This document shows, one piece after another, positions 1 through 64,000 of a stretch of DNA of 64,000 nt; within the stretch, counting starts at the first letter, position 1; each line of letters begins with the position of its first letter. The stretch is from assembly GCF_017094465.1 (NCBI RefSeq), contig NZ_CP064791.1, positions 1-64,000 of the forward strand, written 5' to 3'. The position numbers and the translations under genes are program-made. Source of the stretch: Halapricum desulfuricans (GTDB lineage: Archaea > Halobacteriota > Halobacteria > Halobacteriales > Haloarculaceae). The notes beneath the pieces were generated by a model that was not told the origin of the DNA, searched no databases, and worked only from the letters and a program-made list of their open reading frames with translations.

Positions 1-234
1 GTTTAGACGGATTCGATTTCCTAGGACGAATTGATCGCCACCTAGTTCTCAAGCGTTTGGAGATTTTTCCGTTTCGGATATCTAGCTTCTTCGCCCTAGA
101 AATCCAGTTCCACTCTAGAAAGCTGTTATTCTAGGAATCTAGAGGAAGCTTAGCAATACTTCTACTATATCCTATTACGGGTTTGGTATTCGTGGTAGTA
201 TCTTAAATCATTCGCTTCCTAGAGCGACAACTCT

Positions 235-288
235 CACCCCCTACCCCCTTCTTTGGCGACTCCACCTGAAACGAAGGGGTGGGGGGGT
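235..288. repeat. ORB-like origin recognition box, near-palindromic pair
   Basis: A C-rich half (about 235-256) and a G-rich half (261-288, core CCTGAAACGAAGGGGTGGG) form an interrupted inverted repeat. The right half closely resembles the haloarchaeal ORB pattern of a TTCCA-type core followed by GAAAC and a G string, which Orc1 winged-helix domains bind. Confidence 0.65.
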
Positions 289-360
289 TCCATGGTGCGT
301 TTTACCATTCCATTGTTTTACCATTCCACTCTAAACTGGACTTCTACATTTCATCGTATC

Positions 361-391
361 TCGACCTACCCCTCTTTCATACCTGATGAAT
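361..391 (-). repeat. ORB-like element, inverted orientation (weaker match)
   Basis: Read on the minus strand this stretch gives CAGGTATGAAAGAGGGGTAG, similar to the ORB core and G-string at 261-288 but more degenerate. It faces the first ORB across the T-rich repeat region, as expected for an origin with inverted ORBs around an unwinding element. Confidence 0.4.
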
Positions 392-714
392 AGAAACGGA
401 ATTCGATCTCTCTTCTCCTTGCACGCTGTCTTGCACGCTGTTATCAACCAGAAATTTGATATTTTCACTGACAGTTGTCCCCCTATCCAATCGTGCCCTC
501 AGCCGTTTCGACAGATAGGCCGTGCGGTCGTAGCGGACTTTCCAACAGTCATACCGATCCTCAACAGAACCTCGACTGGCGTCGCACCGTAATATTTAAT
601 ATGCTATCAACCACGGGTTCTTTTTGGTTCAACTGGACACGGTCGAGCTCGGGAAACAGCGGAATTCCGCTCCTATCTCGTCTCTCCCACCATATCTCTC
701 TACGCGCCGTGTCA

Positions 715-740
715 TTTCCACCTGAAAAGCAGGGGTCTCC
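715..740 (+). repeat. ORB-like element next to the orc1 start codon
   Basis: The stretch contains TTTCCACCTGAAAAGCAGGG, matching the ORB at 261-288 over the CCACCTGAAA core. It ends a few bases before the orc1 ATG, so Orc1 binding here could also autoregulate its own transcription. Confidence 0.55.
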
Positions 741-743
741 ACT

Positions 744-2321
744 ATGACAGACAAAGACGACGAAACCGATCCAGAGATCGACTCTCCCGGAATCGACTCT
801 GAGAGCGACGCTACGAGACGGTTCACCGATTCGACTGATACTGGTGATCGAGACGGAACTGAATCGTTTGGCACGTCGTCGCTGGATGATATTGTTCTCG
901 ACGACGTCGACAGTGAGGAGGACGCCGATGAAGCGTCGCGCGGACTGTTCGACGATCTGTTGAGCGGCGAGCCGATCTTCGAGAAGAAGGAGGTGCTTCG
1001 CCCCTCGTACACACCCCGCAAGCTCCCGCACCGCGAGGACCAGATCAACAACATGGCGACGATCCTCGTCAGTGCACTTCGCGGTGACACGCCCTCTAAC
1101 ATCCTCATCTACGGGAAGACGGGCACCGGCAAGACCGCCAGCGCCAAGTTCGTCAGCGAGGAACTTGAGGCGACTTCCGAGAAGTACGCTGTCGCCTGCG
1201 AAGTCGAATACATCAACTGCGAGGTTACCGATACCCAGTATCGCGTTCTCGCACAACTCGCGAACAAGTTCATCGAGAAGAACCGCGAACACATCACCGG
1301 GCGGATCGACCGGCTCGAATCCCTTCGCGAGGACGTACGCGACAGCAAGTCGTCACTCGCCGAGACCGACTTCGAGTCGATCGACGAAATCGAATCCACG
1401 CTCGAATCCCTCCGTGACGAACGTGACGGCTTCGAGGAAGTCCCGATGACCGGTTGGCCGACCGATCGCGTCTACAGCACCTTCTTCGAGGCGGTCGATT
1501 ACACCGAGCGCGTCGTCGTGATCATGCTCGACGAGATCGACAAACTCGTCGAGAAGAGCGGCGACGACACCCTGTACAACCTCTCGCGGATGAACTCCGA
1601 ACTGGAGAACTCCAAGGTCTCGATCATGGGTATCTCCAACGATCTGAAGTTCACCGACTTTCTCGACCCCCGCGTCAAATCCAGCCTCGGCGAGGAGGAG
1701 ATCGTCTTCCCGCCCTACGATGCCAACCAGCTCCGGGACATCCTACAGGCGCGCGCGGAGGTCGCCTTCGAGGACGATTCCCTTTCCGAGGACGTCATTC
1801 CGCTGTGTGCCGCCTTCGCAGCCCAGGAACACGGTGACGCCAGACGCGCACTCGACTTGCTCCGGACGGCCGGTGAACTCGCCGAACGGGACAACACCGA
1901 TCGCGTCGAGGAAGATCACGTCCGACAGGCCCAGGAGAAGATCGAACTCGACCGCGTGGTCGAGGTCGTCCGCACCCTCCCGACGCAATCGAAACTCGTT
2001 CTCTTTGCAATCATCCTCCTGGAGAAGAACGGCGTCCACAACATCAACACCGGCGAGGTCTACAACATCTACAAGAGCCTCTGTGAGGAGATCGACGCCG
2101 ACGTGCTCACCCAGCGCCGCGTCACCGACCTGATCTCCGAACTCGACATGCTCGGCATCGTCAACGCCGTCGTCGTCTCGAAGGGCCGGTACGGCCGCAC
2201 GAAAGAGATCTCGCTGTCGGTCCCGATCGACGAAACCGAAGCTGTCCTGCTGAGCGACTCCCGACTCGGCGATATCGAGGACGTCCAGCCGTTCGTCCAG
2301 GCTCGATTCGACCAGCAGTGA
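744..2321 (+). CDS. orc1: Orc1/Cdc6 replication initiator (AAA+ ATPase)
   Basis: Origin-recognition AAA+ ATPase of 525 aa that binds ORB repeats and starts replication. An acidic low-complexity N-terminus of about 75 residues precedes the AAA+ core. Walker A (GKTGTGKT) is at residues 124-131, Walker B (IMLDEIDK) near 257, sensor 1 (GISND) follows, and sensor 2 (GDARRALDLLR) precedes the winged-helix DNA-binding domain at the C-terminus. A charged helical insertion of about 60 residues sits between Walker A and Walker B. The gene lies immediately downstream of the ORB-bearing origin. The start at 744 is the first ATG after the last ORB. Family identity is clear; which orc paralogue it is cannot be decided here. 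Confidence 0.95.
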   Translation: MTDKDDETDPEIDSPGIDSESDATRRFTDSTDTGDRDGTESFGTSSLDDIVLDDVDSEEDADEASRGLFDDLLSGEPIFEKKEVLRPSYTPRKLPHREDQINNMATILVSALRGDTPSNILIYGKTGTGKTASAKFVSEELEATSEKYAVACEVEYINCEVTDTQYRVLAQLANKFIEKNREHITGRIDRLESLREDVRDSKSSLAETDFESIDEIESTLESLRDERDGFEEVPMTGWPTDRVYSTFFEAVDYTERVVVIMLDEIDKLVEKSGDDTLYNLSRMNSELENSKVSIMGISNDLKFTDFLDPRVKSSLGEEEIVFPPYDANQLRDILQARAEVAFEDDSLSEDVIPLCAAFAAQEHGDARRALDLLRTAGELAERDNTDRVEEDHVRQAQEKIELDRVVEVVRTLPTQSKLVLFAIILLEKNGVHNINTGEVYNIYKSLCEEIDADVLTQRRVTDLISELDMLGIVNAVVVSKGRYGRTKEISLSVPIDETEAVLLSDSRLGDIEDVQPFVQARFDQQ

Positions 2322-2411
2322 CCGCCGTGTGGCAACTCCGCTTTCATCCTCACACGATCCCTCTTCGTCCCCACGGGATCTGATCCCGACCGCGGCCCTG
2401 CTGGATCAGCG

Positions 2412-3332
2412 TCAGTCGGCCGTCGCGCTTGCCATGACCGTCCGGTTATCCGTCGCGCTTGCCTGTGCGTTGAGACGGATGTTGCCGAGATACGGGACCG
2501 CGTGTTCGGCCGTTCCGACGACCCAGGCTGGTTTGACGGGGCCACGGACGATCCCGTTCACCTGATCGTAGTGGGCATTCGCGTCACCCTTGGTGATGAA
2601 CCCCGCGTGTGGCGCCGGACAACTGGGGATGTCCGTCCCGTTCTGTACGGCCTCTCCCGCTCCGTCACAGACTGCGTTTTCCGGCAGGTATTCCGGATTC
2701 GCTTTCTCGACCCAGTTTTCCCCTTCCTCGACCCAGAACATCGCGCGGTGGATCACCGGCGTTCTGTAATCGCTTCCGTCGGGCTTGTAGACGATCACGT
2801 CCCCGCTCCCGTCGAATTTCTCGTAGCCGGTGTCCTGTCCGGCCTGTGCGGTGACGACCCCGCTCTCGTGAGCGCCCGGGCCGGGGAATCGTTCGGACTC
2901 CATGACGAACACCAGATCGCCGCGTTCCATCACCGGTTCCATACTGCCACTCTCGACGGCGACCATCGGCGGCCAGATCCCGCTCGCGGCGAACAACAGT
3001 GCACCGATCAGGATGACGATCCCGACGCTGCTGAGCAAATCGTAGAGATACAGCATCCAGCTTCCCCCTCCACCGTCTGCATCTGTCCCACCGTTCGGTC
3101 CCCGTCCACCCGACGATCCACGATCATCCATCGCCGCCCCCCGCTCCTCGCTGGCCCCTGAGTCCGCTGCCCTCCCGTGACTTGCCTGTTTGCCCACAGC
3201 CTCGTTTCGATTCCCCGGTGAGTCCCCAGCCCCCGTCGAGGACCCCTTGTCCGCCGCTGACCGTGCGGTGTCCGTCTCGGAGCTTCGGATGTCGTCTCCT
3301 CGCGGTCCCGACCGTGGGCCGTCGTCTCCCAT
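2412..3332 (-). CDS. sec11: Signal peptidase I, archaeal Sec11-type (Ser/His/Asp)
   Basis: Membrane-bound type I signal peptidase that removes Sec/Tat signal peptides on the outer face of the membrane. The 306-aa protein has a long Gly/Ser/Asp-rich N-terminal tail of about 90 residues, one membrane segment at about 95-118, then the catalytic Ser in ESGSMEP (S130), a His in TPVIHR (H195) and Asp residues in KGDANAHYD (D250, D256). This is the archaeal/ER Ser-His-Asp type rather than the bacterial Ser-Lys type. The disordered tail could be shorter if translation starts at the internal Met at residue 68. It is divergent from the PolD small subunit gene, as in many haloarchaea. Confidence 0.92.
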   Translation of the reverse strand: MGDDGPRSGPRGDDIRSSETDTARSAADKGSSTGAGDSPGNRNEAVGKQASHGRAADSGASEERGAAMDDRGSSGGRGPNGGTDADGGGGSWMLYLYDLLSSVGIVILIGALLFAASGIWPPMVAVESGSMEPVMERGDLVFVMESERFPGPGAHESGVVTAQAGQDTGYEKFDGSGDVIVYKPDGSDYRTPVIHRAMFWVEEGENWVEKANPEYLPENAVCDGAGEAVQNGTDIPSCPAPHAGFITKGDANAHYDQVNGIVRGPVKPAWVVGTAEHAVPYLGNIRLNAQASATDNRTVMASATAD

Positions 3333-3459
3333 TGTCGGTTTCCACCCGGCGGACGGCTACCAATCTTTCGCTTGGTCGCTGTCTCGCCGGTTGTGTTCTC
3401 GCCTGTTGTTTCTCTCCCTTACCGTCACTCTTTTGCTCGGCGGCGCGAATCCTCGCGGT

Positions 3460-5130
3460 GTGCCTCTCGAGACGCCCGCTCGGATCGTCAGTGAACTCGC
3501 GACCCGCGGCTACAACGCCGAACGCGAAGCCGTGACGCTACTCGCCGACGCGCCGGACACTGACGCCGCTCTCGATCGGGCCCTCGAAACGCTTCCCGAC
3601 GACGCGCTCAAACTCCGTGCGAGACACGTCCGTGACACACTCGAAACGGACAGCTCTCGCCGCTCGCTGGGCGATCGATCGCTCTCTGACCCCGCTGAAT
3701 CCCCATCGAATTCCCCGGAGAGTCCCGCTGAAACTACTGATGGGGACTCCGCCGAAACGTCCGCCCGCTCGAATGCGCCCGCTGACTCCGACTCCTCTGT
3801 TTCAACTGCAACCAAATCCCCTCCATCTTCGAATGATAGTACTTCGTCTCCAGTCGAAACAAAGGGGGTGTCTGGGGACGGAATCGCGTCCGAGCAGCAG
3901 GTCACACGGGAGATAGACCCCGAACAGCTCTCCGTCGAGATCGACGGCGATATGACCGGTCAATCGACCGGAACGGGCGAGTACAGCGACTTCGTCGCCG
4001 TCTTTCGCGATCGCTACGAGCGCCTCTCGAAACAGCTCCGCGGCCGGGTCAACCATCGGCCGACCGACGCTCTGGAATCGCTTCCCGGCAACGAGGAGGC
4101 CGCAGTCGTCGGGATGGTTTCGGACATCCGATCGACGGCAAGCGGCCACTGGCTAGTCGAACTCGAAGACACCAACGGAACTTTCCCGACGCTGGTGATG
4201 AAAGACCGGCCGATCGCCGACCTCGTAGGCGAACTCCTGCTCGACGAAGTGATCGCCGTCGAGGGGACGCTGGCGGACGACGGTGGGATCCTCTTCGTCG
4301 ACTCGTTGCACTTTCCCGATATCCCTCGCACCTACGAGCCCTCGACGGCGGATCGACCGGTAAAAGCTGCCCTGATCAGTGACGTTCACGTCGGCAGCCA
4401 GGAGTTCAAGGCCGACGCCTGGCATCGCTTCGCCGACTGGCTCCATACTGATGACGCCGAGGGTGTCGAGTATCTGTTGATCGCTGGTGACATGGTCGAG
4501 GGCGTCGGCGTCTATCCCGACCAAGACGAGGAACTGGACGTCATCGACGTCTACGACCAGTACGAGCGCTTCTCGGAGTATCTCAAGGAGGTGCCCGGCG
4601 ATATGGAGATCGTTATGATTCCAGGCAATCACGACGCCGTTCGCCTGGCCGAACCGCAACCTGCCTTCGATTCGGAACTCCGCCAGACGATGTCCGCCCA
4701 CGACGCCCGTTTCACCTCGAACCCTTCTCTAGTCACGATCGAAGGCGTCTCGGTGCTGATGTATCACGGGGTCAGCCTCGACGAAGTGATCGCCGAACTG
4801 CCCGACGAGAAGGCATCCTACGACGAGCCCCAGAAAGCGATGTATCAGCTCCTCAAGAAGCGCCACGTCGCCCCTCAGTACGGCGGCCATACGCGACTTG
4901 CACCCGAAACGAGGGACTACCTCATTATCGACGAGGTGCCGGATGTCTTCCACGCCGGCCACGTCCACAAGCTGGGCTATGGCAAGTACCACAACGTATT
5001 GACGATCAATTCGGGCTGCTGGCAGGCTCAGACGGACTTCCAGAAGAGCGTCAACATCGACCCCGATGCCGGGTTCGCGCCGATCGTCGACCTGGAGACG
5101 CTGGAGCTTACCGTTCGGAGTTTCGGGTAG
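3460..5130 (+). CDS. polB: DNA polymerase D small subunit (DP1), Mre11-like exonuclease
   Basis: Small subunit of the archaeal family D replicative polymerase. It carries the calcineurin-like 3'-5' proofreading nuclease. A start at GTG 3460 (Pro-Leu-Glu-Thr-Pro follows) gives 556 aa; the frame is open further upstream but would run into the divergent signal peptidase gene. After a short N-terminal helical domain comes a long Ser/Asp/Glu-rich linker (about residues 60-180), an OB-fold region, then phosphoesterase motifs ISDVHVG (near 306), AGDMVEG (340), PGNHD (387) and GHVHKLG (500). All metal-binding motifs are present. The large subunit is not in the window. Confidence 0.93.
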   Translation: MPLETPARIVSELATRGYNAEREAVTLLADAPDTDAALDRALETLPDDALKLRARHVRDTLETDSSRRSLGDRSLSDPAESPSNSPESPAETTDGDSAETSARSNAPADSDSSVSTATKSPPSSNDSTSSPVETKGVSGDGIASEQQVTREIDPEQLSVEIDGDMTGQSTGTGEYSDFVAVFRDRYERLSKQLRGRVNHRPTDALESLPGNEEAAVVGMVSDIRSTASGHWLVELEDTNGTFPTLVMKDRPIADLVGELLLDEVIAVEGTLADDGGILFVDSLHFPDIPRTYEPSTADRPVKAALISDVHVGSQEFKADAWHRFADWLHTDDAEGVEYLLIAGDMVEGVGVYPDQDEELDVIDVYDQYERFSEYLKEVPGDMEIVMIPGNHDAVRLAEPQPAFDSELRQTMSAHDARFTSNPSLVTIEGVSVLMYHGVSLDEVIAELPDEKASYDEPQKAMYQLLKKRHVAPQYGGHTRLAPETRDYLIIDEVPDVFHAGHVHKLGYGKYHNVLTINSGCWQAQTDFQKSVNIDPDAGFAPIVDLETLELTVRSFG

Positions 5131-5152
5131 CGGAGGCCGGATCGACTCGTTC

Positions 5153-5683
5153 TCAGGGCAGCAACACGCCGTCGATGACGTGTGCAACCCCGTTTGCGGC
5201 CTCGATATCCGTCGCTTCGATCTCGGCGCCACCGAGCCCGCCGCCGTTCAGTGTCGTCCCGTCGACCGTGACGGTACCACCTTCGAACATCCGGATCTGC
5301 GGTGCATTGACCACTGACGAGGCGTACCGCCGACCGTTCGTGACGTGGTAGAGGAGTATCGTCGCAAGGTCGTCTCTGGCCAGCAGCTCCTCGGCCGTGA
5401 CATCCAGCGCCTCCAGCAATTCCCCGAACGCTTCATCTGTCGGCGCGAACACTGTGAACTGCCGCCTGCCGTCCAGAACTGTGTCGAGACCTGTTTCTTC
5501 GAGCGCCAGTTCGAGGATTTCGAAGTCCTCGCTACCCTCTACGATTTCGAACAGTGTGGGCTCCGCGCTGGCACCCAGGCGCTTTCCTTTGCGTCCCGCT
5601 GCTGTTCCAACACCACCGGTGCTCAGTAGCACCCCTGCCGTTCCGATTGTTTTCAGTACAGTCCGCCGATCTTTGTCTGTCAT
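5153..5683 (-). CDS. Secreted fasciclin (FAS1) domain protein with Tat signal
   Basis: Single FAS1 domain protein of 176 aa, likely exported. The start at 5683 is chosen because GGAGGG lies seven bases upstream; a frame extension to 5728 adds residues without a better signal. The N-terminus reads DRRTVLKTIG followed by a Gly/Ala-rich hydrophobic stretch, a twin-arginine signal. The FAS1 fold is recognised by FTVFAPTDEAF in the middle and the NGVAHVIDGVLLP ending. FAS1 domains mediate adhesion or surface interactions; the ligand is unknown. It is convergent with the PolD small subunit gene and divergent from the metY-like gene. Confidence 0.88.
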   Translation of the reverse strand: MTDKDRRTVLKTIGTAGVLLSTGGVGTAAGRKGKRLGASAEPTLFEIVEGSEDFEILELALEETGLDTVLDGRRQFTVFAPTDEAFGELLEALDVTAEELLARDDLATILLYHVTNGRRYASSVVNAPQIRMFEGGTVTVDGTTLNGGGLGGAEIEATDIEAANGVAHVIDGVLLP

Positions 5684-5869
5684 TGTCGTCCCTCCGGCCG
5701 GCGCTGGGGATCCGATCGACGTAGTCATGCGGTGCTTAGCTTTTTTCTACCCCTGGATGGGGTTTCGCCTCGATCCCGCTGTAAGTATTGCCGGATGTCA
5801 CCCACTCCGGCGAATGAAGGCGATAGGTGGTGCTTATACAGGCACCAGGAGCGAAGACCACACTGTACT

Positions 5870-7165
5870 ATGACTGACGACGACCGCGGATTCGAAACGA
5901 ACGCCCTGCACGTCGGGCAGGAAGAGCCCGATCCTGCGACGGGTGCACGCGCACCACCGATCTATCAGACGACCAGCTACGTCTTCGAGGACGCCGAGGA
6001 CGCCGCCCAGCAGTTCGCTCTCGAGAAGCCGGGGCACGTCTACTCCCGGCTGATGAACCCCACAACGGGACTGCTCCAGGAACGCCTCGCTGCCCTCGAG
6101 GGTGGGGTCGGCGCTGTCGCGACCAGCTCGGGGATGGGCGCGCTGAACCTCACTACCTTCCTGCTGGCGGACGTCGGCGACAACGTCGTCACCGCCTCGG
6201 CGCTGTATGGGGGCACCTACACGTACTTCACCCACACTGCACCGCGCAACGGCGTCGAGACGCGCTTCGTCGACACGCTGGATTACGATGCCTACGACGA
6301 GGCGATCGACGAGGACACGGCCTACGTCCATCTCGAAACGATCGGCAACCCCGCACTCGTGACGCCGGACATCGAGCGCGTCGCCGAGATCGCTCACGAC
6401 CACGGCGTCCCCCTGCTGGTGGACAACACCTTCGCGACGCCGTATCTCTCGAACCCGATCGAGCACGGCGCGGACCTGGTCTGGGAGTCCACGACGAAGT
6501 GGATCCACGGCTCGGGGACGACCGTGGGCGGCGTCGTCGTCGACGGCGGCACCTTCCCCTGGGAGGAGTACGCCGAGGACTATCCCGAAATCGCCGAGGA
6601 CAACCCCGCCTACCACGGGGTCAACTTCGTCGATCGGTTCGGCGAGGCGGCGTTCACCTACGCCGGGATCGCTCGCGGGCTTCGGGATCTGGGCAACCAG
6701 CAGTCGCCGTTCGACGCCTGGCAGACGATCCAGGGCCTGGAGTCGCTGCCGATGCGGATGAAGCGCCACTGCGAGAACGCCCAACTCGTCGCCGAGTACC
6801 TCGAGGACCACGACGAGGTTGCCTGGGTCAACTACCCCGGGCTGGACAGCCACGAGACCCACGACAACGCCTCGAAGTACCTCGACGGCGGCTACGGCGG
6901 GATGATCACCTTCGGACTCGAAGCCGGCTACGATGCCGCCCGCGACACCGTCGAATCGACGGAACTGGCCAGCCTCCTGGCGAACGTCGGTGACGCCAAG
7001 ACGCTGATCATCCATCCCGCTTCGACGACCCACCAGCAGCTCACCGACGAGGAGAAGGCCGCCGCCGGCGTCACTGACGACATGGTCCGGCTCTCCGTCG
7101 GCGTCGAGGATCCACAGGACATCGTCGACGATCTGGAGCAGGCCATCACGCAAGCGACCCGGTAA
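5870..7165 (+). CDS. metY: O-acetylhomoserine (thiol)-lyase / Cys-Met metabolism PLP enzyme
   Basis: PLP enzyme of the Cys/Met metabolism family, 431 aa, the length of O-acetylhomoserine aminocarboxypropyltransferases, which make homocysteine from O-acetylhomoserine and sulfide. The PLP lysine is K210 in ESTTKWIHGSG, with the conserved VDNTFATPYL upstream and HPASTTHQQL plus VRLSVGVED near the C-terminus. The start at 5870 matches the family N-terminus (FETNALHVGQ); the open frame extends upstream without coding character. Cystathionine gamma-synthase is a possible alternative, but the length and the extended loop before residue 260 fit MetY better. No metX is adjacent. Confidence 0.88.
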   Translation: MTDDDRGFETNALHVGQEEPDPATGARAPPIYQTTSYVFEDAEDAAQQFALEKPGHVYSRLMNPTTGLLQERLAALEGGVGAVATSSGMGALNLTTFLLADVGDNVVTASALYGGTYTYFTHTAPRNGVETRFVDTLDYDAYDEAIDEDTAYVHLETIGNPALVTPDIERVAEIAHDHGVPLLVDNTFATPYLSNPIEHGADLVWESTTKWIHGSGTTVGGVVVDGGTFPWEEYAEDYPEIAEDNPAYHGVNFVDRFGEAAFTYAGIARGLRDLGNQQSPFDAWQTIQGLESLPMRMKRHCENAQLVAEYLEDHDEVAWVNYPGLDSHETHDNASKYLDGGYGGMITFGLEAGYDAARDTVESTELASLLANVGDAKTLIIHPASTTHQQLTDEEKAAAGVTDDMVRLSVGVEDPQDIVDDLEQAITQATR

Positions 7166-7215
7166 CGCTCGGTCGCCCCGTCCTGGCAGTTCACTCCTCT
7201 CATGCGGAATCTCGA

Positions 7216-7689
7216 TCAGCCTTCTGCACCGTCCCGAACGGCCACTGCCATCCCAGTCTCGAAATCCAGCATGTCTCCGGCCGGCAGCTCCGCGCGGCCG
7301 ACCGCCAGCAACTCCCCCTCGTGGTGGGTCACGAGGACTTCGTCACCGGGTCGCACGTCCGGATCGACCTCACGGACGAACTTCGCGAAGACGTTCTTCT
7401 CGTCCCGGACGAACGGTTCGCTCTCGTCGCCGACGACGACCCGATAGTCGGGATAGGGGAGCAATTCGTGGAGCCGACGACCGCCGGCCAGCCCGAGCGT
7501 GAACCGGCCCGTCGTGCTGTAGGTCCCGATCCGTCCGTCCGGCGCGATGATCTGTCGCGGCCGGCCGGAACTCGAACGGGTAATCTCCAGGTCGGGGTCG
7601 TCGAACAGCGCCGAACCGTCCGACCCGAACTGATAGGCTGCGACCCGGGCTAGCGCGTCCAGATCCATCTCCGAGGCGGCCTCAGTCAT
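7216..7689 (-). CDS. PUA-domain RNA-binding protein
   Basis: Small protein of 157 aa with an N-terminal region of about 75 residues (MDLDALARVAAYQFG, then a stretch about an apparent display of DGRIGTYSTTGRFTL) and a C-terminal PUA fold of about 75 residues, seen in YRVVVGDESEPFVRDEKNV and VLVTHHEGELLAVGRAEL. PUA domains bind tRNA or rRNA and often accompany modification enzymes such as archaeosine synthases; no catalytic domain is visible here. The start at 7689 is chosen because upstream residues look non-coding. Family-level identity is confident, the substrate unknown. Confidence 0.78.
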   Translation of the reverse strand: MTEAASEMDLDALARVAAYQFGSDGSALFDDPDLEITRSSSGRPRQIIAPDGRIGTYSTTGRFTLGLAGGRRLHELLPYPDYRVVVGDESEPFVRDEKNVFAKFVREVDPDVRPGDEVLVTHHEGELLAVGRAELPAGDMLDFETGMAVAVRDGAEG

Positions 7690-7792
7690 GTCTGCCGATC
7701 CGGTGCGACCGGGCAAACGCCTTTCGACCGCCGTCCCTGCGGGAATCGCCGCTACGCTGGCGTTTATCCGTTGACTGCTCGAACCGTGCTGT

Positions 7793-7969
7793 ATGGCAAC
7801 GGAGACACGCAAGCTCGCTGTCGGTGGCGGCCTGCTTTTCGTCTGTAGCGTCGCGATTATCGTGCTGGGGATGGCGGATATCCCGATCGTCGTTGGGGCT
7901 GTCGCCGCGCTCGGCCTGGCCGCGGGCGCGCTGCTGGTCGGCACGTCCGAAGGCGGTCGCCCCGTATAG
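7793..7969 (+). CDS. Small two-helix membrane protein
   Basis: A 58-aa protein with ATG at 7793 and TAG at 7967-7969. Two hydrophobic segments (about residues 8-25 and 29-50) are separated by a short turn containing Met-Ala-Asp-Ile-Pro. It sits between two minus-strand genes and is transcribed alone. Such tiny double-membrane-span proteins are common in haloarchaea; no function can be assigned. Confidence 0.6.
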   Translation: MATETRKLAVGGGLLFVCSVAIIVLGMADIPIVVGAVAALGLAAGALLVGTSEGGRPV

Positions 7970-7990
7970 AGTCGAAGACGACAGACCCGC

Positions 7991-8494
7991 CTAGAGCAAG
8001 AACCGATCGGGATCGGACCCGAGGTCGATGAACCCGTCAGCCGCGGCGATCAGATCCTCGGCAGTCGATTCCTCGAACGCGAGCACGTCGACCCTGACGC
8101 CCTCGTGCTGGAGGTGCCTGCACAGCCTCGTGAAGTCACCGTCGCCGGTGCACAGCGCGACGGCGTCGACGTGTTCGGCCAGCGAGACGGCGTCCAGACT
8201 CATCCCGACGTCCCAGTCAGCTTTCTTCGAGCCGTCGCCGAACGTCCGGATCTCCTTGATCCGGGTTTCGAACCCGATGTCGATCAGCGCGTCGAAGAAC
8301 GCCTCCTCTTCGGGCGCGTTCGCTTTGATGACGTAGGCGATCGCCCGCGTGAGCGACCGGCCGTCGACCGCCGCGTCGAGCAACTCCGCGTAGTCGATAT
8401 TGCGCTCGTGGAGGCTTCGTGCTGTGTGATAGAGGTTCTGGGAGTCGGCGAGGACCGCGACCCGTTGTGTCCCGTGGGTTTCGTTTCTGGTCAT
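7991..8494 (-). CDS. NYN (LabA/DUF88) domain protein, PIN-like nuclease fold
   Basis: A 167-aa NYN-domain protein with PIN-like nuclease fold. Acidic residues are placed as in the family: LADSQNLYH at the N-terminus, KADWDVGMSLDAV in the middle and ALCTGDGDFTRL near residue 120. These Asp residues normally coordinate a metal for RNA cleavage. The start at ATG 8494 is preferred; an in-frame GTG at 8503 is possible. The neighbours (PUA protein, aminopeptidase) are on the same strand but not tightly spaced. The RNA target is unknown. Confidence 0.85.
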   Translation of the reverse strand: MTRNETHGTQRVAVLADSQNLYHTARSLHERNIDYAELLDAAVDGRSLTRAIAYVIKANAPEEEAFFDALIDIGFETRIKEIRTFGDGSKKADWDVGMSLDAVSLAEHVDAVALCTGDGDFTRLCRHLQHEGVRVDVLAFEESTAEDLIAAADGFIDLGSDPDRFLL

Positions 8495-8592
8495 TGCGTA
8501 CACGTCCAGGTGCCACGCAAATAGCGCTTGTGGCTCTCGATTCGACTATCTTTTGCGAGGAGCGAGTCCCGTCGTTTACGACGGGGAGGATG

Positions 8593-9543
8593 TCACCTCG
8601 TCGGGAGCGCGACTGCTTCGCCGTCGGCGTACACCGTCGGATCGCGGACGATCCCGTCCAGGTGCAGCGGCGCTTCGGTGTCGCCGCCGATCGAGGCGTC
8701 GTCGCCGATCGCGAAGTGGACCGTCCCGCCCGCCTTCTCGTCGAGTAACACCGAGCCGAGCAACCGCTCGACGGCCACGTTCGTCCCGATCCCCAGCTCG
8801 GCCAGATTGTAGGCGGCTTCGCCAACTTCCTCGGCTGCCGCCTCGACCTGCTCGCGGATCGCGTCGTCCTCGATCGCGGTGACCTGTCCATTTTCGACCT
8901 CGAAGGCGACCGTCTGGCCGTCCTCAAGCAATCCGTGAGGGCGCATCGTTCCGTCGACGACGACCCGCCCGTCGGCGGTCTCGGGGCTGACGAACACCTC
9001 ACCCGCCGGTAGATTCGAGAACGACCCGGGTTCGTGGACGATCCCGGTGTCCTCCTGCCACTCCCGGTCGCCGGGTTCGAGCGTGATGTCCGTCCCCGAC
9101 GGTGCGGTCACCCGGATCTCCGTCGCGTCGCCGACCGCCGCGAGCACCCTATCGCAGTGCTCGCGGATCGATTCGTAGTCGGCGTCCAGCCCGCGCGTGA
9201 ACACCTCCTTGGTGATTCCCGGGAGCGTCGCGGCCCGGGCACCGCTGTCCGTGGCCGTCGAGCGCGCCCGGGTGTGGCTGAGGCTCTTGGTCGTCGGCGC
9301 GAGCAACACGTCCGGTTCGCGCATGGCTGCCGCGACCGTCGCCGGTGGTTCCTCGCCGTGCTGATCGCCCGGCGGGTACCGGACGACCGTCACGTCGTCG
9401 GTGATCTCGCTCGCGACGTCGTACAGGACCTTCCCGATCTTCCAGCGCTCGTCGTCGGTGACGATCCCGCAGGATTCTCCGGATTGCAGTCCCATACACT
9501 GGTTTAGTGCCGTCTCGGCCGCAGCACGGAGTTCGTCGGTCAT
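8593..9543 (-). CDS. M29-like (aminopeptidase T / COG2309) metallopeptidase family protein
   Basis: A 316-aa protein resembling the haloarchaeal aminopeptidases annotated as leucyl aminopeptidase (COG2309). Conserved elements are LLAPTTKSLSHTRAR, the acidic loop TAPSGTDITL, FSNLPAGEVFVSPET and the C-terminal HFAIGDDASIGGD. The FSNLPAGEV motif contains the Glu that acts with metal ligands in this family. It probably trims N-terminal residues from peptides in the cytoplasm. It stands alone in transcription terms. Activity is inferred from family membership only. Confidence 0.78.
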   Translation of the reverse strand: MTDELRAAAETALNQCMGLQSGESCGIVTDDERWKIGKVLYDVASEITDDVTVVRYPPGDQHGEEPPATVAAAMREPDVLLAPTTKSLSHTRARSTATDSGARAATLPGITKEVFTRGLDADYESIREHCDRVLAAVGDATEIRVTAPSGTDITLEPGDREWQEDTGIVHEPGSFSNLPAGEVFVSPETADGRVVVDGTMRPHGLLEDGQTVAFEVENGQVTAIEDDAIREQVEAAAEEVGEAAYNLAELGIGTNVAVERLLGSVLLDEKAGGTVHFAIGDDASIGGDTEAPLHLDGIVRDPTVYADGEAVALPTR

Positions 9544-9857
9544 GGATCGACCTGCGGGCGGGACGGGGTTAGGCGTTACTGCCTGCAGCGCGATCGTGCT
9601 CTCTGGTGTGCTTCAGAGTGTCACTACTTATCCGAACCTGTTCTGATCGATCGGCATACCATCTGTCTTTGAACGCCCGAAATTCGCCATATCTAAAACC
9701 TATTGATACTACGGACATATTCATATTTCCGGATAAAACCCGGTCTACAGCCGAAAAAATACACCCAATATATAACAATAGTTGTTATTAATCATATTTC
9801 TGTCATGTGAGAACGGAGTTTGCATTTATATTTTGCACTCATCTACGGCGTCGCTGT
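9544..9857. promoter_or_regulatory. AT-rich intergenic region with palindrome and promoter for the sugar porter
   Basis: A 314-base gap with no credible gene. It becomes markedly AT-rich from about 9640. It contains a 17-base palindrome at 9772-9788 (ATAACAA, TAG, TTGTTAT), a good candidate operator, and a TATA-like stretch TTTATATTTT at about 9826-9835, roughly 27 bases before the sugar-porter start at 9858. This spacing would give a leaderless or nearly leaderless transcript, common in haloarchaea. Confidence 0.5.
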
Positions 9858-11240
9858 ATGTCTACGACAGCCACGATACGCGACGTCGTCTCGGGCGGCG
9901 GTGACCGCTTCATTTACCTCGTGTCGGCGCTGGCAGCCCTGAACGGGTTGTTGTTCGGTTTCGATACGGGCATCATCTCGGGTGCGTTCCTGTTCATCAA
10001 CGAGGAGTTCGTGATGTCACCGCTGATCGAGGGTGTCATCATGAGCGGTGCGATGGCAGGCGCCGCACTCGGCGCGGCCGTCGGCGGTCGGCTGGCGGAT
10101 CGACTGGGGCGGCGGCGGCTCATCCTGCTCGGGGCCGGTGTGTTCTTCCTGGGCTCGTTCACGATGGCCGTCGCGCCGAACGTACCGGTGTTGGTCGCCG
10201 GGCGGCTGATCGACGGGGTCGCGATCGGATTCGCCTCCATCGTCGGGCCGCTGTATATTTCCGAAATCGCTCCACCGCGGATCCGTGGCGCACTCACGTC
10301 GCTGAATCAGCTGATGGTGACAGTCGGCATCCTCTCGTCGTATTTCGTCAACTACGCTTTCGCTGGCGCGGGAGCGTGGCGCTTGATGCTCGGGGCGGGG
10401 ATGGTTCCGGCCGTGATTCTGGCAGTCGGCATGTTGAAGATGCCGGAGAGCCCGCGATGGCTCTACGAGCACGGCCGCGAAGACGAGTCGCGCGCGGTGC
10501 TCCGGCGGACGCGTGACGGTGACATCGAAGCGGAGATCGCCGAGATCGAGGAGACGGTTGCAAAGCAGTCCGGGACGGGCTTGCGGGACCTCCTGCAGCC
10601 GTGGATGCGTCCGGCACTTCTGGTCGGGCTCGGACTGGCTGTCTTCCAGCAGATCACCGGGATCAACGCCGTCATCTATTACGCGCCGACGATCCTCGAG
10701 TCGACCGGCTTCGGGAACGTCACGTCGATCCTCGCGACGGTCGGCATCGGCACGATCAACGTCGTGATGACCGTCGTCGCCATCGCACTGATCGACCGTA
10801 TCGGTCGGCGGGTGCTGTTGCTGGTCGGCGTCGGCGGGATGGTACTGACGCTGGGCGTGCTCGGCGTCGTCTTCTACGTCCCCGGGTTCGGCGGCATCCT
10901 CGGTATCGCCGCGACGGTCAGCCTGATGCTGTTCGTGGCCTTCTTCGCCATCGGTCTCGGTCCAGTGTTCTGGCTGCTTATCTCCGAAATCTATCCCCTG
11001 GAGTTTCGCGGGAGTGCCATGGGTCTCGTCACCGTTGCTAACTGGCTGGCGAACCTCCTCGTCTCGCTCATGTTCCCGATATTGACCGCCAAGATTGGGA
11101 CTACATCGACGTTCTGGCTGTTCGGGCTCAGCAGTCTCCTCGCGCTGGTGTTCATCCATCGGCTCGTCCCCGAGACGAAGGGTCGGTCGCTGGAAGCTAT
11201 CGAAGATGACCTTCGCAACAGCGTCTCACTAGTCGACTGA
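9858..11240 (+). CDS. MFS sugar porter (SP family)
   Basis: A 460-aa, 12-helix major facilitator of the sugar porter family, importing a hexose or pentose probably with a cation. Signatures are GRLADRLGRRRL in the loop after helix 2, PESPRWLYEHGRE at the central loop, QQITGINAVIYYAP in helix 7 (sugar-binding glutamines) and PETKGRSLE at the C-terminus. The start at 9858 follows the TATA-like box and gives the family N-terminus; the open frame extends upstream to 9807. It is followed by an alpha-glucan phosphorylase gene, pointing to a role in glucose or maltodextrin use. The sugar cannot be told. Confidence 0.92.
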   Translation: MSTTATIRDVVSGGGDRFIYLVSALAALNGLLFGFDTGIISGAFLFINEEFVMSPLIEGVIMSGAMAGAALGAAVGGRLADRLGRRRLILLGAGVFFLGSFTMAVAPNVPVLVAGRLIDGVAIGFASIVGPLYISEIAPPRIRGALTSLNQLMVTVGILSSYFVNYAFAGAGAWRLMLGAGMVPAVILAVGMLKMPESPRWLYEHGREDESRAVLRRTRDGDIEAEIAEIEETVAKQSGTGLRDLLQPWMRPALLVGLGLAVFQQITGINAVIYYAPTILESTGFGNVTSILATVGIGTINVVMTVVAIALIDRIGRRVLLLVGVGGMVLTLGVLGVVFYVPGFGGILGIAATVSLMLFVAFFAIGLGPVFWLLISEIYPLEFRGSAMGLVTVANWLANLLVSLMFPILTAKIGTTSTFWLFGLSSLLALVFIHRLVPETKGRSLEAIEDDLRNSVSLVD

Positions 11241-11379
11241 TATCATCCCACTGGCGGGGCCGGATTGTAACTCCCGACCCGGAAACGGCATTAAATCATT
11301 TTATAGATTCGCTGAGTGTCTTAGAGGCGCTGAATTTCGCATCGCAGGGGATAAACGACCCCTCCGTGAAGGACAGCGT

Positions 11380-13083
11380 ATGCCGATATCTCGATCTGAC
11401 GGCACGATCGCGTATTTCAGCATGGAGTATGGCCTGGAAAACGGGATGAACACCTACAACGGCGGGCTCGGGATCCTCGCGGGCGACGTCGTTCGTGGCT
11501 TCGCCGATCTGGATGTCGATGCCGTCGGTCTCACGCTGCTCAACGACCGCGGACTGGGGAAACAGCACATCGACGAGCACGGCACCCAGCACATCGAGCC
11601 GGCTCCGTGGCCGGTCGAGGAGTTCTGCGAGCCGCTCGACGCGACCGTCGAGATGACGATCGCTGGCGAAACCGTCACGATCGGCGCCTGGCGCTACGAC
11701 GTTGAATCCGAACACGGCGGGACCGTTCCGGTCATCATGCTGGATACCGACCGCGAGGAGAACCCCGACTGGATCCGGGAACTGACACACCGCGTCTACG
11801 CTCCCGGGAAAGACGACCGTTTCAAACTCGCCGTCTATCTGGTCCTGGGCATCGGTGGCGTCCGCATGCTCGACGAACTGGGCTACGACATCGATACCTA
11901 CCACATGAACGAAGGTCACGCCAGTTTCCTCACGCTGGAACTGCTCGCTCGAAACGACCTCGACGCCGACGCCGTTCGCGAGCAGTGTGTGTTCACGACG
12001 CACACCCCGGTCGCGGCCGCCCACGACGAGTACCCCATCGAGATGCTCGACGAACTGCTCGAGGACGACCTCGTTTCGATGTACACCGTCCGCCAGTACA
12101 GCCCGCGGGGCAAGATCCACACGACGCGGCTCGCCCTCAATCTCTCGCGGTACGTCAACGGGGTCGCCAAGCGCCACCAGGAAGTCTCCCGGGAGATGTT
12201 CCCCGAACACGCCGAGAATATCGACGCCATCACCAACGGTGCCCACGTGCCGACGTGGGTCGGCGACGAGATTGCCGAGGTCTTCGACGAGAATATGCGC
12301 AACTGGCGGCGCTTCCCAACGAAGCTCCAGCACGCCACGCTCATCGACGACGAACCGCTCTGGGAGGCCCACCAGGCCCAGAAACGGGATCTGATCGAGT
12401 ACGTCGAGGACCGGCAGGGCGTCGAACTCGACGAGGACGTACTCACGCTCGGGTTCGCCCGCCGTGCCGTGCCCTACAAGCGCGCACCGCTGCTGTTCGA
12501 GGACGTCGATCGCCTGCGCGAAGTCATCGCCCGCTCGGGTGACATCCAGGTCGTCTACGCCGGCAAAGCCTTCCCCGGCGACCCGCGCGGTCAGGAGATC
12601 ATCCAGGAGATCTACGGGTACGCCGACGAACTCGCCGAGGAGATCACGATCACCTATCTCGAAGACTACGACATGGAGATGGGACTGAAGCTCACCTCCG
12701 GTGTCGACGTCTGGCTGAACAACCCCCGTCGACCGCGTGAAGCGTCGGGTACTTCGGGCATGAAAGCCGCGTTCAACGGCGTCCCGCAGTTCTCGACGAT
12801 CGACGGCTGGTGGGTCGAAGGCCACATCGAGGGCGAGACCGGCTGGTCGATCGGCCCCGAACCCCACAGCCCGCGAGAAGAGCGGATGACCGACGCCAAG
12901 GAGACGCTAGTCGACTCGACTGCGCTGTACGACACGCTCGAAAACGAAGTGCTGCCGACTTACTACGACGACAACGAGAAGTGGGTCGACATCATGCGCA
13001 ACGCCATCGCGTTCAACGGCTCGCGCTATCACGCTCGCCGGATGATGGAGGAGTACCTCGCCGACGCCTACGCGTCCGAATAA
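11380..13083 (+). CDS. glgP: Alpha-glucan phosphorylase (GT35)
   Basis: Short-type alpha-glucan phosphorylase of 567 aa, releasing glucose-1-phosphate from glycogen, starch or maltodextrin. The N-terminus SMEYGLENGMNTYNGGLGIL and the PLP region RPREASGTSGMKAAFNGV are diagnostic; the PLP lysine is K462. The length matches the bacterial/archaeal short phosphorylases rather than the ~800-aa muscle type. It lies 139 bases downstream of the sugar porter on the same strand, with a TATA-like TTTTATAG near 11299, so it may have its own promoter. Together the two genes point to polysaccharide use or storage turnover. Confidence 0.93.
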   Translation: MPISRSDGTIAYFSMEYGLENGMNTYNGGLGILAGDVVRGFADLDVDAVGLTLLNDRGLGKQHIDEHGTQHIEPAPWPVEEFCEPLDATVEMTIAGETVTIGAWRYDVESEHGGTVPVIMLDTDREENPDWIRELTHRVYAPGKDDRFKLAVYLVLGIGGVRMLDELGYDIDTYHMNEGHASFLTLELLARNDLDADAVREQCVFTTHTPVAAAHDEYPIEMLDELLEDDLVSMYTVRQYSPRGKIHTTRLALNLSRYVNGVAKRHQEVSREMFPEHAENIDAITNGAHVPTWVGDEIAEVFDENMRNWRRFPTKLQHATLIDDEPLWEAHQAQKRDLIEYVEDRQGVELDEDVLTLGFARRAVPYKRAPLLFEDVDRLREVIARSGDIQVVYAGKAFPGDPRGQEIIQEIYGYADELAEEITITYLEDYDMEMGLKLTSGVDVWLNNPRRPREASGTSGMKAAFNGVPQFSTIDGWWVEGHIEGETGWSIGPEPHSPREERMTDAKETLVDSTALYDTLENEVLPTYYDDNEKWVDIMRNAIAFNGSRYHARRMMEEYLADAYASE

Positions 13084-13086
13084 CCC

Positions 13087-13560
13087 CTACTGGGATCGCT
13101 CCCGATAGCGTCGGTGAATTTCGAGTCCGTCCGACCGCAGCACGCTCCCGACGACCGGAATGTCGGCATCGAAGCTCTCGAACACCGTCTCACAATCCAG
13201 CCCCGTTTCTCCGCCGACTTCCGTTTCGACGGCTGCTCCGGAGACGCTGTAGACGACGCCGCCCAGCCCCGCGTAGGCGATTCCGGTCGCACACATCGGA
13301 CACGGCTCCGTACTGGTGTACAGTACCGTCTCGGCGCGTTCCTCGGGAGATAGCTCACTGCCCGCCCGCCGTGCGAGGGTCAGCTCCGGGTGCAGCGCGA
13401 GGTCGTCGTCGCTGTGTTCGCGGTTCGTCGCCTCGTCGATGATCGCGCCGTCACGGACGAGCACGGAGCCGTAGGCCCCGTCACCGCGCTCGCCGGCCTC
13501 ACGGGCCAGTTCAAGCGCCCGCCTGACGTGCGGTTCGTGATCGAGTGAATCGAGATCCAT
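13087..13560 (-). CDS. CMP/dCMP-type zinc-dependent nucleoside/tRNA deaminase family protein
   Basis: A 157-aa deaminase-fold protein. Zinc-binding motifs are HPE (in LALHPELTL) and PCPMC (in TEPCPMCATGIAY), with the Glu of HPE as proton shuttle. HPE replaces the commoner HAE/CAE. The layout resembles guanine deaminase and TadA-like nucleoside deaminases. The substrate is uncertain: a free base or nucleoside seems likelier than tRNA. It is convergent with the phosphorylase gene, with only three bases between them. Confidence 0.85.
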   Translation of the reverse strand: MDLDSLDHEPHVRRALELAREAGERGDGAYGSVLVRDGAIIDEATNREHSDDDLALHPELTLARRAGSELSPEERAETVLYTSTEPCPMCATGIAYAGLGGVVYSVSGAAVETEVGGETGLDCETVFESFDADIPVVGSVLRSDGLEIHRRYRERSQ

Positions 13561-13611
13561 GTCGACTCGCTGGGTCTCGAAGCGGATAGTTCCCGGGTAG
13601 CGAGTCGTCCC

Positions 13612-14490
13612 TCACGCTTTGGGCCGGGTGGCTATCAGGACCGGCGTCTCGGCGACCCGCAACACTCTGTCAGCGACGCTCCCCAGGAGGTGTCGCTTGA
13701 GTCCCGTCCGGCCGTGTGAGGCCATGACGATCAGATCGGCATCGATCTCGGTAGCGCAACTCGCGATCTCCTCGTGGGCGCTCCCCCGCCGAACGATCGT
13801 TTCGACGGACAGGCCGGGCTGGCCGTCACGGATCGCATCGGCGAACGTCTCGGCGGTTTCCCCACCCTCGGATTTCAGCCGTTCGATGAACTCCTCGGAG
13901 ACGCCGCCGGCGCTGAAACTACCGCCAGCCGCCTGTACGTCGACTGCCGTGAACACGGCTATCTCCGCGTCGAAGGCCGCCGCGAGTTCCGTCGCCGGAC
14001 CGACGGCCGCCGTGGCCGCCTCGCTGCCGTCCGTCGGGACGAGCAGCTTCGAGATCGAGGCCGCCGTCACGTCAGTCCCGAGCGGAACGACCAATACCGG
14101 CTGGTCGGCGTGGCGGACGACGTGCTCGGTGACGCCGCCGAGCAACCGCTCGCGGAGATTGTGCGTCCCTTGCCGCCCCATGACGATCAGGTCAGCGCCG
14201 AGCTCGTCCGCGCTCGCGACAATTTCGCTTCTCGGGGCACCCTCTCGAACGTGCGTCTCGACGGGGCAGTCGAACGCCTGGCTGTGTTCGGCCGCCGACT
14301 CGACGATCGCCTCGCCGTGGTCCTGGCGTTCGGGGTCTGTCATTCGGCCGCCGATGGTCGGTACCGTCGTGTCGACCACGTGGACGATATCGACCGTTGC
14401 GCCGGTTGCCGCCGCGAACGCGAAGCCGTATCTCGCCGCGGCACGCCCACACTCGCTGCCGTCGACGGGCACGAGAATCCGGTCGTACAT
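13612..14490 (-). CDS. Universal stress protein with two UspA domains
   Basis: A 292-aa tandem UspA protein. Domain 1 (about 1-140) begins MYDRILVPVDGSE and ends with GRQGTHNLRERLLGGVTEHV; domain 2 (about 150-290) begins ISKLLVPTDGSEA and ends with HGRTGLKRHLLGSVADRV. Both contain the G-x2-G-x9-G ATP-binding pattern. The start at ATG 14490 is chosen because the Usp fold begins directly there. These proteins respond to stress or energy status; the specific role is unknown. Confidence 0.9.
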   Translation of the reverse strand: MYDRILVPVDGSECGRAAARYGFAFAAATGATVDIVHVVDTTVPTIGGRMTDPERQDHGEAIVESAAEHSQAFDCPVETHVREGAPRSEIVASADELGADLIVMGRQGTHNLRERLLGGVTEHVVRHADQPVLVVPLGTDVTAASISKLLVPTDGSEAATAAVGPATELAAAFDAEIAVFTAVDVQAAGGSFSAGGVSEEFIERLKSEGGETAETFADAIRDGQPGLSVETIVRRGSAHEEIASCATEIDADLIVMASHGRTGLKRHLLGSVADRVLRVAETPVLIATRPKA

Positions 14491-14558
14491 GCGTCTCACT
14501 ACGGCGGCCGGGGTCATAGTACTGCCCGACGGTGATCAACCACCTGTAGCGGCCTGTT

Positions 14559-14888
14559 TCACGCGGTATATGTTCGGATCTGCCCGATCAGGTCGCCCTC
14601 GAAGGTCAACACGTCGACGAAGGCCGCAATCTGTGTTCCGTCATCGGCGAGCAGTCGCCCTTCGACTGCGAGGCCCGCGCTGTTCTCGTAGACGGTGTCG
14701 ATCGGGTGACTCGTGTCCGTCTGTGGCCGCTCCTCGCGCATAAACGTCACAAACCGCTCGCGGCTCTCAAGGGTCATATCGGGTCGGTGCTGGACGAACT
14801 CCGGCGACAGGAGCGAGCGGAGCGTCTCGTAGTCGTGGTCGTCCAGCGTGCGATAGTACGTCCGCGCGATTTCTACCCGGTTGTCCAT
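14559..14888 (-). CDS. SnoaL-like / NTF2-fold protein
   Basis: A 109-aa protein of the SnoaL polyketide-cyclase-like NTF2 fold. It starts with a helix (ARTYYRTLDDHDYETLRSLL), then FVQHRPDMTL and ends with VDVLTFEGDLIGQIRTY, typical of the family. Single-domain members often act as small-molecule isomerases or hydrolases, or have no known activity. The start at 14888 is preferred; an ATG at 14912 would overlap the upstream gene's stop region. It is co-directional with the peroxiredoxin-like gene and may be co-transcribed. Confidence 0.75.
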   Translation of the reverse strand: MDNRVEIARTYYRTLDDHDYETLRSLLSPEFVQHRPDMTLESRERFVTFMREERPQTDTSHPIDTVYENSAGLAVEGRLLADDGTQIAAFVDVLTFEGDLIGQIRTYTA

Positions 14889-14911
14889 ACCTACTCTGGG
14901 TGTCTGTTCCA

Positions 14912-16177
14912 CTAGTGTCCGTCGACAGATTCTGTCGACTCTTCGTCTTCGAGTTCGGCGGCGATTTCGGCGACTTCCTCGTCAGTGACATCCGACGATT
15001 CGGACTCTGTGGACTGTTCGTCACCGTCCTCGCTCTCCGCGTCGACATTGCCGACGGCGTCCGCGATTTGTCCCGCTTTCGCGCCGCCGGTTTGGCCCAT
15101 CTCGACGCCCTTTCCGCCGTACTCACGGGCGCGACGTTCGGCGTCGGTCTCTAGCCCGCGCGTCTCGCTGTCATCGTCGTCTTCGATCGTCACTTCCTCG
15201 ACTTCGAGATCCACACCGCCCGCCGGTTCCTCACCCTCCTGGCGCTGCTGGTCGCGGATCTCCTCGATAATCGAGTCGTCCGCTTCCGGCTCGAGCAGGA
15301 TCTCGCCGTCCTCGTCGACGATATCGTCAGGGTCGATCGGCTCGTCGAGGTCACGTGCCGCCTCAAGCGGCGCCTCGGCGTCCGAGCGGTAGGATTCGCC
15401 CTCCTGTCCGTTCCCGCTCGCGAACTCGTCGGCGGCGGTCGCCAGCCAGTCGGCCGCCTGCCAGAGCGAGTTGGCCTTGCTCCCGGCGCGATCGAACGGC
15501 TCGTCCAGCACGGCCGTCTCGCTGAACCGGTAGGCGGTGTCGAACTCCTCGGCGGCTTCCTCGAACTCCCCGCGTGCCTGTTCGAAGTCGCCCCTCGCGA
15601 GCATCCACTCGTGGTCGCTGAAGGCACCCATTGCGCTGGTGAACGCGCGCCGCCCCTCGACGTAGTGTGCGTGTCCGACCCGATACCGGGACAGCGCCGT
15701 CGAGTCGCCACCGATCGCCTCGGTCGTCACCCGGATCGGCTCGACCTCCGGCAGCTCGTGGGGACCGTTACTCTCCCAGCGATACTGGACTCGCCCCTCG
15801 AGGTCGATCACGAAGACGGCGCGCTTGAGCAGATATCCCTCATCGCGGTCGTCGACCACGTCGTAGCGTTCCGCGACCGTCCGTCGCGTGTCGCTCAGTA
15901 GCGGCATCTTCAGATCGTACTCCTCGGCGAACTTCCGGTGGCTGTAGACGCTGTCCGGTGACACCGCGAGGACGGTCACGTCTTTTTGCATCGTGAACAC
16001 GTCGAGTTCGCCGACGTCCGAGCCGTCCCGGTCGCATGCGGGATTGAAATCCGCCGGATAGAACATGAGCACGACGACCTCCTCGCCGAGCACGTCCGAG
16101 AGAGCACGCCGCTCGAGGCCTCCATCCACCACTGCCGGTAGCTCGAACGTCGGTGCCTTTTCCCCCGGAGTGACCAT
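14912..16177 (-). CDS. Peroxiredoxin-like (AhpC/TSA) domain fused to helical region and acidic tail
   Basis: A 421-aa protein, about 2.5 times the normal peroxiredoxin length. Residues 1-160 form a thioredoxin-fold AhpC/TSA domain with the peroxidatic-type Cys48 in YPADFNPACDRDG. Residues about 175-275 are helical and rich in Ala/Glu/Trp, like a tetratricopeptide- or DUF-type helical bundle. The last 140 residues are highly acidic and low-complexity, with a KGVEMGQTGGAKAGQI insert. Peroxide reduction is plausible, but no resolving Cys is obvious. The start at 16177 is at the family N-terminus (MVTPGEKAPTFELP). Confidence 0.8.
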   Translation of the reverse strand: MVTPGEKAPTFELPAVVDGGLERRALSDVLGEEVVVLMFYPADFNPACDRDGSDVGELDVFTMQKDVTVLAVSPDSVYSHRKFAEEYDLKMPLLSDTRRTVAERYDVVDDRDEGYLLKRAVFVIDLEGRVQYRWESNGPHELPEVEPIRVTTEAIGGDSTALSRYRVGHAHYVEGRRAFTSAMGAFSDHEWMLARGDFEQARGEFEEAAEEFDTAYRFSETAVLDEPFDRAGSKANSLWQAADWLATAADEFASGNGQEGESYRSDAEAPLEAARDLDEPIDPDDIVDEDGEILLEPEADDSIIEEIRDQQRQEGEEPAGGVDLEVEEVTIEDDDDSETRGLETDAERRAREYGGKGVEMGQTGGAKAGQIADAVGNVDAESEDGDEQSTESESSDVTDEEVAEIAAELEDEESTESVDGH

Positions 16178-16294
16178 ACCTACCGACAGCCAATCTAGCA
16201 AGTTAAGACTGCCGGGCGTTCTCTCGGACGGTAACTGCCGAACTCTCTCGTGCCGACAGAAACCCCTATAGCGCTCCCGACAGTACGCCCGGGC

Positions 16295-16792
16295 GTGGAA
16301 TTACACGTCCGCTACGAGGGCGACGACGACCCCGAGAAGTGTAGCGCCCGCAAACTCGCGCGCTTCGATCTCGCGGAGCTACACCGATCGACCCGAGCCA
16401 CTCCCCCGGGTGTCGTCCTCAATCCCTTCGCCGAGCGGGCGCTGTCGCCCGCCGACGCCGACCACGAGCGACTGGTCGCCCTCGACTGCTCGTGGGAAAC
16501 CGCCCAGCGGGAGGCGTTCGATCTCGACGGCGTCCACCGGGCGCTCCCGTTTCTGGTCGCCGCCAACCCCGTCAACTACGGCACACCCTTCCAGCTCAAC
16601 ACGGTCGAGGCGTTCGCCGGCGCGCTGGTGATTCTCGACGAACGCGAGCACGCCGAGCGGATCCTCTCGAAGTTCTCCTGGGGACATACCTTCCTCGAAC
16701 TCAACGAGGAACCGCTCCGGCGCTATCGCGACTGCGAGGACTCGACCGAGGTACTCGACGTTCAGGACGATTATCTCGCCGAGGGTGAGTGA
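16295..16792 (+). CDS. tsr3: Tsr3-family rRNA aminocarboxypropyltransferase (DUF367)
   Basis: A 165-aa member of the Tsr3/DUF367 family, which adds the aminocarboxypropyl group from SAM to a pseudouridine in small-subunit rRNA. Conserved stretches are [14 protein letters not shown] near the N-terminus, [24 protein letters not shown] and [15 protein letters not shown]. The GTG at 16295 gives the usual family N-terminus (Glu-Leu-His-Val-Arg); an in-frame GTG at 16250 would add 15 atypical residues. It is divergent from the peroxiredoxin gene. Confidence 0.9.
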
Positions 16793-16838
16793 GACAACGT
16801 AATCAGAATCGCCCTTTTCCACCTCGGAACCAGTATAT

Positions 16839-16891
16839 ATTGCCGAAATCGAAACGAAAATTCGATCTACACATAAATTTCTTTCGGCAAT
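16839..16891. promoter_or_regulatory. Inverted repeat upstream of cydAB
   Basis: A perfect 10-base inverted repeat (ATTGCCGAAA at 16839-16848, TTTCGGCAAT at 16882-16891) with a 33-base AT-rich spacer lies about 65 bases before the cydA start. A TATA-like TATATAT directly precedes the left arm. It could be a regulator site controlling oxidase expression, or part of the end of the upstream transcript. Confidence 0.45.
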
Positions 16892-16954
16892 TTTCGAAAT
16901 CCGGGATCGCGACATCAGTTTATCGTTTTCACGTCCTGAGGCGTAGGAAAACGG

Positions 16955-18421
16955 ATGTTTGCACCTGTACAATCACTCCTTGATGCGGGATTTGCCCTGT
17001 CGTTGCTCGACGGACCGGCAATACAGCTGTCGCCCGAAATCGCGAGCCGGGCGCAGTTCGGGTGGACCATCAGCGTCCACATCCTCTTTGCCGCCCTGTC
17101 GATCGGCCTCGCGCCGTTCATCGTCTATTTCACCTGGAAAGAGGTCCGAACCGACGACGAGCGGTTCACGCGGCTGCGCTCGTTTTGGGTGAAGGTGTTC
17201 GCGGCAGGCTTCGTAATGGGTACAGTCACGGGAATCCCGATGAGCTTCCAGTTCGGGACGAACTTCCCGCAGTTCTCTTCGGTGGCCGGCGAGATGATCG
17301 GCGGTCCGCTGGCCTTCGAGGCCAAGATGGCCTTCTTCCTCGAGGCCGTCTTCCTCGGCGTCCTGCTGTTCGGCCGTGATCGAGTCAGCGATCGCACATA
17401 TGTCCTTTCGTCGTTTCTGGTCGGCTTCGGTGCCTGGCTGTCTGGCTTCTGGATTCTGGTCGTCAACTCCTGGATGCAGACCCCCCAGGGCTACGAGATG
17501 GTGATGCGAAACGGGATGGAGGTCGCGAGACTGACCGACCCTATCGCCGCGTTCTTCAACCCCCGGATGACCTGGATGTACGTCCACATGATCAACGCGT
17601 CGGTGATTTCGGTCGCGCTGCTGGTCGCCGGCGTCTCCGCGTACATCGTCTGGAAGAAACGCGACGCGGACGCTTGGGGCACGGCGCTGAAGATCGCGGT
17701 GCTCATCCTGCTCGTCTCGGCACCGCTACAGGCGATCCACGGTGACGCCTACGCTCGCCACGTTGAGGATACCCAGCCCCAGAAGTTCGCGGCCATGGAG
17801 GGGCATTACGAGACGGGCACCGCTGATCTCCACCTCTTTGCAATCCCGACAGATCCTGATGCGTTCATGCGGCCGAGCGAGGAAAATCTCTTCACGATAA
17901 GCTTGCCGCGGGTCGGGTCGTTCCTCGCCAGCGGCGGTGATTTCGACGCGGTCGTGACTGGACTGGACGAATACGAACAGAACCCGCCAGTCCCGCTCGT
18001 GTTCTGGTCGTTCCGGCTCATGGTCGGGCTCGGATTCCTGTTTATCGGGCTCGCACTGTGGGGTGGCTATCTCATGTACCGTGATCGACTGACCGACAGC
18101 GATTGGTACTTGAAGGCGATGATCGCGGCGTCGCCGCTGGGGTACGCCGCCTTGCTCACGGGTTGGTATGTCACTGAGATCGGCCGCCAGCCGTGGGTGA
18201 TACAGGACGTGCTCAAGACGGACAACGCGGTCTCCCCGACGCTAACGGGGACGGAAGCGACGCTGACGCTCGTCGCTTTCCTCGTCATCTACACGGGACT
18301 GGTCCTGTCGGCGCTGTACATCCTCCGGTGGCTCATCGAGGACGAACTCCGCGACCTGGGTGTCACGGAATCGAAGGGGCACTGGTACGGTCCGCTCCCG
18401 GGGGTGAGCGACGATGACTGA
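16955..18421 (+). CDS. cydA: Cytochrome bd quinol oxidase subunit I
   Basis: Subunit I of cytochrome bd, the high-affinity quinol-oxygen oxidoreductase; 488 aa, multi-helical. Family features are RAQFGWTISVHILFAALSIG with the heme-ligand His at 42, MTWMYVHMINASVIS with a second conserved His near 212, the quinol-loop region around residues 245-320, and GRQPWVIQ near 410. The end overlaps the cydB start by eight bases, so the subunits are translationally coupled. An inverted repeat lies upstream. Cytochrome bd typically serves low oxygen or oxidative stress. Confidence 0.95.
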   Translation: MFAPVQSLLDAGFALSLLDGPAIQLSPEIASRAQFGWTISVHILFAALSIGLAPFIVYFTWKEVRTDDERFTRLRSFWVKVFAAGFVMGTVTGIPMSFQFGTNFPQFSSVAGEMIGGPLAFEAKMAFFLEAVFLGVLLFGRDRVSDRTYVLSSFLVGFGAWLSGFWILVVNSWMQTPQGYEMVMRNGMEVARLTDPIAAFFNPRMTWMYVHMINASVISVALLVAGVSAYIVWKKRDADAWGTALKIAVLILLVSAPLQAIHGDAYARHVEDTQPQKFAAMEGHYETGTADLHLFAIPTDPDAFMRPSEENLFTISLPRVGSFLASGGDFDAVVTGLDEYEQNPPVPLVFWSFRLMVGLGFLFIGLALWGGYLMYRDRLTDSDWYLKAMIAASPLGYAALLTGWYVTEIGRQPWVIQDVLKTDNAVSPTLTGTEATLTLVAFLVIYTGLVLSALYILRWLIEDELRDLGVTESKGHWYGPLPGVSDDD

Positions 18422-19412
18422 CTGGCTGCCCGTCGACTCGTATCTCGTCGAGTCGCTGCCCGAGATCTGGTTCGGTGCCGTCATGTTCGCGCTGACGATG
18501 TACATCGTCCTCGACGGGTTCGACTTCGGGATCGGGATGCTGTACGCGACCCGGGACAACGACCACGAGAGGGAGACGCTGCTGTCGGCGTTCGGACCGG
18601 TCTGGGACGCAAACGAGGTGTGGGTGATCGCCTTCGGGACGATGACGCTCGCGGCGTTCCCCGACGTCTACTCCCGGCTGCTGTCCGATCATTACTTCCT
18701 CGCGATCGGGTTCGTCCTTGCGTTGCTGTTCCGCGGGCTCGGCCCGGAACTGCGCGAACAACGCGACGACGAACAATGGAAGCGCTACTCCGATTACTCG
18801 TTCATCGGCGGGAGCCTGCTCTCCCCGCTTCTGTTCGGCATGCTCGCCGGCCGCTGGGTGTTCGACGCGGCGACGCTGTCGCTGCCGGCGCTGCTGACGG
18901 GGGTTGGCCTGGTCGCCGTCTCGGTCGTCACCGGTGCGGCGTTTCTGGCGGCCAAGACCTCGCCGACGCTGGCCGAGGACATTAGCGCCTACGGTATCAT
19001 CGCGACGCTCGCGTATCTCGGCGGCGTCGTCGTGTTGCTGGCGACCGTCGTCATAACTGACGCCGGCGGTCACGCCGGGACGATCCTCTCGGTGCCCGCA
19101 GCGGCCATCGTCGGGCTCTCGGTCGTCGCCGGACTGGGTGGCATCATCCTGGCCGGCCGCGGGGAGTACCGCGCCTGGCTGGCCAGTGCCCTGGCGCTTC
19201 CCACGCTGTTGAGTCTCCTCGTTGCCCTGCTGTTGTACCCGACGATCTACCCGCCGACCGGGCTGACGATCCAGGAGGCCGTCGTCTCCCCGCTCGCGCT
19301 CAACCTCACGACTGTCCTCGGATTCCCGGTCCTGCTGATCGTGCTGTGGTACTTCAAGTTCCTCTACGGCGTGTTCAGCGGTCCGATCGAGGGCGACGGC
19401 TACGGGGCCTGA
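18414..19412 (+). CDS. cydB: Cytochrome bd quinol oxidase subunit II
   Basis: Subunit II of cytochrome bd, 332 aa. The N-terminus has the family stretch YIVLDGFDFGIGML and FGPVWDANEVWVIAFGTM with LAAFPDVYSRLL. The 3' end is notable: the last 108 bases (19306-19413) are repeated in direct orientation at 23953-24060 with eight differences, mostly synonymous, beyond a 4.5-kb accessory island. The gene is intact and ends in YFKFLYGVFSGPIEGDGYGA. Confidence 0.95.
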   Translation: MTDWLPVDSYLVESLPEIWFGAVMFALTMYIVLDGFDFGIGMLYATRDNDHERETLLSAFGPVWDANEVWVIAFGTMTLAAFPDVYSRLLSDHYFLAIGFVLALLFRGLGPELREQRDDEQWKRYSDYSFIGGSLLSPLLFGMLAGRWVFDAATLSLPALLTGVGLVAVSVVTGAAFLAAKTSPTLAEDISAYGIIATLAYLGGVVVLLATVVITDAGGHAGTILSVPAAAIVGLSVVAGLGGIILAGRGEYRAWLASALALPTLLSLLVALLLYPTIYPPTGLTIQEAVVSPLALNLTTVLGFPVLLIVLWYFKFLYGVFSGPIEGDGYGA

Positions 19413-19413
19413 C
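19306..19413 (+). repeat. Direct repeat, left copy (3' end of cydB)
   Basis: This 108-base segment includes the last 35 codons of cydB and its stop. It matches 23953-24060 at 100 of 108 positions. The two copies bracket the accessory island, the geometry expected of integration into a gene's 3' end or of partial gene duplication. Confidence 0.9.
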
Positions 19414-19500
19414 AGTTGTGCGGCTACGCAATGGCTTCGGCGATCACGGGTGTGACGTGGCGCTCAATCACCCGCTGCGACGGTTATAGAGTTTCGAGGC

Positions 19501-19910
19501 GAAAACCCACGGCTTGAGCCGTCCTTAGAACGCTATGCGTTCTGATTGGCTGCACAAGACCTCCGGTCTTGTGAATGTGGGATGAAGCCGACAATTGGGA
19601 GAGGAACTACACTACAACAGCGGAAGACTCTCTAATATTTAAGTAGATACAAGATATATGTGAAATCAGCTCTACAGCAACCAAAACGGGGGCTGTGGAG
19701 GGGTAGTGTCAGCCGCCCTCGAACAGCGGGGACGTGTGACCGTGTGTACGTGACAGAATGATAGGAGGGACGTTCCGAACCAACTCGTTGAGGTTGGGTA
19801 CATCTGGTACTGAAGCCCACTGTGGGTGTGAGAAATCCCCTGCTCACTGTCTGCACCGCTCCACTGGGAGTCCCACGCTGAAGCCCACCCGTTTACGGGT
19901 GGGTAGCTGA
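19501..19910 (+). mobile_element. Non-autonomous IS200/IS605-type element (PATE/MITE-like)
   Basis: No transposase frame, but the ends look like IS200/IS605 termini. The left part has three hairpins: 19510-19521, 19527-19543 (7-bp stem AGAACGC/GCGTTCT) and 19554-19572 (8-bp stem). The right end has an 8-bp stem with 4-base loop at 19884-19903 (CCCACCCG/CGGGTGGG) followed by TAGCTGAC, typical of haloarchaeal tnpB-linked right ends that also encode omega-like RNA. The length of about 410 bases fits the palindrome-associated elements known in haloarchaea. Exact ends are uncertain. It sits where a peptide gene would be expected in front of the next two genes. Confidence 0.6.
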
Positions 19911-19933
19911 CGTGACGCTAATTTCAGATAAAT

Positions 19934-20179
19934 ATGATACAAACGTGGATACTAGCGGCTTCCATTGCGGCAGGTGGTGTAGTCATATTTGCGCTTGACC
20001 GCGACATTTATCGCCATGAGGGAAGTCCCGTCAGTTACCTCTTCATTTTCGCGATGGTGGGGGCAGCGTATTACTTCGGACTCAAAGGGCTGTTCGGCGC
20101 CGTTGTTCTCGGGATTATAACTAACGGAATACATGCGTTCGCTGCTCGACAACAGAGTACTGCCAAGACGGCCCCGTAA
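19934..20179 (+). CDS. Small membrane protein of SpoIIM cassette 1
   Basis: An 81-aa protein with two or three hydrophobic segments (about 3-20, 34-50 and 52-68) and a short charged loop (LDRDIYRHEGSP). It ends 20 bases before a SpoIIM gene on the same strand, the same order as in the three other cassettes, although sequence similarity between the small proteins is low. In bacterial circular bacteriocin loci small membrane proteins next to SpoIIM genes give immunity; a similar role is inferred here. The expected peptide gene upstream is missing and the transposon-like element occupies its place. Confidence 0.65.
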   Translation: MIQTWILAASIAAGGVVIFALDRDIYRHEGSPVSYLFIFAMVGAAYYFGLKGLFGAVVLGIITNGIHAFAARQQSTAKTAP

Positions 20180-20199
20180 CTTCTCCCCATCCATATACG

Positions 20200-20751
20200 A
20201 TGCAACTGATACGCCCCTCTCGTACTGTTAGGTCTCTTGTCGGAATCAACCTGGGTTTGTTCCTTGGCGGAGTATCAGCCGGATTGATCCTTGGCGTTCC
20301 TGACCAGGGAATGTCGGTATCCGACCCATCGTACTACTCTGTCGAGAGTCTAAACTTTGTTAACATCCTTTGGAACAACGCGCAGGTGACAGTATTGCTA
20401 TTTCTGACGAGCTTGACGCTGCTCTGGATTATCGGTGCATTCTTACTCGTCCTAAACGGCTACGTACTCGGCACGACGATCCTCGCCGCGCGAGCGACGG
20501 GTTGCTCTTGGCTACTCATCGCTATGACTACGCTTCCACACGGGGCTATCGAGGTATTTGCCTTCGCGCTATCGAGTGCTGTCGGGGTGGTACTGCCACT
20601 CCAAATTATCAACTATCTCCGTGGCATAAATGACCGGCTCATCTCCCGCGAGAGCAACGTGGAGACTGCGACATATCTGGCTCTCTCTTTCGTTCTTATC
20701 GTCGTCGCTGCGTGGATAGAGGCGACTGTCTCGCTCTCGATAGCGGCCTAA
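20200..20751 (+). CDS. SpoIIM/DUF95-family membrane protein (cassette 1)
   Basis: A 183-aa integral membrane protein of about five helices. It shares with the other three copies an Asn pair (N59-N60), an Asn-Gly (N86-G87) and the motif TLPHGAIE (P113, H114, E118). SpoIIM/DUF95 proteins are found in spore engulfment complexes and in circular bacteriocin clusters, where they are needed for maturation. The invariant His and Glu four residues apart could be functional residues within the membrane. The peptide partner is absent upstream, so this copy may be orphaned or act on a peptide from another cassette. Confidence 0.8.
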   Translation: MQLIRPSRTVRSLVGINLGLFLGGVSAGLILGVPDQGMSVSDPSYYSVESLNFVNILWNNAQVTVLLFLTSLTLLWIIGAFLLVLNGYVLGTTILAARATGCSWLLIAMTTLPHGAIEVFAFALSSAVGVVLPLQIINYLRGINDRLISRESNVETATYLALSFVLIVVAAWIEATVSLSIAA

Positions 20752-20839
20752 AATGAATTCAAGACAATGCGGGTTCAGAGGCCTATTGACGGTAGTGTTT
20801 CTGTCGGACTATTAGCCGATCGTATTACAGCGATGGAAG

Positions 20840-20990
20840 TCAGATTGGCGTCCGCTTCGTCTGTCGACGTCGAACGATGATCGCCGTACAGGCGACGGCC
20901 ACGGCGGCGAGCGTGATCGAGAGCGACTCAAGGTTGGCCCACACCGCGTAGGTCCCGATGTTGCGACGAACTCGCCACGGTAGAGTTAAT
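20840..20990 (-). pseudogene. Possible decayed 3' end of a membrane protein gene
   Basis: On the minus strand an open frame without a start codon reads into NIGTYAVWANLES, then a hydrophobic stretch (ITLAAVAVACTAIIV) and the basic end RRRQTKR, stopping at 20840-20842. It looks like the C-terminal membrane anchor of a lost gene downstream of the regulator. The rest of the 264-base gap (20752-21015) shows no gene. Support is only compositional. Confidence 0.25.
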
Positions 20991-21015
20991 CAGCCGGGTA
21001 TCGCTGTGGGACCAG

Positions 21016-21867
21016 TCAGTCCTGCCCGTGGGCAATCGACATCCCTCGATTGTCCGTCTCCACGATGGAAGACGCGCGAGTTCGAAGCGAGTCGATCCGT
21101 TTGCTCGCCCACTTCTGGACCGTCTCGTCGGTCGTCTCGACCAGGACGTGGGGCTTGTCGTGCTCGTCGAGTCCCAGAATAACCACTCGGTCGTCGATTC
21201 GCGCGACGCCGTAGTCAATCTTCGCACCTGCCAGGACGCCAATATCGAGAGGTCCGCGCTGAACGAGGTTCTTCAGTTTGGTCTTATGTTCGGCCTGTAA
21301 TGTGTCTGCGATGTCTTCGGGAACGTACAGAGAGATGTCGCTGTCCGCTGCCTGGAATATCGGGGCATCCGTCCGATTAAACAGGAGCGGATTTGTCGGA
21401 ATATACCCACTCACATTTGTCGCGTCCTCGATTAGTGCTGTTAACCGTTGGTGAGGAGCATACGGCTTGGCACGTGTTACCTCCGTAACAGTCACTGCCG
21501 AGAGGCTCCGAATGTCGAAGTCGAATTCTGACGGCGGTACACACGAAAACAGCGGCTCCAACTCGAGGGCCGTTTCGACGTGATCGCTGAACGCGGTGAG
21601 GGCGTCCAAGACAACCCTCCCAAGCGGTGTAGACCGAAACTCGTTGTCGATCGTCTCCTCGATTAGGTTCGCCTCGATCATCTCCTGGAGATTGTGACGG
21701 ACTGTCGTCCGTGGTGACTCCAGACAATCAGAAAGGTCCCGGAGGTCGAGTGTCCCATCAGTGAGTATCGATAAGATCTCGATCCTGACTGGCGTTCTTG
21801 CGACGTGATTGAGTAATTCTTGAACCCGTGGAGACACCCGTTTCCCCTCACCATTTTGTGAACACAT
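21016..21867 (-). CDS. HTH transcriptional regulator, FilR1/DUF1724-type
   Basis: A 283-aa regulator typical of euryarchaea. The N-terminal winged helix (about 12-85) includes TPVRIEILSILTDG and SPRTTVRHNLQEMIEANLIE. The C-terminal domain matches the FilR1/DUF1724 type: PSEFDFDIRSLSAVTVTEVT, a central DAPIFQAADSDISLYVP and IDYGVARIDDRVVILGLDE. It is the last gene of a minus-strand run peptide, small membrane protein, SpoIIM, regulator, starting 25 bases after the SpoIIM gene. It may control peptide production, perhaps by autoregulation; the ligand is unknown. Confidence 0.85.
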   Translation of the reverse strand: MCSQNGEGKRVSPRVQELLNHVARTPVRIEILSILTDGTLDLRDLSDCLESPRTTVRHNLQEMIEANLIEETIDNEFRSTPLGRVVLDALTAFSDHVETALELEPLFSCVPPSEFDFDIRSLSAVTVTEVTRAKPYAPHQRLTALIEDATNVSGYIPTNPLLFNRTDAPIFQAADSDISLYVPEDIADTLQAEHKTKLKNLVQRGPLDIGVLAGAKIDYGVARIDDRVVILGLDEHDKPHVLVETTDETVQKWASKRIDSLRTRASSIVETDNRGMSIAHGQD

Positions 21868-21892
21868 ACGAGTCGTTAAATTCTGACCACTT

Positions 21893-22483
21893 TCATATAC
21901 TTAAAACCGCCCCTTGTGCTCTCAGTCTAGCGATCTGTGCGGTGATTTGACTCTCGACGGCGGCTGCAATGACAACCAGGCTGAACGCGACAATGAGAAG
22001 GACTGCCATCTGGACGATATCGCGCTGACAGAGGGGAGTATCACGCCGTTTCAGCAAATACGCACCTAGACCAACTGGCACTTTCAGACCAACGCACCCG
22101 GCCATCCAGAACGCTGGGAGTTCAAACACGGCGTGTGGAAGTGTCAACGCGAAGAATGTACCTAGCTCCCCGGTGCCGGCAGCAGTCCCTGCAAGCAATC
22201 CGATCACGAGCCCGTTCTGAAACAAGACGATAAGCGTCGGAATCCCGATCAGAAGTCCTCCGAGTGCCAGCACTGTCAGGACGCTCGTATTTGTGACGAG
22301 AAGGTGCCCCAGTTGAAGCTGCTGGGTGGTCTGCTGTATCGATGCTGTCTCCGGACCCCCTTTCGCTGTGCCGGTGAGTACGAGAGCGACGCCGGTGATA
22401 GCTCCAAGTGTGGTCGTACCGATTGAAAGAACGAGCGGTTTCGCGTTGTTCGCGAGCGATCGTCGTGGGGACAAGGGAAACAT
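21893..22483 (-). CDS. SpoIIM/DUF95-family membrane protein (cassette 2)
   Basis: A 196-aa polytopic membrane protein. It keeps the cassette-wide signature: Asn65 of the Asn-Asn position (here Thr-Asn), N90-G91 and TLPHAVFE with P116, H117 and E121. Its ATG follows the TAG of the small membrane protein gene with no gap, showing coupled translation. The basic N-terminus should face the cytoplasm. By analogy with SpoIIM/DUF95 proteins of circular bacteriocin loci it is proposed to process or export the peptide encoded at 22803-23141. Confidence 0.82.
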   Translation of the reverse strand: MFPLSPRRSLANNAKPLVLSIGTTTLGAITGVALVLTGTAKGGPETASIQQTTQQLQLGHLLVTNTSVLTVLALGGLLIGIPTLIVLFQNGLVIGLLAGTAAGTGELGTFFALTLPHAVFELPAFWMAGCVGLKVPVGLGAYLLKRRDTPLCQRDIVQMAVLLIVAFSLVVIAAAVESQITAQIARLRAQGAVLSI

Positions 22484-22777
22484 CTACACTGACGACGATC
22501 TGAACCGCTCAATCGACACGAGGACGAGGTAGAGCGCGACGAAACCGAGGCATACTGCCAGCACGCTGTATCTAAACCACCACGGCTCTGACCCCCACGC
22601 GAGGAATGCCGCCGCACCCATTGTCAAGCTGAGCCCAACTGCAAGTAGTGTCTGGATCCCCCCAGCGACTGCAGTGTCCTCAGTGACCTCGCTGACCATT
22701 CGCCGGAACGGGAAGAACGTGCCCAGCCAGACGAGCAACCCGATTCCGACTTGGGTGGAAAGTCCTTGTAGTGACAT
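22484..22777 (-). CDS. Small three-helix membrane protein (cassette 2)
   Basis: A 97-aa protein with three hydrophobic segments (about 8-24, 40-60 and 70-88) and a loop FFPFRRMVSEVTEDTA. The ATG at 22777 lies 25 bases after the peptide gene stop; the longer open frame overlaps the peptide gene and is not coding-like. The stop abuts the SpoIIM start. Its position between precursor and SpoIIM matches immunity or accessory proteins of bacterial circular bacteriocin loci, but no sequence homology to those is claimed. Confidence 0.72.
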   Translation of the reverse strand: MSLQGLSTQVGIGLLVWLGTFFPFRRMVSEVTEDTAVAGGIQTLLAVGLSLTMGAAAFLAWGSEPWWFRYSVLAVCLGFVALYLVLVSIERFRSSSV

Positions 22778-22802
22778 TCGCTTTTTATCCACGTTAGTCC
22801 AT

Positions 22803-23141
22803 TTACGCCGCAAGTAGACCGCCGGTTGCGGCTGCACCGGCACCAAATGTTGCAGCTGTGCCTGTAGCGGATACGTAAGTTGCTGCACCGCTCGCAGCAG
22901 TCCCGGATCCACTGATGACCGCTGATCCCCCAGCTAAGGTGCTGTCGGCGTCGAGATCATCATTCAACGCCTTGTACGCGAGGTAGCTGGCACCGAGATC
23001 GCCGGTGCTTGAACTGGTGGCCACCACTGTGCCGACTCCGGCAGTGAGGAGACTGAGCGCGAGCACAACGGCGACTGCGGCGGTGATGGGACTATTCGAC
23101 TCGTTCGCGGTTGCGGTCTGTAACGTAACGTTCTCGGTCAT
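22803..23141 (-). CDS. Ala/Gly-rich hydrophobic peptide precursor, archaeocin candidate (cassette 2)
   Basis: A 112-aa protein. A polar N-terminus of about 18 residues precedes a hydrophobic helix (TAAVAVVLALSLLTAG), then a polar stretch ending SYLAYKALNDD, and finally about 45 residues made almost only of Ala, Gly, Ser, Thr and Val, ending GLLAA. Charge in the C-terminal half is nearly nil, extreme for a haloarchaeal protein. It heads the minus-strand operon; TATA-like sequences occur at 23177-23198. Size, composition and the SpoIIM partner resemble circular bacteriocin precursors. The processing site cannot be told from sequence. Confidence 0.7.
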   Translation of the reverse strand: MTENVTLQTATANESNSPITAAVAVVLALSLLTAGVGTVVATSSSTGDLGASYLAYKALNDDLDADSTLAGGSAVISGSGTAASGAATYVSATGTAATFGAGAAATGGLLAA

Positions 23142-23318
23142 CGTTTCGACCCACGAGTAGCATAGGTTCGATATGTCTATTAATTCGCCGATTTAAATTC
23201 TGATTACTGTGTCGTTGCCCGACGACCGATTCAAACTAGACAATCCGGTCGTCAACCGACGATTCTATCGTTAGAGTCCAGGGAGTGAATTGATCACCCT
23301 TTCGTTAGAACCGTCTCT
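23142..23318. promoter_or_regulatory. Divergent promoter region, cassette 2
   Basis: AT-rich gap between the minus-strand peptide operon and the plus-strand Yip1 gene. TATA-like ATTTAAATTC is at 23191-23200 and TCTATTAATT at 23176-23185, 40-54 bases upstream of the peptide start when read on the minus strand. Confidence 0.4.
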
Positions 23319-23939
23319 ATGCTCAGTGTCATCAGGGATCCGGCGCTGTTCTATCAGGAACAAGCAACCGATCGGTTGAGTGGCCCCATTTTGACCGTTC
23401 TCATCGCGGCAGTCACGAACGTACTTGCTACTGTGATCCTGCTGGCTTCCTCGTGGTCGACTATCGCCGAAGCCAGTACATATGTTACCACCGCATACGT
23501 GCTCAGCATTTTCTTTGGTATTGGCAGCGTCGTGGGATCGTGGGTACTGTATTCGGCAGCGTTTCACGCTGTCTCGGCGGTGTTCGGCGGCGAGGGAAGC
23601 TTTCGGCGGACTCTAACGTACACCGGTTGGGGGTTCGTCCCAATCGCCGTTAGTGGCCTCATCCACGCCGGCCTGATATTCCTGCGCGTTCGTGAGGCCA
23701 TATTTCCCGACTCAGCACAACAACTCGGGCCGTTCGTCCAGCAATTAACAAGTGGGCCGCTATTCACAATGGCGTCGCTTCTCGGCATCGTATTCACGAT
23801 CTGGAGCGGTGTAATATGGACGTTCGCGATGCGTGATGCGCGCGCTCTTTCGCTTCGGTATGCTGCGGCAACCGTTGCGCTCCCGCTCGGCATCTGGATC
23901 ACCTGGCGGTTGTATTCTGTCCTTTCACCGCTGCTCTAA
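23319..23939 (+). CDS. Yip1-family membrane protein (cassette 2)
   Basis: A 206-aa protein with a short N-terminal amphipathic part (RDPALFYQEQ) and five membrane helices, matching the Yip1 fold. It shares with the other cassette-linked Yip1 proteins a GWGFVP motif near residue 108 and a C-terminal SGVIWTFAMRDAR. Yip1 proteins shape membranes or assist transport in eukaryotes; in archaea their role is unknown. It is transcribed away from the peptide operon. The 14 bases after its stop lead into the right copy of the cydB repeat. Confidence 0.75.
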   Translation: MLSVIRDPALFYQEQATDRLSGPILTVLIAAVTNVLATVILLASSWSTIAEASTYVTTAYVLSIFFGIGSVVGSWVLYSAAFHAVSAVFGGEGSFRRTLTYTGWGFVPIAVSGLIHAGLIFLRVREAIFPDSAQQLGPFVQQLTSGPLFTMASLLGIVFTIWSGVIWTFAMRDARALSLRYAAATVALPLGIWITWRLYSVLSPLL

Positions 23940-23952
23940 CCGAGAGGGGACT

Positions 23953-24060
23953 TCACGACTGTCCTCGGGTTCCCGGTCCTGCTGATCGTGCTGTGGTACT
24001 TCAAGTTCCTCTATGGCGTGTTTAGCGACCCGATCGAGGGTGAGGGTTACGGGGCCTGAC
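23953..24060 (+). repeat. Direct repeat, right copy (remnant cydB 3' end)
   Basis: Matches 19306-19413 at 100 of 108 positions and still translates in frame to the last residues of CydB with a stop (…FSDPIEGEGYGA). Most differences are silent codon changes, so this copy evolved under coding constraint, probably as the end of another cydB allele. No upstream part of cydB is attached. It marks the right edge of the island. Confidence 0.88.
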
Positions 24061-24151
24061 CGGCCTGCCGTCCGCGTGTGGATCCGTCAATCTCCACGAC
24101 ATCAGGGGTGAGCGACGCGGTGGGTGACACCGTGTCCTCTGGCAGTCTCAG

Positions 24152-25378
24152 CTACTCTTCGGGTCCGATGCCGGCGTCGCGCATATACTCGTCCAACGTC
24201 TCGGCCATCGCCAGCGCGAACGCCTCGTCGTTGATATCGGTCTCCATCTCGACCAGCTCGACCGACTCCGCCAGGTTCTCTCTGAGCGCCTCGAACAACG
24301 CCTGATCGGCCTCGGGATCGTGGAAGTCCTCACCTTCGACGTCGATCATCGAGACGCCCGAAAGCGGCAGGTACAGCGCGGTCGGGCCGGTCGCCGCCGA
24401 GAGCTTCTCGGCGATGATCTCCCCGAGTTCGGCGTTCTCCTCGGGTGTGGTCCGCATCAGCGTCACCTGCGGGTTGTGGATGTGGAAGTGTCTGTCCTCG
24501 AACTCCGCGGGCACGGAGTCGCGCGGCCCGAAGTTGACCATGTCCAGCGCGCCCGTCGAGACGACCTGCGGCGTTCCCGTCTCAGCGGCGGCGTCGAGCC
24601 GCTCCGGCCCGGCGTTGAGCACGCCCCCGACGAGTTCGTCGGCCCACTCGGTCGTCGTCACGTCCAGCACGCCGTCGATGACGCCCTGCCGTATCAGGTC
24701 CTCCATTGCCCTGCCGCCGGTCCCGGTCGCGTGAAAGACGATCGTCTCGTAGCCCCGCTCTTCGAGATACTCGCGGGCCGTCTGGACGCAGGGCGTGGTG
24801 ACGCCGAACATCGTGATCCCGATCGTCGGTCGGTCCTCGACAGCGACGTCGGGCTCGTTCGTGACCATCCCGACCATCGCCAGCGCCGCGTTGGCGATCA
24901 CCTTCCGGGAGAGCTGGTTGAGTCCCTCGATGTCGGCCACCGAGTACAGCATCATCACGTCCTTCGCGCCGACGTAGGGCTCGGTGTCGCCGGAGGCCAT
25001 CGTCGAGACCATCACCTTGGGGACGCCGACCGGCAGCGCGCGCATCGCGGTGGTCGCGATCGAGGTGTTGCCCGACCCGCCGAGTCCGAGCACCCCCGAG
25101 AGTTCGCCGTCGTCGTGCATCCGCTGGACGATCGCGGCCGCGCCCTCGCCCATCGCTTCCATCGCCTCGCCGCGCTCGGCGTCCTCGCGGAGGTGCTCTA
25201 TGGTGGTATCGGCCGCCTCTGCGACCGCGCTCGCGGTGGTGTCCGGGTCGATCTCCGGGTCGCCCATCACGCCCGTGTCGATCACGTGCACGTCGACGCC
25301 CTGCGAGCGGAGGACGTCCCGGGCGAAGCCGATCTCCTCGCCTTTCGTATCGAGCGTACCGACGATGACGACGCTCAT
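24152..25378 (-). CDS. Tm-1-like ATP-binding protein (UPF0261 family)
   Basis: A 408-aa UPF0261 protein. The N-terminus VVIVGTLDTKGEEIGFARD is the family signature; GLGGSGNTSIATTAMRALP and KVMVSTMASGDTEPYVG follow, and the second half has FGVTTPCVQTAREYLE and VFHATGTGGRAMEDLI. This domain is the N-terminal half of tomato Tm-1 (a viral replication inhibitor) and is common in bacteria and archaea with unknown metabolic role. It is the last gene of a three-gene operon with a cupin and a TIM-barrel protein; the latter corresponds to the other half of Tm-1. ATG at 25378. Confidence 0.9.
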   Translation of the reverse strand: MSVVIVGTLDTKGEEIGFARDVLRSQGVDVHVIDTGVMGDPEIDPDTTASAVAEAADTTIEHLREDAERGEAMEAMGEGAAAIVQRMHDDGELSGVLGLGGSGNTSIATTAMRALPVGVPKVMVSTMASGDTEPYVGAKDVMMLYSVADIEGLNQLSRKVIANAALAMVGMVTNEPDVAVEDRPTIGITMFGVTTPCVQTAREYLEERGYETIVFHATGTGGRAMEDLIRQGVIDGVLDVTTTEWADELVGGVLNAGPERLDAAAETGTPQVVSTGALDMVNFGPRDSVPAEFEDRHFHIHNPQVTLMRTTPEENAELGEIIAEKLSAATGPTALYLPLSGVSMIDVEGEDFHDPEADQALFEALRENLAESVELVEMETDINDEAFALAMAETLDEYMRDAGIGPEE

Positions 25379-25400
25379 CGTTTCACCTCTCGGACGCCAG

Positions 25401-25832
25401 TCATGCTCGCTCCTCCACGTTCTCGGGCGTCGGCAGTTCTCCCGGCGGAACGATCTCACACTCCGGAAGGTCTCGAAGTACCTCTTCGGGGCCCGGCGGC
25501 GCGTAGACCGCGAGCAACAACAGCGGTTCCCAGCCGGTGTTGACGGTGCCGTGTTCGACGCCTTCGGGGACGAACACCATCTCGCCGGCCGAGATCTCAC
25601 GCGTCTGATCGGCGACTTCCTGCTCGCCCTCGCCCCGGATGACGAAGAGGATCTCGTCGCTGTCGGGGTGTGTGTGGCGTTCGTGGCCCTTCCCCGGCTC
25701 CAGTTTGACGACCCCCGCGCTGAATCGCTCGCCGCCCGTCACGTCCGGCGTGCTCAGCCACTTCAGGACGCCCCAGTCGAACAGCTGACTCTCGACGTCG
25801 TCGGGTTCGACGAAGTACTCGTGGTCGGGCAT
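25401..25832 (-). CDS. Cupin-domain protein
   Basis: A 143-aa single-domain cupin. Motif 1 is seen in GKGHERHTHPDSDEILFVIRG with likely metal-binding His residues, and motif 2 in EISAGEMVFVPEGVEHGTVN. The start at 25832 places it one base after the upstream TIM-barrel stop, so the genes are tightly coupled. It may bind or isomerise the operon's unknown substrate. Small cupins of this type are often sugar or organic-acid isomerases or sensors. Confidence 0.85.
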   Translation of the reverse strand: MPDHEYFVEPDDVESQLFDWGVLKWLSTPDVTGGERFSAGVVKLEPGKGHERHTHPDSDEILFVIRGEGEQEVADQTREISAGEMVFVPEGVEHGTVNTGWEPLLLLAVYAPPGPEEVLRDLPECEIVPPGELPTPENVEERA

Positions 25833-25833
25833 C

Positions 25834-26667
25834 TCAGAGGTCGATCTCCTTGAACTCGCGGGCCTGGTTCTCGATGGCCTCCTCCGTCGGGAGGCGCTCG
25901 ATGCTGGAGGCGCCGAAGAACCCGACGACGCCCTCGGTGTTCTCCAGCACGTATTCGGCGTCGTCGGGCCAGGCAATCGGGCCGCCGTGACAGATCACCA
26001 TGACGTCGTCGTTCACTTCTTTGGCGGCGTCGTGGTGGGCCTGGACGCGCTCGGCAGCGGCTTCGAGGTCCAGCGCGGTCTCGGCGCCGATGTCTCCCGA
26101 GGTTGTCAGGCCCATGTGCGAGACGATCACGTCCGCGCCCGCTTCGGCCATCTCGCGGGCCTGCTCCTCGCTGAAGACGTACGGGCAGGTGAGCATGTCC
26201 TGCTCGGCGGCCTCCTGGATCATGTCGATCTCCTTGTCGTAGCCCATCCCCGTCTCTTCGAGGTTCTGTCTGAACCCGCTGTCCTCGTCGATGAGGCCCA
26301 CAGTTGGAAAGTTCTGGACGCCCGAGAACCCGCGCCGCTTGAGGTCCTCGATGAAGACATCCATCTGTCGGAACGGGTCGGTCCCGTTGACGCCCGCGAG
26401 CACGGGCGTGTCCTCGACGACCGGGATGACCTCGTGGCCCATCTCGACGACGATCTCGTTGGCGTCACCGTAGGGCAACAGCCCCGCTAACGATCCTCGA
26501 CCGTTCATCCGGTAGCGCCCGGAGTTGTAGATTATCAGCAGGTCGACGCCGCCGCGCTCGGCGAACTTCGCCGAGATACCCGTCCCCGCGCCTGCGCCGA
26601 TGATCGGGTCGCCGTTCGATACCGTCTCCTGAAGTCGGTCTAGCGACTCCTGACGTGTGAACTCCAT
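25834..26667 (-). CDS. TIM-barrel signal-transduction / phosphoenolpyruvate-hydrolase-like protein
   Basis: A 277-aa TIM-barrel protein of the PEP-hydrolase-like family. Recognisable parts are [62 protein letters not shown]-like [13 protein letters not shown], and [11 protein letters not shown] near the C-terminus. It heads the operon with a cupin and the Tm-1-like protein. A TATA-like stretch lies near 26710 on the minus strand. In plants this domain is fused to UPF0261 as Tm-1, so the two proteins probably work together. The chemistry is unknown. Confidence 0.85.
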
Positions 26668-26804
26668 GCGTCACGTACTACCATCACACGATACTGTAAT
26701 CAAAGTTTCTTATATTCATATCGGCTCGCTCGCGAACTTCAGGATAAGATGGCCGAACCGAGTCGTTTCTCGCCCGTTGAGCCGAGGCTCAACCCCCGCT
26801 TTCG

Positions 26805-27386
26805 TCAGTTACCCTGGATCGCATCGATGACCATCGCGGCGGCGATGATCGGTTCCCTGGGCACGTCGCTGGCGTCGTCGATCGTGATGTCGTAGGTGTC
26901 TTTCAGCGAGAACTGTCCCGAGATGTTCCCGACGTGATTCCCGTCGACGTCCGTAATCTCGTACTTGTGGGGGATCCAGCCGCCGAACGGAACGATGTTC
27001 CGCGCGAGCGTGACCGCTGCGCCCCGGGAGTTGATCTCGGCGAGTTTCCGCTCGTCGCGCGCGTCGCGAATCCGCCAGGTGTCCTGGAGGATCGAGTAGT
27101 CGTTGTCCAGGATGACGATGTCCTCCCCGGTCTGTGCGTCCGTGAGGATGTAGTCACCGGCCACGTCGATAATGGACCCTGCCTTGACGGTGAACACCGC
27201 GTTCCCGTCGCCATCGACGAACGGGAACTCCTCTTTCATCTTGAGCAGTTTCTGCTTGCCGCGCAACACGACGTTCCCGCGGGCGTCCTCCGCGCGGTAC
27301 TTGTTGCGCACGAGCGACTGCACGACTGTGTACCGGTCGTCCGAGAGGTCGATTCCTTCGATCGTGTACTCCTCACGCTGGCTCAT
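26805..27386 (-). CDS. LURP-one-related / scramblase-like (Tubby C-like) protein
   Basis: A 193-aa protein of the LURP-one-related/scramblase superfamily, a single beta barrel with a central helix. Typical parts are YTVVQSLVRNKYRAEDARG, VLRGKQKLLKMKEEFPF, LDNDYSILQDTWRIRD and YEITDVDGNHVGNIS. ATG at 27386; the frame continues upstream without coding character. Members bind membranes or lipids or have no known role; prokaryotic copies are usually annotated only by fold. Confidence 0.8.
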   Translation of the reverse strand: MSQREEYTIEGIDLSDDRYTVVQSLVRNKYRAEDARGNVVLRGKQKLLKMKEEFPFVDGDGNAVFTVKAGSIIDVAGDYILTDAQTGEDIVILDNDYSILQDTWRIRDARDERKLAEINSRGAAVTLARNIVPFGGWIPHKYEITDVDGNHVGNISGQFSLKDTYDITIDDASDVPREPIIAAAMVIDAIQGN

Positions 27387-27447
27387 ACACCGGCTGTCAC
27401 GGACGACCCATTTAAAATCACTGACATAGTGCCGGCGCCGCCACCGT

Positions 27448-27630
27448 TTAGAACGTGAACGTGACGTAGAACTCGTGATCGTTCGGGCAGGCGACCGGTC
27501 TGATCTTGCGGCCGTCCGCGTCCGGTTCGGGCGGCTCGGTCGTCGAGATGCCTTGGACGGTCGAGTCCCGAGGGAGTCCCATGTTCGTGTCGGCGCCACA
27601 CTCGGGACAGCGCAGTTGCCGGATGCCCAT
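27448..27630 (-). CDS. Small zinc-ribbon-like protein
   Basis: A 60-aa protein with CPECG at residues 8-12 and a second Cys/His pair in CPNDHEFYVTF at the end, enough for one zinc-binding site. The start at ATG 27630 puts the first Cys pair near the N-terminus, as in other haloarchaeal micro zinc proteins. Function unknown; such proteins often modulate transcription or protein interactions. Confidence 0.65.
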   Translation of the reverse strand: MGIRQLRCPECGADTNMGLPRDSTVQGISTTEPPEPDADGRKIRPVACPNDHEFYVTFTF

Positions 27631-27731
27631 GTCGGGGCCTTCGAGACCCGGGGGCAAAATGACTGTGGGATCGGCCGCGCCCAACGTGTTTGGTCCGGCA
27701 TTGATATCGTGACCGAAACTAGTTCTGTTTG

Positions 27732-28811
27732 ATGTCAGAACACGCTTCCCGATCGACGGTACGGCTCGTCCCCGACGTGGCGGGCGGGACGACGCTGGGG
27801 GTGTCCCGCGCGGCACTGCTGGCGCTGATCGCCGTCTTCGCCGGGGCGACGCTGGTCGGCGTCGAAGTGTCCCTACAGACACAGGCAGTCGTCTACCTGT
27901 TCGGGATGGTCGCGATGAACCTCCCCCACGGCGGGTTCGAACACTTCAACAACCTCCGGCGGCGGACGACCGAGTTCCAGCTCCGGTACGTGGGGCTGTA
28001 CCTGGGTAGTATCGCCGCGTTCGTGGCCCTGCTCTTTCTCGCGCCGGTCGCCGGCCTGGCGCTGGCGATCAGCGTCGCCGTCGCGAAGGGGGGCCACGGC
28101 GGACTGCACGTCATGGACGCCACGTACGGCACCGATCACCTGCAAACGAACCGCCAGCGGGCGCTGGCGGCGCTGGTCCGCGGCGGGGCTGTGATGGCCG
28201 TCCCGATCTTCTTCTTCCCCGAGACGTTCCACACGTTCAGCGCCATCATGGTCGATATCTTCGAGCCTGGTGGACTCACGGCAGTGAGCCCGTACTTCGA
28301 TACCACGCGGTGGCTGATCGGGGCCGGTTACGGGGCGCTCGTCGTCGCCCATCTCGGACTGGGCTATCTCCGGTCCTCGGGCACCGGTTCCTACGCCGCT
28401 GATCTCTTCGAAACGCTGCTGTTGGTCGCGTATTTCGCGGTCGTCCCCGTGGTCGTCGCGGTCGGGCTGTACTTCCCGCTGTGGTACTCCGCCCGGCAGG
28501 TCGCCCGGACGACTGCCGTCGATGACGACACTGCCGAGGAGTCCAACGGCGAGGGCCTGCTGGCGGTCCTGGACAGCAACGACACGCGCCTGGTCGCGCT
28601 CGGTGCCTGGGGCGTGTTGATCGCCGGCTCGATTGCCACGTTCGGGCTGGCGGCGCTGCTGTGGGCTCTCTCGTCCCGGCCGCTGGGCGGCGCGACCCTC
28701 CCGATCGGTCTCGTCGCGTTCTGGAGTATTTTCATCAGTATTATCGCACTCCCGCACGTCGTCATCGGATCGTGGTACGATCGTGACCGCGGGATCTGGT
28801 ACGTACCCTGA
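27732..28811 (+). CDS. brp: Beta-carotene 15,15'-dioxygenase, Brp/Blh family
   Basis: Integral membrane dioxygenase of 359 aa that cleaves beta-carotene into two retinal molecules, the chromophore of rhodopsins. The family's conserved His residues are seen in MNLPHGGFEHFN, KGGHGGLHVMD, FPETFHTFSA and IALPHVVIGSWYDRDRG. Several membrane helices are obvious. ATG at 27732 is chosen over the TTG three bases upstream. It is followed two bases later by a phytoene-desaturase-type gene and then bat: a retinal production and regulation operon without an opsin gene in the window. Confidence 0.92.
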   Translation: MSEHASRSTVRLVPDVAGGTTLGVSRAALLALIAVFAGATLVGVEVSLQTQAVVYLFGMVAMNLPHGGFEHFNNLRRRTTEFQLRYVGLYLGSIAAFVALLFLAPVAGLALAISVAVAKGGHGGLHVMDATYGTDHLQTNRQRALAALVRGGAVMAVPIFFFPETFHTFSAIMVDIFEPGGLTAVSPYFDTTRWLIGAGYGALVVAHLGLGYLRSSGTGSYAADLFETLLLVAYFAVVPVVVAVGLYFPLWYSARQVARTTAVDDDTAEESNGEGLLAVLDSNDTRLVALGAWGVLIAGSIATFGLAALLWALSSRPLGGATLPIGLVAFWSIFISIIALPHVVIGSWYDRDRGIWYVP

Positions 28812-28813
28812 CC

Positions 28814-30406
28814 ATGTTCGACGATACTCCACTCGACGGCGAGGACGTGACAGTGATCGGCGGCGGTTTCGGGGGGCTCGCGTCGGCCGCGTATCTGGCC
28901 GACGCCGGGGCCGACGTGACCGTGCTCGAACAGAACGAGCGCCTCGGCGGCGCGGCGAATCTCATCGAAGAAGACGGGTTCCGGTTCGACACCGGGCCGT
29001 CCTGGTATCTCATGCCCGACGTCTTCGAGCGGTTTTTCGGGCATTTCGGCCGCTCGCCCGAGGAGTACTACGACCTGGAGCGGCTCGACCCACATTACCG
29101 GGTGTTCTACGCCGACAGCGACCCACAGCCCGAGAAGGGATCGCCCTACAGCGACGAGATCGACGCCGACTGTGACTGGGTGAGTACGACGCCCGATCTC
29201 GACCAGTGTCGGGACATCTTCGCGGCCTACGAGGACGGCGGCGGCGAGACATTCGAGGAGTATCTCGATACCGCCGAGTACTCCTACGATGTCGGGATGG
29301 AACACTTCGTCTACGAGGACCGATCGCGGTTTCGGGACATGCTCGATCGCGACGTCGCCCGGGCCGGCCGCGGGCTGTCGCTGCTGGGGTCGATGCAGGA
29401 GCACGTCGAGTCGTACTTCGAGGAGCCGAAACTCCAGCAACTGCTCCAGTACACGCTGGTCTTTCTGGGTGGCTCACCGCACAACACGCCCGGGCTCTAC
29501 AATCTCATGGCCCACGTCGATTACAACCTCGGCGTCTACTATCCCGAGGGCGGGATGTACAGCGTCGTCGAGGCGATGGTGGGGCTCGGCGAGGAGCTAG
29601 GTGTCGAGTACCGGACCGGCCGTACCGTGACCGACATCCAGGACACGACCACCGGCGTCGCCCTGCAGACGACTGCGGGCCGCCACCGGACCGACGTGGC
29701 CGTCGCCAACGCCAACCCGGCCTACGTCGAGCGGGAACTGCTCTCGCCGGCCAAGCGCGATCACGAACCCGACTACTGGGACGACAAGACCTACGCGCCC
29801 TCGGCGATCATGTACTACTTCGGAATCGAGGGCGACGTGGGGCCGCTCGCTCATCACTCGCTGGTGTTTCCCGATGACTGGGACCCCCACTTCGAGTCGA
29901 TCTTCGAGGAGCCGGCCTGGCCCGAGGACCCCGCGTACTACCTCTCGGTCCCCTCTAAGACCGACGACACCGTCGCGCCCGAGGGCCACCACGCGGTCGT
30001 GATCCTCGTCCCGATCGCGCCGGGGCTGGACGACGACGGGGAGACCCGCGAACGCTACCGCGAGAAGATCCTCGGGGAACTGGCCGAGAACGTCGGCGTC
30101 GACCTGCGCGATCGGATCGTCTTCGAGCGCTCCGCGTGCGTCTCCGAGTATCGGTCCCAGTACAACTACCCGCAGGGAACGGCGCTGGGGTTGGCTCATA
30201 CGTTGCGCCAGACCGGCCCGCTCCGGCCGTCCCACCGCGCCGCCAACTTCGAGGACCTCTATTACGTCGGCAGCTACACCAACCCGGGGATCGGCGTTCC
30301 GATGACGCTGATCAGCGGCCAGCACGTCGCCGAGGCGGTCGTCGAGGACCGCACGCGGAGCGGCATGGCCGCGCGATTGCCCCGCGTTGTCAAGGGTCGA
30401 TTTTAA
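28814..30406 (+). CDS. crtI: Phytoene desaturase-family carotenoid oxidoreductase (CrtI-type)
   Basis: A 530-aa FAD-dependent carotenoid desaturase or isomerase. The N-terminal dinucleotide-binding motif is VIGGGFGGLASAAYLA, followed by FRFDTGPSWYLMPDVFERFF, and the C-terminal CrtI signature is seen in DLYYVGSYTNPGIGVPMTLISG. It starts two bases after brp. Desaturation of phytoene to lycopene supplies the pathway to bacterioruberin and, via cyclisation, to beta-carotene and retinal. CrtD-type 3,4-desaturation is an alternative that sequence reading cannot exclude. Confidence 0.9.
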   Translation: MFDDTPLDGEDVTVIGGGFGGLASAAYLADAGADVTVLEQNERLGGAANLIEEDGFRFDTGPSWYLMPDVFERFFGHFGRSPEEYYDLERLDPHYRVFYADSDPQPEKGSPYSDEIDADCDWVSTTPDLDQCRDIFAAYEDGGGETFEEYLDTAEYSYDVGMEHFVYEDRSRFRDMLDRDVARAGRGLSLLGSMQEHVESYFEEPKLQQLLQYTLVFLGGSPHNTPGLYNLMAHVDYNLGVYYPEGGMYSVVEAMVGLGEELGVEYRTGRTVTDIQDTTTGVALQTTAGRHRTDVAVANANPAYVERELLSPAKRDHEPDYWDDKTYAPSAIMYYFGIEGDVGPLAHHSLVFPDDWDPHFESIFEEPAWPEDPAYYLSVPSKTDDTVAPEGHHAVVILVPIAPGLDDDGETRERYREKILGELAENVGVDLRDRIVFERSACVSEYRSQYNYPQGTALGLAHTLRQTGPLRPSHRAANFEDLYYVGSYTNPGIGVPMTLISGQHVAEAVVEDRTRSGMAARLPRVVKGRF

Positions 30407-30431
30407 TGACCCCCCACCACTACGCGAGGGT

Positions 30432-32405
30432 ATGAACGCGGTGGCGGAGACGCGGCGGCTCTTGCGCGTGGGCGACGCCCCACAGTCCGGCCCGGTGGAC
30501 GCCGAGGGACTGGAGCGGGCGATTCAGGGATCCGTCGTCGTCGAGACCGACTTCGCGGCGGCGCTGGATCGCGTCCTCGACAACGATGTCGACGGGGCGG
30601 TCGTCGATCACCACCCGTCCGGCTTCGACGGGATTGCCTTCCTGCGGGCGGTACGACAGGACCGCCCGTCGTTCCCGGTCGTTCTCGTGCCGGCGGTCGA
30701 GGACGGTAGCGTGGCCCGACAGGCCGTCGAGCAGAACGTGACCGCGTACGTCCCGACGAGCGAGACCGACGTACTCGAGTCGGTCGCCGACCAGGTCGAA
30801 CAGCACGTCATGATCCGCTCGGAGGCGGATTCGCGGGTGCGCATGCCGATCAGCGATCGGACCGCGGAGGAAGAACAGCGACTCAAGGAGCGCGCGATGG
30901 ACGAGGCGCCGGTCGGGATGGCGATCGCCGACGCGACGCTGCCGGACGAACCGCTCATCTACGTCAACGACTCCTTCGAGCGCATCACCGGCTTCACCAA
31001 AGCGGAGACGATCGGGGTCAACTGCCGGTTCCTGCAGGGCCCGGACACCGAGATCGAGAAGACCCGCGAGATCAGAGACGCCCTCGATGCTGCGGAACCT
31101 GTCTCGGTCGAACTGCGCAACTACCACAAGGACGGCACGCTGTTCTGGAATCAACTGAAGATCACGCCGATCCGAAATTCGGCCGGCGAGGTTACCAACT
31201 ACGTCGCTTTCCAGCAGGACATCACTGAGCGCAAGGAAGCCGAGTTCCAGATCGAACGCGAGCGCGAACGTCTCCAGCGGCTGCTCGATCGCATCAACGG
31301 ACTGATCGGCGACGTGACCGAGATCGTCGTCACGGCCGACTCGACGGCGGACGTCTACGAGCGGGCCGTCGATCGGATCGGGAGCGACGACGCGATCAGC
31401 CGGGCCTGGATCGGCGAATACGATCCCGGAGCGCGGCTCGTGCGGACGCGGGCCGGCAGCGACGACGCGGAGATCGATCTCGCGAGTCCCGGCGCCGAAC
31501 CGCTCGCGACTGCGATCGACGAGCAGTCGCTCGCCCGCCTCGACGATTCGGCGGTCGGGCCCGCCGGCTGTCGGGACGGCGAGAACGGGGTCGTCATCCC
31601 GCTGACCTACCGGCGGACGACCTACGGCGTGCTGGCCGTCTACAGCCACACTCAGTCGTTCGACGAGGAGGAGACGACCGTCCTGCAGGCGCTCGGGCGC
31701 TCGATCGGCGCGGCGATCAATGATCTCCTGAGCAAACAGACAGTGACGACCGACGCGGTGATCGAGATCGGCGTCGAGATCCACGACAACACGCCGCTGA
31801 CGGCGCTCGCTGGCGAGATCGGTGACGACGCCGTTCACGAGAACACGCTCGTCCGTCACGACGGCGACCTGCTGTTGCTCTTCGAGGTCGACGGCGATAT
31901 CGACGCCGTCGTGACCGCCGCCGAGGGGATCCCCGCGGTCAGTGAGGCGACCGTCCTCGCGAGCGACGACGCTCCGGTGGTCGAGGTCGCCGTCGAGCGA
32001 CCGCAGTTCGTGAGCACGCTCTCGGAGTACGGTGCACAACTCGCGACTGTCGAGTTCGATCCGAACGCCGTCGAGTTGCGGTTCAGCGTCGCGACCGAGC
32101 AGAACGGCCGGGCGATCGTCGACGAACTCGAGGACAGCTACGGGGCCGTCGAACTGGTCGCGTATCACGAGTCGGACCAGCCGACACAGACCCGGCAGGG
32201 CTTCCGGGCGGCCGTCGAGGACGAACTGACCGACAGACAGCTCACTGCGCTGCAGAAGGCCTACGTCAGCGGCTTCTTCGAGTGGCCACGCCGCAGCGAC
32301 GGCGACCAACTCGCCGCCTCGATGGACGTCGTCCCGTCGACGTTCTACCAGCATCTCCGGGCAGCCGAAAAGAAACTGCTGACCTCCTTCTTCGAGGGGT
32401 CGTAG
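30432..32405 (+). CDS. bat: Bat-type regulator with LOV-type PAS, GAF and HTH_10 domains
   Basis: A 657-aa bacterioopsin-activator-like regulator. Residues about 10-125 form a receiver-like domain (VVDHHPSGFDGIAFLRAVRQ). Residues about 155-260 are a PAS domain with the full LOV signature GVNCRFLQGPDTE; C198 is the cysteine that forms the flavin photoadduct in LOV proteins. A GAF domain (about 285-440), a Bat-specific region and the C-terminal HTH (LTDRQLTALQKAYVSGFFEWP) follow. It comes 25 bases after crtI, so it probably regulates retinal/opsin genes in response to blue light or oxygen. Confidence 0.92.
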   Translation: MNAVAETRRLLRVGDAPQSGPVDAEGLERAIQGSVVVETDFAAALDRVLDNDVDGAVVDHHPSGFDGIAFLRAVRQDRPSFPVVLVPAVEDGSVARQAVEQNVTAYVPTSETDVLESVADQVEQHVMIRSEADSRVRMPISDRTAEEEQRLKERAMDEAPVGMAIADATLPDEPLIYVNDSFERITGFTKAETIGVNCRFLQGPDTEIEKTREIRDALDAAEPVSVELRNYHKDGTLFWNQLKITPIRNSAGEVTNYVAFQQDITERKEAEFQIERERERLQRLLDRINGLIGDVTEIVVTADSTADVYERAVDRIGSDDAISRAWIGEYDPGARLVRTRAGSDDAEIDLASPGAEPLATAIDEQSLARLDDSAVGPAGCRDGENGVVIPLTYRRTTYGVLAVYSHTQSFDEEETTVLQALGRSIGAAINDLLSKQTVTTDAVIEIGVEIHDNTPLTALAGEIGDDAVHENTLVRHDGDLLLLFEVDGDIDAVVTAAEGIPAVSEATVLASDDAPVVEVAVERPQFVSTLSEYGAQLATVEFDPNAVELRFSVATEQNGRAIVDELEDSYGAVELVAYHESDQPTQTRQGFRAAVEDELTDRQLTALQKAYVSGFFEWPRRSDGDQLAASMDVVPSTFYQHLRAAEKKLLTSFFEGS

Positions 32406-32438
32406 TCGCTGCTGGCCGTTTTCCCTGGATCTCAGCCG

Positions 32439-32891
32439 CTATTGTCCCGTTTCAGATTCCTCGGCGTTCAGAAACGCCCGGAGCGTGGCGATCGCCGTCT
32501 GCAACTCGCCGTCGACGTACGCTTGCACCGCGAGTTCGGGCAGTCGATCGAGGACCGTCTCGGGAAACTCCAGTTCCGCAGCGTGGGAGATCGTCGTGCC
32601 GCCGGGTGCCTCCTCGAACCGGTATCGCCAGGTCCCCTCGATCGCGCCGCTGAGCGACCGGACCAGCAGTGCCGGCTCCTCGTACTGGCTCTCTTCGAAC
32701 GCGCCCGTCAGCGAGATCCCCGCCAGCTCGTACTGGTACCGGCCACGTCTGGTGCCGTCCGAGCGCTCGCTCACGCCGCGTACGTCGATCAGTCCCGGAA
32801 GTAGCTTCACGAGGTTGTACGGATCCGCGACGAAGGCGAACGCGGTCCGCGGCGGGACGGAGACGGTGAGATCTGCTTCCGAGTGGATCAT
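32439..32891 (-). CDS. SRPBCC (START/Bet v1-like) family protein
   Basis: A 150-aa SRPBCC fold protein. The N-terminus has VPPRTAFAFVADPYNLVKLLPG, the family's first helix region, and LRYRFE-like TWRYRFEEAPGGTTISHAAE appears mid-protein, with a long C-terminal helix. Members bind hydrophobic ligands; this one resembles coenzyme Q-binding/CoxG-like polyketide cyclase families. It is convergent with bat. Confidence 0.82.
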   Translation of the reverse strand: MIHSEADLTVSVPPRTAFAFVADPYNLVKLLPGLIDVRGVSERSDGTRRGRYQYELAGISLTGAFEESQYEEPALLVRSLSGAIEGTWRYRFEEAPGGTTISHAAELEFPETVLDRLPELAVQAYVDGELQTAIATLRAFLNAEESETGQ

Positions 32892-32944
32892 GCGGACGGC
32901 TCACGTAGTGGGTCGGACGCATACGGATTGAAAACGGTACCAAA

Positions 32945-33538
32945 TCACTTCGGGTGGTCGCCTTCGAACTCCCGTTGCATCGAACCGCTCTCCAGGCGCT
33001 CGCGCTCCTCGACGATCGGACAGTCCGCGACGCGGACCGTCTCCACGTCGATAAATTCCATAATCTCCGTTCCGTCGTGCGTGCAGGAAATCTCCGGCGG
33101 CTTCGTGAAGTACTCACACTGCTCGCAGAAGCTGTGTTTGTTCACCTCCGAGACCCGACGGCCGCTTTCTTCCTCCTCGATTTCGATCTCGGGCTCGGCC
33201 GAGAGGTCCTCCCAGACGGACTCGTCGGTCCCGCTGGCGTCCCAGTCACCACCCTCGAAGGGGTCGTCCTCGAATCCCTCCGTCAGATCCGCGAACGGAT
33301 CCCCTTCGGACTGCCGGGGCCGCCCGTCTTCGGTCTCGGTCACGCTGACGCCTTCGAACGGCTGTTCGTCGAGGCCCGAATCGACCGCGTCGACCCCGTC
33401 GCCACCGCTGCTGGAATCGCCGTTACCGCTGAGCTCGCGATCGTCCGGTTCGAGTTCATCGAAGGGGTCGCCGTCCGGCGTCTCCTCGGTCTCGATATCC
33501 TCGAACGGGTCGATGTCGTCGGTCGGATCGTCGCTCAT
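32945..33538 (-). CDS. Acidic protein with C-terminal Cys/His cluster
   Basis: A 197-aa protein. Residues 1-125 are extremely acidic and low-complexity (repeated Asp-Pro-Phe motifs such as GDPFDELEPDD, GDPFADL and DDPFEGGDW). The last 70 residues carry HSFCEQCEYFTKPPEISCTHDGTE and VADCP, a probable zinc site. The ATG overlaps the stop of the upstream coiled-coil gene (ATGA), showing coupling. No known function; partner of the two upstream genes by context. Confidence 0.7.
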   Translation of the reverse strand: MSDDPTDDIDPFEDIETEETPDGDPFDELEPDDRELSGNGDSSSGGDGVDAVDSGLDEQPFEGVSVTETEDGRPRQSEGDPFADLTEGFEDDPFEGGDWDASGTDESVWEDLSAEPEIEIEEEESGRRVSEVNKHSFCEQCEYFTKPPEISCTHDGTEIMEFIDVETVRVADCPIVEERERLESGSMQREFEGDHPK

Positions 33539-34479
33539 CGTGTCTCACTCTTGGTGTCGATCGCGTCGACTTCGTCGCCCGTCTCGTCGGCGCCCGACCC
33601 GATCCCCGATGCGGTGGTCAGCTTCGCGCTGCCGAGTCCGAGGATCCGGCTCGACGGTTCGAACCCGTCGATCGCTGCCGAACAGTGCGGACACGACGGC
33701 TCGGTCAGCAACCCGATCTCGACGCCCTCGCCGCAGTTCTCACAGCGGGCGCGGCGAACGTCCTGTTCGGCGGCGTCGCGCTTGATCGTCTCGACGGTCG
33801 TCCCACCGCCGCTGTCCCGGAGATCGCGGACGACCCAGGCGACCGTTCGGAGCTTCTCCTGGGCATCGGACAGGTCGGTGGCCAGTTGTGAAATTTCGCT
33901 CTCAGTCGGTGCGTCATCGAGTTCAGCACGTAGCTCGGCGAGTTGCGACTCGACGCCGTCGAGCTCCGTCTCGATATCGTCGATCCGGTCCAGTCCGGCT
34001 TCGATTCTCTCGATCCGATCGAGTTCGCCATCAACTCGCTCGAGTCTGGATTCGACCGCATCGAGGCGGTCGAGGAGTGTCTCCAGTTGTTCGTGAGTGT
34101 GGTCGGCTGGTGCTTTCGCGTCGGCCTCGCGTTTGACCTGGACGACACGCTGGCGAACGTCATCGAGCTTCTCCCGGAAGTCGGCCTCGACCGCTTCGAT
34201 GCGCTCGCGTGTTTCTTCCCCATCCTGGTCTAGTTCTTCCCTGAGGGCCTCGGCGATGTCGGGCAGCCGATCGGCGACGACCGATCGGACGGCCGGCTCG
34301 ACCGCGTCGGGGTCGGCGAGTGGATCGCCGTCTCCGTCGGCGAGTTCCCGGTAGGACGCGAGTAGCTGGACAAGCACAGTCTCCTGATCGATGTCACGCT
34401 GTGCCGCGTGCTGGTCGAGCCACGACTCCAGTTCCGGCGGCAGCGACACTGTCAGGTTCTCCTGTGACTCGCCCGCCAT
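33535..34479 (-). CDS. RHH-like N-terminus, long coiled coil and zinc ribbon protein
   Basis: A 314-aa protein. The N-terminal ~50 residues resemble a ribbon-helix-helix DNA-binding segment (NLTVSLPPELESWLDQHAAQ). A coiled coil of about 150 residues with heptads (LDRLDAVESRLERVDGELD) follows, then a zinc ribbon with CENCGEG and CPHCSAAID at about 245-270. ATG at 34479 is chosen because the coding signal begins there. It overlaps the next gene by four bases and follows a RecA-like gene. The layout suggests a DNA-linked scaffold; function unknown. Confidence 0.72.
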   Translation of the reverse strand: MAGESQENLTVSLPPELESWLDQHAAQRDIDQETVLVQLLASYRELADGDGDPLADPDAVEPAVRSVVADRLPDIAEALREELDQDGEETRERIEAVEADFREKLDDVRQRVVQVKREADAKAPADHTHEQLETLLDRLDAVESRLERVDGELDRIERIEAGLDRIDDIETELDGVESQLAELRAELDDAPTESEISQLATDLSDAQEKLRTVAWVVRDLRDSGGGTTVETIKRDAAEQDVRRARCENCGEGVEIGLLTEPSCPHCSAAIDGFEPSSRILGLGSAKLTTASGIGSGADETGDEVDAIDTKSETR

Positions 34480-34537
34480 CACCTGGATATCGGCCAGCGC
34501 GTAGTTAAGGGTTCCCCACACATTCTCAACAGCGAAT

Positions 34538-35380
34538 CTAGCGGATCTTCCGGACGTCGCTGATGTCGAAGCCGGCGTCGGTAAATTCCGTCTCGAAGCG
34601 GACGATGTCCTCCGATTCCAGCTGGCTCAACACGCCACGGAACTGCTTGACGACCATCGTCCGGGCGAGCGTCGAGCCGCCGCTGGCCCACTCGAATTTG
34701 AGCGTCCCGTCGGCGGCGTCGACGAGCTGTCCGTTTCGCGTCTCCGAGATCGTCTCGAAGTTGAGATAGGTCAGGATGAGCCCGTTCCACTCGTGGGCGA
34801 CCTTCTGGAGCCCCTTCAGGAAGAACGTCACGTCGGCCCATTCGATGTCGGCCCGGTCGCCGACGGCGCTGATCAGGTCCGACAGCGAGTCGATCACGAC
34901 CAGGTTGTTCCGGGCGTTCTCGCTGAGCAGGTTGCCCAGCACCGTCAGCAGCTCCTCGCGGTCGTCTCGCGTCCGGATGTCTTTGATAGAGGGTGCCCGC
35001 TCGGCGTACCACTGGCGAGGGACAGGGCTGACGTGGAAGTACGTCGTCGAGAGGTCGTGATATTCGACCGCCTCCATCCCCGTTTCGAAGAGTTCGTCCT
35101 CGAAGGCGCGACTGGCCTCCGCCCGAAACTGGTCCTCGCTCGCGGTCAGCGAGACGTAATGCACCGCTTCCGGGAGTTCTGCGCCTGACGGGAGATCGCC
35201 GTAATAGAGGTCGAACAGCTCCGGGTCGGCCTTCGCGAGCCCGGTTATCAGTGGGCTGGTGTACATAAACTCGCGAGCGCCAGCGCCGGCCTCCCCCGAG
35301 AGCAGGACGACGCTCCCCGGCGGGGCACCGCCGTCGATTGTCGTATCGAGCTGGCGGATCCCGAACGGAATGCGGACCAT
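34538..35380 (-). CDS. RecA/KaiC-superfamily ATPase-like protein with degenerate Walker A (HTR-like)
   Basis: A 280-aa protein of the KaiC/RecA-like fold, similar to haloarchaeal HTR-like signal proteins. It begins IPFGIRQLDTTIDGGAPPGSVVLLSG. The phosphate loop reads GEAGAGARE (29-37) where GExGxGKT/S is expected, so the key Lys and Thr/Ser are missing and ATP hydrolysis is doubtful. A Walker B-like NNLVVIDSLSDLISA is intact. It is the first gene of a three-gene minus-strand run with the coiled-coil and acidic proteins. ATG 35380 is at the family N-terminus. Confidence 0.8.
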   Translation of the reverse strand: MVRIPFGIRQLDTTIDGGAPPGSVVLLSGEAGAGAREFMYTSPLITGLAKADPELFDLYYGDLPSGAELPEAVHYVSLTASEDQFRAEASRAFEDELFETGMEAVEYHDLSTTYFHVSPVPRQWYAERAPSIKDIRTRDDREELLTVLGNLLSENARNNLVVIDSLSDLISAVGDRADIEWADVTFFLKGLQKVAHEWNGLILTYLNFETISETRNGQLVDAADGTLKFEWASGGSTLARTMVVKQFRGVLSQLESEDIVRFETEFTDAGFDISDVRKIR

Positions 35381-35421
35381 ACCCCTCATTTCGGTGGCCG
35401 GGGCTTGTGCGTTACGGCGAT

Positions 35422-36066
35422 CTATCCGTCAGTTCGCCCTGCTTGCACGGCCGCACCCAGTCGCCGTGTCGCCGACTCGGGATCGGCCGCCCCCGTGATG
35501 GCCGTGATGACCGCCACACCGTCCGCGCCGGCCGCCGCCACGTCGCCGGCGTTGCTCGCGTCGACGCCGCCGATGCCCACGACCGGGATGTCGACGGCCT
35601 CGACGATCGACTCCAGGCGATCGAGCCCGATCGCGTACTCCTCCTCGTCGATGTCGTCTTTCGAGCCGGTCGCGTAGATCGCGCCGACGCCCAGGTAGTC
35701 CGCGCCCGCCCGCTGGGCCTCGCGGGCGTCCTCGACGAACGACACCGAGCGGCCGACGATGGCGTCCTCGCCGAGCGACTCCCGGGCGACTTCGATGGGG
35801 AGATCCGCGTCACCCAGGTGGACGCCGTCGGCGTCGATCGCCCCCGCGATGTCGACGCGATCGTTGACGATCAGCGGCACGTCGGCCTCGCGCGTCATCT
35901 CCCGGAGATCCAGGCCGAGTTCGTAGCGCTCGCGGGCGGACATGTCTTTCTCCCGGAGCTGGACGACGCCGACGCCGCCGTCGATGGCGGCCTGCACTAT
36001 CTCGCGTGTGCTCCGCTCCTTCGAGAGGCTGCCCTGCGTGACGAGATACACGTCCCAGTCAGTCAT
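35422..36066 (-). CDS. thiE: Thiamine-phosphate synthase
   Basis: A 214-aa TIM-barrel enzyme joining hydroxymethylpyrimidine diphosphate and thiazole phosphate to give thiamine phosphate. Signatures are GVVQLREKDMSARE (substrate-binding Arg/Lys), LIVNDRVDIA, GVHLGDADLP, YLGVGAIYATGSKDD and VVGIGGVDASNAG. It is a standalone ThiE, without a fused ThiD or ThiN. Divergent from the cation exchanger gene. Confidence 0.94.
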   Translation of the reverse strand: MTDWDVYLVTQGSLSKERSTREIVQAAIDGGVGVVQLREKDMSARERYELGLDLREMTREADVPLIVNDRVDIAGAIDADGVHLGDADLPIEVARESLGEDAIVGRSVSFVEDAREAQRAGADYLGVGAIYATGSKDDIDEEEYAIGLDRLESIVEAVDIPVVGIGGVDASNAGDVAAAGADGVAVITAITGAADPESATRRLGAAVQAGRTDG

Positions 36067-36128
36067 CAGTGGTACTACTGGGTTCGAAACAGTGGATCTT
36101 TCGGCGTGGCCGGACCAAGTGATCGACG

Positions 36129-37055
36129 ATGGCCAGTCTCTCGATCGACGCCGTCGTGATCGCCGCGACGATCGGCGGGCTCTGGATCGGTGCCCGATTG
36201 CTGGTCGATGGCGCGTCGGCGCTGGCGACGCGGCTGGGCGTCAGTCGCCTCGTCGTCGGGCTGACTGTCGTCGCGTTCGGGACCTCGATGCCGGAGTTCG
36301 CCGTCACTACCGAAGCGGCGCTGGCCGGTCGCGGGGATATCGCCGTCGGCAACGTCGTCGGCTCGAACGTGTTCAACCTCGGGTTCGTCCTCGGCATGAC
36401 GGCGCTGCTCGGGACGCTCGACCGGACGCGCCGGTTCGTTCGTCGGGACGGTGTCGCGCTCGCGCTGGCCGCCGTCGCGCTGCTCGTCCTGATCCAGGAC
36501 GGCCGGTTCACCCGACTGGAAGGGGGATTGTTCCTGCTGGGACTGTTGGCCTACCTGTCGATCGTGGTCCGCGGCGGTTCGATCGAGACCGTCGCCGAAC
36601 CGGCCGAGCCGACGCGGCCGCTGGCCGACGCCGCTCGCCTCCTCGTCGGTCTCGTCCTGGTCGTCGGGAGCGCCCGGCTGCTGGTCGCCAGTGCCTCGGC
36701 TATCGCGGCGGCCGCGGGCGTCTCCGAGTGGGCAATCGGCGTCACCGTCGTCGCCGCCGGAACGTCGACGCCGGAGCTGGTGACCGCGCTGGTCGCCGCC
36801 AGACGGGGCCACTCCGGGCTCTCGGTCGGCAGCCTCCTCGGAAGCGACCTCTTCAACATCCTGGGTGTGCTCGGTATCGCCGGGTTGCTGGGCCCGCTCT
36901 CGGTCTCGCCGGAAGCCCCCCGGAGCGTCATCTGGCTGTTCGGAACGGTCCTGCTGGTCGTCGCGCTGCTGTGGACTGGCCGACAGTTGACCCGGCTGGA
37001 AGGTGCTGCGTTGCTCGTGCTCGCGGTGATCCGCTGGGCGATCAATCTCCTGTGA
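36129..37055 (+). CDS. Sodium/calcium exchanger family protein (CaCA)
   Basis: A 308-aa antiporter with ten or eleven helices and the internal inverted repeat of the CaCA family. Alpha-1 repeat: AFGTSMPEFAVT with GNVVGSNVFNLG; alpha-2 repeat: AAGTSTPELVTAL with GSLLGSDLFNILG. The Glu residues of the two PE motifs are the ion ligands. It exports Ca2+ against Na+ or H+. Family certain, ion not certain. Its end is followed by a short gap to the convergent ADH gene. Confidence 0.92.
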   Translation: MASLSIDAVVIAATIGGLWIGARLLVDGASALATRLGVSRLVVGLTVVAFGTSMPEFAVTTEAALAGRGDIAVGNVVGSNVFNLGFVLGMTALLGTLDRTRRFVRRDGVALALAAVALLVLIQDGRFTRLEGGLFLLGLLAYLSIVVRGGSIETVAEPAEPTRPLADAARLLVGLVLVVGSARLLVASASAIAAAAGVSEWAIGVTVVAAGTSTPELVTALVAARRGHSGLSVGSLLGSDLFNILGVLGIAGLLGPLSVSPEAPRSVIWLFGTVLLVVALLWTGRQLTRLEGAALLVLAVIRWAINLL

Positions 37056-37153
37056 CGGCGGTAGACGTGCCGGCGTACTCGACCGAGACGAGCGACAGGA
37101 GTTGATACACTCAGCCGCTACAACGACAAAAAAACGGGACGGTGCTGCGCCGA

Positions 37154-38206
37154 TCAGTCGAAGTGGATCAGCGGCTTGATGATGTCGTCCTCTTTGGTGT
37201 CCATCATCTCGAAGGCCGTCTCGATGTCTTCGAAATCGAACTCGTGGGTCGTCATCTTCGTCGGGTCGACCTTCCCCTGTTCGAGGAGGTTCAGCAGCCG
37301 CCTGATGCGCAGGCGTCCGCCGGGACAGAGGTCGGTGACGATGTCGATCTCGGCCATCCCGACGCCCCACTCCTCGCGGGGGACGTGGCGGAACTCGCCC
37401 TCGCCGTGATAGCCGACGTTCGAGAACGTGCCGCCCGGCTTTGTCGCCCGGATGCAGTCCTGGAAGGTCTCGTCGGCCCCGAGCGCCTCGATCGAGGCGT
37501 CGACGCCCTCGCCGTCGGTCAGCTCCATGATCTGCTCGACCGGATCGCCGTCCTGGAAGTCGACGATGTCGGTGGCTCCGTACTCGCGAGCCAGCTCCTT
37601 CCGGTTCTCGACAGTCTCGACGGCGATGATCCGCCCGGCACCCTGGAGTTCCGCGCCTTTCGTCGCCATCATCCCGACAGGCCCCTGCGCGAAGACCGCG
37701 ACTGTCCCGCCCATCGGGATGTCGGCGTTTTCCGCGCCGGCGAAGCCCGTCGAGAGCATGTCGGCCGTGTAGACGGCCTCGTGGTCGGTGACGCCGTCGG
37801 GAATGTGCGCGAGGTTGCCGTCAGCGTCGTTGATGTGTGCGTACTCGGCGAACGTGCCGTCCTTGACGTTGGCGAACTTCCAGCCGCCCAGCGCACCGTT
37901 CGACTGGGAGGGATGCCCGTCCTGGGCCGCCTCGGAGTTCCAGTCGGGCGTGATCGCGCCGACCGCGACGCGGTCGCCGGGCTCGAAGTCCTCGACCGCC
38001 TCGCCGACCTCCTCGACGACGCCGACGACTTCGTGACCCAGTGTGAGGTTCTCTCGCTCGCCGATCGCGCCGTGGACGGTGTGTACGTCCGAGGTACAGA
38101 CCAGTCCGACTGTGGGCTTGATGATCGCGTCCATCGGCCCGGCCTCCGGCCGCTCTTTCTCGACGACTGCCGTCTCGCCGACGTCTTCCATGACAAATGC
38201 TTTCAT
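37154..38206 (-). CDS. adh: Zinc-dependent NADP(H) secondary alcohol dehydrogenase
   Basis: A 350-aa medium-chain dehydrogenase close in layout to clostridial and thermophilic secondary alcohol dehydrogenases: KERPEAGPMDAIIKP, CTSDVHTV, TPDWNSEAAQDG, SNGALGGWKFANVKDG, HINDADGNLA and CPGGRLRIRRLL all have counterparts. Catalytic zinc ligands are C37, H58, E59 and D149, as in that family where Asp replaces a Cys. The structural zinc lobe is absent, also as in that family. It would interconvert ketones or aldehydes and secondary alcohols. ATG at 38206 gives the family length. A TATA-like ATATAACAT lies upstream near 38252. Confidence 0.88.
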   Translation of the reverse strand: MKAFVMEDVGETAVVEKERPEAGPMDAIIKPTVGLVCTSDVHTVHGAIGERENLTLGHEVVGVVEEVGEAVEDFEPGDRVAVGAITPDWNSEAAQDGHPSQSNGALGGWKFANVKDGTFAEYAHINDADGNLAHIPDGVTDHEAVYTADMLSTGFAGAENADIPMGGTVAVFAQGPVGMMATKGAELQGAGRIIAVETVENRKELAREYGATDIVDFQDGDPVEQIMELTDGEGVDASIEALGADETFQDCIRATKPGGTFSNVGYHGEGEFRHVPREEWGVGMAEIDIVTDLCPGGRLRIRRLLNLLEQGKVDPTKMTTHEFDFEDIETAFEMMDTKEDDIIKPLIHFD

Positions 38207-38436
38207 TGGGTATCTCACCGTCTGATAGTTCAGCGCCAACCATAATAAACAATTATGTTATATCTGGCTAAGTTCCCCCGTATCGCTGAGAGAGCGACCG
38301 GTGATGTCCACCTGTGTTGTCAGCAGCGGGATACGTAGTTTCATACGGCCACTCTCAGAAGTCACCAGTAACGAATGCGCGAGCGACTCACGTGGACGGA
38401 TCGTCGATATCATGGGGCGAACCGGTGGCGGTCGGT

Positions 38437-39300
38437 ATGAGCGTCGCAACCGCCTTTACCGATCTCTTCGGGACGAACGTCATCGTCCACGGGCTCGTGG
38501 GGGGACTCTTCATCGCGACGATGAACCTCCTGGGGGCGTCGCTGATACTCGTCTGGCGCGATCCCAGCGAGCGAACCCTGGACGCGGCACTGGGGTTCGC
38601 AGCGGGCGTCATGATGGCTGCCGCGTTCACGAGCCTGATCCTGCCCGGGATCGAGGCGACCGAGGTCGTCGTCCCCGGCGTGGCTGCCGAGGGACTGATC
38701 CAGCCTCTGCCGGTCCTCTTTGGGGTGTTGCTGGGTGCGCTCGCGCTCGACCGGAGCGACGTGATCGTGCCACACGCCCACTACTTGCTCACCGGTCGCA
38801 AGCGTAGCGACGCGGCCGGGCCGGGCGAGACCGTCCCCTCCGTCGACGATCCACGCGTTGCGTCGGTCGTCCTGTTCATCCTCGCGATCACGCTGCACAA
38901 CATGCCCGAAGGGCTGGCCGTCGGGGTCGGATTCGGGTCGGGAAACGTCGCGGACGCCCTGCCGCTGATGGTCGCGATCGGCATCCAGAACGTTCCGGAG
39001 GGGCTTGCCGTCTCGGTCGCGGCGATCAACGCCGGCCTCGACCGGCGCGCGTACGCGATCTTCGCGGGGATCCGGGCCGGCGTCGTCGAAGTCCCGCTCG
39101 CGGTGGCCGGGGCGGCCGCAGTCGTCGTCTTCGAACCGCTCCTTCCCTACGCGATGGGCTTCGCCGCCGGCGCGATGCTGTTCGTCATCAGCGACGAGAT
39201 CGTTCCCGAAACGCACACCCGGGGGTACGAACGGGTCGCGACGCTCGGACTGATGGTCGGCGTGGTCCTGATGCTGTATCTCGACGTCGCGCTCGGGTGA
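38437..39300 (+). CDS. ZIP-family metal cation transporter
   Basis: A 287-aa ZIP permease with eight helices. The metal-site motifs are LHNMPEGLAVGVGFG in helix 4 and IGIQNVPEGLAVSVA in helix 5. A short cytoplasmic loop with HAHYLLTGRKRSD lies between helices 3 and 4. It moves zinc, iron or related divalent metals into the cytoplasm. The start at 38437 gives a normal N-terminus; the frame runs further upstream without coding character. Confidence 0.9.
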   Translation: MSVATAFTDLFGTNVIVHGLVGGLFIATMNLLGASLILVWRDPSERTLDAALGFAAGVMMAAAFTSLILPGIEATEVVVPGVAAEGLIQPLPVLFGVLLGALALDRSDVIVPHAHYLLTGRKRSDAAGPGETVPSVDDPRVASVVLFILAITLHNMPEGLAVGVGFGSGNVADALPLMVAIGIQNVPEGLAVSVAAINAGLDRRAYAIFAGIRAGVVEVPLAVAGAAAVVVFEPLLPYAMGFAAGAMLFVISDEIVPETHTRGYERVATLGLMVGVVLMLYLDVALG

Positions 39301-39319
39301 GTGGACGGAAAACAGACTG

Positions 39320-39943
39320 TCAGGAACGCAGCGAGTCGAACACCTGTTCCTGCAGCGTCTCGTGGACGGTCTCGGCGATGTCGTCGCGGTCGGTCGTGAC
39401 GTGGTGGACGCGCGCGCCCTTGATGACGGCCATGATGTGCGCGGCGGTCCCCTCGGGATCGACCGGTTCGAAGACGCCCTGCTCGATACCGTCCTCGATG
39501 ATCTCGGCGTACAGCTGCCGGACGTGATCGTAGTTGGTCGTGAACTGCCCCTTGAACGTCTCGTTGTGGGGGGCGTGCGACTGAATCTCGATCAGCATGG
39601 AGTGATACTCCCAGTGGCCGCTGGAGTCGCCGTCCCGGCCGTTGGGGCCGAACAGCTGGGCCTCCGTCAGCGCCTGCAGTCGCGCCTCCGGATCGCCGTC
39701 CGGCCCGGTATCGACCTGCTCGATGAACTCAGCGAGCAGGTACGACAGCGTCTCGGCGAGCAGTTCCGCCTTCGTATCGAAATGATAGTGCAGGGCCGCC
39801 TTGCTCTTCTCGGACTCGTCGGCGATGGCCTGCATCGTCAGGTCCGCAAAGCCGTGTTTGCACATCGCATCGCGGGTAGCTTCGAGCAACTCCCGTCGCG
39901 TCTCGCTGATCTCCCCCGCCGGGTCCCCGGTCGAAGCGTCCAT
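39320..39943 (-). CDS. TetR-family transcriptional regulator
   Basis: A 207-aa TetR regulator. The HTH lies at about 15-60: RELLEATRDAMCKHGFADLT and KSKAALHYHFDTKAELLAE. The ligand-binding C-terminal domain is all helical. It faces a thioredoxin-like gene across a short gap with a probable operator (see 39949-39962), so it may regulate itself and that gene. Such haloarchaeal TetR proteins often respond to drugs or hydrophobic compounds. Confidence 0.9.
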   Translation of the reverse strand: MDASTGDPAGEISETRRELLEATRDAMCKHGFADLTMQAIADESEKSKAALHYHFDTKAELLAETLSYLLAEFIEQVDTGPDGDPEARLQALTEAQLFGPNGRDGDSSGHWEYHSMLIEIQSHAPHNETFKGQFTTNYDHVRQLYAEIIEDGIEQGVFEPVDPEGTAAHIMAVIKGARVHHVTTDRDDIAETVHETLQEQVFDSLRS

Positions 39944-39948
39944 TCCTG

Positions 39949-39962
39949 ACTAACCGATCAGT
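39949..39962. promoter_or_regulatory. Imperfect palindrome, candidate TetR operator
   Basis: ACTAACCGATCAGT lies five bases upstream of the TetR start codon; its two halves are complementary at five of seven base pairs. The octamer CGGTTAGT from its minus strand recurs at 40054-40061, just before the thioredoxin gene, suggesting one regulator serves both promoters. Confidence 0.4.
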
Positions 39963-40062
39963 AAGTGACAAAAAAGAACCTTCCGATTCGGTGAACCGCC
40001 TCGGCCTGCTCCGCCTGTAGAGACCGCAGCACTAAGGACTCTCGAGCCCGTTTCGGTTAGTA

Positions 40063-40404
40063 ATGAGTGCTACATTTGATCCGGAACAGCCGCCCGGGCG
40101 CCCCGTCAACCTGGCCGACGGAGAGGAATTGGCGGCGTTCGTCGACACCTACGAGGACGTGCTCGTCGAGTTCTACACCGACGGCTGTGGCATCTGTGCG
40201 TCGATGGAGCCTGTCCTCGGCGGCGTCGCTCGCGAGGGCGTCGTCGTCGGGATGATCAACCCCCGAAACGATCCGCCGCTGATCGACGAATACGAGATCG
40301 CGAGCGTTCCGACGTTCGTCAGGTTCCAGGACGGTGAACCGGCCGACCGAATCGCCGAGGGATTCGTTCCCGGCGAGGAACTGCAGGCGTTCGCACAGGG
40401 CTAG
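40063..40404 (+). CDS. Thioredoxin-fold protein, CGIC active site
   Basis: A 113-aa thioredoxin-like protein. The redox motif is DGCGICASMEP (C42 and C45), CGIC rather than the usual CGPC. The cis-Pro loop is VPTFVRF. The first 20 residues add a Pro/Asp-rich extension. It probably reduces disulfides or handles thiols in the cytoplasm. It overlaps the end of the minus-strand membrane gene by four bases (convergent). Confidence 0.88.
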   Translation: MSATFDPEQPPGRPVNLADGEELAAFVDTYEDVLVEFYTDGCGICASMEPVLGGVAREGVVVGMINPRNDPPLIDEYEIASVPTFVRFQDGEPADRIAEGFVPGEELQAFAQG

Positions 40405-41177
40405 CCGCGCCACAGCACCAGCACCGAGAGGCCCGACACCACCGTTACTGCGAGGACGTGACCGGCAACGAGCAACTGCAGGAGTCGCTGTCCGCCCAGA
40501 AACGGCAACAGCACGAGTTGGACGGCGGCGAACCCAATCGTGACGAGATCGACTTTGATCAGGGCACGTCTGGTCGGGCGATCGAACCGATCGGCGAACA
40601 GGACCGACCGCCACAGCCCGACGACGCTGGCCCACCAGCCCGTGCCGATCCGATAGCAGACGTCCCACAGCACGAGCAGGGTGAAATACACCGCGAATAG
40701 CGACGGTTCCGGCCCGAGCAGCCCCTCCAACAGCGGCTGGCCGGCCTCGCGCGGCTCGGCCACGAACAGGTACGTGATCAACCCGACGTAGGAGAACACG
40801 CCCAGCACGATCTCGATTCGCGAGCCGAACAGCGCGTGGGTGTACCGCCGTGGCACGCCGAGCCCCCGAATGCGCCGGCCGAGCGTCAGCATGAGGACGC
40901 TCCCGGCCGAGACGACGGCGACTGCGGCCAGCCCGGTAGGTACGGCCGCCCAGCGATCGGTCGCTCCTCCGAGCACGACCACGCCGATCCCGAACAGCGC
41001 GAGTTGTATGCCCATCGCCTGCGTCCGGGAGAACTCCACGCCCGGGATCGCGCCGACGATGCTCTCGTAGACCCACCGGTCTTCGCGATCCGCCGGAACG
41101 TCCCGTCGACCGTCGGCCGCATCGGCCGGCGTGGCGTTGCGCGACGGTGTCCTGGACGGAGATTCGCCGTCGTTCAC
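40401..41177 (-). CDS. Integral membrane protein, unknown function
   Basis: A 258-aa protein with an acidic/polar N-terminus of about 50 residues ending VYESIVGAIPGVEFSRTQAMG and then six or so membrane helices. LLVLWDVCYRIGTGWWASV and LFADRFDRPTRRALIKVD are distinctive. No transporter or enzyme motif recognised; it looks like a conserved haloarchaeal membrane family. Its start overlaps the end of the SDR gene by four bases (ATGA), so they form one transcript. Confidence 0.72.
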   Translation of the reverse strand: MNDGESPSRTPSRNATPADAADGRRDVPADREDRWVYESIVGAIPGVEFSRTQAMGIQLALFGIGVVVLGGATDRWAAVPTGLAAVAVVSAGSVLMLTLGRRIRGLGVPRRYTHALFGSRIEIVLGVFSYVGLITYLFVAEPREAGQPLLEGLLGPEPSLFAVYFTLLVLWDVCYRIGTGWWASVVGLWRSVLFADRFDRPTRRALIKVDLVTIGFAAVQLVLLPFLGGQRLLQLLVAGHVLAVTVVSGLSVLVLWRG

Positions 41178-42064
41178 GCCGACTCCTCCGCCAGCGCGCG
41201 CTCGACGGCCTGCTGGAACGGTGTCCGCTCGACGGTGACGTGCCGGTCGATGCTGTCGTCGGTCACGACGACCGGGTTCTTCAGTCCGAGGATCAGCGGA
41301 TGGGAGATCGATCTGGGGATGTCGGTCACCAGATCAACCCAGTACGAGGAGAGTTTCGGCGACAGCACCGGGACCGGAACGATCAGCGGCCGCGTGCCCA
41401 TCGCCTCGCCCGTCCGGACGAGCATCTCCTTGTAGGTCAGTACTTCGGGACCGCCGATCTCGTAGGTCCCGCCGGCGGTCGCTGGTTCCGCAAGCACGCC
41501 CACGAGATACGAGACGACGTCCGCGATCGCGATGGGCTGACACTCGGTGTACACCCAGCGGGGCGCGACCATGACCGGGAGTTTCGAGACGAGCTGGCGG
41601 ACCATCCGGAAGCTGACGCTGCCCGCGCCGACGATGATCGCCGCCCGCAGCGTCGTCAGGTCGTAACTGCCGCGGGCGAGCAACTGCTCGACTTCCTGGC
41701 GCGAGCGCAGGTGCGGCGAGAGGTCGTCGCCGGTCTCGCCCAGGCCGCCCAGGTAGACCACGCGGTCGACGCCGGCCGCGCTCGCGGCCGCCGAGAAGTT
41801 GGTCGCGGCCCTCCGATCGCGCTCCTCGAAGTCCCCGCCCGTCTGCAGGGAGTGCACCAGATAGTAGGCCGCATCGATACCGTCGAAGTCACCGGCTAGC
41901 GTCTCCGGCTCTAGGAGGTCGCCCTCGACGACATCGACGCCGTCCGGTGGGTCGTATCGATCGGCGTCGCGAGTCATCGCAACGACTTCGTGGCCGGCGT
42001 CGAGCAAGGCCGGAACGAGAGAACTGCCGACGAATCCTGTTGCCCCAGTGACTAGTACGCGCAT
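41174..42064 (-). CDS. NAD(P)H-binding atypical SDR family protein
   Basis: A 296-aa Rossmann-fold protein of the atypical short-chain dehydrogenase/NmrA-like type. The nucleotide loop is VLVTGATGFVGSSLVPALLDAG, with DGIDAAYYLVHSL and VDRVVYLGGLGE mid-domain. No canonical YxxxK pair is evident, in line with atypical members. Similar proteins are annotated as NAD(P)H-binding or NDUFA9-like. It is the first gene in a pair with a membrane protein. A 14-base inverted repeat lies upstream (42108-42185). Confidence 0.85.
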   Translation of the reverse strand: MRVLVTGATGFVGSSLVPALLDAGHEVVAMTRDADRYDPPDGVDVVEGDLLEPETLAGDFDGIDAAYYLVHSLQTGGDFEERDRRAATNFSAAASAAGVDRVVYLGGLGETGDDLSPHLRSRQEVEQLLARGSYDLTTLRAAIIVGAGSVSFRMVRQLVSKLPVMVAPRWVYTECQPIAIADVVSYLVGVLAEPATAGGTYEIGGPEVLTYKEMLVRTGEAMGTRPLIVPVPVLSPKLSSYWVDLVTDIPRSISHPLILGLKNPVVVTDDSIDRHVTVERTPFQQAVERALAEESA

Positions 42065-42107
42065 ACTCACTAGAGAGGGCCGGAGCGCAAAAAGCCGCCG
42101 GGCGGCG

Positions 42108-42185
42108 ATAGTGACCGTTGTAACGATTTACCGGTGCGACCGCACTTATGGGATCGACCTGGAACAGACTCACAACGGTCACTAT
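42108..42185. promoter_or_regulatory. 14-base perfect inverted repeat in intergenic region
   Basis: ATAGTGACCGTTGT (42108-42121) is repeated in exact inverse complement at 42172-42185 with a 50-base spacer. It lies between the SDR start and the end of the MFS gene. It may be a pair of regulator half-sites for the SDR operon or a long stem. The left arm overlaps a short palindrome CGTTGTAACG (42116-42125). Confidence 0.5.
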
Positions 42186-42209
42186 GAGGCATTCCGAGCA
42201 ACGGGCCGG

Positions 42210-43460
42210 TCACGCTGGATCCCATCGGTACAGTGCCAGCGCGAACCCGCCCCCGAGCGCCGGAAACACCGAAAGCGCGAAGAAGGTCCCGCCAGTACCC
42301 AGCGCCGAAAGGAGATAGCCGGCGATCGTCGCGCCGGTCGCGCCGACGCCGAAGGAGGCCAGATACGTGTAGCCGTAGGACAGCCCGCGCCCGTCCGCCG
42401 GCGTGTAGACGGCGACTGTCGCCTGGTAGAGCGGCTGGAGCGCGAACAGGAACAGGCCCAGCAGCGCGCTGGCGGCGAGCAAGGGAACTAGCCCCATCCG
42501 GGCGGCGGGGACGAACGCGAGGGCGACCACCACCAGCGCCGTGAACGTTCCGACGAGCCCCAGCGTCGGAGGGACGCGATCGGAGAGTTTCCCGCCGGCG
42601 TACTGGCCGCCGATCCCGACCAGCAACAGCCCGGCGTAGAGATACGACGCGGTGTCGAACTCACCAGCCAGATCGCTGTCGGCCTCGAAGACACCGACGA
42701 GATCGATCGACGGCAGGAACCCGCCGAGCACCTCCGGCAGGAAGGTCAGTACTCCACGGTAAAACAGCCCGTTTGCCATCACGATCGCAAGCGCCAGCAC
42801 GAAGCCGGCGGTGAACAGCGTCCGGCTGTCGGCGAGTACGGACGACAGCGAGACTGCGCGACCCGGCCCGTCGGCGTCGGACCCGCGGACACCCGCATCG
42901 ACGGCGGCCATCTCGTCGAACTCGACGACGAGGGCGTACCCCGCGACTGCGACCGCCGGGACGACGAGCAGCCGGACCACGGTCGGCCAGTCGAACGCCA
43001 TCAGGAGCAGTGCGGAGACGAGCGGCCCGAGCGCGATGCCGGCGTTGCCGGCCATCCCGTGGTAGGCGAAGGCCGTGCCGCGGTTCTCGACGCCAGTCGA
43101 CAGCAGCGACAACGCCGCGGGATGGTAGACGCTCGCGGCCACGCCCCAGCCGGCCAGCGCGAGTGCGACGGCGACCAGCCCGTTCGCGAAACTCAGCGCC
43201 AGAAACGACAGCCCCATGCCGGCGAGGCCGCCGGCGACGAGCCGTCGCGAGCCGAACCGATCGGCCAGCACCCCGCCCGGCAGCGCGCCGATCCCGAACA
43301 GCGCGTAGCCGCCGGTGACCGCCAGTCCGAGCTGTGCCGTCGTCGCGTCGAACGCCTGCAACCAGACGACGACGAAGATCGGGATCGACAGCTCGTACGT
43401 GTGGACGAGCGCGTGGGCCGAACTCGCGAACGCGACGATCGATCGCTCGTTTCCGTCCAT
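42210..43460 (-). CDS. MFS transporter
   Basis: A 416-aa 12-helix major facilitator. The loop 2-3 motif is GGVLADRFGSRRLVAGG; a second one is YAGGKLSDRVPPTLG. Short loops and the ALVHTYELSIPIFVVVW start resemble fosmidomycin-resistance-like and related drug/metabolite exporters of archaea. Substrate unknown. ATG at 43460 at the family N-terminus. Confidence 0.88.
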   Translation of the reverse strand: MDGNERSIVAFASSAHALVHTYELSIPIFVVVWLQAFDATTAQLGLAVTGGYALFGIGALPGGVLADRFGSRRLVAGGLAGMGLSFLALSFANGLVAVALALAGWGVAASVYHPAALSLLSTGVENRGTAFAYHGMAGNAGIALGPLVSALLLMAFDWPTVVRLLVVPAVAVAGYALVVEFDEMAAVDAGVRGSDADGPGRAVSLSSVLADSRTLFTAGFVLALAIVMANGLFYRGVLTFLPEVLGGFLPSIDLVGVFEADSDLAGEFDTASYLYAGLLLVGIGGQYAGGKLSDRVPPTLGLVGTFTALVVVALAFVPAARMGLVPLLAASALLGLFLFALQPLYQATVAVYTPADGRGLSYGYTYLASFGVGATGATIAGYLLSALGTGGTFFALSVFPALGGGFALALYRWDPA

Positions 43461-43488
43461 TCGGTCAATCCGTGGGTGCCAGCGGTCT

Positions 43489-43665
43489 TTACTCCGTCGC
43501 GTTCTGCTTTTGATGGCTGATCCGTTCGGCGACGACCGACGGCACGGTCGTCCCACAGGTCCGACATTGCCAGTCCGGGCGGATCGTCCCAGTGCTTTTC
43601 TGGATGTCCTTTTCGTTGTCCAGCTGAGTCCCACACCCGTCACAGGTGTACGTCGTCCGGGTCAT
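43489..43665 (-). CDS. Micro zinc-ribbon protein
   Basis: A 58-aa protein, ATG at 43665, TAA at 43489-43491. It has CDGCG at residues 8-12 and CRTCG at about 35-39, giving one four-Cys zinc site, and a basic C-terminal tail. It lies upstream of the MFS gene on the same strand with a 28-base gap, so could be co-transcribed. Function unknown. It is opposite another micro zinc protein gene. Confidence 0.65.
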   Translation of the reverse strand: MTRTTYTCDGCGTQLDNEKDIQKSTGTIRPDWQCRTCGTTVPSVVAERISHQKQNATE

Positions 43666-43775
43666 ACTCGGGATTTCGAGAGCGGGAACCCTTGACGTTT
43701 CGGCCGACCCGACCGATGCCAGAAATCTTTACTCACTTCCGAAAGAATATATACGGCCGGTCTATATGGACAGAT

Positions 43776-43919
43776 ATGTCCCTCAGCACAGAGGCGATGA
43801 CGGCCTGTCCGGTGTGTGGCAGTTGTGACCGAGAGACGACCGCCCGCGAACGCGTGCCGGGCGGGACCGACTGGCGGTACTTCGAGTGCAACCGTTGCGG
43901 TCACGAGTGGCGTTCGTAG
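43776..43919 (+). CDS. Micro zinc-ribbon protein (CPVCG/CNRCG)
   Basis: A 47-aa zinc ribbon: CPVCGSC near residue 10 and ECNRCGHEWRS at the end, a ribbon similar to the C-terminal part of transcription factors. ATG at 43776 is chosen; an ATG at 43797 would give 40 aa. A TATA-like TATATATA at 43748-43755 lies about 24 bases upstream, suiting a leaderless transcript. Function unknown. Confidence 0.68.
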   Translation: MSLSTEAMTACPVCGSCDRETTARERVPGGTDWRYFECNRCGHEWRS

Positions 43920-44056
43920 GACGACCGCTACAGGGCGGCTGTGCTTTCGCAAGCTAGGCACCCAACCACGGCCTTTGTCCGAGTTAGTTCGACAGCGCGA
44001 CCGCGCGTCGCCTGTCCGCAGATTTATGATCACGTGACCGAAACGGACTGATAAGA

Positions 44057-45013
44057 ATGACTACAAGCATCAAGGGAAAGGTCGCCATCGTCGGGGCCGG
44101 CAACGTCGGCGCGACGACGGCGTTCGCGCTGATGAACAGCGGCACCGTCTCGGAGATCGCACTGATCGACATCGACCGAGAGAAAGCCGAGGGTGAGGCG
44201 ATGGACCTCTCGCACGGCGGGGCGTTCGTCGAGCCCGTCGACGTATACGTCGGCGACTACGAGGACTGCTGGGACGCCGACGTGGTCGTGATCACCGCGG
44301 GTGCGAGCCAGAAACCGGGCGAATCCCGGATGGAACTGCTTGAACGCAACGTGGCCATCTTCGAGGACATGGTCCCCCAGATCACCGAGCGGATCGACCC
44401 CGAGACGGTCCTGCTGGTCGTGACCAATCCGGTCGACATCCTCTCGTATGTCACCTGGGACGTTTCGAACCTGCCCCACGAGCGCATCATCGGCTCGGGG
44501 ACGGTGCTGGATACCGCGCGGTTCAAACAGGTGCTGAGCCAGCAGTGTGATGTCGCCGCCCAGAACGTCCACGCGTACGTCATCGGCGAGCACGGCGACA
44601 GCGAGGTGCCGGTCTGGAGCAGTGCCCACCTCGCCGGCATGTCGTTCGACGATTACTGTGCGTCCTGCCGGATGGAGTGTGGCTCGGACATCAAAGACGA
44701 ACTATCCGAGAAAGTGGCGGGCGCCGCCTACGAGATCATCGAAAAGAAGGGCGCGACCAACTACGCGGTCGCGCTGGCGACGACCGAGATCATCGACGCG
44801 ATCGTCCGCGACGAGGACGCGATCCTGACGGTCTCGACGCTCATGCAGGGCCAGCACGGCCTCGACGACGTGTATCTCAGTCTGCCGACCGTCGTCAACC
44901 GCCGTGGGGTCCGCCAGGTCCTTGAGTACGATCTGACCGACCAGGAACACGAGCAACTCCACGCCTCCGCGGAGACCCTCCAGGAACGACTCGACGAACT
45001 CGACATTCGGTAG
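44057..45013 (+). CDS. ldh: L-lactate dehydrogenase
   Basis: A 318-aa NAD-dependent enzyme of the LDH/MDH family. The specificity position, in ITAGASQKPGESR, is Gln (Q85), as in lactate dehydrogenases; malate dehydrogenases have Arg there. Other catalytic residues are D152 and R155 in LDTARFK and H179 in GEHGDSEVP. The N-terminal NAD loop is GAGNVGATTAFAL. It should interconvert pyruvate and L-lactate. This, with cytochrome bd and the secondary alcohol dehydrogenase, suggests fermentative capability. Confidence 0.9.
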   Translation: MTTSIKGKVAIVGAGNVGATTAFALMNSGTVSEIALIDIDREKAEGEAMDLSHGGAFVEPVDVYVGDYEDCWDADVVVITAGASQKPGESRMELLERNVAIFEDMVPQITERIDPETVLLVVTNPVDILSYVTWDVSNLPHERIIGSGTVLDTARFKQVLSQQCDVAAQNVHAYVIGEHGDSEVPVWSSAHLAGMSFDDYCASCRMECGSDIKDELSEKVAGAAYEIIEKKGATNYAVALATTEIIDAIVRDEDAILTVSTLMQGQHGLDDVYLSLPTVVNRRGVRQVLEYDLTDQEHEQLHASAETLQERLDELDIR

Positions 45014-45097
45014 GGAGCGAAGCCCCCCGCCGAGCTTCGGTCGACGCTGTTCGGCCCGGAACGAACGCTTCTTGTCGCCGGGTCCGGTAGTTCCGGT

Positions 45098-45973
45098 GTG
45101 AATCTCGGGATCGGGTATGCCGTCGCGTCGGCGCTACTGCTTGGCGGGTATCTCTACGTCATCAAGCGATACTTCTCGCAGTATCCCTCGCCGGTGTACC
45201 TCGTGCTCGTCGAAGGGGCGGCGTTCGTCTGGTATCTGCCGGTCGCGGCGTTTACCGTCGATGGTGGCTATCTCCCGGCCGGCGCTGACCTGTGGCTGTT
45301 CACCGTTATCTTCGGAGTCTCAGCGATGACCGGGCTGGCCCTGCTGTCGTTTCTGGCAGCGCTCCGGCGCGGTGCGGTCTCGTACGTCGCTCCGATCAGC
45401 AAGATCGTTCCCGTGTTCGTCTTGCCGCTGGAGATTCTCCTGCTCGGCCAACACCTGACACCGCTGCAACTCGGCGGCGTCCTCGTCGCGACGGCCGCCG
45501 TCTACGTCGCCAACTACCAACCCGGAGAGCTACTCGAACCGTTCCGGCGGGCCGCGACGACGACCGCCGCTCAGCTGGCGCTGGCCAGTGCCGCCGCGTT
45601 CGGCGTCGTCGACGTGGGCAAGCGCTACCTGATGCAGGAACTCGCGCTCCCGCCCCAGACGTTTCTCCCGGTGATGTTTTTCATCGTCACGCTGTTCGTC
45701 GCGCCGCTTGCGGCTCGTGCGTCCTGGCCGGCCGAAACCCGGCGCGACCTCCCGAAGTTCGCCGCTGCGGGCCTGCTTGTCGCCGTCGCCAACCACCTCG
45801 TGTTGCTCGCGTTCCAGCTGCTACCCGCGAGCATCGGCTCGCCGATTGTCAACACCCAGGCCGTCGTGGCTGTCCTGCTCGGCGGCGTCCTTTTGCAGGA
45901 GGAGGCGTTTCGTATCCGGCTGGTCGCCGCCGGGCTGGCCGTCGCCGGCATCACCATGATCACGCTGGGATAA
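45098..45973 (+). CDS. EamA/DMT-superfamily transporter
   Basis: A 291-aa, ten-helix drug/metabolite transporter built from two EamA repeats (about 5-135 and 145-290). The first repeat ends LLGQHLTPLQLGGVLVATAAVYVAN, the second GVLLQEEAFRIRLVAAGLAVAG. GTG at 45098. Substrate unknown. It is the last gene before the second low-GC block. Confidence 0.85.
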   Translation: MNLGIGYAVASALLLGGYLYVIKRYFSQYPSPVYLVLVEGAAFVWYLPVAAFTVDGGYLPAGADLWLFTVIFGVSAMTGLALLSFLAALRRGAVSYVAPISKIVPVFVLPLEILLLGQHLTPLQLGGVLVATAAVYVANYQPGELLEPFRRAATTTAAQLALASAAAFGVVDVGKRYLMQELALPPQTFLPVMFFIVTLFVAPLAARASWPAETRRDLPKFAAAGLLVAVANHLVLLAFQLLPASIGSPIVNTQAVVAVLLGGVLLQEEAFRIRLVAAGLAVAGITMITLG

Positions 45974-46086
45974 ACTACCCCGGCCTCTTCGCTCATGGCT
46001 TCTTCTCGCGGGCTGGAGGGCCGCTCAAATGGCTGTGGGATTCGTTCTGTGCTTATCCCCGTTCACTTCATTAGGGGTTCCGTCAG

Positions 46087-46366
46087 ATGGGGCCTGACAA
46101 CGGGCTGTTCGGGAAGACGGTCCGGCCGGAGTACTACCAGTCCGGCGAACGGACGCAGGAAGCTTGAACAGACACGGTTTCAAAAAAAGCGCGACAACCT
46201 GGACGACGGATACACAATCCTGACCATCGATCAGACGCGTCAGATCCTCTCGATGCTGATCTATGCGTGTGTTCAAGAAGGGGACCGCCCGCCACTGCTG
46301 GTGACAGGCGCGTGGGACAGTATCAAACTGCTCGGTACAGTCAGCGATTCCGGCGAAACGTGCTGT
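46087..46366 (+). pseudogene. Broken IS630-type transposase fragment
   Basis: Two frames carry one decayed gene. The first (46087-46167) reads DNGLFGKTVRPEYYQSGERT; after a frameshift near 46160 a second frame continues QTRFQKKRDNLDDGYTILT, then IDQTRQILSM and VTGAWDSIKLLGTVSDSGET. The latter fits the DDE catalytic domain of haloarchaeal IS630-family transposases (first Asp in the IDQT position). The match ends where the Yip1 gene begins on the other strand (46367). No start, N-terminus or terminal repeats remain. The rest of the 45974-46366 gap shows nothing. Confidence 0.5.
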
Positions 46367-46993
46367 TTATGTCGACTGCATCACGATCCAGATAATACCG
46401 AACACAACCGGGGGTGCGGCAGACACTGCGGCCTCTCGAATTGATATCTTCCGGGCGTGCTTGATCCCGAACGTCCAGAGTACCCCCATCCAAATCAGGG
46501 ACATACTTCGTATTATTGCGATGAAGACGGTAATGACACCTTGCTGGGCTCTAACTACGGATTGGGCCATCGTTTCGGGTCTTTCTGGGATCACAACTCC
46601 CTGGAGTGAAACAAGTATCAGCAAACTTGACAGTAAACCCGCGATAATCGCAGGGATAAATCCCCAGCTAATGTACTTCATCGCTTTCCGAAGTGTCCCT
46701 TTGCCATCGAAGAGGAGGCCTGACACAGCCACGATGGCACATGTGGTAATGAACCAAATCACAAATGTGCCAAAGATTCCGGAGATCGCCCCTAAGACCG
46801 TCCCAAACATCACTGCCAACTTCAGCACCCCCGGTTGGAATGTATTCCATACCAAATATATAAGGTAAAATATTGGTATCGTATTTGTCACGGCAACTAT
46901 GACAATTATCTTTACCGAACTTCCCATCGTTGGTTCGCCTAACTTTTCAAAGAAGTCGTTCGGATCTATGAATAATTCGGGATTTATCTGCAT
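46367..46993 (-). CDS. Yip1-family membrane protein (cassette 3)
   Basis: A 208-aa protein with IDPNDFFEKLG near the N-terminus, five helices, YISWGFIPAIIAGL in the centre and MGVLWTFGIKHAR near the end: the same three landmarks as the other cassette-linked Yip1 proteins. Here it is on the same strand as the peptide operon and follows SpoIIM by 52 bases, so it may be the fourth gene of one transcript. Codon use is AT-rich compared with the flanking genes. Confidence 0.75.
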   Translation of the reverse strand: MQINPELFIDPNDFFEKLGEPTMGSSVKIIVIVAVTNTIPIFYLIYLVWNTFQPGVLKLAVMFGTVLGAISGIFGTFVIWFITTCAIVAVSGLLFDGKGTLRKAMKYISWGFIPAIIAGLLSSLLILVSLQGVVIPERPETMAQSVVRAQQGVITVFIAIIRSMSLIWMGVLWTFGIKHARKISIREAAVSAAPPVVFGIIWIVMQST

Positions 46994-47045
46994 TTTTGAT
47001 ATTAGTTGGATCTATTTCGTAGTCACTCTACTGAGTCTATAATTC

Positions 47046-47606
47046 TCAAATACTTCTTACAATGGCGGGAGTGGCAATCACTTCAATAACTGCCCCAATC
47101 AAGATTAAAACCAGAGCAGTCGCTGTCAGTACGCCAGCATCTCTTATGTCGCTGTATTCGATTGTAACAGTCTGCTCTCTTCTGAGGTATCTTATTATAT
47201 CTAGTGGGAATTTTAGACCTGCTGCTGAAGCAATTATAAAACCAGCAATTTCGAACATTCCGTGAGGGACGATCCACATCACTGATGTGAGCAACGTAGT
47301 CCCTTTTGTCGATCCAAGGATAGATACTCCTATAATGAATCCGTTGATGTACAGAAGTCCAATTGTTGCGAACCCTAAGAACGCTATACCACCGACTACT
47401 AGCACAATGACTATTACAGCGTTATTAAACAAGATGGATGTGAGAGTAAACTCGGTCAAATGAGAATACTTAGTCTCTGGAACCCCTTCAGTTCCAGAAC
47501 TTACGATGCTAATCCCTGTAAGTATCCCAAGTCCCAATGCCACTCCAGAGACTAGTAGTCTGTATTTAGCGCACACAAGAAGTCTCCAAACCGTTGATAA
47601 AATCAT
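47046..47606 (-). CDS. SpoIIM/DUF95-family membrane protein (cassette 3)
   Basis: A 186-aa membrane protein of about five helices. Signature residues are N61-N62, N88-G89 and IVPHGMFE (P114, H115, E119), at the same spacing as in the other copies. Very AT-rich for this genome and therefore probably acquired. It follows a 62-aa membrane protein and the peptide gene on the same strand. Confidence 0.82.
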   Translation of the reverse strand: MILSTVWRLLVCAKYRLLVSGVALGLGILTGISIVSSGTEGVPETKYSHLTEFTLTSILFNNAVIVIVLVVGGIAFLGFATIGLLYINGFIIGVSILGSTKGTTLLTSVMWIVPHGMFEIAGFIIASAAGLKFPLDIIRYLRREQTVTIEYSDIRDAGVLTATALVLILIGAVIEVIATPAIVRSI

Positions 47607-47630
47607 ACTTATATTTAGTATGATAGATTG

Positions 47631-47819
47631 CTATTTTCCCTCTGAAAAGTACAGTATCATTGCGGAGATAAATAGCAACAGCAGTGGTAACAGATATGCA
47701 ATTTGCGGAACATTCTCTCGAGTGAGAGTGAGTACTCCGACTGCTACCATTGCTAATCCGACGATGGCAGCTGCGGCGAACGACCCATCTATTGCTATCT
47801 TTGAGGCATTCAGATTCAT
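47631..47819 (-). CDS. Small two-helix membrane protein (cassette 3)
   Basis: A 62-aa protein with two hydrophobic segments (about 12-31 and 39-58) separated by TRENVPQ, ending with a short charged tail. It sits between the peptide and SpoIIM genes, 33 bases after the former and 24 before the latter, the position of the putative immunity or accessory protein in the other cassettes. Confidence 0.68.
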   Translation of the reverse strand: MNLNASKIAIDGSFAAAAIVGLAMVAVGVLTLTRENVPQIAYLLPLLLLFISAMILYFSEGK

Positions 47820-47852
47820 TATTATCGATGGATGGAGTGATGAATTTCTTAT

Positions 47853-48146
47853 TTACATCGCGCCGACGCCACTGACGACCATCGCACCACCGACGACACC
47901 TGCACCGACCAGACCAAGTTTACCGAGACCGCCGGCAGCCGTACTGAATCCAGCGAGGCCTCCCATAGCGACGCCCGCTGATCCAGCACTAATAGAACCG
48001 TAGGCGTAGGCAGCGGCGACACCACCCGCAAGGCCACCGGCCGATGAGACGAGGAGCGTCGTTAGGCCAAAGGCAACAACCGCTCCCAACGCGATGCTGT
48101 CAGTTCCAATCGAGACACTCTCTTTCACTCTCTTTCGGAATTTCAT
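47853..48146 (-). CDS. Gly/Ala-rich hydrophobic peptide precursor, archaeocin candidate (cassette 3)
   Basis: A 97-aa protein. A basic N-terminus (MKFRKRVKES) precedes about 80 residues made almost wholly of Gly, Ala, Val, Ser and Leu (for example GGLAGGVAAAYAYGSISAGS) with a single Lys (GLGKLG) and the end SGVGAM. Without the leader-like basic part the core is 60-75 residues, the length of circular bacteriocins. It heads a minus-strand operon. A TATA-like TATATTTAAAT is at 48197-48207. Confidence 0.72.
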   Translation of the reverse strand: MKFRKRVKESVSIGTDSIALGAVVAFGLTTLLVSSAGGLAGGVAAAYAYGSISAGSAGVAMGGLAGFSTAAGGLGKLGLVGAGVVGGAMVVSGVGAM

Positions 48147-48571
48147 CTCAGAGAAAACTAGTATAACGAAGACATATGTATCTGGTGTTTCAGTACTATA
48201 TTTAAATAAAGAATAATCATTTCTCCTACTCTGTTGATAGAGTCCGAGTTATAGTTAGAGTAGTTAATAAAGCAATATATTACTTGTATCGAATATCAAG
48301 CCGATTTCACGGCACTGTCGATACCAGTCCAGTGCTCGTTCGGTAATGTCGAGCGCTTCGTTGTCGACCACGAAGCCTCAGACATCCGGCGTTGAGGCCA
48401 CTCCGCCTATGAGTTATTAGTCGAGATACCTTCTTCGGTCGAATCCTCGTTTCAGTTCCAGAAGTTTCGTTGATCACTGTGGTCTCTCTCGACCTGAGGT
48501 CGGAGGCTTCGCCTCGAAACTGCCGCTCCGGACCGGCAAGCCTTACTACCACGGGGAGATATCAATCGATA
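48147..48571. other. AT-rich intergenic region with promoter and gene debris
   Basis: A 425-base gap. The left third is very AT-rich and contains the promoter of the cassette 3 peptide gene. From about 48285 to 48400 the minus strand has an open frame reading VVDNEALDITERALDWYRQC, then REIGLIFDTS and a stop, probably a fragment of a lost gene (transposase debris is possible but not recognisable). GC rises to the genomic level from 48420. No RNA gene is seen. Confidence 0.45.
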
Positions 48572-49600
48572 ATGGGCGACCCTGAACTCGGCAAGGCCAA
48601 TCGCGAGTTTTTCGACCAGCAGATCTATCCGCACCTGGGGGCCGACCGCGAGGACGTGATCCTCGGGCCACAGCACGGCGTCGACTTCGGCGCGATCGAG
48701 GTCGGCGGGCGGACGCTGGCGATGGCGACCGACCCCGTGTTCATCATGCCCGTGGTCGGCTTCGAACGGGCGGCGTGGTTCGCGTTCCACGTCCTGCTCA
48801 GCGACGTCGCCGTCTCGGGACTGGAACCGGCGTATCTCAGCGTCGACTTCAACCTCCCGCCGGAGATCACCGACGCGGAGTTCGAGACCGTCTGGGAGAC
48901 CTTCGATCGGGAAGCGCGCGATCTCGGCGTATCGGTCGTTACCGGCCACACCGCCCGGTATGCCGGTTGTAACTACCCGATGGTCGGTGGCGGCACGTCG
49001 ATGGCTGTCGGCGACAGCGAGGATCTCGTCCGACCCGATGGCGCGAACCCCGGCGATCGCGTGATCGTCACCAAGGGCCCGGCGATCGAGGCGACCGGCC
49101 TGCTCTCGATCCAGTTCGAGTCGCTACTCGAGGGGGAGCTCGACGCCGAGACGATCGCGGACGCGAAAGACCGGTTTTACGACATGAGCCCGGTCGAAGA
49201 CGCCCTGACGGCGGCCGCGGCCGGCCCAGTCACGGCGATGCACGACGCCACCGAAGGCGGCGTCTACGGTGGCCTCTTCGAGATGGGGCGAGCCGCCGGC
49301 GTCGGGATCGAGATCGAGCGCGACCGCGTGCCGGTCCAGCCCGGCGTGCGCGAGGCCTGTGATTTCTTCGGAATCGACCCCTGGATCTCCATCAGCGAGG
49401 GGACGCTGCTGGCGACGGTCGACCCCGACGGCGTCGATGACGTACTGGCGGCCCTACAATCGGCAGAAATTCCGGCGGCCGACGTCGGGAGGGTCGTCGA
49501 CGGCTCCGGCTTGATCGTCGACGGCGAGCCTATCGATCACCCGGGTACGGATCCGTTCTGGGCGGCCGTCGAGGAGCACATGGAGAAACGTAACTCCTGA
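48572..49600 (+). CDS. AIR synthase-related (HypE/ThiL-type) ATP-binding protein
   Basis: A 342-aa member of the AIR-synthase (PurM) superfamily. The N-terminal part has GVDFGAIEVGGRTLAMATDPV with Asp/Glu for Mg-ATP, FHVLLSDVAVSGLEPAYLS and the C-terminal domain begins VTGHTARYAGCNYPMVGGG; HDATEGGVYGGLFEMG matches the HypE-like branch. A HypE C-terminal Cys is absent, so it is not a classic hydrogenase-maturation protein; archaeal members are annotated simply as AIR synthase-related. It probably phosphorylates or dehydrates a small substrate. ATG at 48572. Confidence 0.82.
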   Translation: MGDPELGKANREFFDQQIYPHLGADREDVILGPQHGVDFGAIEVGGRTLAMATDPVFIMPVVGFERAAWFAFHVLLSDVAVSGLEPAYLSVDFNLPPEITDAEFETVWETFDREARDLGVSVVTGHTARYAGCNYPMVGGGTSMAVGDSEDLVRPDGANPGDRVIVTKGPAIEATGLLSIQFESLLEGELDAETIADAKDRFYDMSPVEDALTAAAAGPVTAMHDATEGGVYGGLFEMGRAAGVGIEIERDRVPVQPGVREACDFFGIDPWISISEGTLLATVDPDGVDDVLAALQSAEIPAADVGRVVDGSGLIVDGEPIDHPGTDPFWAAVEEHMEKRNS

Positions 49601-49633
49601 ATTTCACTGGTCACATAACCGGTACTGACGGCG

Positions 49634-49780
49634 TCACGTCCCGACATCGACGGCGTGGTCCGACTGTACCCACGCGTCGGGGTTGTCCCGGTCGTAGATC
49701 ATCGTCTCGCCGCTGCCGGTTTCGATCACAGCGTACCGTCCGTCCGCGTCCGTTTCAGGCACCGGTTTGTCCGTAGTCAT
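49634..49780 (-). CDS. Short conserved haloarchaeal protein
   Basis: A 48-aa acidic protein: a polar start, then YAVIETGSGETMIYDRDNPDA and WVQSDHAVDV. It resembles a widespread haloarchaeal micro-protein family of unknown function with the same YDR and WLQSD-type blocks. ATG at 49780. The 271-base gap that follows (49781-50051) shows no gene or RNA I can support. Confidence 0.6.
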   Translation of the reverse strand: MTTDKPVPETDADGRYAVIETGSGETMIYDRDNPDAWVQSDHAVDVGT

Positions 49781-50051
49781 ACGTGGAACGTAAGTGGCAG
49801 GTGGTACCATGCCACACGTACTAGACACTCCGTAGCGTGGGATCATAATCGTTGTGGCTCCGGCACTCGATCAGAGCGTGTTCGTGCCGGTCACCCTCGG
49901 ACCGCCTTCCGGGGGTCTTGCGTCCGTCTGACGTGAATTTATGGGCTCCCGAAGACACCACCGGAGTGGGCGCGCACATCGGTTCGGTATGCCTCCCATC
50001 CTCATCGCGCGCCCGGGCACCCACTACCACCCCTCTCGTTTCCCTTTCTGT

Positions 50052-50705
50052 CTACGCGCCGAGGGCCGCCCGAATATCGCCGAGCGATTCCGGATCGGTC
50101 GAGACAGCGACGGTATCGCCGGCTTCGATCGTCGTATTCGGCAGCGGGATCGACATCGGTTCGTTGCGCCGGCCGTGTGCGTAGATGCGCGCATCCCCGG
50201 GCAACTCGACCGCGACGACGCGCTCGCCGATCACGTCGGCGCCCTCGGGCACGTCGATGGTCGCGACCGACAGTTCCTCGGTCAGGTCCGCCAGCACGTT
50301 GAAATCGCCACCGAGCAGTGCGGTCTTGGCACCGGCCGCGCCGAGTCGTTCGGGATAGACCACCTCGTCGACCTCGCTGGCGTAGGTGTCGTAGATCTCG
50401 GCGCGGTAGTCCGCGTCGATCCGCATGACTGTCCGGGCGCCGTGGTGCTTGCCGATCATACAGGCCGAGAAGTTGACGTTGAGATCGCCGGTCAGCGCCG
50501 CGATCGCATCGGCCGTCGCGATGCCCGCCTTCTCGAGTAGCGACTCGTCGTCGCCGCTGCCCGCTAGTACGTCGAACCCCTCTTCGCGAGCGCGGTCGAC
50601 TTTCTCCGGGTCGATCTCGACGATCGTGACGTCGTGGTCTTCACTCCCGAGAATCCGTGCAGTACGTTTCCCCACCCGGCCGAAGCCGACGATGACGAAC
50701 TTCAT
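50052..50705 (-). CDS. trkA: TrkA family potassium channel/transport regulator
   Basis: A 217-aa Trk/Ktr regulatory subunit: TrkA-N Rossmann domain with VIVGFGRVGKRTARIL and VEIDPEK (1-120) and TrkA-C domain (about 135-217) with GADVIGERVVAVELPG and EAGDTVAVSTDPESL. It gates K+ uptake by NAD(H) binding; K+ accumulation is central to haloarchaeal salt adaptation. The membrane subunit is not adjacent. ATG at 50705. Confidence 0.9.
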   Translation of the reverse strand: MKFVIVGFGRVGKRTARILGSEDHDVTIVEIDPEKVDRAREEGFDVLAGSGDDESLLEKAGIATADAIAALTGDLNVNFSACMIGKHHGARTVMRIDADYRAEIYDTYASEVDEVVYPERLGAAGAKTALLGGDFNVLADLTEELSVATIDVPEGADVIGERVVAVELPGDARIYAHGRRNEPMSIPLPNTTIEAGDTVAVSTDPESLGDIRAALGA

Positions 50706-50788
50706 ATGTGTGACATACACAACCACGGGTAAAAACGCTGTGGCGATCCGAAGGGGGTTTACTCGCGGCTCCCGGAGTGCCCGACGAG

Positions 50789-51721
50789 ATGCGCGTGACG
50801 TTTCTGGGGACCAGCGGGGCCGTGCCGACGACCGAGCGCAACCCTTCGGCCGTCCTGTTGCGCCGGGAGGGCGAGCGGTTTCTGTTCGACTGCGGCGAGG
50901 GGACCCAACGCCAGATGATGCGCTTTTCGACCGGTTTCGACGTCTCTCACATCTTCGTCACGCACCTGCACGGCGATCACGTCCTCGGGATCCCCGGACT
51001 GTTGCAGACGCTGGATTTCAACGACCGGACCGACCCGCTGGCGATTCACGCGCCCCACGGGACCCGCCGTCAGCTCGAACAGCTGATCGAGGCGACCGGC
51101 GAACGGCCGACCTATCCGCTCCGGATCCATCAGATCCGTCCCGGCGACACGGTGCTCGACACCGACGAATACACCATCGAGGCGTTCGAGACCGACCACC
51201 GGACGAAATCGATCGGCTACGTCCTCGTCGAGAACGACCGAAAGGGCCGGTTCGACCGACAGAAAGCCGAGGAGGAACTCGGCATTTCGCCGGGGCCGAA
51301 GTACTCGAAACTCCACGCAGGCGAGCCGGTCGAACACGACGGACGGACGATCCAGCCTGAGGAGGTCGTCGGCCCCCCGCGACCGGGTCGGCGCGTGGTG
51401 TACACGGGCGACACGCGCCCGACGGCCGCCGCGACAGAGGCGAGCGAGGACGCCGACCTGCTGATCCACGAGGCGACCTTCGCCGAGGACCGCCGCGACC
51501 GGGCCGGACAGACCGGCCACACCACAGCGAAACAGGCCGCTGAACTGGCCAATCGGGCCGGCGCGAAGCGACTCGCGCTGACGCATCTCTCGACGCGCTA
51601 CGCCGGCCAGGGGGACCGACTCGAAGCGGAGGCCAGCGAGATCTTCGAGGGCGAGCGCGTGTTCGTCGCCGAGGACGGCCAGGCGATCGACGTGCCGTTT
51701 CCGGACGCCGGCGAGACGTAA
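50789..51721 (+). CDS. rnz: Ribonuclease Z (tRNA 3' endonuclease)
   Basis: A 310-aa metallo-beta-lactamase-fold tRNase Z that removes 3' trailers from pre-tRNA. Metal site THLHGDHVLGIPGLL near residue 61, GDTRP near 210 and ALTHLSTRY near 267. The family exosite is between residues 115 and 195, with DHRTKSIGYVLVE. The start at ATG 50789 gives the family N-terminus MRVTFLGTSGAVPT. Confidence 0.94.
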   Translation: MRVTFLGTSGAVPTTERNPSAVLLRREGERFLFDCGEGTQRQMMRFSTGFDVSHIFVTHLHGDHVLGIPGLLQTLDFNDRTDPLAIHAPHGTRRQLEQLIEATGERPTYPLRIHQIRPGDTVLDTDEYTIEAFETDHRTKSIGYVLVENDRKGRFDRQKAEEELGISPGPKYSKLHAGEPVEHDGRTIQPEEVVGPPRPGRRVVYTGDTRPTAAATEASEDADLLIHEATFAEDRRDRAGQTGHTTAKQAAELANRAGAKRLALTHLSTRYAGQGDRLEAEASEIFEGERVFVAEDGQAIDVPFPDAGET

Positions 51722-51778
51722 CGCAAAGTACAGCACAAACAGAACGGTTAGGGGGATCGATCGCATACGGCGCGTACG

Positions 51779-52930
51779 TTGCGACGTCGACCAACGCCTG
51801 ACTCGATCGGCAAGCAAGTGGCTACACGATTACCGCCTCGGTTCGTCCGCATCGGAGTCAGCGGGACTATCACCGGTGTTGGACTCGGGCTGGCGGCCCT
51901 TCTCATCGCGCAGCTGTTCGCCGGGTTTGCGACCCCGCTCGGACTGTTTTTCGGCGGCGTCTTCCCGCTCGCGCTCGCCACTGCCGTGGCCGCCGCCGGC
52001 CTGTTGATCTGGCGCTGTGGGCTGACTGCCGAGCAGAGCGTCCACGTCGGGTTCTGGTGGGCGATCGGGACTGGCGTCTCGACAGTGACCGGGTTCGCGC
52101 TGGTCATCTTCGAGGCCAGCGGCGGCGTCACCCTTGCTGACCCGGAGATCATCGTCGTCGGCAACAGCGCGAGCGGCGGCCTCGGCGGCCTGATCGTCGG
52201 CTGGTACGACGCTCGCCGGCTCGCGCTCGCCGCCGAACGCGAGCGCGAACGCCAGCAACTGGCCGACGAACGCGAGAAGCTGGCGCTGATCAACCGGATC
52301 GTCCGCCACGACATCGGTAACGACCTCCAGGTCATCGCCGGCACGGCCGACGCCCTCGAACGCTACGTCGACGACGACGGCGCCGAGCCCCTCGAACGGC
52401 TTCAGCGGACGACCAGCGAGGCGATCGATATCACCGAACGGCTCCGGACGTTCGTCTCCGCGCTGGAAGACGACGAAGCTGACCTGCGACCGATTGCCCT
52501 CCAGCAAGTCCTCACCACGCAGGTCGAGAACCTCAGAGATCGCTATCCCGCGGCGACGGTCTCGCTGTCCGAACCCGTGCCGGACGTCGCGGTGCAGGCG
52601 GACGAACTGCTCGCGACGGTGTTGCACAACCTCCTGTCGAACGCCGTCACGCACAACGACAGCGACGATCCGCGCGTGATCGTGACGGTCGAGACCGATC
52701 CCGGGATCGTGACGATCCGAGTCGCCGACGATGGTCCGGGGATCCCCGACCCACAGCGCGGCTCGCTGTTCGAGCGCGGTGAACTCGGGCCCGACAGCAA
52801 CGGCTCGGGGATCGGGCTGTACATCGTCGATCAACTCATCGAGCGCTACGACGGGTCGATCAGCGTCGAGGACAGCGACATCGGCGGTACGGCGTTCGAA
52901 ATAGAACTTCCACGGCCTGCCGGCGACTAA
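51779..52930 (+). CDS. Membrane sensor histidine kinase
   Basis: A haloarchaeal sensor kinase of up to 383 aa. Four membrane helices (about 28-150), then a coiled linker rich in Arg/Glu, H-box RIVRHDIGNDLQV (H177), N-box LHNLLSNAVTHND, and G-boxes DDGPGIP and GSGIGLYIV. No separate input domain; sensing may be by the membrane part, which recalls other haloarchaeal DICT-less kinases. Start uncertain: TTG 51779 or GTG 51821, both plausible. Its stop overlaps the end of the convergent radical SAM gene. No response regulator is adjacent. Confidence 0.87.
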   Translation: MRRRPTPDSIGKQVATRLPPRFVRIGVSGTITGVGLGLAALLIAQLFAGFATPLGLFFGGVFPLALATAVAAAGLLIWRCGLTAEQSVHVGFWWAIGTGVSTVTGFALVIFEASGGVTLADPEIIVVGNSASGGLGGLIVGWYDARRLALAAERERERQQLADEREKLALINRIVRHDIGNDLQVIAGTADALERYVDDDGAEPLERLQRTTSEAIDITERLRTFVSALEDDEADLRPIALQQVLTTQVENLRDRYPAATVSLSEPVPDVAVQADELLATVLHNLLSNAVTHNDSDDPRVIVTVETDPGIVTIRVADDGPGIPDPQRGSLFERGELGPDSNGSGIGLYIVDQLIERYDGSISVEDSDIGGTAFEIELPRPAGD

Positions 52931-54123
52931 CGACCGACGAGCGGACAGAGCGGGTCGCTGGCGAGTGGATCACCAGTCACCGCGTACGCACGCGACCGGG
53001 AGCCGCCACACAGCTCCCGGTAGGGACACTGGCCACAGCGACCCGAGCGCTTCCCGGTGTCGCGCAGCCGCCGGAACAGCTCCGAGTCGCGGTACAACTC
53101 GACCAGATCCGTCTCGCGGACGTTGCCGGCCGATTCGGGGAGAAAGCCAGAGGGGTAGACCTCGCCGCGATGGCTGACGAAGACGAACCCGGAGCCGGCG
53201 TGGGTCGAGCCGACCGAGACCGGTTCGCCCTCGATCTCGCGGGCGATCCGTCGGTACTGGGGGGCTTCGACGGTGATCAGCCGGAACGGCGCGTCGCGCT
53301 GGCGCCGATAGAGCCAGGCCATCCACTCGTCGGCCGCGGCCGGCGTGAGCTGAGCCAGTTCGGCCCCCCGGCCGATCGGCACGAGGAAGAATACCTCCCA
53401 CATGGCCGCCCCAAGCTCCTCGACCTGGTCGGCGATCGCCGGCAGCGACGCCGCCGTGTTCGCGGTGACGGTCGTGTTGATCTGGATGGACAGCCCGGCC
53501 TCGTCGGCCCACTCGGCGGCCTGCCGGACGCGTTCGTAGCTGCCCGACTCCCCGCGGAAGTCGTCGTGGCTCTTGGCGTCCGGGCCGTCCAGACTCAGCG
53601 CCATCCGGTGGATCCCGGCGTCGGCGAACCGCTCGATGACCTCCCGTGTGAGCTTCTGTGTCGGCGCTGGCGTCACCGCTGTCGGCAGGCCCAGCTCGGT
53701 GGCGTAATCGACCAGTTCGTCCAGGTCCGGCCGTTCGAGCGGGTCGCCGCCCGAAAAGACGAGAATCGGCGGCGGATGGCCGAAGTCCGCGACGCTCTCG
53801 AGGAGCCGCTTGCCCTCCTCGGTGGTCAGTTCCTCGGGGTCGCGATCGGGCTGAGCCTCCGCCCGACAGTGGTCACACTCCAGGCCACAGGCCTGGGTCA
53901 GTTCCCAGGTGACGATCAGCGGCGTCCGCGAGAAGTCCCGTGCCATCGGTGAGCCACCCGGGTGCCCCGTCGCTTCGGACGATCCCGAGCCCGGCGGCGA
54001 CCCGCCGGGATGCCCGGACGATCCACCGGGACGGCCTGTCGATCCACCCGGGTGACCGACTGGTGGGTCCCCGGAATGCCCGGACACCGACGATCCGGAA
54101 CGCGGCGTGTCCTCTCGGTCCAT
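52927..54123 (-). CDS. Radical SAM/SPASM protein with GHPGGS-repeat N-terminal tail
   Basis: A 398-aa radical SAM enzyme. A 60-residue N-terminal tail has repeated GHPGGS/GRPGGS units. The core starts TPLIVTWELTQACGLECDHC with the CxxxCxxC iron-sulfur motif, has VFSGGDPLERPDL, and ends with a SPASM-like CGQCPYRELCGG cluster motif. The layout recalls the AhbD/TIGR04053-like group, whose members act in heme or peptide cofactor synthesis; the substrate is not known. An alternative start at 53943 (MARDFS...) would drop the tail. Confidence 0.85.
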   Translation of the reverse strand: MDREDTPRSGSSVSGHSGDPPVGHPGGSTGRPGGSSGHPGGSPPGSGSSEATGHPGGSPMARDFSRTPLIVTWELTQACGLECDHCRAEAQPDRDPEELTTEEGKRLLESVADFGHPPPILVFSGGDPLERPDLDELVDYATELGLPTAVTPAPTQKLTREVIERFADAGIHRMALSLDGPDAKSHDDFRGESGSYERVRQAAEWADEAGLSIQINTTVTANTAASLPAIADQVEELGAAMWEVFFLVPIGRGAELAQLTPAAADEWMAWLYRRQRDAPFRLITVEAPQYRRIAREIEGEPVSVGSTHAGSGFVFVSHRGEVYPSGFLPESAGNVRETDLVELYRDSELFRRLRDTGKRSGRCGQCPYRELCGGSRSRAYAVTGDPLASDPLCPLVGR

Positions 54124-54230
54124 ACCCCTCTCTCGTCGTTGCGCGCTTGTTACCGTTGTGCCGGTTCCCGATACCTGCGAACGCGCGCCGATCGGCAGCT
54201 TTTCCAATCGCCGGCCCGCCATCCTCCGGT

Positions 54231-54596
54231 GTGCTACAGCGCCTGTTCGACCCGATCGTCCGCAGGGAACTCGGTGCCGGCGTGACGAACGCAGCGCTCG
54301 GCGGACTGCTCGCGCTCGTCGTCGGTATCGAAGCCAGCTTGTGGTGGGTCGTCCCGATCGTGGCCGTCGCGACCGCCGCCGTCGCCGGCGCGAGCGACCG
54401 CGGATACAACGGCGATTACCTCACGGCGGTCGTCGGCGGTGCAATCGTGCTCGGACTGATTTGGCTGTGGGTCACCTACCGGCCCGTCCTGTCGGTGCTG
54501 GCGCTCGTACTCGTCGGTACGGGGATCGGCTTCGGGGCCAATCGACTGGTGTTCGGGGTCGTCGTTCCAGTTCCCGAGTCGCGTCGGGGGCAGTAG
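54231..54596 (+). CDS. Small integral membrane protein, unknown
   Basis: A 121-aa protein with about four membrane helices: GGLLALVVGIEASLWWVVPI, VAVATAAVAGAS, GAIVLGLIWLWVTY and SVLALVLVGTGIGFGAN. The start at GTG 54231 is chosen; upstream the frame overlaps the radical SAM gene and is not coding-like. No motif recognised. It is convergent with the aldo/keto reductase gene. Confidence 0.6.
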   Translation: MLQRLFDPIVRRELGAGVTNAALGGLLALVVGIEASLWWVVPIVAVATAAVAGASDRGYNGDYLTAVVGGAIVLGLIWLWVTYRPVLSVLALVLVGTGIGFGANRLVFGVVVPVPESRRGQ

Positions 54597-54608
54597 ACAC
54601 TGCGGCAA

Positions 54609-55577
54609 TCACTCGTGGCCTGATATCGGCACCGGCTCGTAGGGCGCTTCGAGGTACTCGATCTCGCTGTCGGTCAGGTCGATCTCCAGCGCCTCGACGG
54701 CGTCTTCGAGGTGGTCGATGCTGGAAGTGCCGACGATCGGTGCGGTTACCCAGTCCTTGTGGAACTGCCAGGCCAGCGCGATCTGGGCCATCGTCACGCC
54801 CTTCTCGGCGGCGAGTTCCTGGACGCGCTCGTTTATCTCCCGGCCGCCGCCCTCCGGATAGGGACGACCGATCGAACTCTCGTGTTCGCCCCGCGTGGTC
54901 TCCTCGAACTCCTCGTGTGGCCGGGTCAGAAAGCCCGCTCCGAGCGGACTCCAGGGCATGACGCCGATCCCCTCGCGGTCGCAGAGCGGGAGCATCTCGC
55001 GTTCCTCCTCCCGGTAGACGAGGTTGTAGAGGTTCTGCATCGTGGCGAACCGCTCCAGGCCGAGCCGATCGCTGGTGTGTAGCGCCTCGGCGAACTGGTA
55101 GGCCCACATCGACGAGGCCCCGACGTGTCGGACCTGCCCGCGGCGGACGGTATCGTCGAGCGTTCGTAGCGTCTGCTCGATGGGCGTGTCGTAGTCCCAG
55201 CGGTGGATCTGATAGAGATCGATCGTCTCCATCCCCAGGCGGTCCAGCGAGTTCGACAGCTCCTGTTCGATCGCCTTCCGGGAGAGCCCCTGTGAGTTCG
55301 GGTTGCCCTCGTCCATCTCGCCGAAGACCTTCGTGGCCACGACCTGTTCGTCGCGGTCGTACTCCGCAAGCACGTCCCCGAGAATCTCCTCGCTCTCACC
55401 GTTCGAGTAGACGTTTGCGGTATCGAAGAAGTTGATTCCCAGATCGATCGCGCGCTCGATGAGTTCGCGGCTTTCCTCGTCGTCGAGCATCCACTCGTCG
55501 CTCGACCCGAAACTCATGCACCCGAGGGCGATTTGACTCACTGTGATTCCGGTCGATCCGAGCGTGGTGTACTCCAT
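54609..55577 (-). CDS. Aldo/keto reductase
   Basis: A 322-aa NADPH-dependent aldo/keto reductase. The catalytic tetrad is visible: DTANVYSNGESEE (Asp, Tyr), ATKVFGE (Lys) and QIHRWDYDTP (His). The C-terminal NADP-binding part includes MPWSPLGAGFLTR and APIVGTSSIDHL. Typical of YghZ/Kvbeta-like reductases of sugars and aldehydes. Physiological substrate unknown. Confidence 0.92.
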   Translation of the reverse strand: MEYTTLGSTGITVSQIALGCMSFGSSDEWMLDDEESRELIERAIDLGINFFDTANVYSNGESEEILGDVLAEYDRDEQVVATKVFGEMDEGNPNSQGLSRKAIEQELSNSLDRLGMETIDLYQIHRWDYDTPIEQTLRTLDDTVRRGQVRHVGASSMWAYQFAEALHTSDRLGLERFATMQNLYNLVYREEEREMLPLCDREGIGVMPWSPLGAGFLTRPHEEFEETTRGEHESSIGRPYPEGGGREINERVQELAAEKGVTMAQIALAWQFHKDWVTAPIVGTSSIDHLEDAVEALEIDLTDSEIEYLEAPYEPVPISGHE

Positions 55578-55635
55578 GACCCGTCGTTGTTCTCCCCGTA
55601 GCCACTAAGCGTTACTGGCGCCGGGACGATCCACG

Positions 55636-55959
55636 TTACCGCTGACGCTGCCAGCCGTCGGCGGCCTCGAGCTGTGGCTCAACGGACTCGATGTCGGTCT
55701 GTATTGCACCGTAAAACCGCTGGCGGCCCACCGGCGTCCGAACGCGCAGTACCACGGTGTAGTCGGTCACCTCGAAGACCGACAGCGACCAGGTGCCGTC
55801 GACGTAGGTCCACTCGCCCCGACGTATTGATTCGTCCTCGGACACGATTCGCTCGCCGAGCTGGCAACTCAGTCGAGTCAGCGGTGAGAGATCGAACGGG
55901 ACGACCGCCGGCAGCTCCGCACCGGCCGTGGTGTCGTCCGGTGTGCTGCGAAGGGACAT
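55636..55959 (-). CDS. Small conserved protein, unknown function
   Basis: A 107-aa protein, likely a single beta-rich domain: TRLSCQLGERIVSEDESIRRGEW, SLSVFEVTDYTVVLRVRTP and RQRFYGAIQTDIE. No motif recognised. It is divergent from the DUF460 gene, whose start is 90 bases away. ATG at 55959. Confidence 0.55.
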   Translation of the reverse strand: MSLRSTPDDTTAGAELPAVVPFDLSPLTRLSCQLGERIVSEDESIRRGEWTYVDGTWSLSVFEVTDYTVVLRVRTPVGRQRFYGAIQTDIESVEPQLEAADGWQRQR

Positions 55960-56049
55960 ACCGAATTGTTCGCCGTCGACTCCCAAAAACCGTGCTGGTT
56001 TCCGGCACGCGCAAGGGGTTTATGTCGATTCAGGCCCCTACGAACAGCC

Positions 56050-58032
56050 GTGAGCACGCGAACAGGTGCCCTCGACGCGCTCGTGTTCGGGGTGGACGTC
56101 CAGAGCGGCGATATCCGCGGGGACGCCCCTTCCTATGCGCTCGTGATCTTCGACGGCGAGTCCATCGAGCGCGACGTCGTCTCCCACCGGAAGCTCCGGC
56201 GGCTGATCGACGACGAGCGGCCGGGGATCGTCGCCACGGACAACATGTACGAACTGGCCAGCGACAAGGACGCGCTGATCCGGTTTCTGGGACAGCTCCC
56301 CTCTGAGACGAAACTCGTGCAGGTCACCGGTGACGAACAGCCCGAACCCCTCTCGCGTGTCGCCAAGCGCCACGGCGTCCCCTACGACAAGCAGCCGATG
56401 GCCGAGGCCGAGGCCGCCGCCCGGCTGGCGGCTTCGAACGTCGGCTACGAGGTCTCGGCGTTCACCGACACGACCGAGGTCAAGGTCGCCCGGGGGCGCT
56501 CGACCGGCGGCGGTGGCGGCTTCTCGGAAGACCGCTACACCCGCCGGATCCACGGCGCGGTCAAGACGACTGCCCGCGAGGTCGAGTCCGAACTCGATTC
56601 GGCGGGGCTCGAGTACGAGAAGGACGTCACCGAGAAGTACGGCGGCTACGCCAACGCCGTCTTCGAGGTCGAGGGACGGCCGGCCGAGATCCCCGTTTCC
56701 GAGCACCGTAGCGGCGACACCCGGATCGAGATCGAACGGATGCGACGCGACGGCATCGAGTTCCGGCCGCTGGCAAAGCGCCGCGATCACGTGCTGGTCG
56801 GCGTCGATCCCGGCACGACGACGGCCGTCGCGATCGTCGGCCTCGACGGCTCGGTGCTGGACGTCTACTCGACGCGGACCGACGATACCGCCGCCGTCAC
56901 GGAGTGGATCGTCGAGCGCGGCCGCCCGGTCGTCGTCGCCGCGGACGTGACGCCGATGCCAAACACCGTCGAGAAACTGCGACGGAGCTTCGACGCTGCG
57001 GCCTGGGTCCCGGATTCCGATCTGCCGGTCGACGAGAAACAGCACCGCACTCGCGAACTCGCCTACGACAACGACCACGAACGCGACGCGCTGGCGGCGG
57101 CCCTGTCGGCCTACGACGACCACGAGGACCAGATCGACCGGATCGCGACGAAAGTCCCGCCCGAACGGGAGGTCGGCCCGGTCGTCGCCGACGTCGTCGC
57201 CGGCGACCACTCCGTCGAGAGCGCGCTGGCCGCCCGCGAGGACGACGAGGGCGACGACGCCGACACCGAATCGAGTCACGATCCACGCGAACTGACTGCC
57301 GAGGAAAAGAAGATCAAGCGGCTCGAGGCACGCGTCGAACGACTCGAATCCCACACCGAGGACCTCAAAGACACGATCGCCACGAAAGACGAGCAACTCG
57401 ACGAATACGAGCGGAAACTGAAAGCGGCCCGCAGCGAGCAGCGGACCGAGGCGCGCAAGCGGCGGGAAGTCACCCGGCTCGAACGGGAGAACGACCGCCT
57501 GGAGCGAGAACTCGGCGACGAGCGCGAGCGCGTCGAGGAACTGGAGGGGAAACTCGAACGGCTGAAGGCCCTCTGGAAGCTCGATCACTCGAACTTCGCG
57601 GATGTCTCCGAGAAACGGGAAGGGCTGGTCCCGGTCAAGATCGTCGAGAAGTTCACTACGGAGGCGATCGTCGACGCCGACGAGCGGTTCGGCCTCGCGA
57701 GCGGCGACGTGATCATGTTCCGGGACGCAACCGGTGCGGGCCGCTCGACCGCCGAGCGTCTCGCCGAGATCGAACCCCGGCTGGTGTTGCGCCAGGGCGG
57801 GCTCTCCGATGCGTCCGACGAGGTACTGTTCAACGAGCGGGTTCCGGTCGCTGACGCCGAGAAGGTGACTGTCCAGGAGGTGGACGAACTCGCCGTCGCT
57901 CGCGAGCGCGAGGTCGAGGCCGCGATCGAGCAGTGGGACGACTGGGTCGACGACCGCAAGCGCGAGCGCAACCAGCAGATGGTCGACCGCCTCATCAGCG
58001 AACACCGGGCGTCCGACCGCGGCGAGAGTTGA
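56050..58032 (+). CDS. DUF460/COG2433 protein: RNase H-like domains and coiled coil
   Basis: A 660-aa archaeal protein of the DUF460 family. An N-terminal RNase H/RuvC-like region (about 1-130) begins VFGVDVQSGD; a second one near residue 258 begins VLVGVDPGTTTAVAIVGLDG, with the Asp and Thr pattern of the actin/RNase H fold. About 140 residues of heptad-rich coiled coil follow (LEARVERLESHTEDLKD), then a C-terminal domain of about 150 residues. GTG 56050 fits the family N-terminus. Proposed role: nucleic-acid processing; not known. Convergent with uvrA, four bases apart. Confidence 0.85.
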   Translation: MSTRTGALDALVFGVDVQSGDIRGDAPSYALVIFDGESIERDVVSHRKLRRLIDDERPGIVATDNMYELASDKDALIRFLGQLPSETKLVQVTGDEQPEPLSRVAKRHGVPYDKQPMAEAEAAARLAASNVGYEVSAFTDTTEVKVARGRSTGGGGGFSEDRYTRRIHGAVKTTAREVESELDSAGLEYEKDVTEKYGGYANAVFEVEGRPAEIPVSEHRSGDTRIEIERMRRDGIEFRPLAKRRDHVLVGVDPGTTTAVAIVGLDGSVLDVYSTRTDDTAAVTEWIVERGRPVVVAADVTPMPNTVEKLRRSFDAAAWVPDSDLPVDEKQHRTRELAYDNDHERDALAAALSAYDDHEDQIDRIATKVPPEREVGPVVADVVAGDHSVESALAAREDDEGDDADTESSHDPRELTAEEKKIKRLEARVERLESHTEDLKDTIATKDEQLDEYERKLKAARSEQRTEARKRREVTRLERENDRLERELGDERERVEELEGKLERLKALWKLDHSNFADVSEKREGLVPVKIVEKFTTEAIVDADERFGLASGDVIMFRDATGAGRSTAERLAEIEPRLVLRQGGLSDASDEVLFNERVPVADAEKVTVQEVDELAVAREREVEAAIEQWDDWVDDRKRERNQQMVDRLISEHRASDRGES

Positions 58033-58036
58033 GGTG

Positions 58037-61006
58037 TCAGTCGTCGTCGGCGACTGGCTGTGCGATCTCCCGATCCGCGCGCGGTCCCTGCAACTCGATG
58101 TCCGGCAGTAGATCACGCAGGTACTCGCCGGTGTATGAGTCCTCATCGCGGGCCACCTCTTCGGGCGTGCCGGTCGTGACGACCTCGCCGCCGTTCTCGC
58201 CGCCCTCGGGGCCGAGGTCGATGATGTGGTCGGCGTTCTTCACCAGATCGAGTTCGTGCTCGATCACGACGACGGTGTTGCCGTCCTCGGCAAGCCGATG
58301 CAACACGTCGATGAGCTTGCGCTCGTCCTCGGGATGCAGGCCAGTCGTCGGTTCGTCGAGCAGGTACAGCGTCTCACCGGAGTCTTTCTTGCCGAGTTCT
58401 TCGGCGAGCTTGATCCGCTGGGCCTCGCCGCCTGAGAGGGTCGTCGAGGGCTGACCCAGCCGCATGTAGCCCAGCCCGACGTCCTTCAGCAGCTTCAGCC
58501 GCCGTCGGATGCCCGAGTGACTCTCGAAGAACTCGTGGGCCTCCTCGACGCTCATCTCCAGCACGTCCGAGATGGTCTTGTCCTTGTAGGTCACGTCGAG
58601 GGTCTCGTCGTTGTAGCGGTCGCCGCCACACTCCTCGCAGGGTACGTAGACGTCGCTGAGGAAGTTCATGTCGATCTTGACCTGCCCCTGTCCGCCGCAG
58701 GCCTCACATCTGCCCCCCTTGACGTTGAAGGAGAACCGACCCTTCTCGTAGCCCCGCTGTTTCGAGAGCTTGGTCTCGGCGAACAGCTCGCGGATGTGAT
58801 CGAAGACGTTCGTGTAGGTCGCGGGGTTCGAGCGGGGCGTGCGCCCGATGGGCGACTGGTCGATCAGTCGGACGGTCTCGATCTCGTCGAGCCCCTCGAT
58901 GTCGTCGTGCTCGCCGGGGTTGACGTCGGTGTCGTTCATCCGCCGGACGAGGCCCTTGTAGAGGATCTCGTGCATCAGCGTGGACTTGCCCGATCCGGAG
59001 ACGCCCGTGATTGCGGTGAAGGTTCCGAGCGGGATCTCCACGTCCAGGTCCGTGAGATTGTGCTGGCGAGCGCCGCGAATCGTGACCGTCTCGTCGCCCT
59101 CCCGGCGGGTCTCGGGCACCGGGATCGACCGCTCGCCGGCGATGTACTCGCCGGTGACGCTCTCGGCTGTGTCGATCACGTCCTCGACCGAGCCGTTGGC
59201 GACGACCTCGCCGCCGCGCTTGCCCGGGCCGGGGCCCATATCGATGATGTTGTCCGCCCGGTGCCAGGTCTCCTCGTCGTGCTCGACGACGAGCAGGGTG
59301 TTTCCGAGATCCCGAAGTTCCTCCAGCGTGTCCAGCAGGCGGTCGTTGTCCCGCTGGTGCAGGCCGATCGACGGCTCGTCCAGCACGTACAGCACACCCA
59401 CCAGTCCCGATCCGATCTGGGTGGCCAGCCGGATGCGCTGGCTCTCGCCTCCGGAGAGCGTCGCGGCCTCCCGGTCGAGGGTGAGATAGTCCAACCCGAC
59501 CTCCTCCATGAACCCCAGCCGAGCGCGGATCTCCTTGAGGATCTCCTCGGCGATCTTCGTGTCGCGCTCGTCGAGATCGGCTTCCAGGCCCTCGAAGTGC
59601 GCTACGGCGTCGCCGATCGACATCTGATTCACTTCGGTGATGGAGACCCCGTTCACGAGCACCGCCCGGGATTCGGCTTTCAGTCGCGTCCCCTCACACG
59701 CCGGGCACGTGGTGGTCGCCATGTACTCCTCGATGTGCTCGCGGGCCCGGTCGGAGTCGGTCTCGACGTGGCGACGCTCCAGATTGGGGATGACGCCCTC
59801 GAAGCGCTCGGTCTTCTCGCGGGTGCCGTTCTTGGTCGTCCACTGGAAGTGGACCCGGTCGTCGGTGCCCCAGAGGAACTGCCGGCGAACCGACTCGTCC
59901 AGTTCCTCGAAGGGCGTCTCGACGGAGACGCCGAAGTGCTCGGCGACGTTGTCGATCTGTCGCGAATAGTAGGTCCGGTTGTAGCTCCAGGGCTCGAAGA
60001 CGTCTTTGAGTGGCTTTTCGGGATCGGTCACGACCAGATCGGGGTCGACCTCCTTGGTCTCGCCGATCCCCTCACACTCCGGGCAGGCCCCGTGCGGGGA
60101 GTTGAACGAGAAGCTCCGGGTCTCGATCTCGGAGATGTCGATCCCGCAGTGCGTGCACGCCAGATCCTCCGAAAATTCGACTTCGAGGCGATCGCGATCG
60201 CTGTGGTCGGGGCTGTCGCCGGCACCGGCTAGATCTCCGGTCGATCTCGCCGTCGCTCCACCCAGCTCCACGTCTTCGGGCGGATCCGGCAGGATGACCT
60301 TGAGGATGCCGCCGCTCTCTTCGAGGGCGGTCTCGACGGAGTCGGTGATCCGCGAGCGGGCGTCGGGCGCGACTTTCACCCGGTCGACGATCACGTCGAT
60401 CGTGTGGTCGTAGTTCTCGTCCAGTTCTGGCCTGTTCATCGTGAGGTCGTACTCCTCGCCGTCGACCTCGACGCGGGCGTATCCCTCGCCCACGAGGTCG
60501 TCGAACCGATCCTCGAAGGCCCCCTTCTGGTCGCGGACGATCGGCGCGGCCAGTTTGGCCTTCGTCCCTTCGGGGAGTTCGAGGATCCGACTGACCATGT
60601 TCTGGGCCGATTGCTCGCCGACCTCCCGGCCACACTCCGGACAGTGGGGCACGCCGACTCGTGCATAGAGGAGTCGCAGATAATCGTGTAGTTCAGTGAC
60701 GGTCCCCACGGTCGAACGGGGGTTGTTGGCGGCGTTCTTCTGGTCGATGCTGATCGCCGGCGAGAGCCCTTCGACGTTTTCGACCTGCGGTTTGTCCATC
60801 TGGCCCAGGAAGTTCCGGGCGTAGGCCGACAGCGATTCGATATATCGACGCTGGCCCTCGGCGTAGACTGTCTCGAAGGCGAGCGAGGACTTGCCCGACC
60901 CAGAGAGGCCGGTGACGACTGTCAACTCCTCGCGCGGGATCTCGACGTCGACGTCCTTGAGGTTGTGTTCCTCGGCGCCGCGGACCTCGATGACGTCCTT
61001 GCTCAT
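58037..61006 (-). CDS. uvrA: Excinuclease ABC subunit A
   Basis: A 989-aa UvrA, the damage-recognition ATPase of nucleotide excision repair. Two ABC modules: Walker [15 protein letters not shown] near residue 31 and [13 protein letters not shown] near 673; signatures [12 protein letters not shown] and [12 protein letters not shown]; Walker [15 protein letters not shown] and [14 protein letters not shown]. Zinc-binding Cys motifs: CTHCG plus CPECEG (about 290-320) and CEACGG plus CEECGG (about 770-800). Archaeal uvrA is a bacterial-type acquisition widespread in haloarchaea. uvrB and uvrC are not in the window. Confidence 0.97.
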
Positions 61007-61187
61007 TCATCCCGTCTCACGGGAGCGACCACTGAAACCCTGTCGGTCCCGTTGGCGCCGCGGCTCGCGGGATCGACGGCACCGCCACTCGCAGGTCGAC
61101 TCTGGCCGCACACACCCATGTCGGCTCTCCCGAAACGGACTGACCAGTAGCACTTAACATATCGCCGGCGCCAACAGTTCGGCACGG

Positions 61188-61511
61188 ATGCAGTTCTGTG
61201 ACGAATGCGGCTCGATGATGCACGCCGATGGCGACGTGATGGTCTGTTCGTCCTGCGGGCACGAACAGCGACGCGACGAGGGCGCCGCCGAACAGTTCGT
61301 CTCGACGGAGTCCCAGAGCACCGACGACGTCATCGAAACCGAGGAGGGCGCGAATTTCGAGGGCAAGCCCACCGCCGAGGACGTCGTCTGCGAGGAGTGT
61401 GGCCACACGAAAGCCTGGTACACGATCAAACAGACCGGCTCCGCGGACGAGCCGCCGACGCGATTCTTCAAATGCCAGGAGTGTGGCCACCGCTGGCGCG
61501 AATACAATTGA
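61188..61511 (+). CDS. tfs: Transcription factor S (TFS/TFIIS-like)
   Basis: A 107-aa RNA polymerase cleavage factor with two zinc ribbons: N-terminal CDECGSMM with CSSCGHEQ, and C-terminal CEECGHTKAWYTIKQTGSADEPP plus FFKCQECGHRWREYN. The acidic DE in TGSADEPP is the hairpin that stimulates transcript cleavage in backtracked polymerase. Typical haloarchaeal length. It is the last core gene before the right-hand accessory block. Confidence 0.95.
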   Translation: MQFCDECGSMMHADGDVMVCSSCGHEQRRDEGAAEQFVSTESQSTDDVIETEEGANFEGKPTAEDVVCEECGHTKAWYTIKQTGSADEPPTRFFKCQECGHRWREYN

Positions 61512-61652
61512 GCTCGCAATCGTCATTTTCGGGGATGCGGCTATGGAATCCGATCCTTGGCATCGAAAGTTTTCGCGTTATCGAGCCGCATGCGCCGCCA
61601 TATGCCTATTCTCACACCGCTAATACAGGAATGCGGGTATCTAGGCGGCGTA

Positions 61653-62270
61653 CTACACGAGATGAGTGAGTTCCCAAACGACCGATGCGAGCGTCGGGAT
61701 GGCGGCGACCAGCGCGCTCCGTCGCAGGCCCACGTCCGTCGCGTGTTTCAGGGCAAACGCCCAGAGGAAGCCGCGCCAGCAGATGAAACCGACGCTGACG
61801 ACTCGTATGACCTGGATGGCTGGATGCTGGTTCATTGCCTTTATCTGGGCACGGAGCGCGCCGGATGTCACCGCCTCGGGCACGGTGAAGACGGCGTAGA
61901 TGGCGAGGAAGCTCGCGACGCCCGCAAACGCAAGCGGGAGGAAGCCGAATCCGGTGAGGAAGAAAATCGTGCGGAACTCGCTGTCGCTGCCGAGCCGCCG
62001 AGTGAGCGTGAAAAAGAGGATACTGAAGAGGATCCAGATTACGAAAATCGTGAGTGCAGACGTGAACACGCCGAATGCGCCGCCGATCGCGTAAAACACG
62101 GTGAGTGGGCCGTCAGTGCCCGATATGAGTTGGAGGAATACGTATGCGGGGCCGAGGACCGTCGCGAACGCGGTGGCCAACACGACGAGCGTCGCCCGCC
62201 GCATTTCGAGCTCGTTCGCCTGTCGTTCGAAGAAGGTATCGGGATCACGGAGGAGGTGCGTCACCCACAT
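61653..62270 (-). CDS. Yip1-family membrane protein (cassette 4)
   Basis: A 205-aa protein with LLRDPDTFFERQ at the N-terminus, five helices, LTGFGFLPLAFAGV centrally and RGFLWAFALKHAT near the end. ATG at 62270 follows a TATA-like TTTATATT on the minus strand centred at 62296, 26 bases upstream, consistent with a leaderless transcript. It is divergent from the peptide operon, as in cassette 2. Confidence 0.76.
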   Translation of the reverse strand: MWVTHLLRDPDTFFERQANELEMRRATLVVLATAFATVLGPAYVFLQLISGTDGPLTVFYAIGGAFGVFTSALTIFVIWILFSILFFTLTRRLGSDSEFRTIFFLTGFGFLPLAFAGVASFLAIYAVFTVPEAVTSGALRAQIKAMNQHPAIQVIRVVSVGFICWRGFLWAFALKHATDVGLRRSALVAAIPTLASVVWELTHLV

Positions 62271-62279
62271 ATAATGCAA

Positions 62280-62366
62280 TTCTCTCTAAGCAATATAAAA
62301 TAATTCTGATTTTGAGGATATAGTCAGATTTAACTAATAGTACTATATATAGTTTAGTGTAGCAGT
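62280..62366. promoter_or_regulatory. Divergent promoter region, cassette 4
   Basis: An AT-rich 87-base gap. TATA-like TAAAATAATT lies near 62296 for the Yip1 gene, and ATTTAACTAATAG (62328-62340) and CTATATATAG (62343-62352) precede the peptide gene. Spacing suggests very short or no 5' leaders. Confidence 0.42.
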
Positions 62367-62645
62367 ATGACAAAGACTACTACCGAGTACGACAACCGTA
62401 CCGTCCTCACGGCATTTGCCGTTGGAACCACGCTGTTGGCGCTCTTCGCGACTGCCACGCCTATGAGCGCCGGCGCGTACCTCATCTACCAGGGGAGCAC
62501 CGCTAGCGGTGCTGCTGCTGCCGGTGGCGGCCTTGCGTCTATCGGTGGCGCAGTTACCGCCTACGGGACGGCGGGATCCGTTAGCACGACTGCCGCTATC
62601 GGATTGGGTATGACCGGCGCCGGCGGCGCCGTGGCCCTCGCGTAA
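62367..62645 (+). CDS. Ala/Gly-rich hydrophobic peptide precursor, archaeocin candidate (cassette 4)
   Basis: A 92-aa protein. A polar start (MTKTTTEYDNRT) precedes a hydrophobic stretch VLTAFAVGTTLLALFATA, then a 58-residue core from about AGAYLIYQGS with only Ala, Gly, Ser, Thr, Leu, Ile, Val, Tyr, Gln and Met, ending GGAVALA. The core has no charged residue. AGAYLIYQ resembles GASYLAYK of cassette 2. It heads the plus-strand operon peptide, membrane protein, SpoIIM. Core length, composition and neighbours match the circular bacteriocin pattern. The cleavage site is unknown. Confidence 0.74.
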   Translation: MTKTTTEYDNRTVLTAFAVGTTLLALFATATPMSAGAYLIYQGSTASGAAAAGGGLASIGGAVTAYGTAGSVSTTAAIGLGMTGAGGAVALA

Positions 62646-62711
62646 CCGCCTGCTTTCGCGTCCCGAGCCGTCGGGGCGTCGAACCACTACCAACTCGATT
62701 TACATACACGT

Positions 62712-62957
62712 ATGCTCTCAAAACTCGTCGTTGCCTGTGCCGGAGCGCTCCCCCTGGTTGTGTTTTTCTCCGGGGTCTACGAAGAACCAACGCAGCGCAT
62801 CGCAATTGTAACTGCGAACGTCGGCTTGCTTGTCGGCGTCTTTGTCGCCTATACGAGCGAGGCGGGCGTGCCGTTGCCGTTACGCGTCGCGCTCTACAGC
62901 ATCGTGGTGCTGTCGCTCGTGTACCATCTCGGGGCCGCCGTCGCGTTGCGGCGATGA
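62712..62957 (+). CDS. Small three-helix membrane protein (cassette 4)
   Basis: An 81-aa protein with three hydrophobic segments (about 4-20, 30-47 and 56-76), a loop GVYEEPTQR and a basic end (Arg-Arg). It overlaps the SpoIIM gene by four bases (ATGA), a translational coupling also typical of immunity/SpoIIM pairs. Membership of the cassette is by position; function unknown. Confidence 0.72.
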   Translation: MLSKLVVACAGALPLVVFFSGVYEEPTQRIAIVTANVGLLVGVFVAYTSEAGVPLPLRVALYSIVVLSLVYHLGAAVALRR

Positions 62958-63544
62958 GTCACCGTGTCCGGTCGGCGCTCGCTGCACACCGCGACGAATT
63001 GGTCGCAGCGACGGCGGTCTACGCGGGGACGTTCCTGCTCGGGTTCGTGGCGTACGTCGCGTTCGGGACGCGAGTCGATGTCGCGGGCTACGAGTCGTCG
63101 GTCGCGTCGGCGTCCGCGGCTGCGGGTGTGGGACAGTTCACGTTCCTGCACATACTTGGGAACAACGCAGTCGTCGTCGGCGTGTCCGCGGCTGGCGGTC
63201 TCGCGCTCGGTGTTCCGACGCTCGTAAACACGCTTTTCAATGGCTTCGTAATGGGCGTGCTTGGGGGCGTCGTCGCCACCGCGGCGTCACCGGACGTGGC
63301 GCTCGCGGCGGTGTTGCCTCACGTCATCGTCGAGGTTCCGGCGTTCCTGCTGGCTGCTGCAGCGGGGTTCAAGCTCCCGCGGGCACTCGGCTCGTACCTA
63401 GTTGGGAACACCGAGTACATACTTGACCGGCGGACGGTGCGAGACTCGGCTGTGGTCGCGGTGACTGCCGTCGCGCTCGTGGTCGTCGCCGCCGTGGTGG
63501 AGGTCGTCATCACTCCCTGGGTGGTCAATCTCGTCGTGTCCTGA
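62954..63544 (+). CDS. SpoIIM/DUF95-family membrane protein (cassette 4)
   Basis: A 196-aa membrane protein of about five helices. Signature residues: N70-N71, N96-G97 and VLPHVIVE (P122, H123, E127). The GC content is closer to the genome than in cassettes 2 and 3. It ends the plus-strand three-gene operon. A 134-base gap follows before the next Yip1-type gene. Confidence 0.83.
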   Translation: MSHRVRSALAAHRDELVAATAVYAGTFLLGFVAYVAFGTRVDVAGYESSVASASAAAGVGQFTFLHILGNNAVVVGVSAAGGLALGVPTLVNTLFNGFVMGVLGGVVATAASPDVALAAVLPHVIVEVPAFLLAAAAGFKLPRALGSYLVGNTEYILDRRTVRDSAVVAVTAVALVVVAAVVEVVITPWVVNLVVS

Positions 63545-63678
63545 CACCCGAACCCGGACCGTCGTGGACTAACACTTCACTACTGTTTTTGAAGTCTGAA
63601 CGCCCACCAACAGGCTTCTTTGCGACCACGCGCAAACGCGGGGTGGCGCTAGTACTCTTCGAGTGGTCAGCGGCCATT

Positions 63679-64000
63679 TCAAACGATGTTCCAGAGTGAC
63701 CAACTAATTGAGACAGCTACTGGGCCAGCGACGGTGATAATTGCTTCTCTGGAGGACAGGCCGCGAATACTCTTTACCGCGTAGAACCAGAGGAATCCCT
63801 GCCACACCGCGAAGGGCACTCCAAGGACGTTGGCGAGTACCAGCCAGGGGTTACTTTCTGTCGCCTGAATCGCTTGGGTAAGACCTTCTCCAACTGGTCG
63901 TAGTGGGACTTGCGAGAATACGTAGATCGCTGATACGGAACCGATGAAGGCGCCAATACCCGATGGGATGAATCCCCAGCCAATGGCTGCCAAAAGGTCA
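63679..64000 (-). CDS. Yip1-family membrane protein, 5' end beyond window
   Basis: The C-terminal half (about 107 residues visible) of a further Yip1-like protein, running off the right edge: AAIGWGFIPSGIGAFI and QGFLWFYAVKSIRGLSSRE match the landmarks of the other three. It suggests another cassette starts beyond 64000. The reading frame remains open at the window edge, so the apparent first Met near 63993 is not the true start. Confidence 0.72.
   Translation of the reverse strand, partial: DLLAAIGWGFIPSGIGAFIGSVSAIYVFSQVPLRPVGEGLTQAIQATESNPWLVLANVLGVPFAVWQGFLWFYAVKSIRGLSSREAIITVAGPVAVSISWSLWNIV

What the first reader, a model, noticed from the sequence alone, without database searches (positions are those of the whole stretch)
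19306..24060. Accessory island bracketed by a 108-bp duplication of the cydB 3' end
The last 108 bases of cydB recur with eight changes right of the island, still reading as CydB's C-terminus. This is the geometry of site-specific integration into a gene's 3' end (the gene being restored by the incoming copy) or of recombination between two cydB alleles. Protein-gene 3' ends are unusual attachment sites, and no integrase is present.
Basis: partly seen in the sequence, partly recalled or inferred. Interest (0 to 1): 0.78.

Follow-up and report, generated by a model that had tools for sequence, protein, structure and literature searches.

The report
Peptide-cluster island behind duplicated cydB end
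A salt-loving archaeon has acquired a 4.5-kb foreign stretch right behind an oxidase gene whose tail is repeated at the far side, and that stretch carries a gene set resembling those with which bacteria make ring-shaped antimicrobial peptides.

Summary
The repeat is real: 19306-19413 recurs at 23953-24060, 100/108 identical, both reading as the CydB C-terminus to the stop codon. Five congeners carry one copy and no island. Seven of eight differences are third-codon changes (P 0.003-0.03), so both copies were probably functional cydB ends until joined; this favours exchange between two cydB alleles over an old tandem duplication. The island has foreign composition, no integrase, and no cydB empty site was found, so integration by one crossover in the gene's 3' end remains an inference. 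Such targets are not unusual in archaea (PMC6563490).

The cargo is the more interesting part: a cassette of Yip1 protein, small secreted Gly/Ala-rich peptide, small membrane protein and SpoIIM (DUF95), with a regulator, plus an orphan SpoIIM pair. The cassette recurs at 46-48 kb (clean empty site in two congeners) and at 61.6-65.6 kb. In the best-matching archaeal loci (probably Archaeoglobaceae) the peptides have a conserved leader and a variable core. The set resembles circular-bacteriocin clusters (precursor, SpoIIM, often Yip1) but lacks their ABC transporter, and no peptide matches a known bacteriocin family. Function is untested.

The parts
18414..19412 (+). cydB, intact (cytochrome bd oxidase subunit II)
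   Evidence: Pfam PF02322, E 3.9e-64
19306..19413 (+). copy A of the 108-bp cydB 3' end, part of the intact gene
23953..24060 (+). copy B, stub of a cydB 3' end, 100/108 identical to A
19414..23949 (.). acquired island, 55.3% G+C, absent from five congeners
19482..19915 (+). non-coding relic of a TnpB-only (IS200/IS605, IS1341-type) element; boundaries approximate
   Evidence: left part matches a spacer between tnpB genes in a congener; hairpins z -4.8 and -2.3
19934..20179 (+). small hydrophobic protein of the orphan pair
   Evidence: open frame and position; no Pfam family above cut-off
20200..20751 (+). SpoIIM (DUF95) of the orphan pair, no peptide gene upstream
   Evidence: PF01944, E 1.8e-20; profile; no peptide-like frame
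21016..21867 (-). winged-helix regulator, HVO_A0261/FilR1-like
   Evidence: PF25213, PF08350; relative in the homologous cassette
21893..22483 (-). SpoIIM (DUF95) of the complete cassette
   Evidence: PF01944, E 6.2e-23
22484..22777 (-). small membrane protein (start at the internal ATG, inferred)
   Evidence: 48% identical counterpart in L059
22803..23141 (-). precursor-like peptide, 112 aa, Gly/Ala-rich tail
   Evidence: 70% identical relative in QS_1_68_17; no Pfam family
23319..23939 (+). Yip1 protein of the cassette
   Evidence: PF04893, E 2e-18
45973..48524 (.). second insertion, exactly at the stop codon of an EamA-like gene; empty site in G001 and G005
46367..46993 (-). Yip1 protein of the second cassette
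   Evidence: PF04893, E 7.1e-17
47046..47606 (-). SpoIIM of the second cassette
   Evidence: PF01944, E 4.9e-21
47631..47819 (-). small membrane protein of the second cassette
   Evidence: open frame and position
47853..48146 (-). peptide of the second cassette, 97 aa
   Evidence: 53% Gly+Ala in last 55 residues
61653..62279 (-). Yip1 protein of the third cassette
   Evidence: PF04893, E 1.1e-13
62367..62645 (+). peptide of the third cassette, 92 aa
62712..62957 (+). small membrane protein of the third cassette
62954..63544 (+). SpoIIM of the third cassette
   Evidence: PF01944, E 8.7e-25
63679..64000 (-). 3' part of the Yip1-like gene of a fourth cassette that runs past the window end (to contig position about 65604)
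   Evidence: L072; family by similarity of layout, not scanned

Best explanation
19414-23949 is a horizontally acquired island joined to cydB by recombination between two closely related, then functional, cydB 3' ends. Most likely a circular molecule carrying the island plus 108 bp of a cydB 3' end from a close relative entered by one crossover in the resident gene's 3' end; the intact gene keeps a working tail (copy A) and the displaced resident tail became the stub (copy B). Shown: the repeat, the allele-like pattern of differences, the foreign composition, absence from congeners. Inferred: the circle, the crossover and its direction. The cargo is a secreted-peptide cassette: the peptide is made as leader plus Gly/Ala-rich core, SpoIIM and the small membrane protein help process or export it and/or protect the producer, Yip1 assists at the membrane, and the regulator controls the genes. 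By analogy with circular bacteriocin clusters I expect a membrane-active antimicrobial peptide. The cargo functions are inferred from gene neighbourhood and sequence character only.
For: Repeat with 7 of 8 differences at third codon positions; five congeners with one cydB end and no island; island composition. Cassette conserved in another genus away from cydB and at two other places in this genome, one with a clean empty site in two congeners. Peptide gene upstream of SpoIIM in 18 of 21 best outside loci and 0 of 5 stand-alone SpoIIM loci; leader 60% and core 26% mean identity. Precursor, SpoIIM and often Yip1 occur together in circular bacteriocin clusters (PMC8659200).
Against: No integrase, no circle, no attP-like copy elsewhere; no empty site for cydB. 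No ABC transporter in the island; no match to a bacteriocin family; peptide structure not predictable (pLDDT 41). With 8 differences the allele argument is only moderately strong (P 0.003 to 0.03). The peptide filter was set after seeing the sequences.
Confidence: 0.5

Rival explanations
1. Linear allele replacement: a donor fragment cydAB-island replaced the resident cydAB by homologous recombination on the left, and its right end was joined by microhomology inside the resident cydB, leaving the resident's last 36 codons as a stub.
For: Predicts the same two-allele pattern; needs no integrase or circle; left neighbour of cydA is conserved in congeners while the right side varies.
Against: Needs an untidy join at the right border; identity of cydB to congeners (84-87%) does not set it apart from the rest of the genome.
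Confidence: 0.27
2. In-place duplication of the cydB end within this lineage, with the island inserted or grown between the two copies later.
For: A and B are each other's closest relatives and share an Ile codon that the relatives aligned lack.
Against: A useless fragment should not gather mainly third-position changes (P 0.003-0.03); no relative has the duplicate without the island.
Confidence: 0.15
3. For the cargo: the cassette is a membrane-remodelling or vesicle complex, and the small Gly/Ala-rich proteins are structural parts, not secreted toxins.
For: This is the published prediction for SpoIIM-Yip1 cassettes of Archaeoglobi, Methanococci and Thermococci (PMC5898192); PMC4158269 prefers a membrane-associated defence system.
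Against: Conserved leader with a variable core, tandem multi-copy cassettes and patchy occurrence fit a diversifying secreted peptide better than a structural part.
Confidence: 0.3

Closest known systems
arCOG01996 (DUF95/SpoIIM) - arCOG02054 (Yip1) - arCOG09673 cassettes of archaeal 'dark matter islands' (PMC4158269, PMC5898192)
   Same: SpoIIM, Yip1 and a small diverged membrane protein together, in islands, several per genome; the best outside SpoIIM matches lie in a family that is probably Archaeoglobaceae
   Different: Found here in Halobacteria, which the 2015 paper does not list for the cassette; with a leader-plus-core peptide gene and an HVO_A0261-like regulator. arCOG membership itself was not tested
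Head-to-tail cyclized (circular) bacteriocin clusters (PMC8659200)
   Same: Small precursor with leader and hydrophobic Gly/Ala-rich core, SpoIIM, small hydrophobic protein, Yip1 common
   Different: No ABC transporter gene; no sequence match to any bacteriocin family; cyclization unknown; archaeal host
[quoted passage not shown]
   Same: Insertion at a gene's 3' end with the reading frame kept and a direct repeat at the other border
   Different: No integrase or casposase; repeat of 108 bp is longer than the reported archaeal att sites (29-69 bp in crenarchaea, mostly short in thaumarchaea)
TnpB-only IS200/IS605-type (IS1341) elements and their non-coding derivatives
   Same: 19482-19915 carries the hairpin-rich end found next to tnpB genes in a congener; a 14-nt piece of that end recurs at the right edge of the second cassette
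   Different: No tnpB left; such elements make no target duplication, so they do not explain the 108-bp repeat

Membership tests
Circular bacteriocin gene cluster | SpoIIM (DUF95) membrane protein | tested here: met
   PF01944 in every cassette scanned
Circular bacteriocin gene cluster | precursor peptide with leader and hydrophobic core | tested here: inconclusive
   Layout and composition fit, leader conserved and core variable in outside loci, but no bacteriocin family match
Circular bacteriocin gene cluster | at least one transporter protein in the cluster | tested here: not met
   No ABC ATPase or permease among the island's genes; therefore not filed as a member
Circular bacteriocin gene cluster | head-to-tail cyclized, antimicrobial product | not testable with these tools
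   needs mass spectrometry and an inhibition assay
arCOG01996-Yip1 cassette | SpoIIM of the cassette subfamily with Yip1 and a small diverged membrane protein | tested here: met
   Pfam hits; best outside matches are cassette loci of the same layout
arCOG01996-Yip1 cassette | assignment to the arCOGs themselves | not tested
   arCOG profiles not available here
Site-specific integrated element | direct repeat at both borders, target gene restored | tested here: met
   108-bp repeat, cydB intact
Site-specific integrated element | integrase or other recombinase | tested here: not met
   none in the island
Site-specific integrated element | empty site in relatives, or repeated use of the same site | tested here: inconclusive
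   Congeners are island-free but differ in downstream neighbours; class genomes show no clear second case; G425 contig ends unresolved

The most novel reading that the evidence does not exclude
Archaea (Halobacteria, probably Archaeoglobaceae, a methanogen plasmid) share a previously unrecognised class of ribosomally made peptides, with a conserved leader and a rapidly varying Gly/Ala-rich core, matured and secreted by a SpoIIM-Yip1-small membrane protein machine without a dedicated ABC transporter: an archaeal counterpart of circular bacteriocins that spreads as small islands landing at the 3' ends of protein genes.
Probability: 0.3. Interest if true: 0.82.

Novelty: new variant of a known kind. 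Interest (0 to 1): 0.58.

Why it matters
SpoIIM/DUF95-Yip1 cassettes are among the commoner unexplained membrane gene sets in archaeal islands. Recognising a leader-plus-core peptide as their regular partner ties them to the circular bacteriocin machinery, whose maturation enzyme is itself unknown, and turns 'membrane remodelling or defence' into a direct test: is the peptide secreted, is it cyclized, does it kill cassette-free strains? The duplicated cydB end adds a small case of allele exchange at a gene's 3' end without a recombinase.

Tried and rejected
Rfam families (none) and tRNA genes (none) as integration targets: rejected. The 108-bp tail as attP in viral contigs, phages or plasmids: none; plasmid hits look like tails of ordinary cydB genes. 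G425, two contigs that both start inside cydB about 100 bp before its stop: first read as a second duplication, but both begin at contig ends, share 20 bp before differing, and the rest of cydB is absent from the assembly, so probably an assembly break. AlphaFold of the peptide: pLDDT 41, unusable, no fold search made. Flank duplications at the other two cassette sites: none. cydB next to the right-flank genes in any relative: none. Viral copies of the cassette: the peptide gave none and one SpoIIM hit looks bacterial, without cassette genes. Chance as the origin of the repeat: rejected by length, frame and identity. Makarova et al. 2019 (mBio) on archaeal antimicrobial peptides is not held, so prior mention of this peptide family cannot be excluded. 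A first attempt at the leader/core split by pattern matching failed and was redone on alignment columns.

Full report
OBSERVATION. A 108-bp stretch, 19306-19413, is the 3' end of an intact cydB and recurs at 23953-24060 with 8 differences. Both copies read as the CydB C-terminus to the stop. Identity ends one base after the stop codon on the right and just beyond the Yip1 gene's stop on the left of copy B. A whole-genome search finds only these two full-length places.

ISLAND. The DNA between the copies is 55.3% G+C against 64.9% in the rest of the window, and its dinucleotide distance (120) lies far outside 34 control stretches (mean 41, maximum 69). The genome belongs to a family that includes Haloarcula (a contig of family member G036 and Haloarcula taiwanensis record CP019157.1 both have 100,322 bases and both carry cydB at the same place). 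Five genomes of its genus have a single cydB and no island. In each of them a different sequence follows cydB, and the genes to the right of the island are not next to cydB in any relative examined. So there is no clean empty site for this insertion.

HOW THE REPEAT AROSE. Copies A and B are each other's closest relatives: both have ATC (Ile) where the relatives aligned have other codons. They nevertheless differ at 8 of 108 positions, 7 of them third codon positions; only two amino acids change. If changes fell uniformly this has P = 0.0026; weighting by where G+C lies gives P = 0.026. Both copies therefore probably diverged as working gene ends, in two strains, before being brought together. 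This speaks against an old tandem duplication decaying in place. Two histories fit: one crossover between the resident cydB and a circle carrying the island plus a cydB tail, or replacement of cydAB by a donor fragment with an untidy right end. I prefer the first because it makes both borders of the repeat in one step, but no integrase, circle or attP has been seen.

LEFT EDGE. 19482-19915 is a non-coding relic of a TnpB-only IS200/IS605-type element: its left part matches, at 84%, the spacer between two tnpB genes in a congener, and it is strongly hairpin-forming (z = -4.8). Such elements leave no target duplication (general knowledge) and do not explain the repeat. A 14-nt piece of this end, AGTTTCGAGGCGAA, recurs at the right edge of the second cassette.

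CARGO. The island holds a complete cassette (precursor-like peptide 22803-23141, small membrane protein, SpoIIM, regulator, and divergent Yip1) and an orphan pair (small hydrophobic protein and SpoIIM, 19934-20751) with no peptide gene. The complete cassette recurs, with 61-70% identity for SpoIIM, peptide and Yip1, only in MAG Halobacteriales archaeon QS_1_68_17, without cydB nearby. Searching with the SpoIIM profile revealed three further cassettes in the same genome: 46367-48146, 61653-63544, and a tandem partner at contig 63680-65604. The first of these is a clean insertion exactly at the stop codon of an EamA-like gene; congeners G001 and G005 show the empty site with no lost or duplicated base. 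So the genome carries five cassette-type SpoIIM genes within 46 kb; with the stricter SpoIIM profile none was found in the four congeners searched.

PEPTIDES. Four of the five SpoIIM genes have upstream a gene for a 92-112-aa protein with a hydrophobic N-terminal stretch, then an Ala/Tyr-containing motif and a Gly/Ala-rich tail (49-55% Gly+Ala in the last 55 residues). Outside Halobacteria the best SpoIIM matches are multi-copy genes in family f15 of the phylum; the contig lengths 2,196,266, 1,770,093, 1,901,943 and 2,076,931 are, from memory, those of Ferroglobus placidus, Geoglobus ahangari, Archaeoglobus veneficus and A. sulfaticallidus, a lead rather than a test. Of 21 best-scoring outside loci, 18 have such a peptide gene upstream (17 by the automatic filter, L094), against 0 of 5 stand-alone haloarchaeal SpoIIM loci; the filter was set after looking at the sequences. 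Fifteen of these peptides have a leader like MYAVKNWNEEVIKWLAVGMVLAMVGMAVMP with 60% mean pairwise identity, followed by cores with 26% (the border was chosen by me). A Methanomethylovorans hollandica plasmid has the same layout with two nearly identical 66-aa hydrophobic peptides and ABC permeases.

WHAT IT WORKS LIKE. In bacteria, precursor plus SpoIIM plus transporter defines circular bacteriocin clusters, and Yip1 is a common extra (PMC8659200). Archaeal SpoIIM-Yip1 cassettes were described as unexplained 'dark matter' parts of predicted defence, secretion or membrane-remodelling systems in Archaeoglobi, Methanococci and Thermococci (PMC4158269, PMC5898192). I read the present cassettes as the haloarchaeal form of the latter and as working like the former. 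They are not filed as circular bacteriocin clusters, because the transporter is missing and no peptide matches a bacteriocin family. Structure prediction of the peptide failed (pLDDT 41).

VERDICT. The larger interest lies in the cargo: a repeated leader-plus-core peptide cassette in archaea whose antimicrobial role is plausible and directly testable.

Noticed in passing
window 45973-48524: Second SpoIIM-Yip1-peptide cassette inserted exactly at the stop codon of an EamA-like gene, 47.8% G+C; G001 and G005 have the empty site with no duplicated base.
   Followed up: yes
window 61653-64000, continuing to contig position 65604 (L072 3654-7604): Two tandem cassettes between a transcription-factor-S-like gene and an FKBP-like gene; in congeners other genes follow the first of these.
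   Followed up: partly
window 19934-20751: Orphan small hydrophobic protein plus SpoIIM without a peptide gene; could be an immunity-only remnant.
   Followed up: no
L075 1152-4312 (Methanomethylovorans hollandica plasmid pMETHO01): Yip1, regulator, two nearly identical 66-aa hydrophobic peptides, SpoIIM and ABC permeases: the same layout on a methanogen plasmid.
   Followed up: partly
L108 4090-4193 and L109 1-104 (G425): Two contigs of one draft genome both begin at the same cydB base as the window's repeat and differ from each other; the rest of cydB is missing from the assembly. Probably an assembly break, but the coincidence of the border is unexplained.
   Followed up: partly
downstream of cydB in L012-L016: Five congeners have five different sequences right after cydB, so its 3' side is a frequent rearrangement point in this genus.
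   Followed up: partly
window 48508-48521 and 19490-19503: The same 14-nt piece of a TnpB-type element end (AGTTTCGAGGCGAA) lies at an edge of both acquired stretches; a link to their mobility is possible but untested.
   Followed up: no

What the first reader, a model, noticed from the sequence alone, without database searches (positions are those of the whole stretch)
62367..62645. Cassette 4 peptide: 58-residue core without charge
The core from about residue 35 to the end lacks Lys, Arg, Asp, Glu and His. The product would be wholly hydrophobic or neutral, as in gassericin A-type (subgroup II) circular bacteriocins.
Basis: partly seen in the sequence, partly recalled or inferred. Interest (0 to 1): 0.72.

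Follow-up and report, generated by a model that had tools for sequence, protein, structure and literature searches.

The report
Archaeal circular-bacteriocin-like peptide cassette
A salt-loving archaeon carries a small gene for an uncharged, greasy peptide next to the same membrane-protein gene that marks bacterial ring-shaped antibiotics, so it is probably an archaeal counterpart of those antimicrobials, although no such ring has yet been shown.

Summary
The ORF is real and as described: 92 aa, with charges only at K3, E7, D9 and R11. The charge-free run is 81 residues, the longest among 361 window ORFs. It opens an operon (precursor, small TM protein, SpoIIM/PF01944) divergent from a Yip1 gene. 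The genome has five PF01944 genes, all inside 45 kb and all in such cassettes; same-genus genomes tested have none. Homologous cassettes occur patchily in haloarchaea and in a second euryarchaeal family. There the precursors show a constant leader (median 61% identity) and a hypervariable 51-74-residue core (29%, shuffled level 25%) ending in A/L/F/W. All 27 loci found with the precursor profile carry SpoIIM within 1.5 kb. P0001 aligns significantly to that family, leader and core. The cassette SpoIIM is homologous to gassericin A's (E 1.5e-11). So a leader/core bacteriocin-type precursor is well supported. Head-to-tail cyclization is plausible but unproven. The gassericin label is not supported for the peptide: no PF12173 match, no Asn cleavage site, no ABC transporter in the window; gassericin A's core itself carries charges. 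Makarova et al. (2014/2015) described related SpoIIM+Yip1 cassettes as membrane-remodelling or defence systems. Verdict: new archaeal variant of circular-bacteriocin-type clusters.

The parts
62367..62645 (+). Precursor peptide gene of cassette 4 (P0001, 92 aa)
   Evidence: homologs in other archaeal cassettes
62367..62468 (+). Predicted leader, residues 1-34: charged N-terminus, hydrophobic segment about 12-28, AVG..P32 motif at the same ungapped spacing as the conserved leader of the second archaeal family
   Evidence: border uncertain by about 5 residues
62469..62642 (+). Predicted core, 58 aa AGAYLIYQ...GGAVALA, no K/R/D/E/H
   Evidence: core homology
62712..62957 (+). Small hydrophobic protein, 81 aa, about 3 TM segments by eye; candidate immunity/accessory protein; stop overlaps SpoIIM start by 4 nt (ATGA)
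   Evidence: position as in other cassettes
62954..63544 (+). SpoIIM (PF01944, formerly DUF95) membrane protein, 196 aa
   Evidence: Pfam 8.7e-25; homologous to gassericin-type SpoIIM, hhalign 97.4%, E 1.5e-11
61653..62270 (-). Yip1 (PF04893) membrane protein, divergently transcribed; ATG start at 62270
   Evidence: Pfam 1.1e-13
62271..62366 (.). AT-rich spacer between the divergent genes, likely holding both promoters (inferred)
63679..63999 (-). Yip1 of cassette 5 (cut by window end; runs on into the contig to about 64302); its precursor, small TM and SpoIIM lie just outside the window at contig 64410-64730, 64770-65087 and 65088-65603
   Evidence: locus L006
47853..48146 (-). Precursor of cassette 3, 97 aa, 59-residue charge-free run
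47631..47819 (-). Small TM protein of cassette 3
47046..47606 (-). SpoIIM of cassette 3
46367..46993 (-). Yip1 of cassette 3 (here downstream on the same strand)
22803..23141 (-). Precursor of cassette 2, 112 aa
22484..22777 (-). Small membrane protein of cassette 2 (ATG start assumed)
21893..22483 (-). SpoIIM of cassette 2
23319..23939 (+). Yip1 of cassette 2, divergent from the precursor
19934..20179 (+). Small TM protein of cassette 1 (no precursor found upstream)
20200..20751 (+). SpoIIM of cassette 1

Best explanation
The gene encodes the precursor of a ribosomally made antimicrobial (archaeocin) of the SpoIIM-dependent, circular-bacteriocin-like kind. Shown by sequence: the family has a leader with a hydrophobic segment, a variable uncharged or low-charge core of about 51-74 residues with a hydrophobic last residue, and obligatory linkage to SpoIIM plus a small TM protein, usually with Yip1. 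Inferred: the leader holds the precursor in the cell membrane; it is cut off near residue 34-38; the new N-terminus is joined to the C-terminal Ala; the very hydrophobic product is released with the help of SpoIIM and Yip1; it inserts into membranes of competing archaea; and the small TM protein (with SpoIIM) gives the producer immunity. Several different cassettes in one genome would give a repertoire of peptides and immunities.
For: Leader/core pattern in 20 precursors of a second euryarchaeal family: leader median 61% identity, core 29% (shuffled 25%), leader above core in 186 of 190 pairs; core last residues only A/L/F/W. Conservation falls off sharply after an almost invariant Pro. P0001 aligns to that family with AVG and P32 at the same spacing; maximum score 100 against a shuffled mean of 58 (0/1000 free, 1/1000 with local composition kept); core alone 2/1000 and 0/1000. 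All 27 loci found by precursor profile carry SpoIIM within 1.5 kb, 16 also Yip1. SpoIIM is homologous to the gassericin-type SpoIIM, the class-defining gene of circular bacteriocins (PMC6131525, PMC13289728) and linked to circularization and immunity (PMC5695211). Yip1 is common in circular bacteriocin clusters (PMC8659200, PMC8534725). A related cluster, L258 in G539, has two tandem 66-aa precursors, small TM, SpoIIM, Yip1 and a MacB-type ABC transporter.
Against: No peptidase or cyclase was recognized and no ABC transporter lies in or near the cassette; UvrA is the only ABC-ATPase hit in the window. No match to any known circular bacteriocin family. The AlphaFold2 model is not confident (pLDDT 46, 4 sequences), so a closed helical bundle is neither shown nor excluded. 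Some haloarchaeal precursors look like ordinary signal-peptide proteins (L070, L073a). Haloarchaeal leaders are much less conserved than those of the second family. No activity or mass data.
Confidence: 0.6

Rival explanations
1. A linear bacteriocin, pheromone or surface peptide: the N-terminal hydrophobic segment is an ordinary signal peptide, the core is released linear (or stays in the membrane), and SpoIIM/Yip1 act only in immunity or export.
For: Several cassette precursors have signal-peptide-like starts with A-x-A sites (L070, L073a, L073b). No known cyclase. Yip1 also accompanies leaderless linear bacteriocins (PMC11580447, PMC10707071).
Against: SpoIIM is described as the class-defining protein of circular, not linear, bacteriocins (PMC11580447, PMC13289728). 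The C-terminal residue is always hydrophobic in the second family. No GxxxG pair occurs in the P0001 core (0 against 3.4 expected), so a glycine-zipper peptide is not indicated.
Confidence: 0.25
2. An unprocessed small membrane protein that is part of a SpoIIM-Yip1 membrane-remodelling or vesicle-forming complex, as Makarova et al. proposed for related cassettes.
For: SpoIIM + Yip1 + fast-evolving small TM proteins were interpreted this way (PMC5898192). The whole protein is hydrophobic and could span the membrane 2-3 times (low-confidence helices 5-30, 35-42, 49-71, 74-85).
Against: A conserved leader with a near-random core, patchy presence and several different paralogs per genome are unlike a structural subunit. 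The cassette is absent from the same-genus genomes tested. The earlier paper of the same group leaned to variable membrane-associated defence (PMC4158269).
Confidence: 0.13
3. A spurious or decayed ORF with low-complexity composition.
For: High-GC DNA gives many spurious ORFs; Ala/Gly-rich sequences align easily.
Against: Composition-preserving shuffles almost never reach the observed similarity; four parallel precursors occupy the same position in four cassettes of this genome; operon with ATGA overlap; AT-rich spacer.
Confidence: 0.02

Closest known systems
Head-to-tail circular bacteriocins, subgroup II (gassericin A, acidocin B, plantacyclin B21AG, paracyclicin; PF12173)
   Same: Precursor length (92 against 85-91 aa), hydrophobic leader segment then core of about 58 aa, Ala at the C-terminus, GRAVY 0.9 against 1.0, adjacent SpoIIM/DUF95 and a small TM protein.
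   Different: No sequence similarity of the peptide, no PF12173 match, no Asn cleavage site, no ABC transporter in the cluster, a Yip1 gene instead, no charged residues in the core (gassericin A has 5 charged/His), order precursor-small TM-SpoIIM rather than precursor-SpoIIM-small TM-ABC.
Circular bacteriocin clusters with Yip1 (e.g. cerecyclin cyc cluster, several subgroup I groups; PMC8534725, PMC8659200)
   Same: Precursor, DUF95, small membrane protein and YIP1 protein in one cluster.
   Different: Those clusters all contain an ATP-binding protein, and the known peptides are bacterial; no archaeal example is reported in the papers I could read.
arCOG01996 (SpoIIM) + arCOG02054 (Yip1) + arCOG09673 cassettes of Archaeoglobi, Methanococci, Thermococci (Makarova 2014, PMC4158269; 2015, PMC5898192)
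   Same: Same two membrane families with small fast-evolving membrane proteins; very probably the same system.
   Different: Described there as membrane remodelling/vesicle formation or variable defence; 'bacteriocin' does not occur in the 2015 text and occurs once in the 2014 text, for a different set of loci. arCOG membership was not tested here. A 2019 mBio survey of archaeal antimicrobial peptides by that group was not held, so an earlier naming cannot be excluded.
Halocins / microhalocins (H4, S8, C8)
   Same: Peptide or protein antimicrobials of haloarchaea.
   Different: From general knowledge: these are not linked to SpoIIM/Yip1 and are linear; not tested here.

Membership tests
[quoted passage not shown]
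   PF01944 8.7e-25; homologous to gassericin-type SpoIIM E 1.5e-11
[quoted passage not shown]
   Only UvrA matches ABC ATPases in the window and the 8 kb beyond it; present in the related cluster L258
[quoted passage not shown]
   Leader/core split in the homologous family; P0001 core about 54-58 aa ending in Ala; cleavage itself not shown
[quoted passage not shown]
   81-aa TM protein 62712-62957 in the right place; immunity not testable
[quoted passage not shown]
   AlphaFold2 mean pLDDT 46, pTM 0.26
[quoted passage not shown] antimicrobial activity | not testable with these tools
   needs mass spectrometry and bioassay
Gassericin A-like family (PF12173, subgroup II) | Match to PF12173 | tested here: not met
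   P0001: 0 Pfam families at E<=1; controls 4.2e-50, 2.4e-26, 7.2e-26
Gassericin A-like family (PF12173, subgroup II) | Asn at the leader/core cleavage site (PMC8659200) | tested here: not met
   The only Asn in P0001 is N10
Gassericin A-like family (PF12173, subgroup II) | Hydrophobic, near-neutral core ending in Ala | tested here: met
Archaeal SpoIIM-Yip1 small-membrane-protein cassettes (Makarova 2014/2015) | SpoIIM, Yip1 and small fast-evolving membrane proteins in one locus | tested here: met
   Pfam; same layout in the second euryarchaeal family; arCOG numbers themselves not tested
Glycine-zipper bacteriocins | Repeated GxxxG in the core | tested here: not met
   0 GxxxG pairs against 3.4 expected by shuffling

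The most novel reading that the evidence does not exclude
A widespread euryarchaeal class of circular antimicrobial peptides, in which SpoIIM and Yip1 carry out leader removal, ring closure and export without a dedicated ABC transporter. The haloarchaeal member here would be a completely uncharged ring, and one genome would hold a 45-kb array of five divergent cassettes as a peptide and immunity repertoire.
Probability: 0.35. Interest if true: 0.82.

Novelty: new variant of a known kind. Interest (0 to 1): 0.62.

Why it matters
How circular bacteriocins lose their leader and close the ring is an open question, and no cyclizing enzyme is known (PMC8659200, PMC6131525). An archaeal version reduced to precursor, one small TM protein, SpoIIM and Yip1 would narrow the candidates for the cyclization machinery and could be tested in genetically tractable haloarchaea. 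It also offers a concrete function for the archaeal SpoIIM-Yip1 cassettes that were only described as membrane remodelling or defence, and adds a candidate class of archaeal antimicrobials.

Tried and rejected
Direct family search of the precursor (Pfam, NCBIfam, PADLOC, PDB sequences) gave nothing; the PDB hits to annelid hemoglobin at E 0.08 are composition noise. tblastn of the SpoIIM against PLSDB plasmids: no match. The genome-contig scan with six SpoIIM proteins returned mostly housekeeping SpoIIM and one new cassette (Natrinema gelatinilyticum, L124). The AlphaFold2 model with the four admissible precursors was low-confidence and was not used for fold searches; the second prediction job was not spent because the better relatives (loci from the genome search) are not admissible there. 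Glycine-zipper and inovirus-coat readings (weak Pfam hits, E about 0.04-0.07) were rejected: no GxxxG pairs and no viral genes noticed beside the cassettes. A close tie of cassette SpoIIM to bacterial bacteriocin SpoIIM in a tree could not be tested because the bacterial branches are too long; cassette SpoIIM proteins are, however, mostly separate from haloarchaeal housekeeping SpoIIM.

Full report
WHAT IS THERE. The ORF at 62367-62645 (+) encodes 92 aa, MTKTTTEYDNRTVLTAFAVGTTLLALFATATPMSAGAYLIYQGSTASGAAAAGGGLASIGGAVTAYGTAGSVSTTAAIGLGMTGAGGAVALA. Charged residues are K3, E7, D9 and R11 only. The remaining 81 residues are uncharged, the longest such run among 361 window ORFs of 60 aa or more, followed by the parallel gene of cassette 3 with 59.

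NEIGHBOURHOOD. Downstream on the same strand lie an 81-aa hydrophobic protein (62712-62957) and, overlapping it by ATGA, a SpoIIM protein (62954-63544; PF01944, 8.7e-25). Upstream and divergent is a Yip1 protein (PF04893, 1.1e-13). The 96-bp spacer is AT-rich. A genome-wide search finds five PF01944 genes, all between 20.2 and 65.6 kb of one contig. Four belong to complete cassettes (precursor, small TM, SpoIIM, Yip1), one of them starting at the window end and lying mostly outside it (L006). The fifth has only the small TM and SpoIIM. The four precursors differ strongly from each other, and the SpoIIM paralogs sit on long branches. The cassettes are therefore old and diverse, not recent duplicates. 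None of the four other same-genus genomes tested has a PF01944 hit, and only about 8 of 392 genomes of the order show a cassette: patchy, accessory genes.

RELATIVES. Cassettes with other precursors were found in several haloarchaea (L069, L070, L072, L073 with two precursors, L078, L095) and in Natrinema gelatinilyticum (L124). A Yip1 search over the phylum led to a second euryarchaeal family (f21; genomes unnamed, Archaeoglobi suspected from the literature and not verified) with the same layout. Its precursors begin with a shared leader, MYAVKNWNEEVxKWLAVGMxLAMxGMAVMPAVxVG, followed by unrelated cores. Among 20 precursors the leader has a median identity of 61% and the core 29% (shuffled 25%); the leader exceeds the core in 186 of 190 pairs; cores are 51-74 aa with last residue A, L, F or W. 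Conservation collapses after a nearly invariant Pro. Searching that family with the precursor profile alone gave 27 loci with an intact precursor ORF, and all 27 carry SpoIIM within 1.5 kb, 16 also Yip1. This is strong evidence that the small gene and SpoIIM work together and that the small gene is a leader-plus-variable-core precursor.

IS P0001 ONE OF THEM? Yes, by three tests. Position in the cassette is the same. Its AVG and Pro32 fall at the same ungapped spacing as in the conserved leader. And it aligns to L288/L289-type precursors over leader and core with scores that composition-preserving shuffles almost never reach: 0/1000 free and 1/1000 with local composition kept, family-wise over the whole set; core alone 2/1000 and 0/1000. 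SpoIIM, Yip1 and gassericin A as controls do not show such scores; the small TM protein is borderline (7/200). Cores of other haloarchaeal precursors (L069, L072, L124) match L248/L267 even better.

YARDSTICK. Three gassericin-type clusters were fetched from lactobacillus plasmids. gaaA is 91 aa with a hydrophobic leader segment and ends GATAA. It is followed by SpoIIM (162 aa), a 53-aa TM protein, ABC ATPase and permease. The architecture resembles cassette 4, and the SpoIIM proteins are homologous (hhalign 97.4%, E 1.5e-11, 139 columns). The peptides are not related by sequence: P0001 gives no PF12173 match while all three controls do. Gassericin A's core carries 5 charged/His residues, so the comparison on charge is loose. 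There is no Asn at the junction and no ABC transporter in the window or the 8 kb beyond.

MECHANISM. Shown: gene linkage, leader/core organization, SpoIIM homology. Inferred: membrane-held precursor, leader removal near residue 34-38, ring closure through the C-terminal Ala, SpoIIM/Yip1-assisted release, membrane insertion in competitors, immunity by the small TM protein with SpoIIM. The literature ties SpoIIM (DUF95) to immunity and circularization (PMC5695211), finds it in all circular bacteriocin clusters (PMC6131525), calls it class-defining (PMC13289728), and notes Yip1 as common in such clusters (PMC8659200, PMC8534725). The related cluster L258 in G539, with two tandem 66-aa precursors and a MacB-type ABC transporter, is a bridge between the transporter-free haloarchaeal cassette and classical clusters. 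AlphaFold2 could not decide the fold (pLDDT 46).

RELATION TO KNOWN WORK. Makarova et al. described cassettes of arCOG01996 (SpoIIM), arCOG02054 (Yip1) and fast-evolving small membrane proteins in Archaeoglobi, Methanococci and Thermococci, as variable defence in 2014 (PMC4158269) and as membrane remodelling/vesicle formation in 2015 (PMC5898192). Those are very probably the same system. The leader/core reading and the link to circular bacteriocins were not found in the papers I could search, but a 2019 survey by the same group is not held, so priority is open.

VERDICT. Observation right; interpretation partly right. It works like a circular-bacteriocin system and should not be filed as a gassericin A-type member. 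Novelty: new variant of a known kind.

Noticed in passing
contig C1 20.2-65.6 kb (window 19934-64000 and L006): All five SpoIIM (PF01944) genes of the genome sit within 45 kb, in five separate cassettes with housekeeping genes (ldh-like, uvrA, sensor kinase and others) between them.
   Followed up: yes
window 19934-20751: Cassette 1 has a small TM protein and SpoIIM but no recognizable precursor; it could be an orphan immunity pair.
   Followed up: partly
window 21016-21867 (-): A 283-aa HTH regulator (weak ArsR/MsvR-type match) lies between cassettes 1 and 2 and may regulate them.
   Followed up: no
window 52927-54222 (-): TIGR04053-family radical SAM/SPASM protein (2e-136); the nearest potential peptide-modifying enzyme, 8 kb from cassette 4, but no sign of linkage.
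   Followed up: partly
window 46000-48200: Cassette 3 lies in a clear low-GC dip (0.476 against about 0.65), suggesting foreign origin.
   Followed up: no
L258 (G539) 2856-3654, 7141-8978: Two nearly identical tandem 66-aa precursors with short or no leader, SpoIIM, Yip1, and a MacB-type ABC transporter with a 400-aa partner: an archaeal cluster closest to classical circular bacteriocin clusters.
   Followed up: partly
L248 4543-4809 and L124 3385-3672, L069 4320-4613, L072 4038-4328: Closely similar core peptides (GISSAELAGLALAGAV / GIGASSLSGLALAGAV) occur with different leaders in distant euryarchaea, suggesting core exchange or horizontal transfer.
   Followed up: partly
L079 (G218) 3431-4600; L277, L273, L274: Degraded cassettes with stop codons, i.e. 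turnover of these loci.
   Followed up: no
L073 2748-3493 (G074): Two different Gly/Ala-rich precursors in tandem before one SpoIIM, a possible two-peptide system.
   Followed up: no
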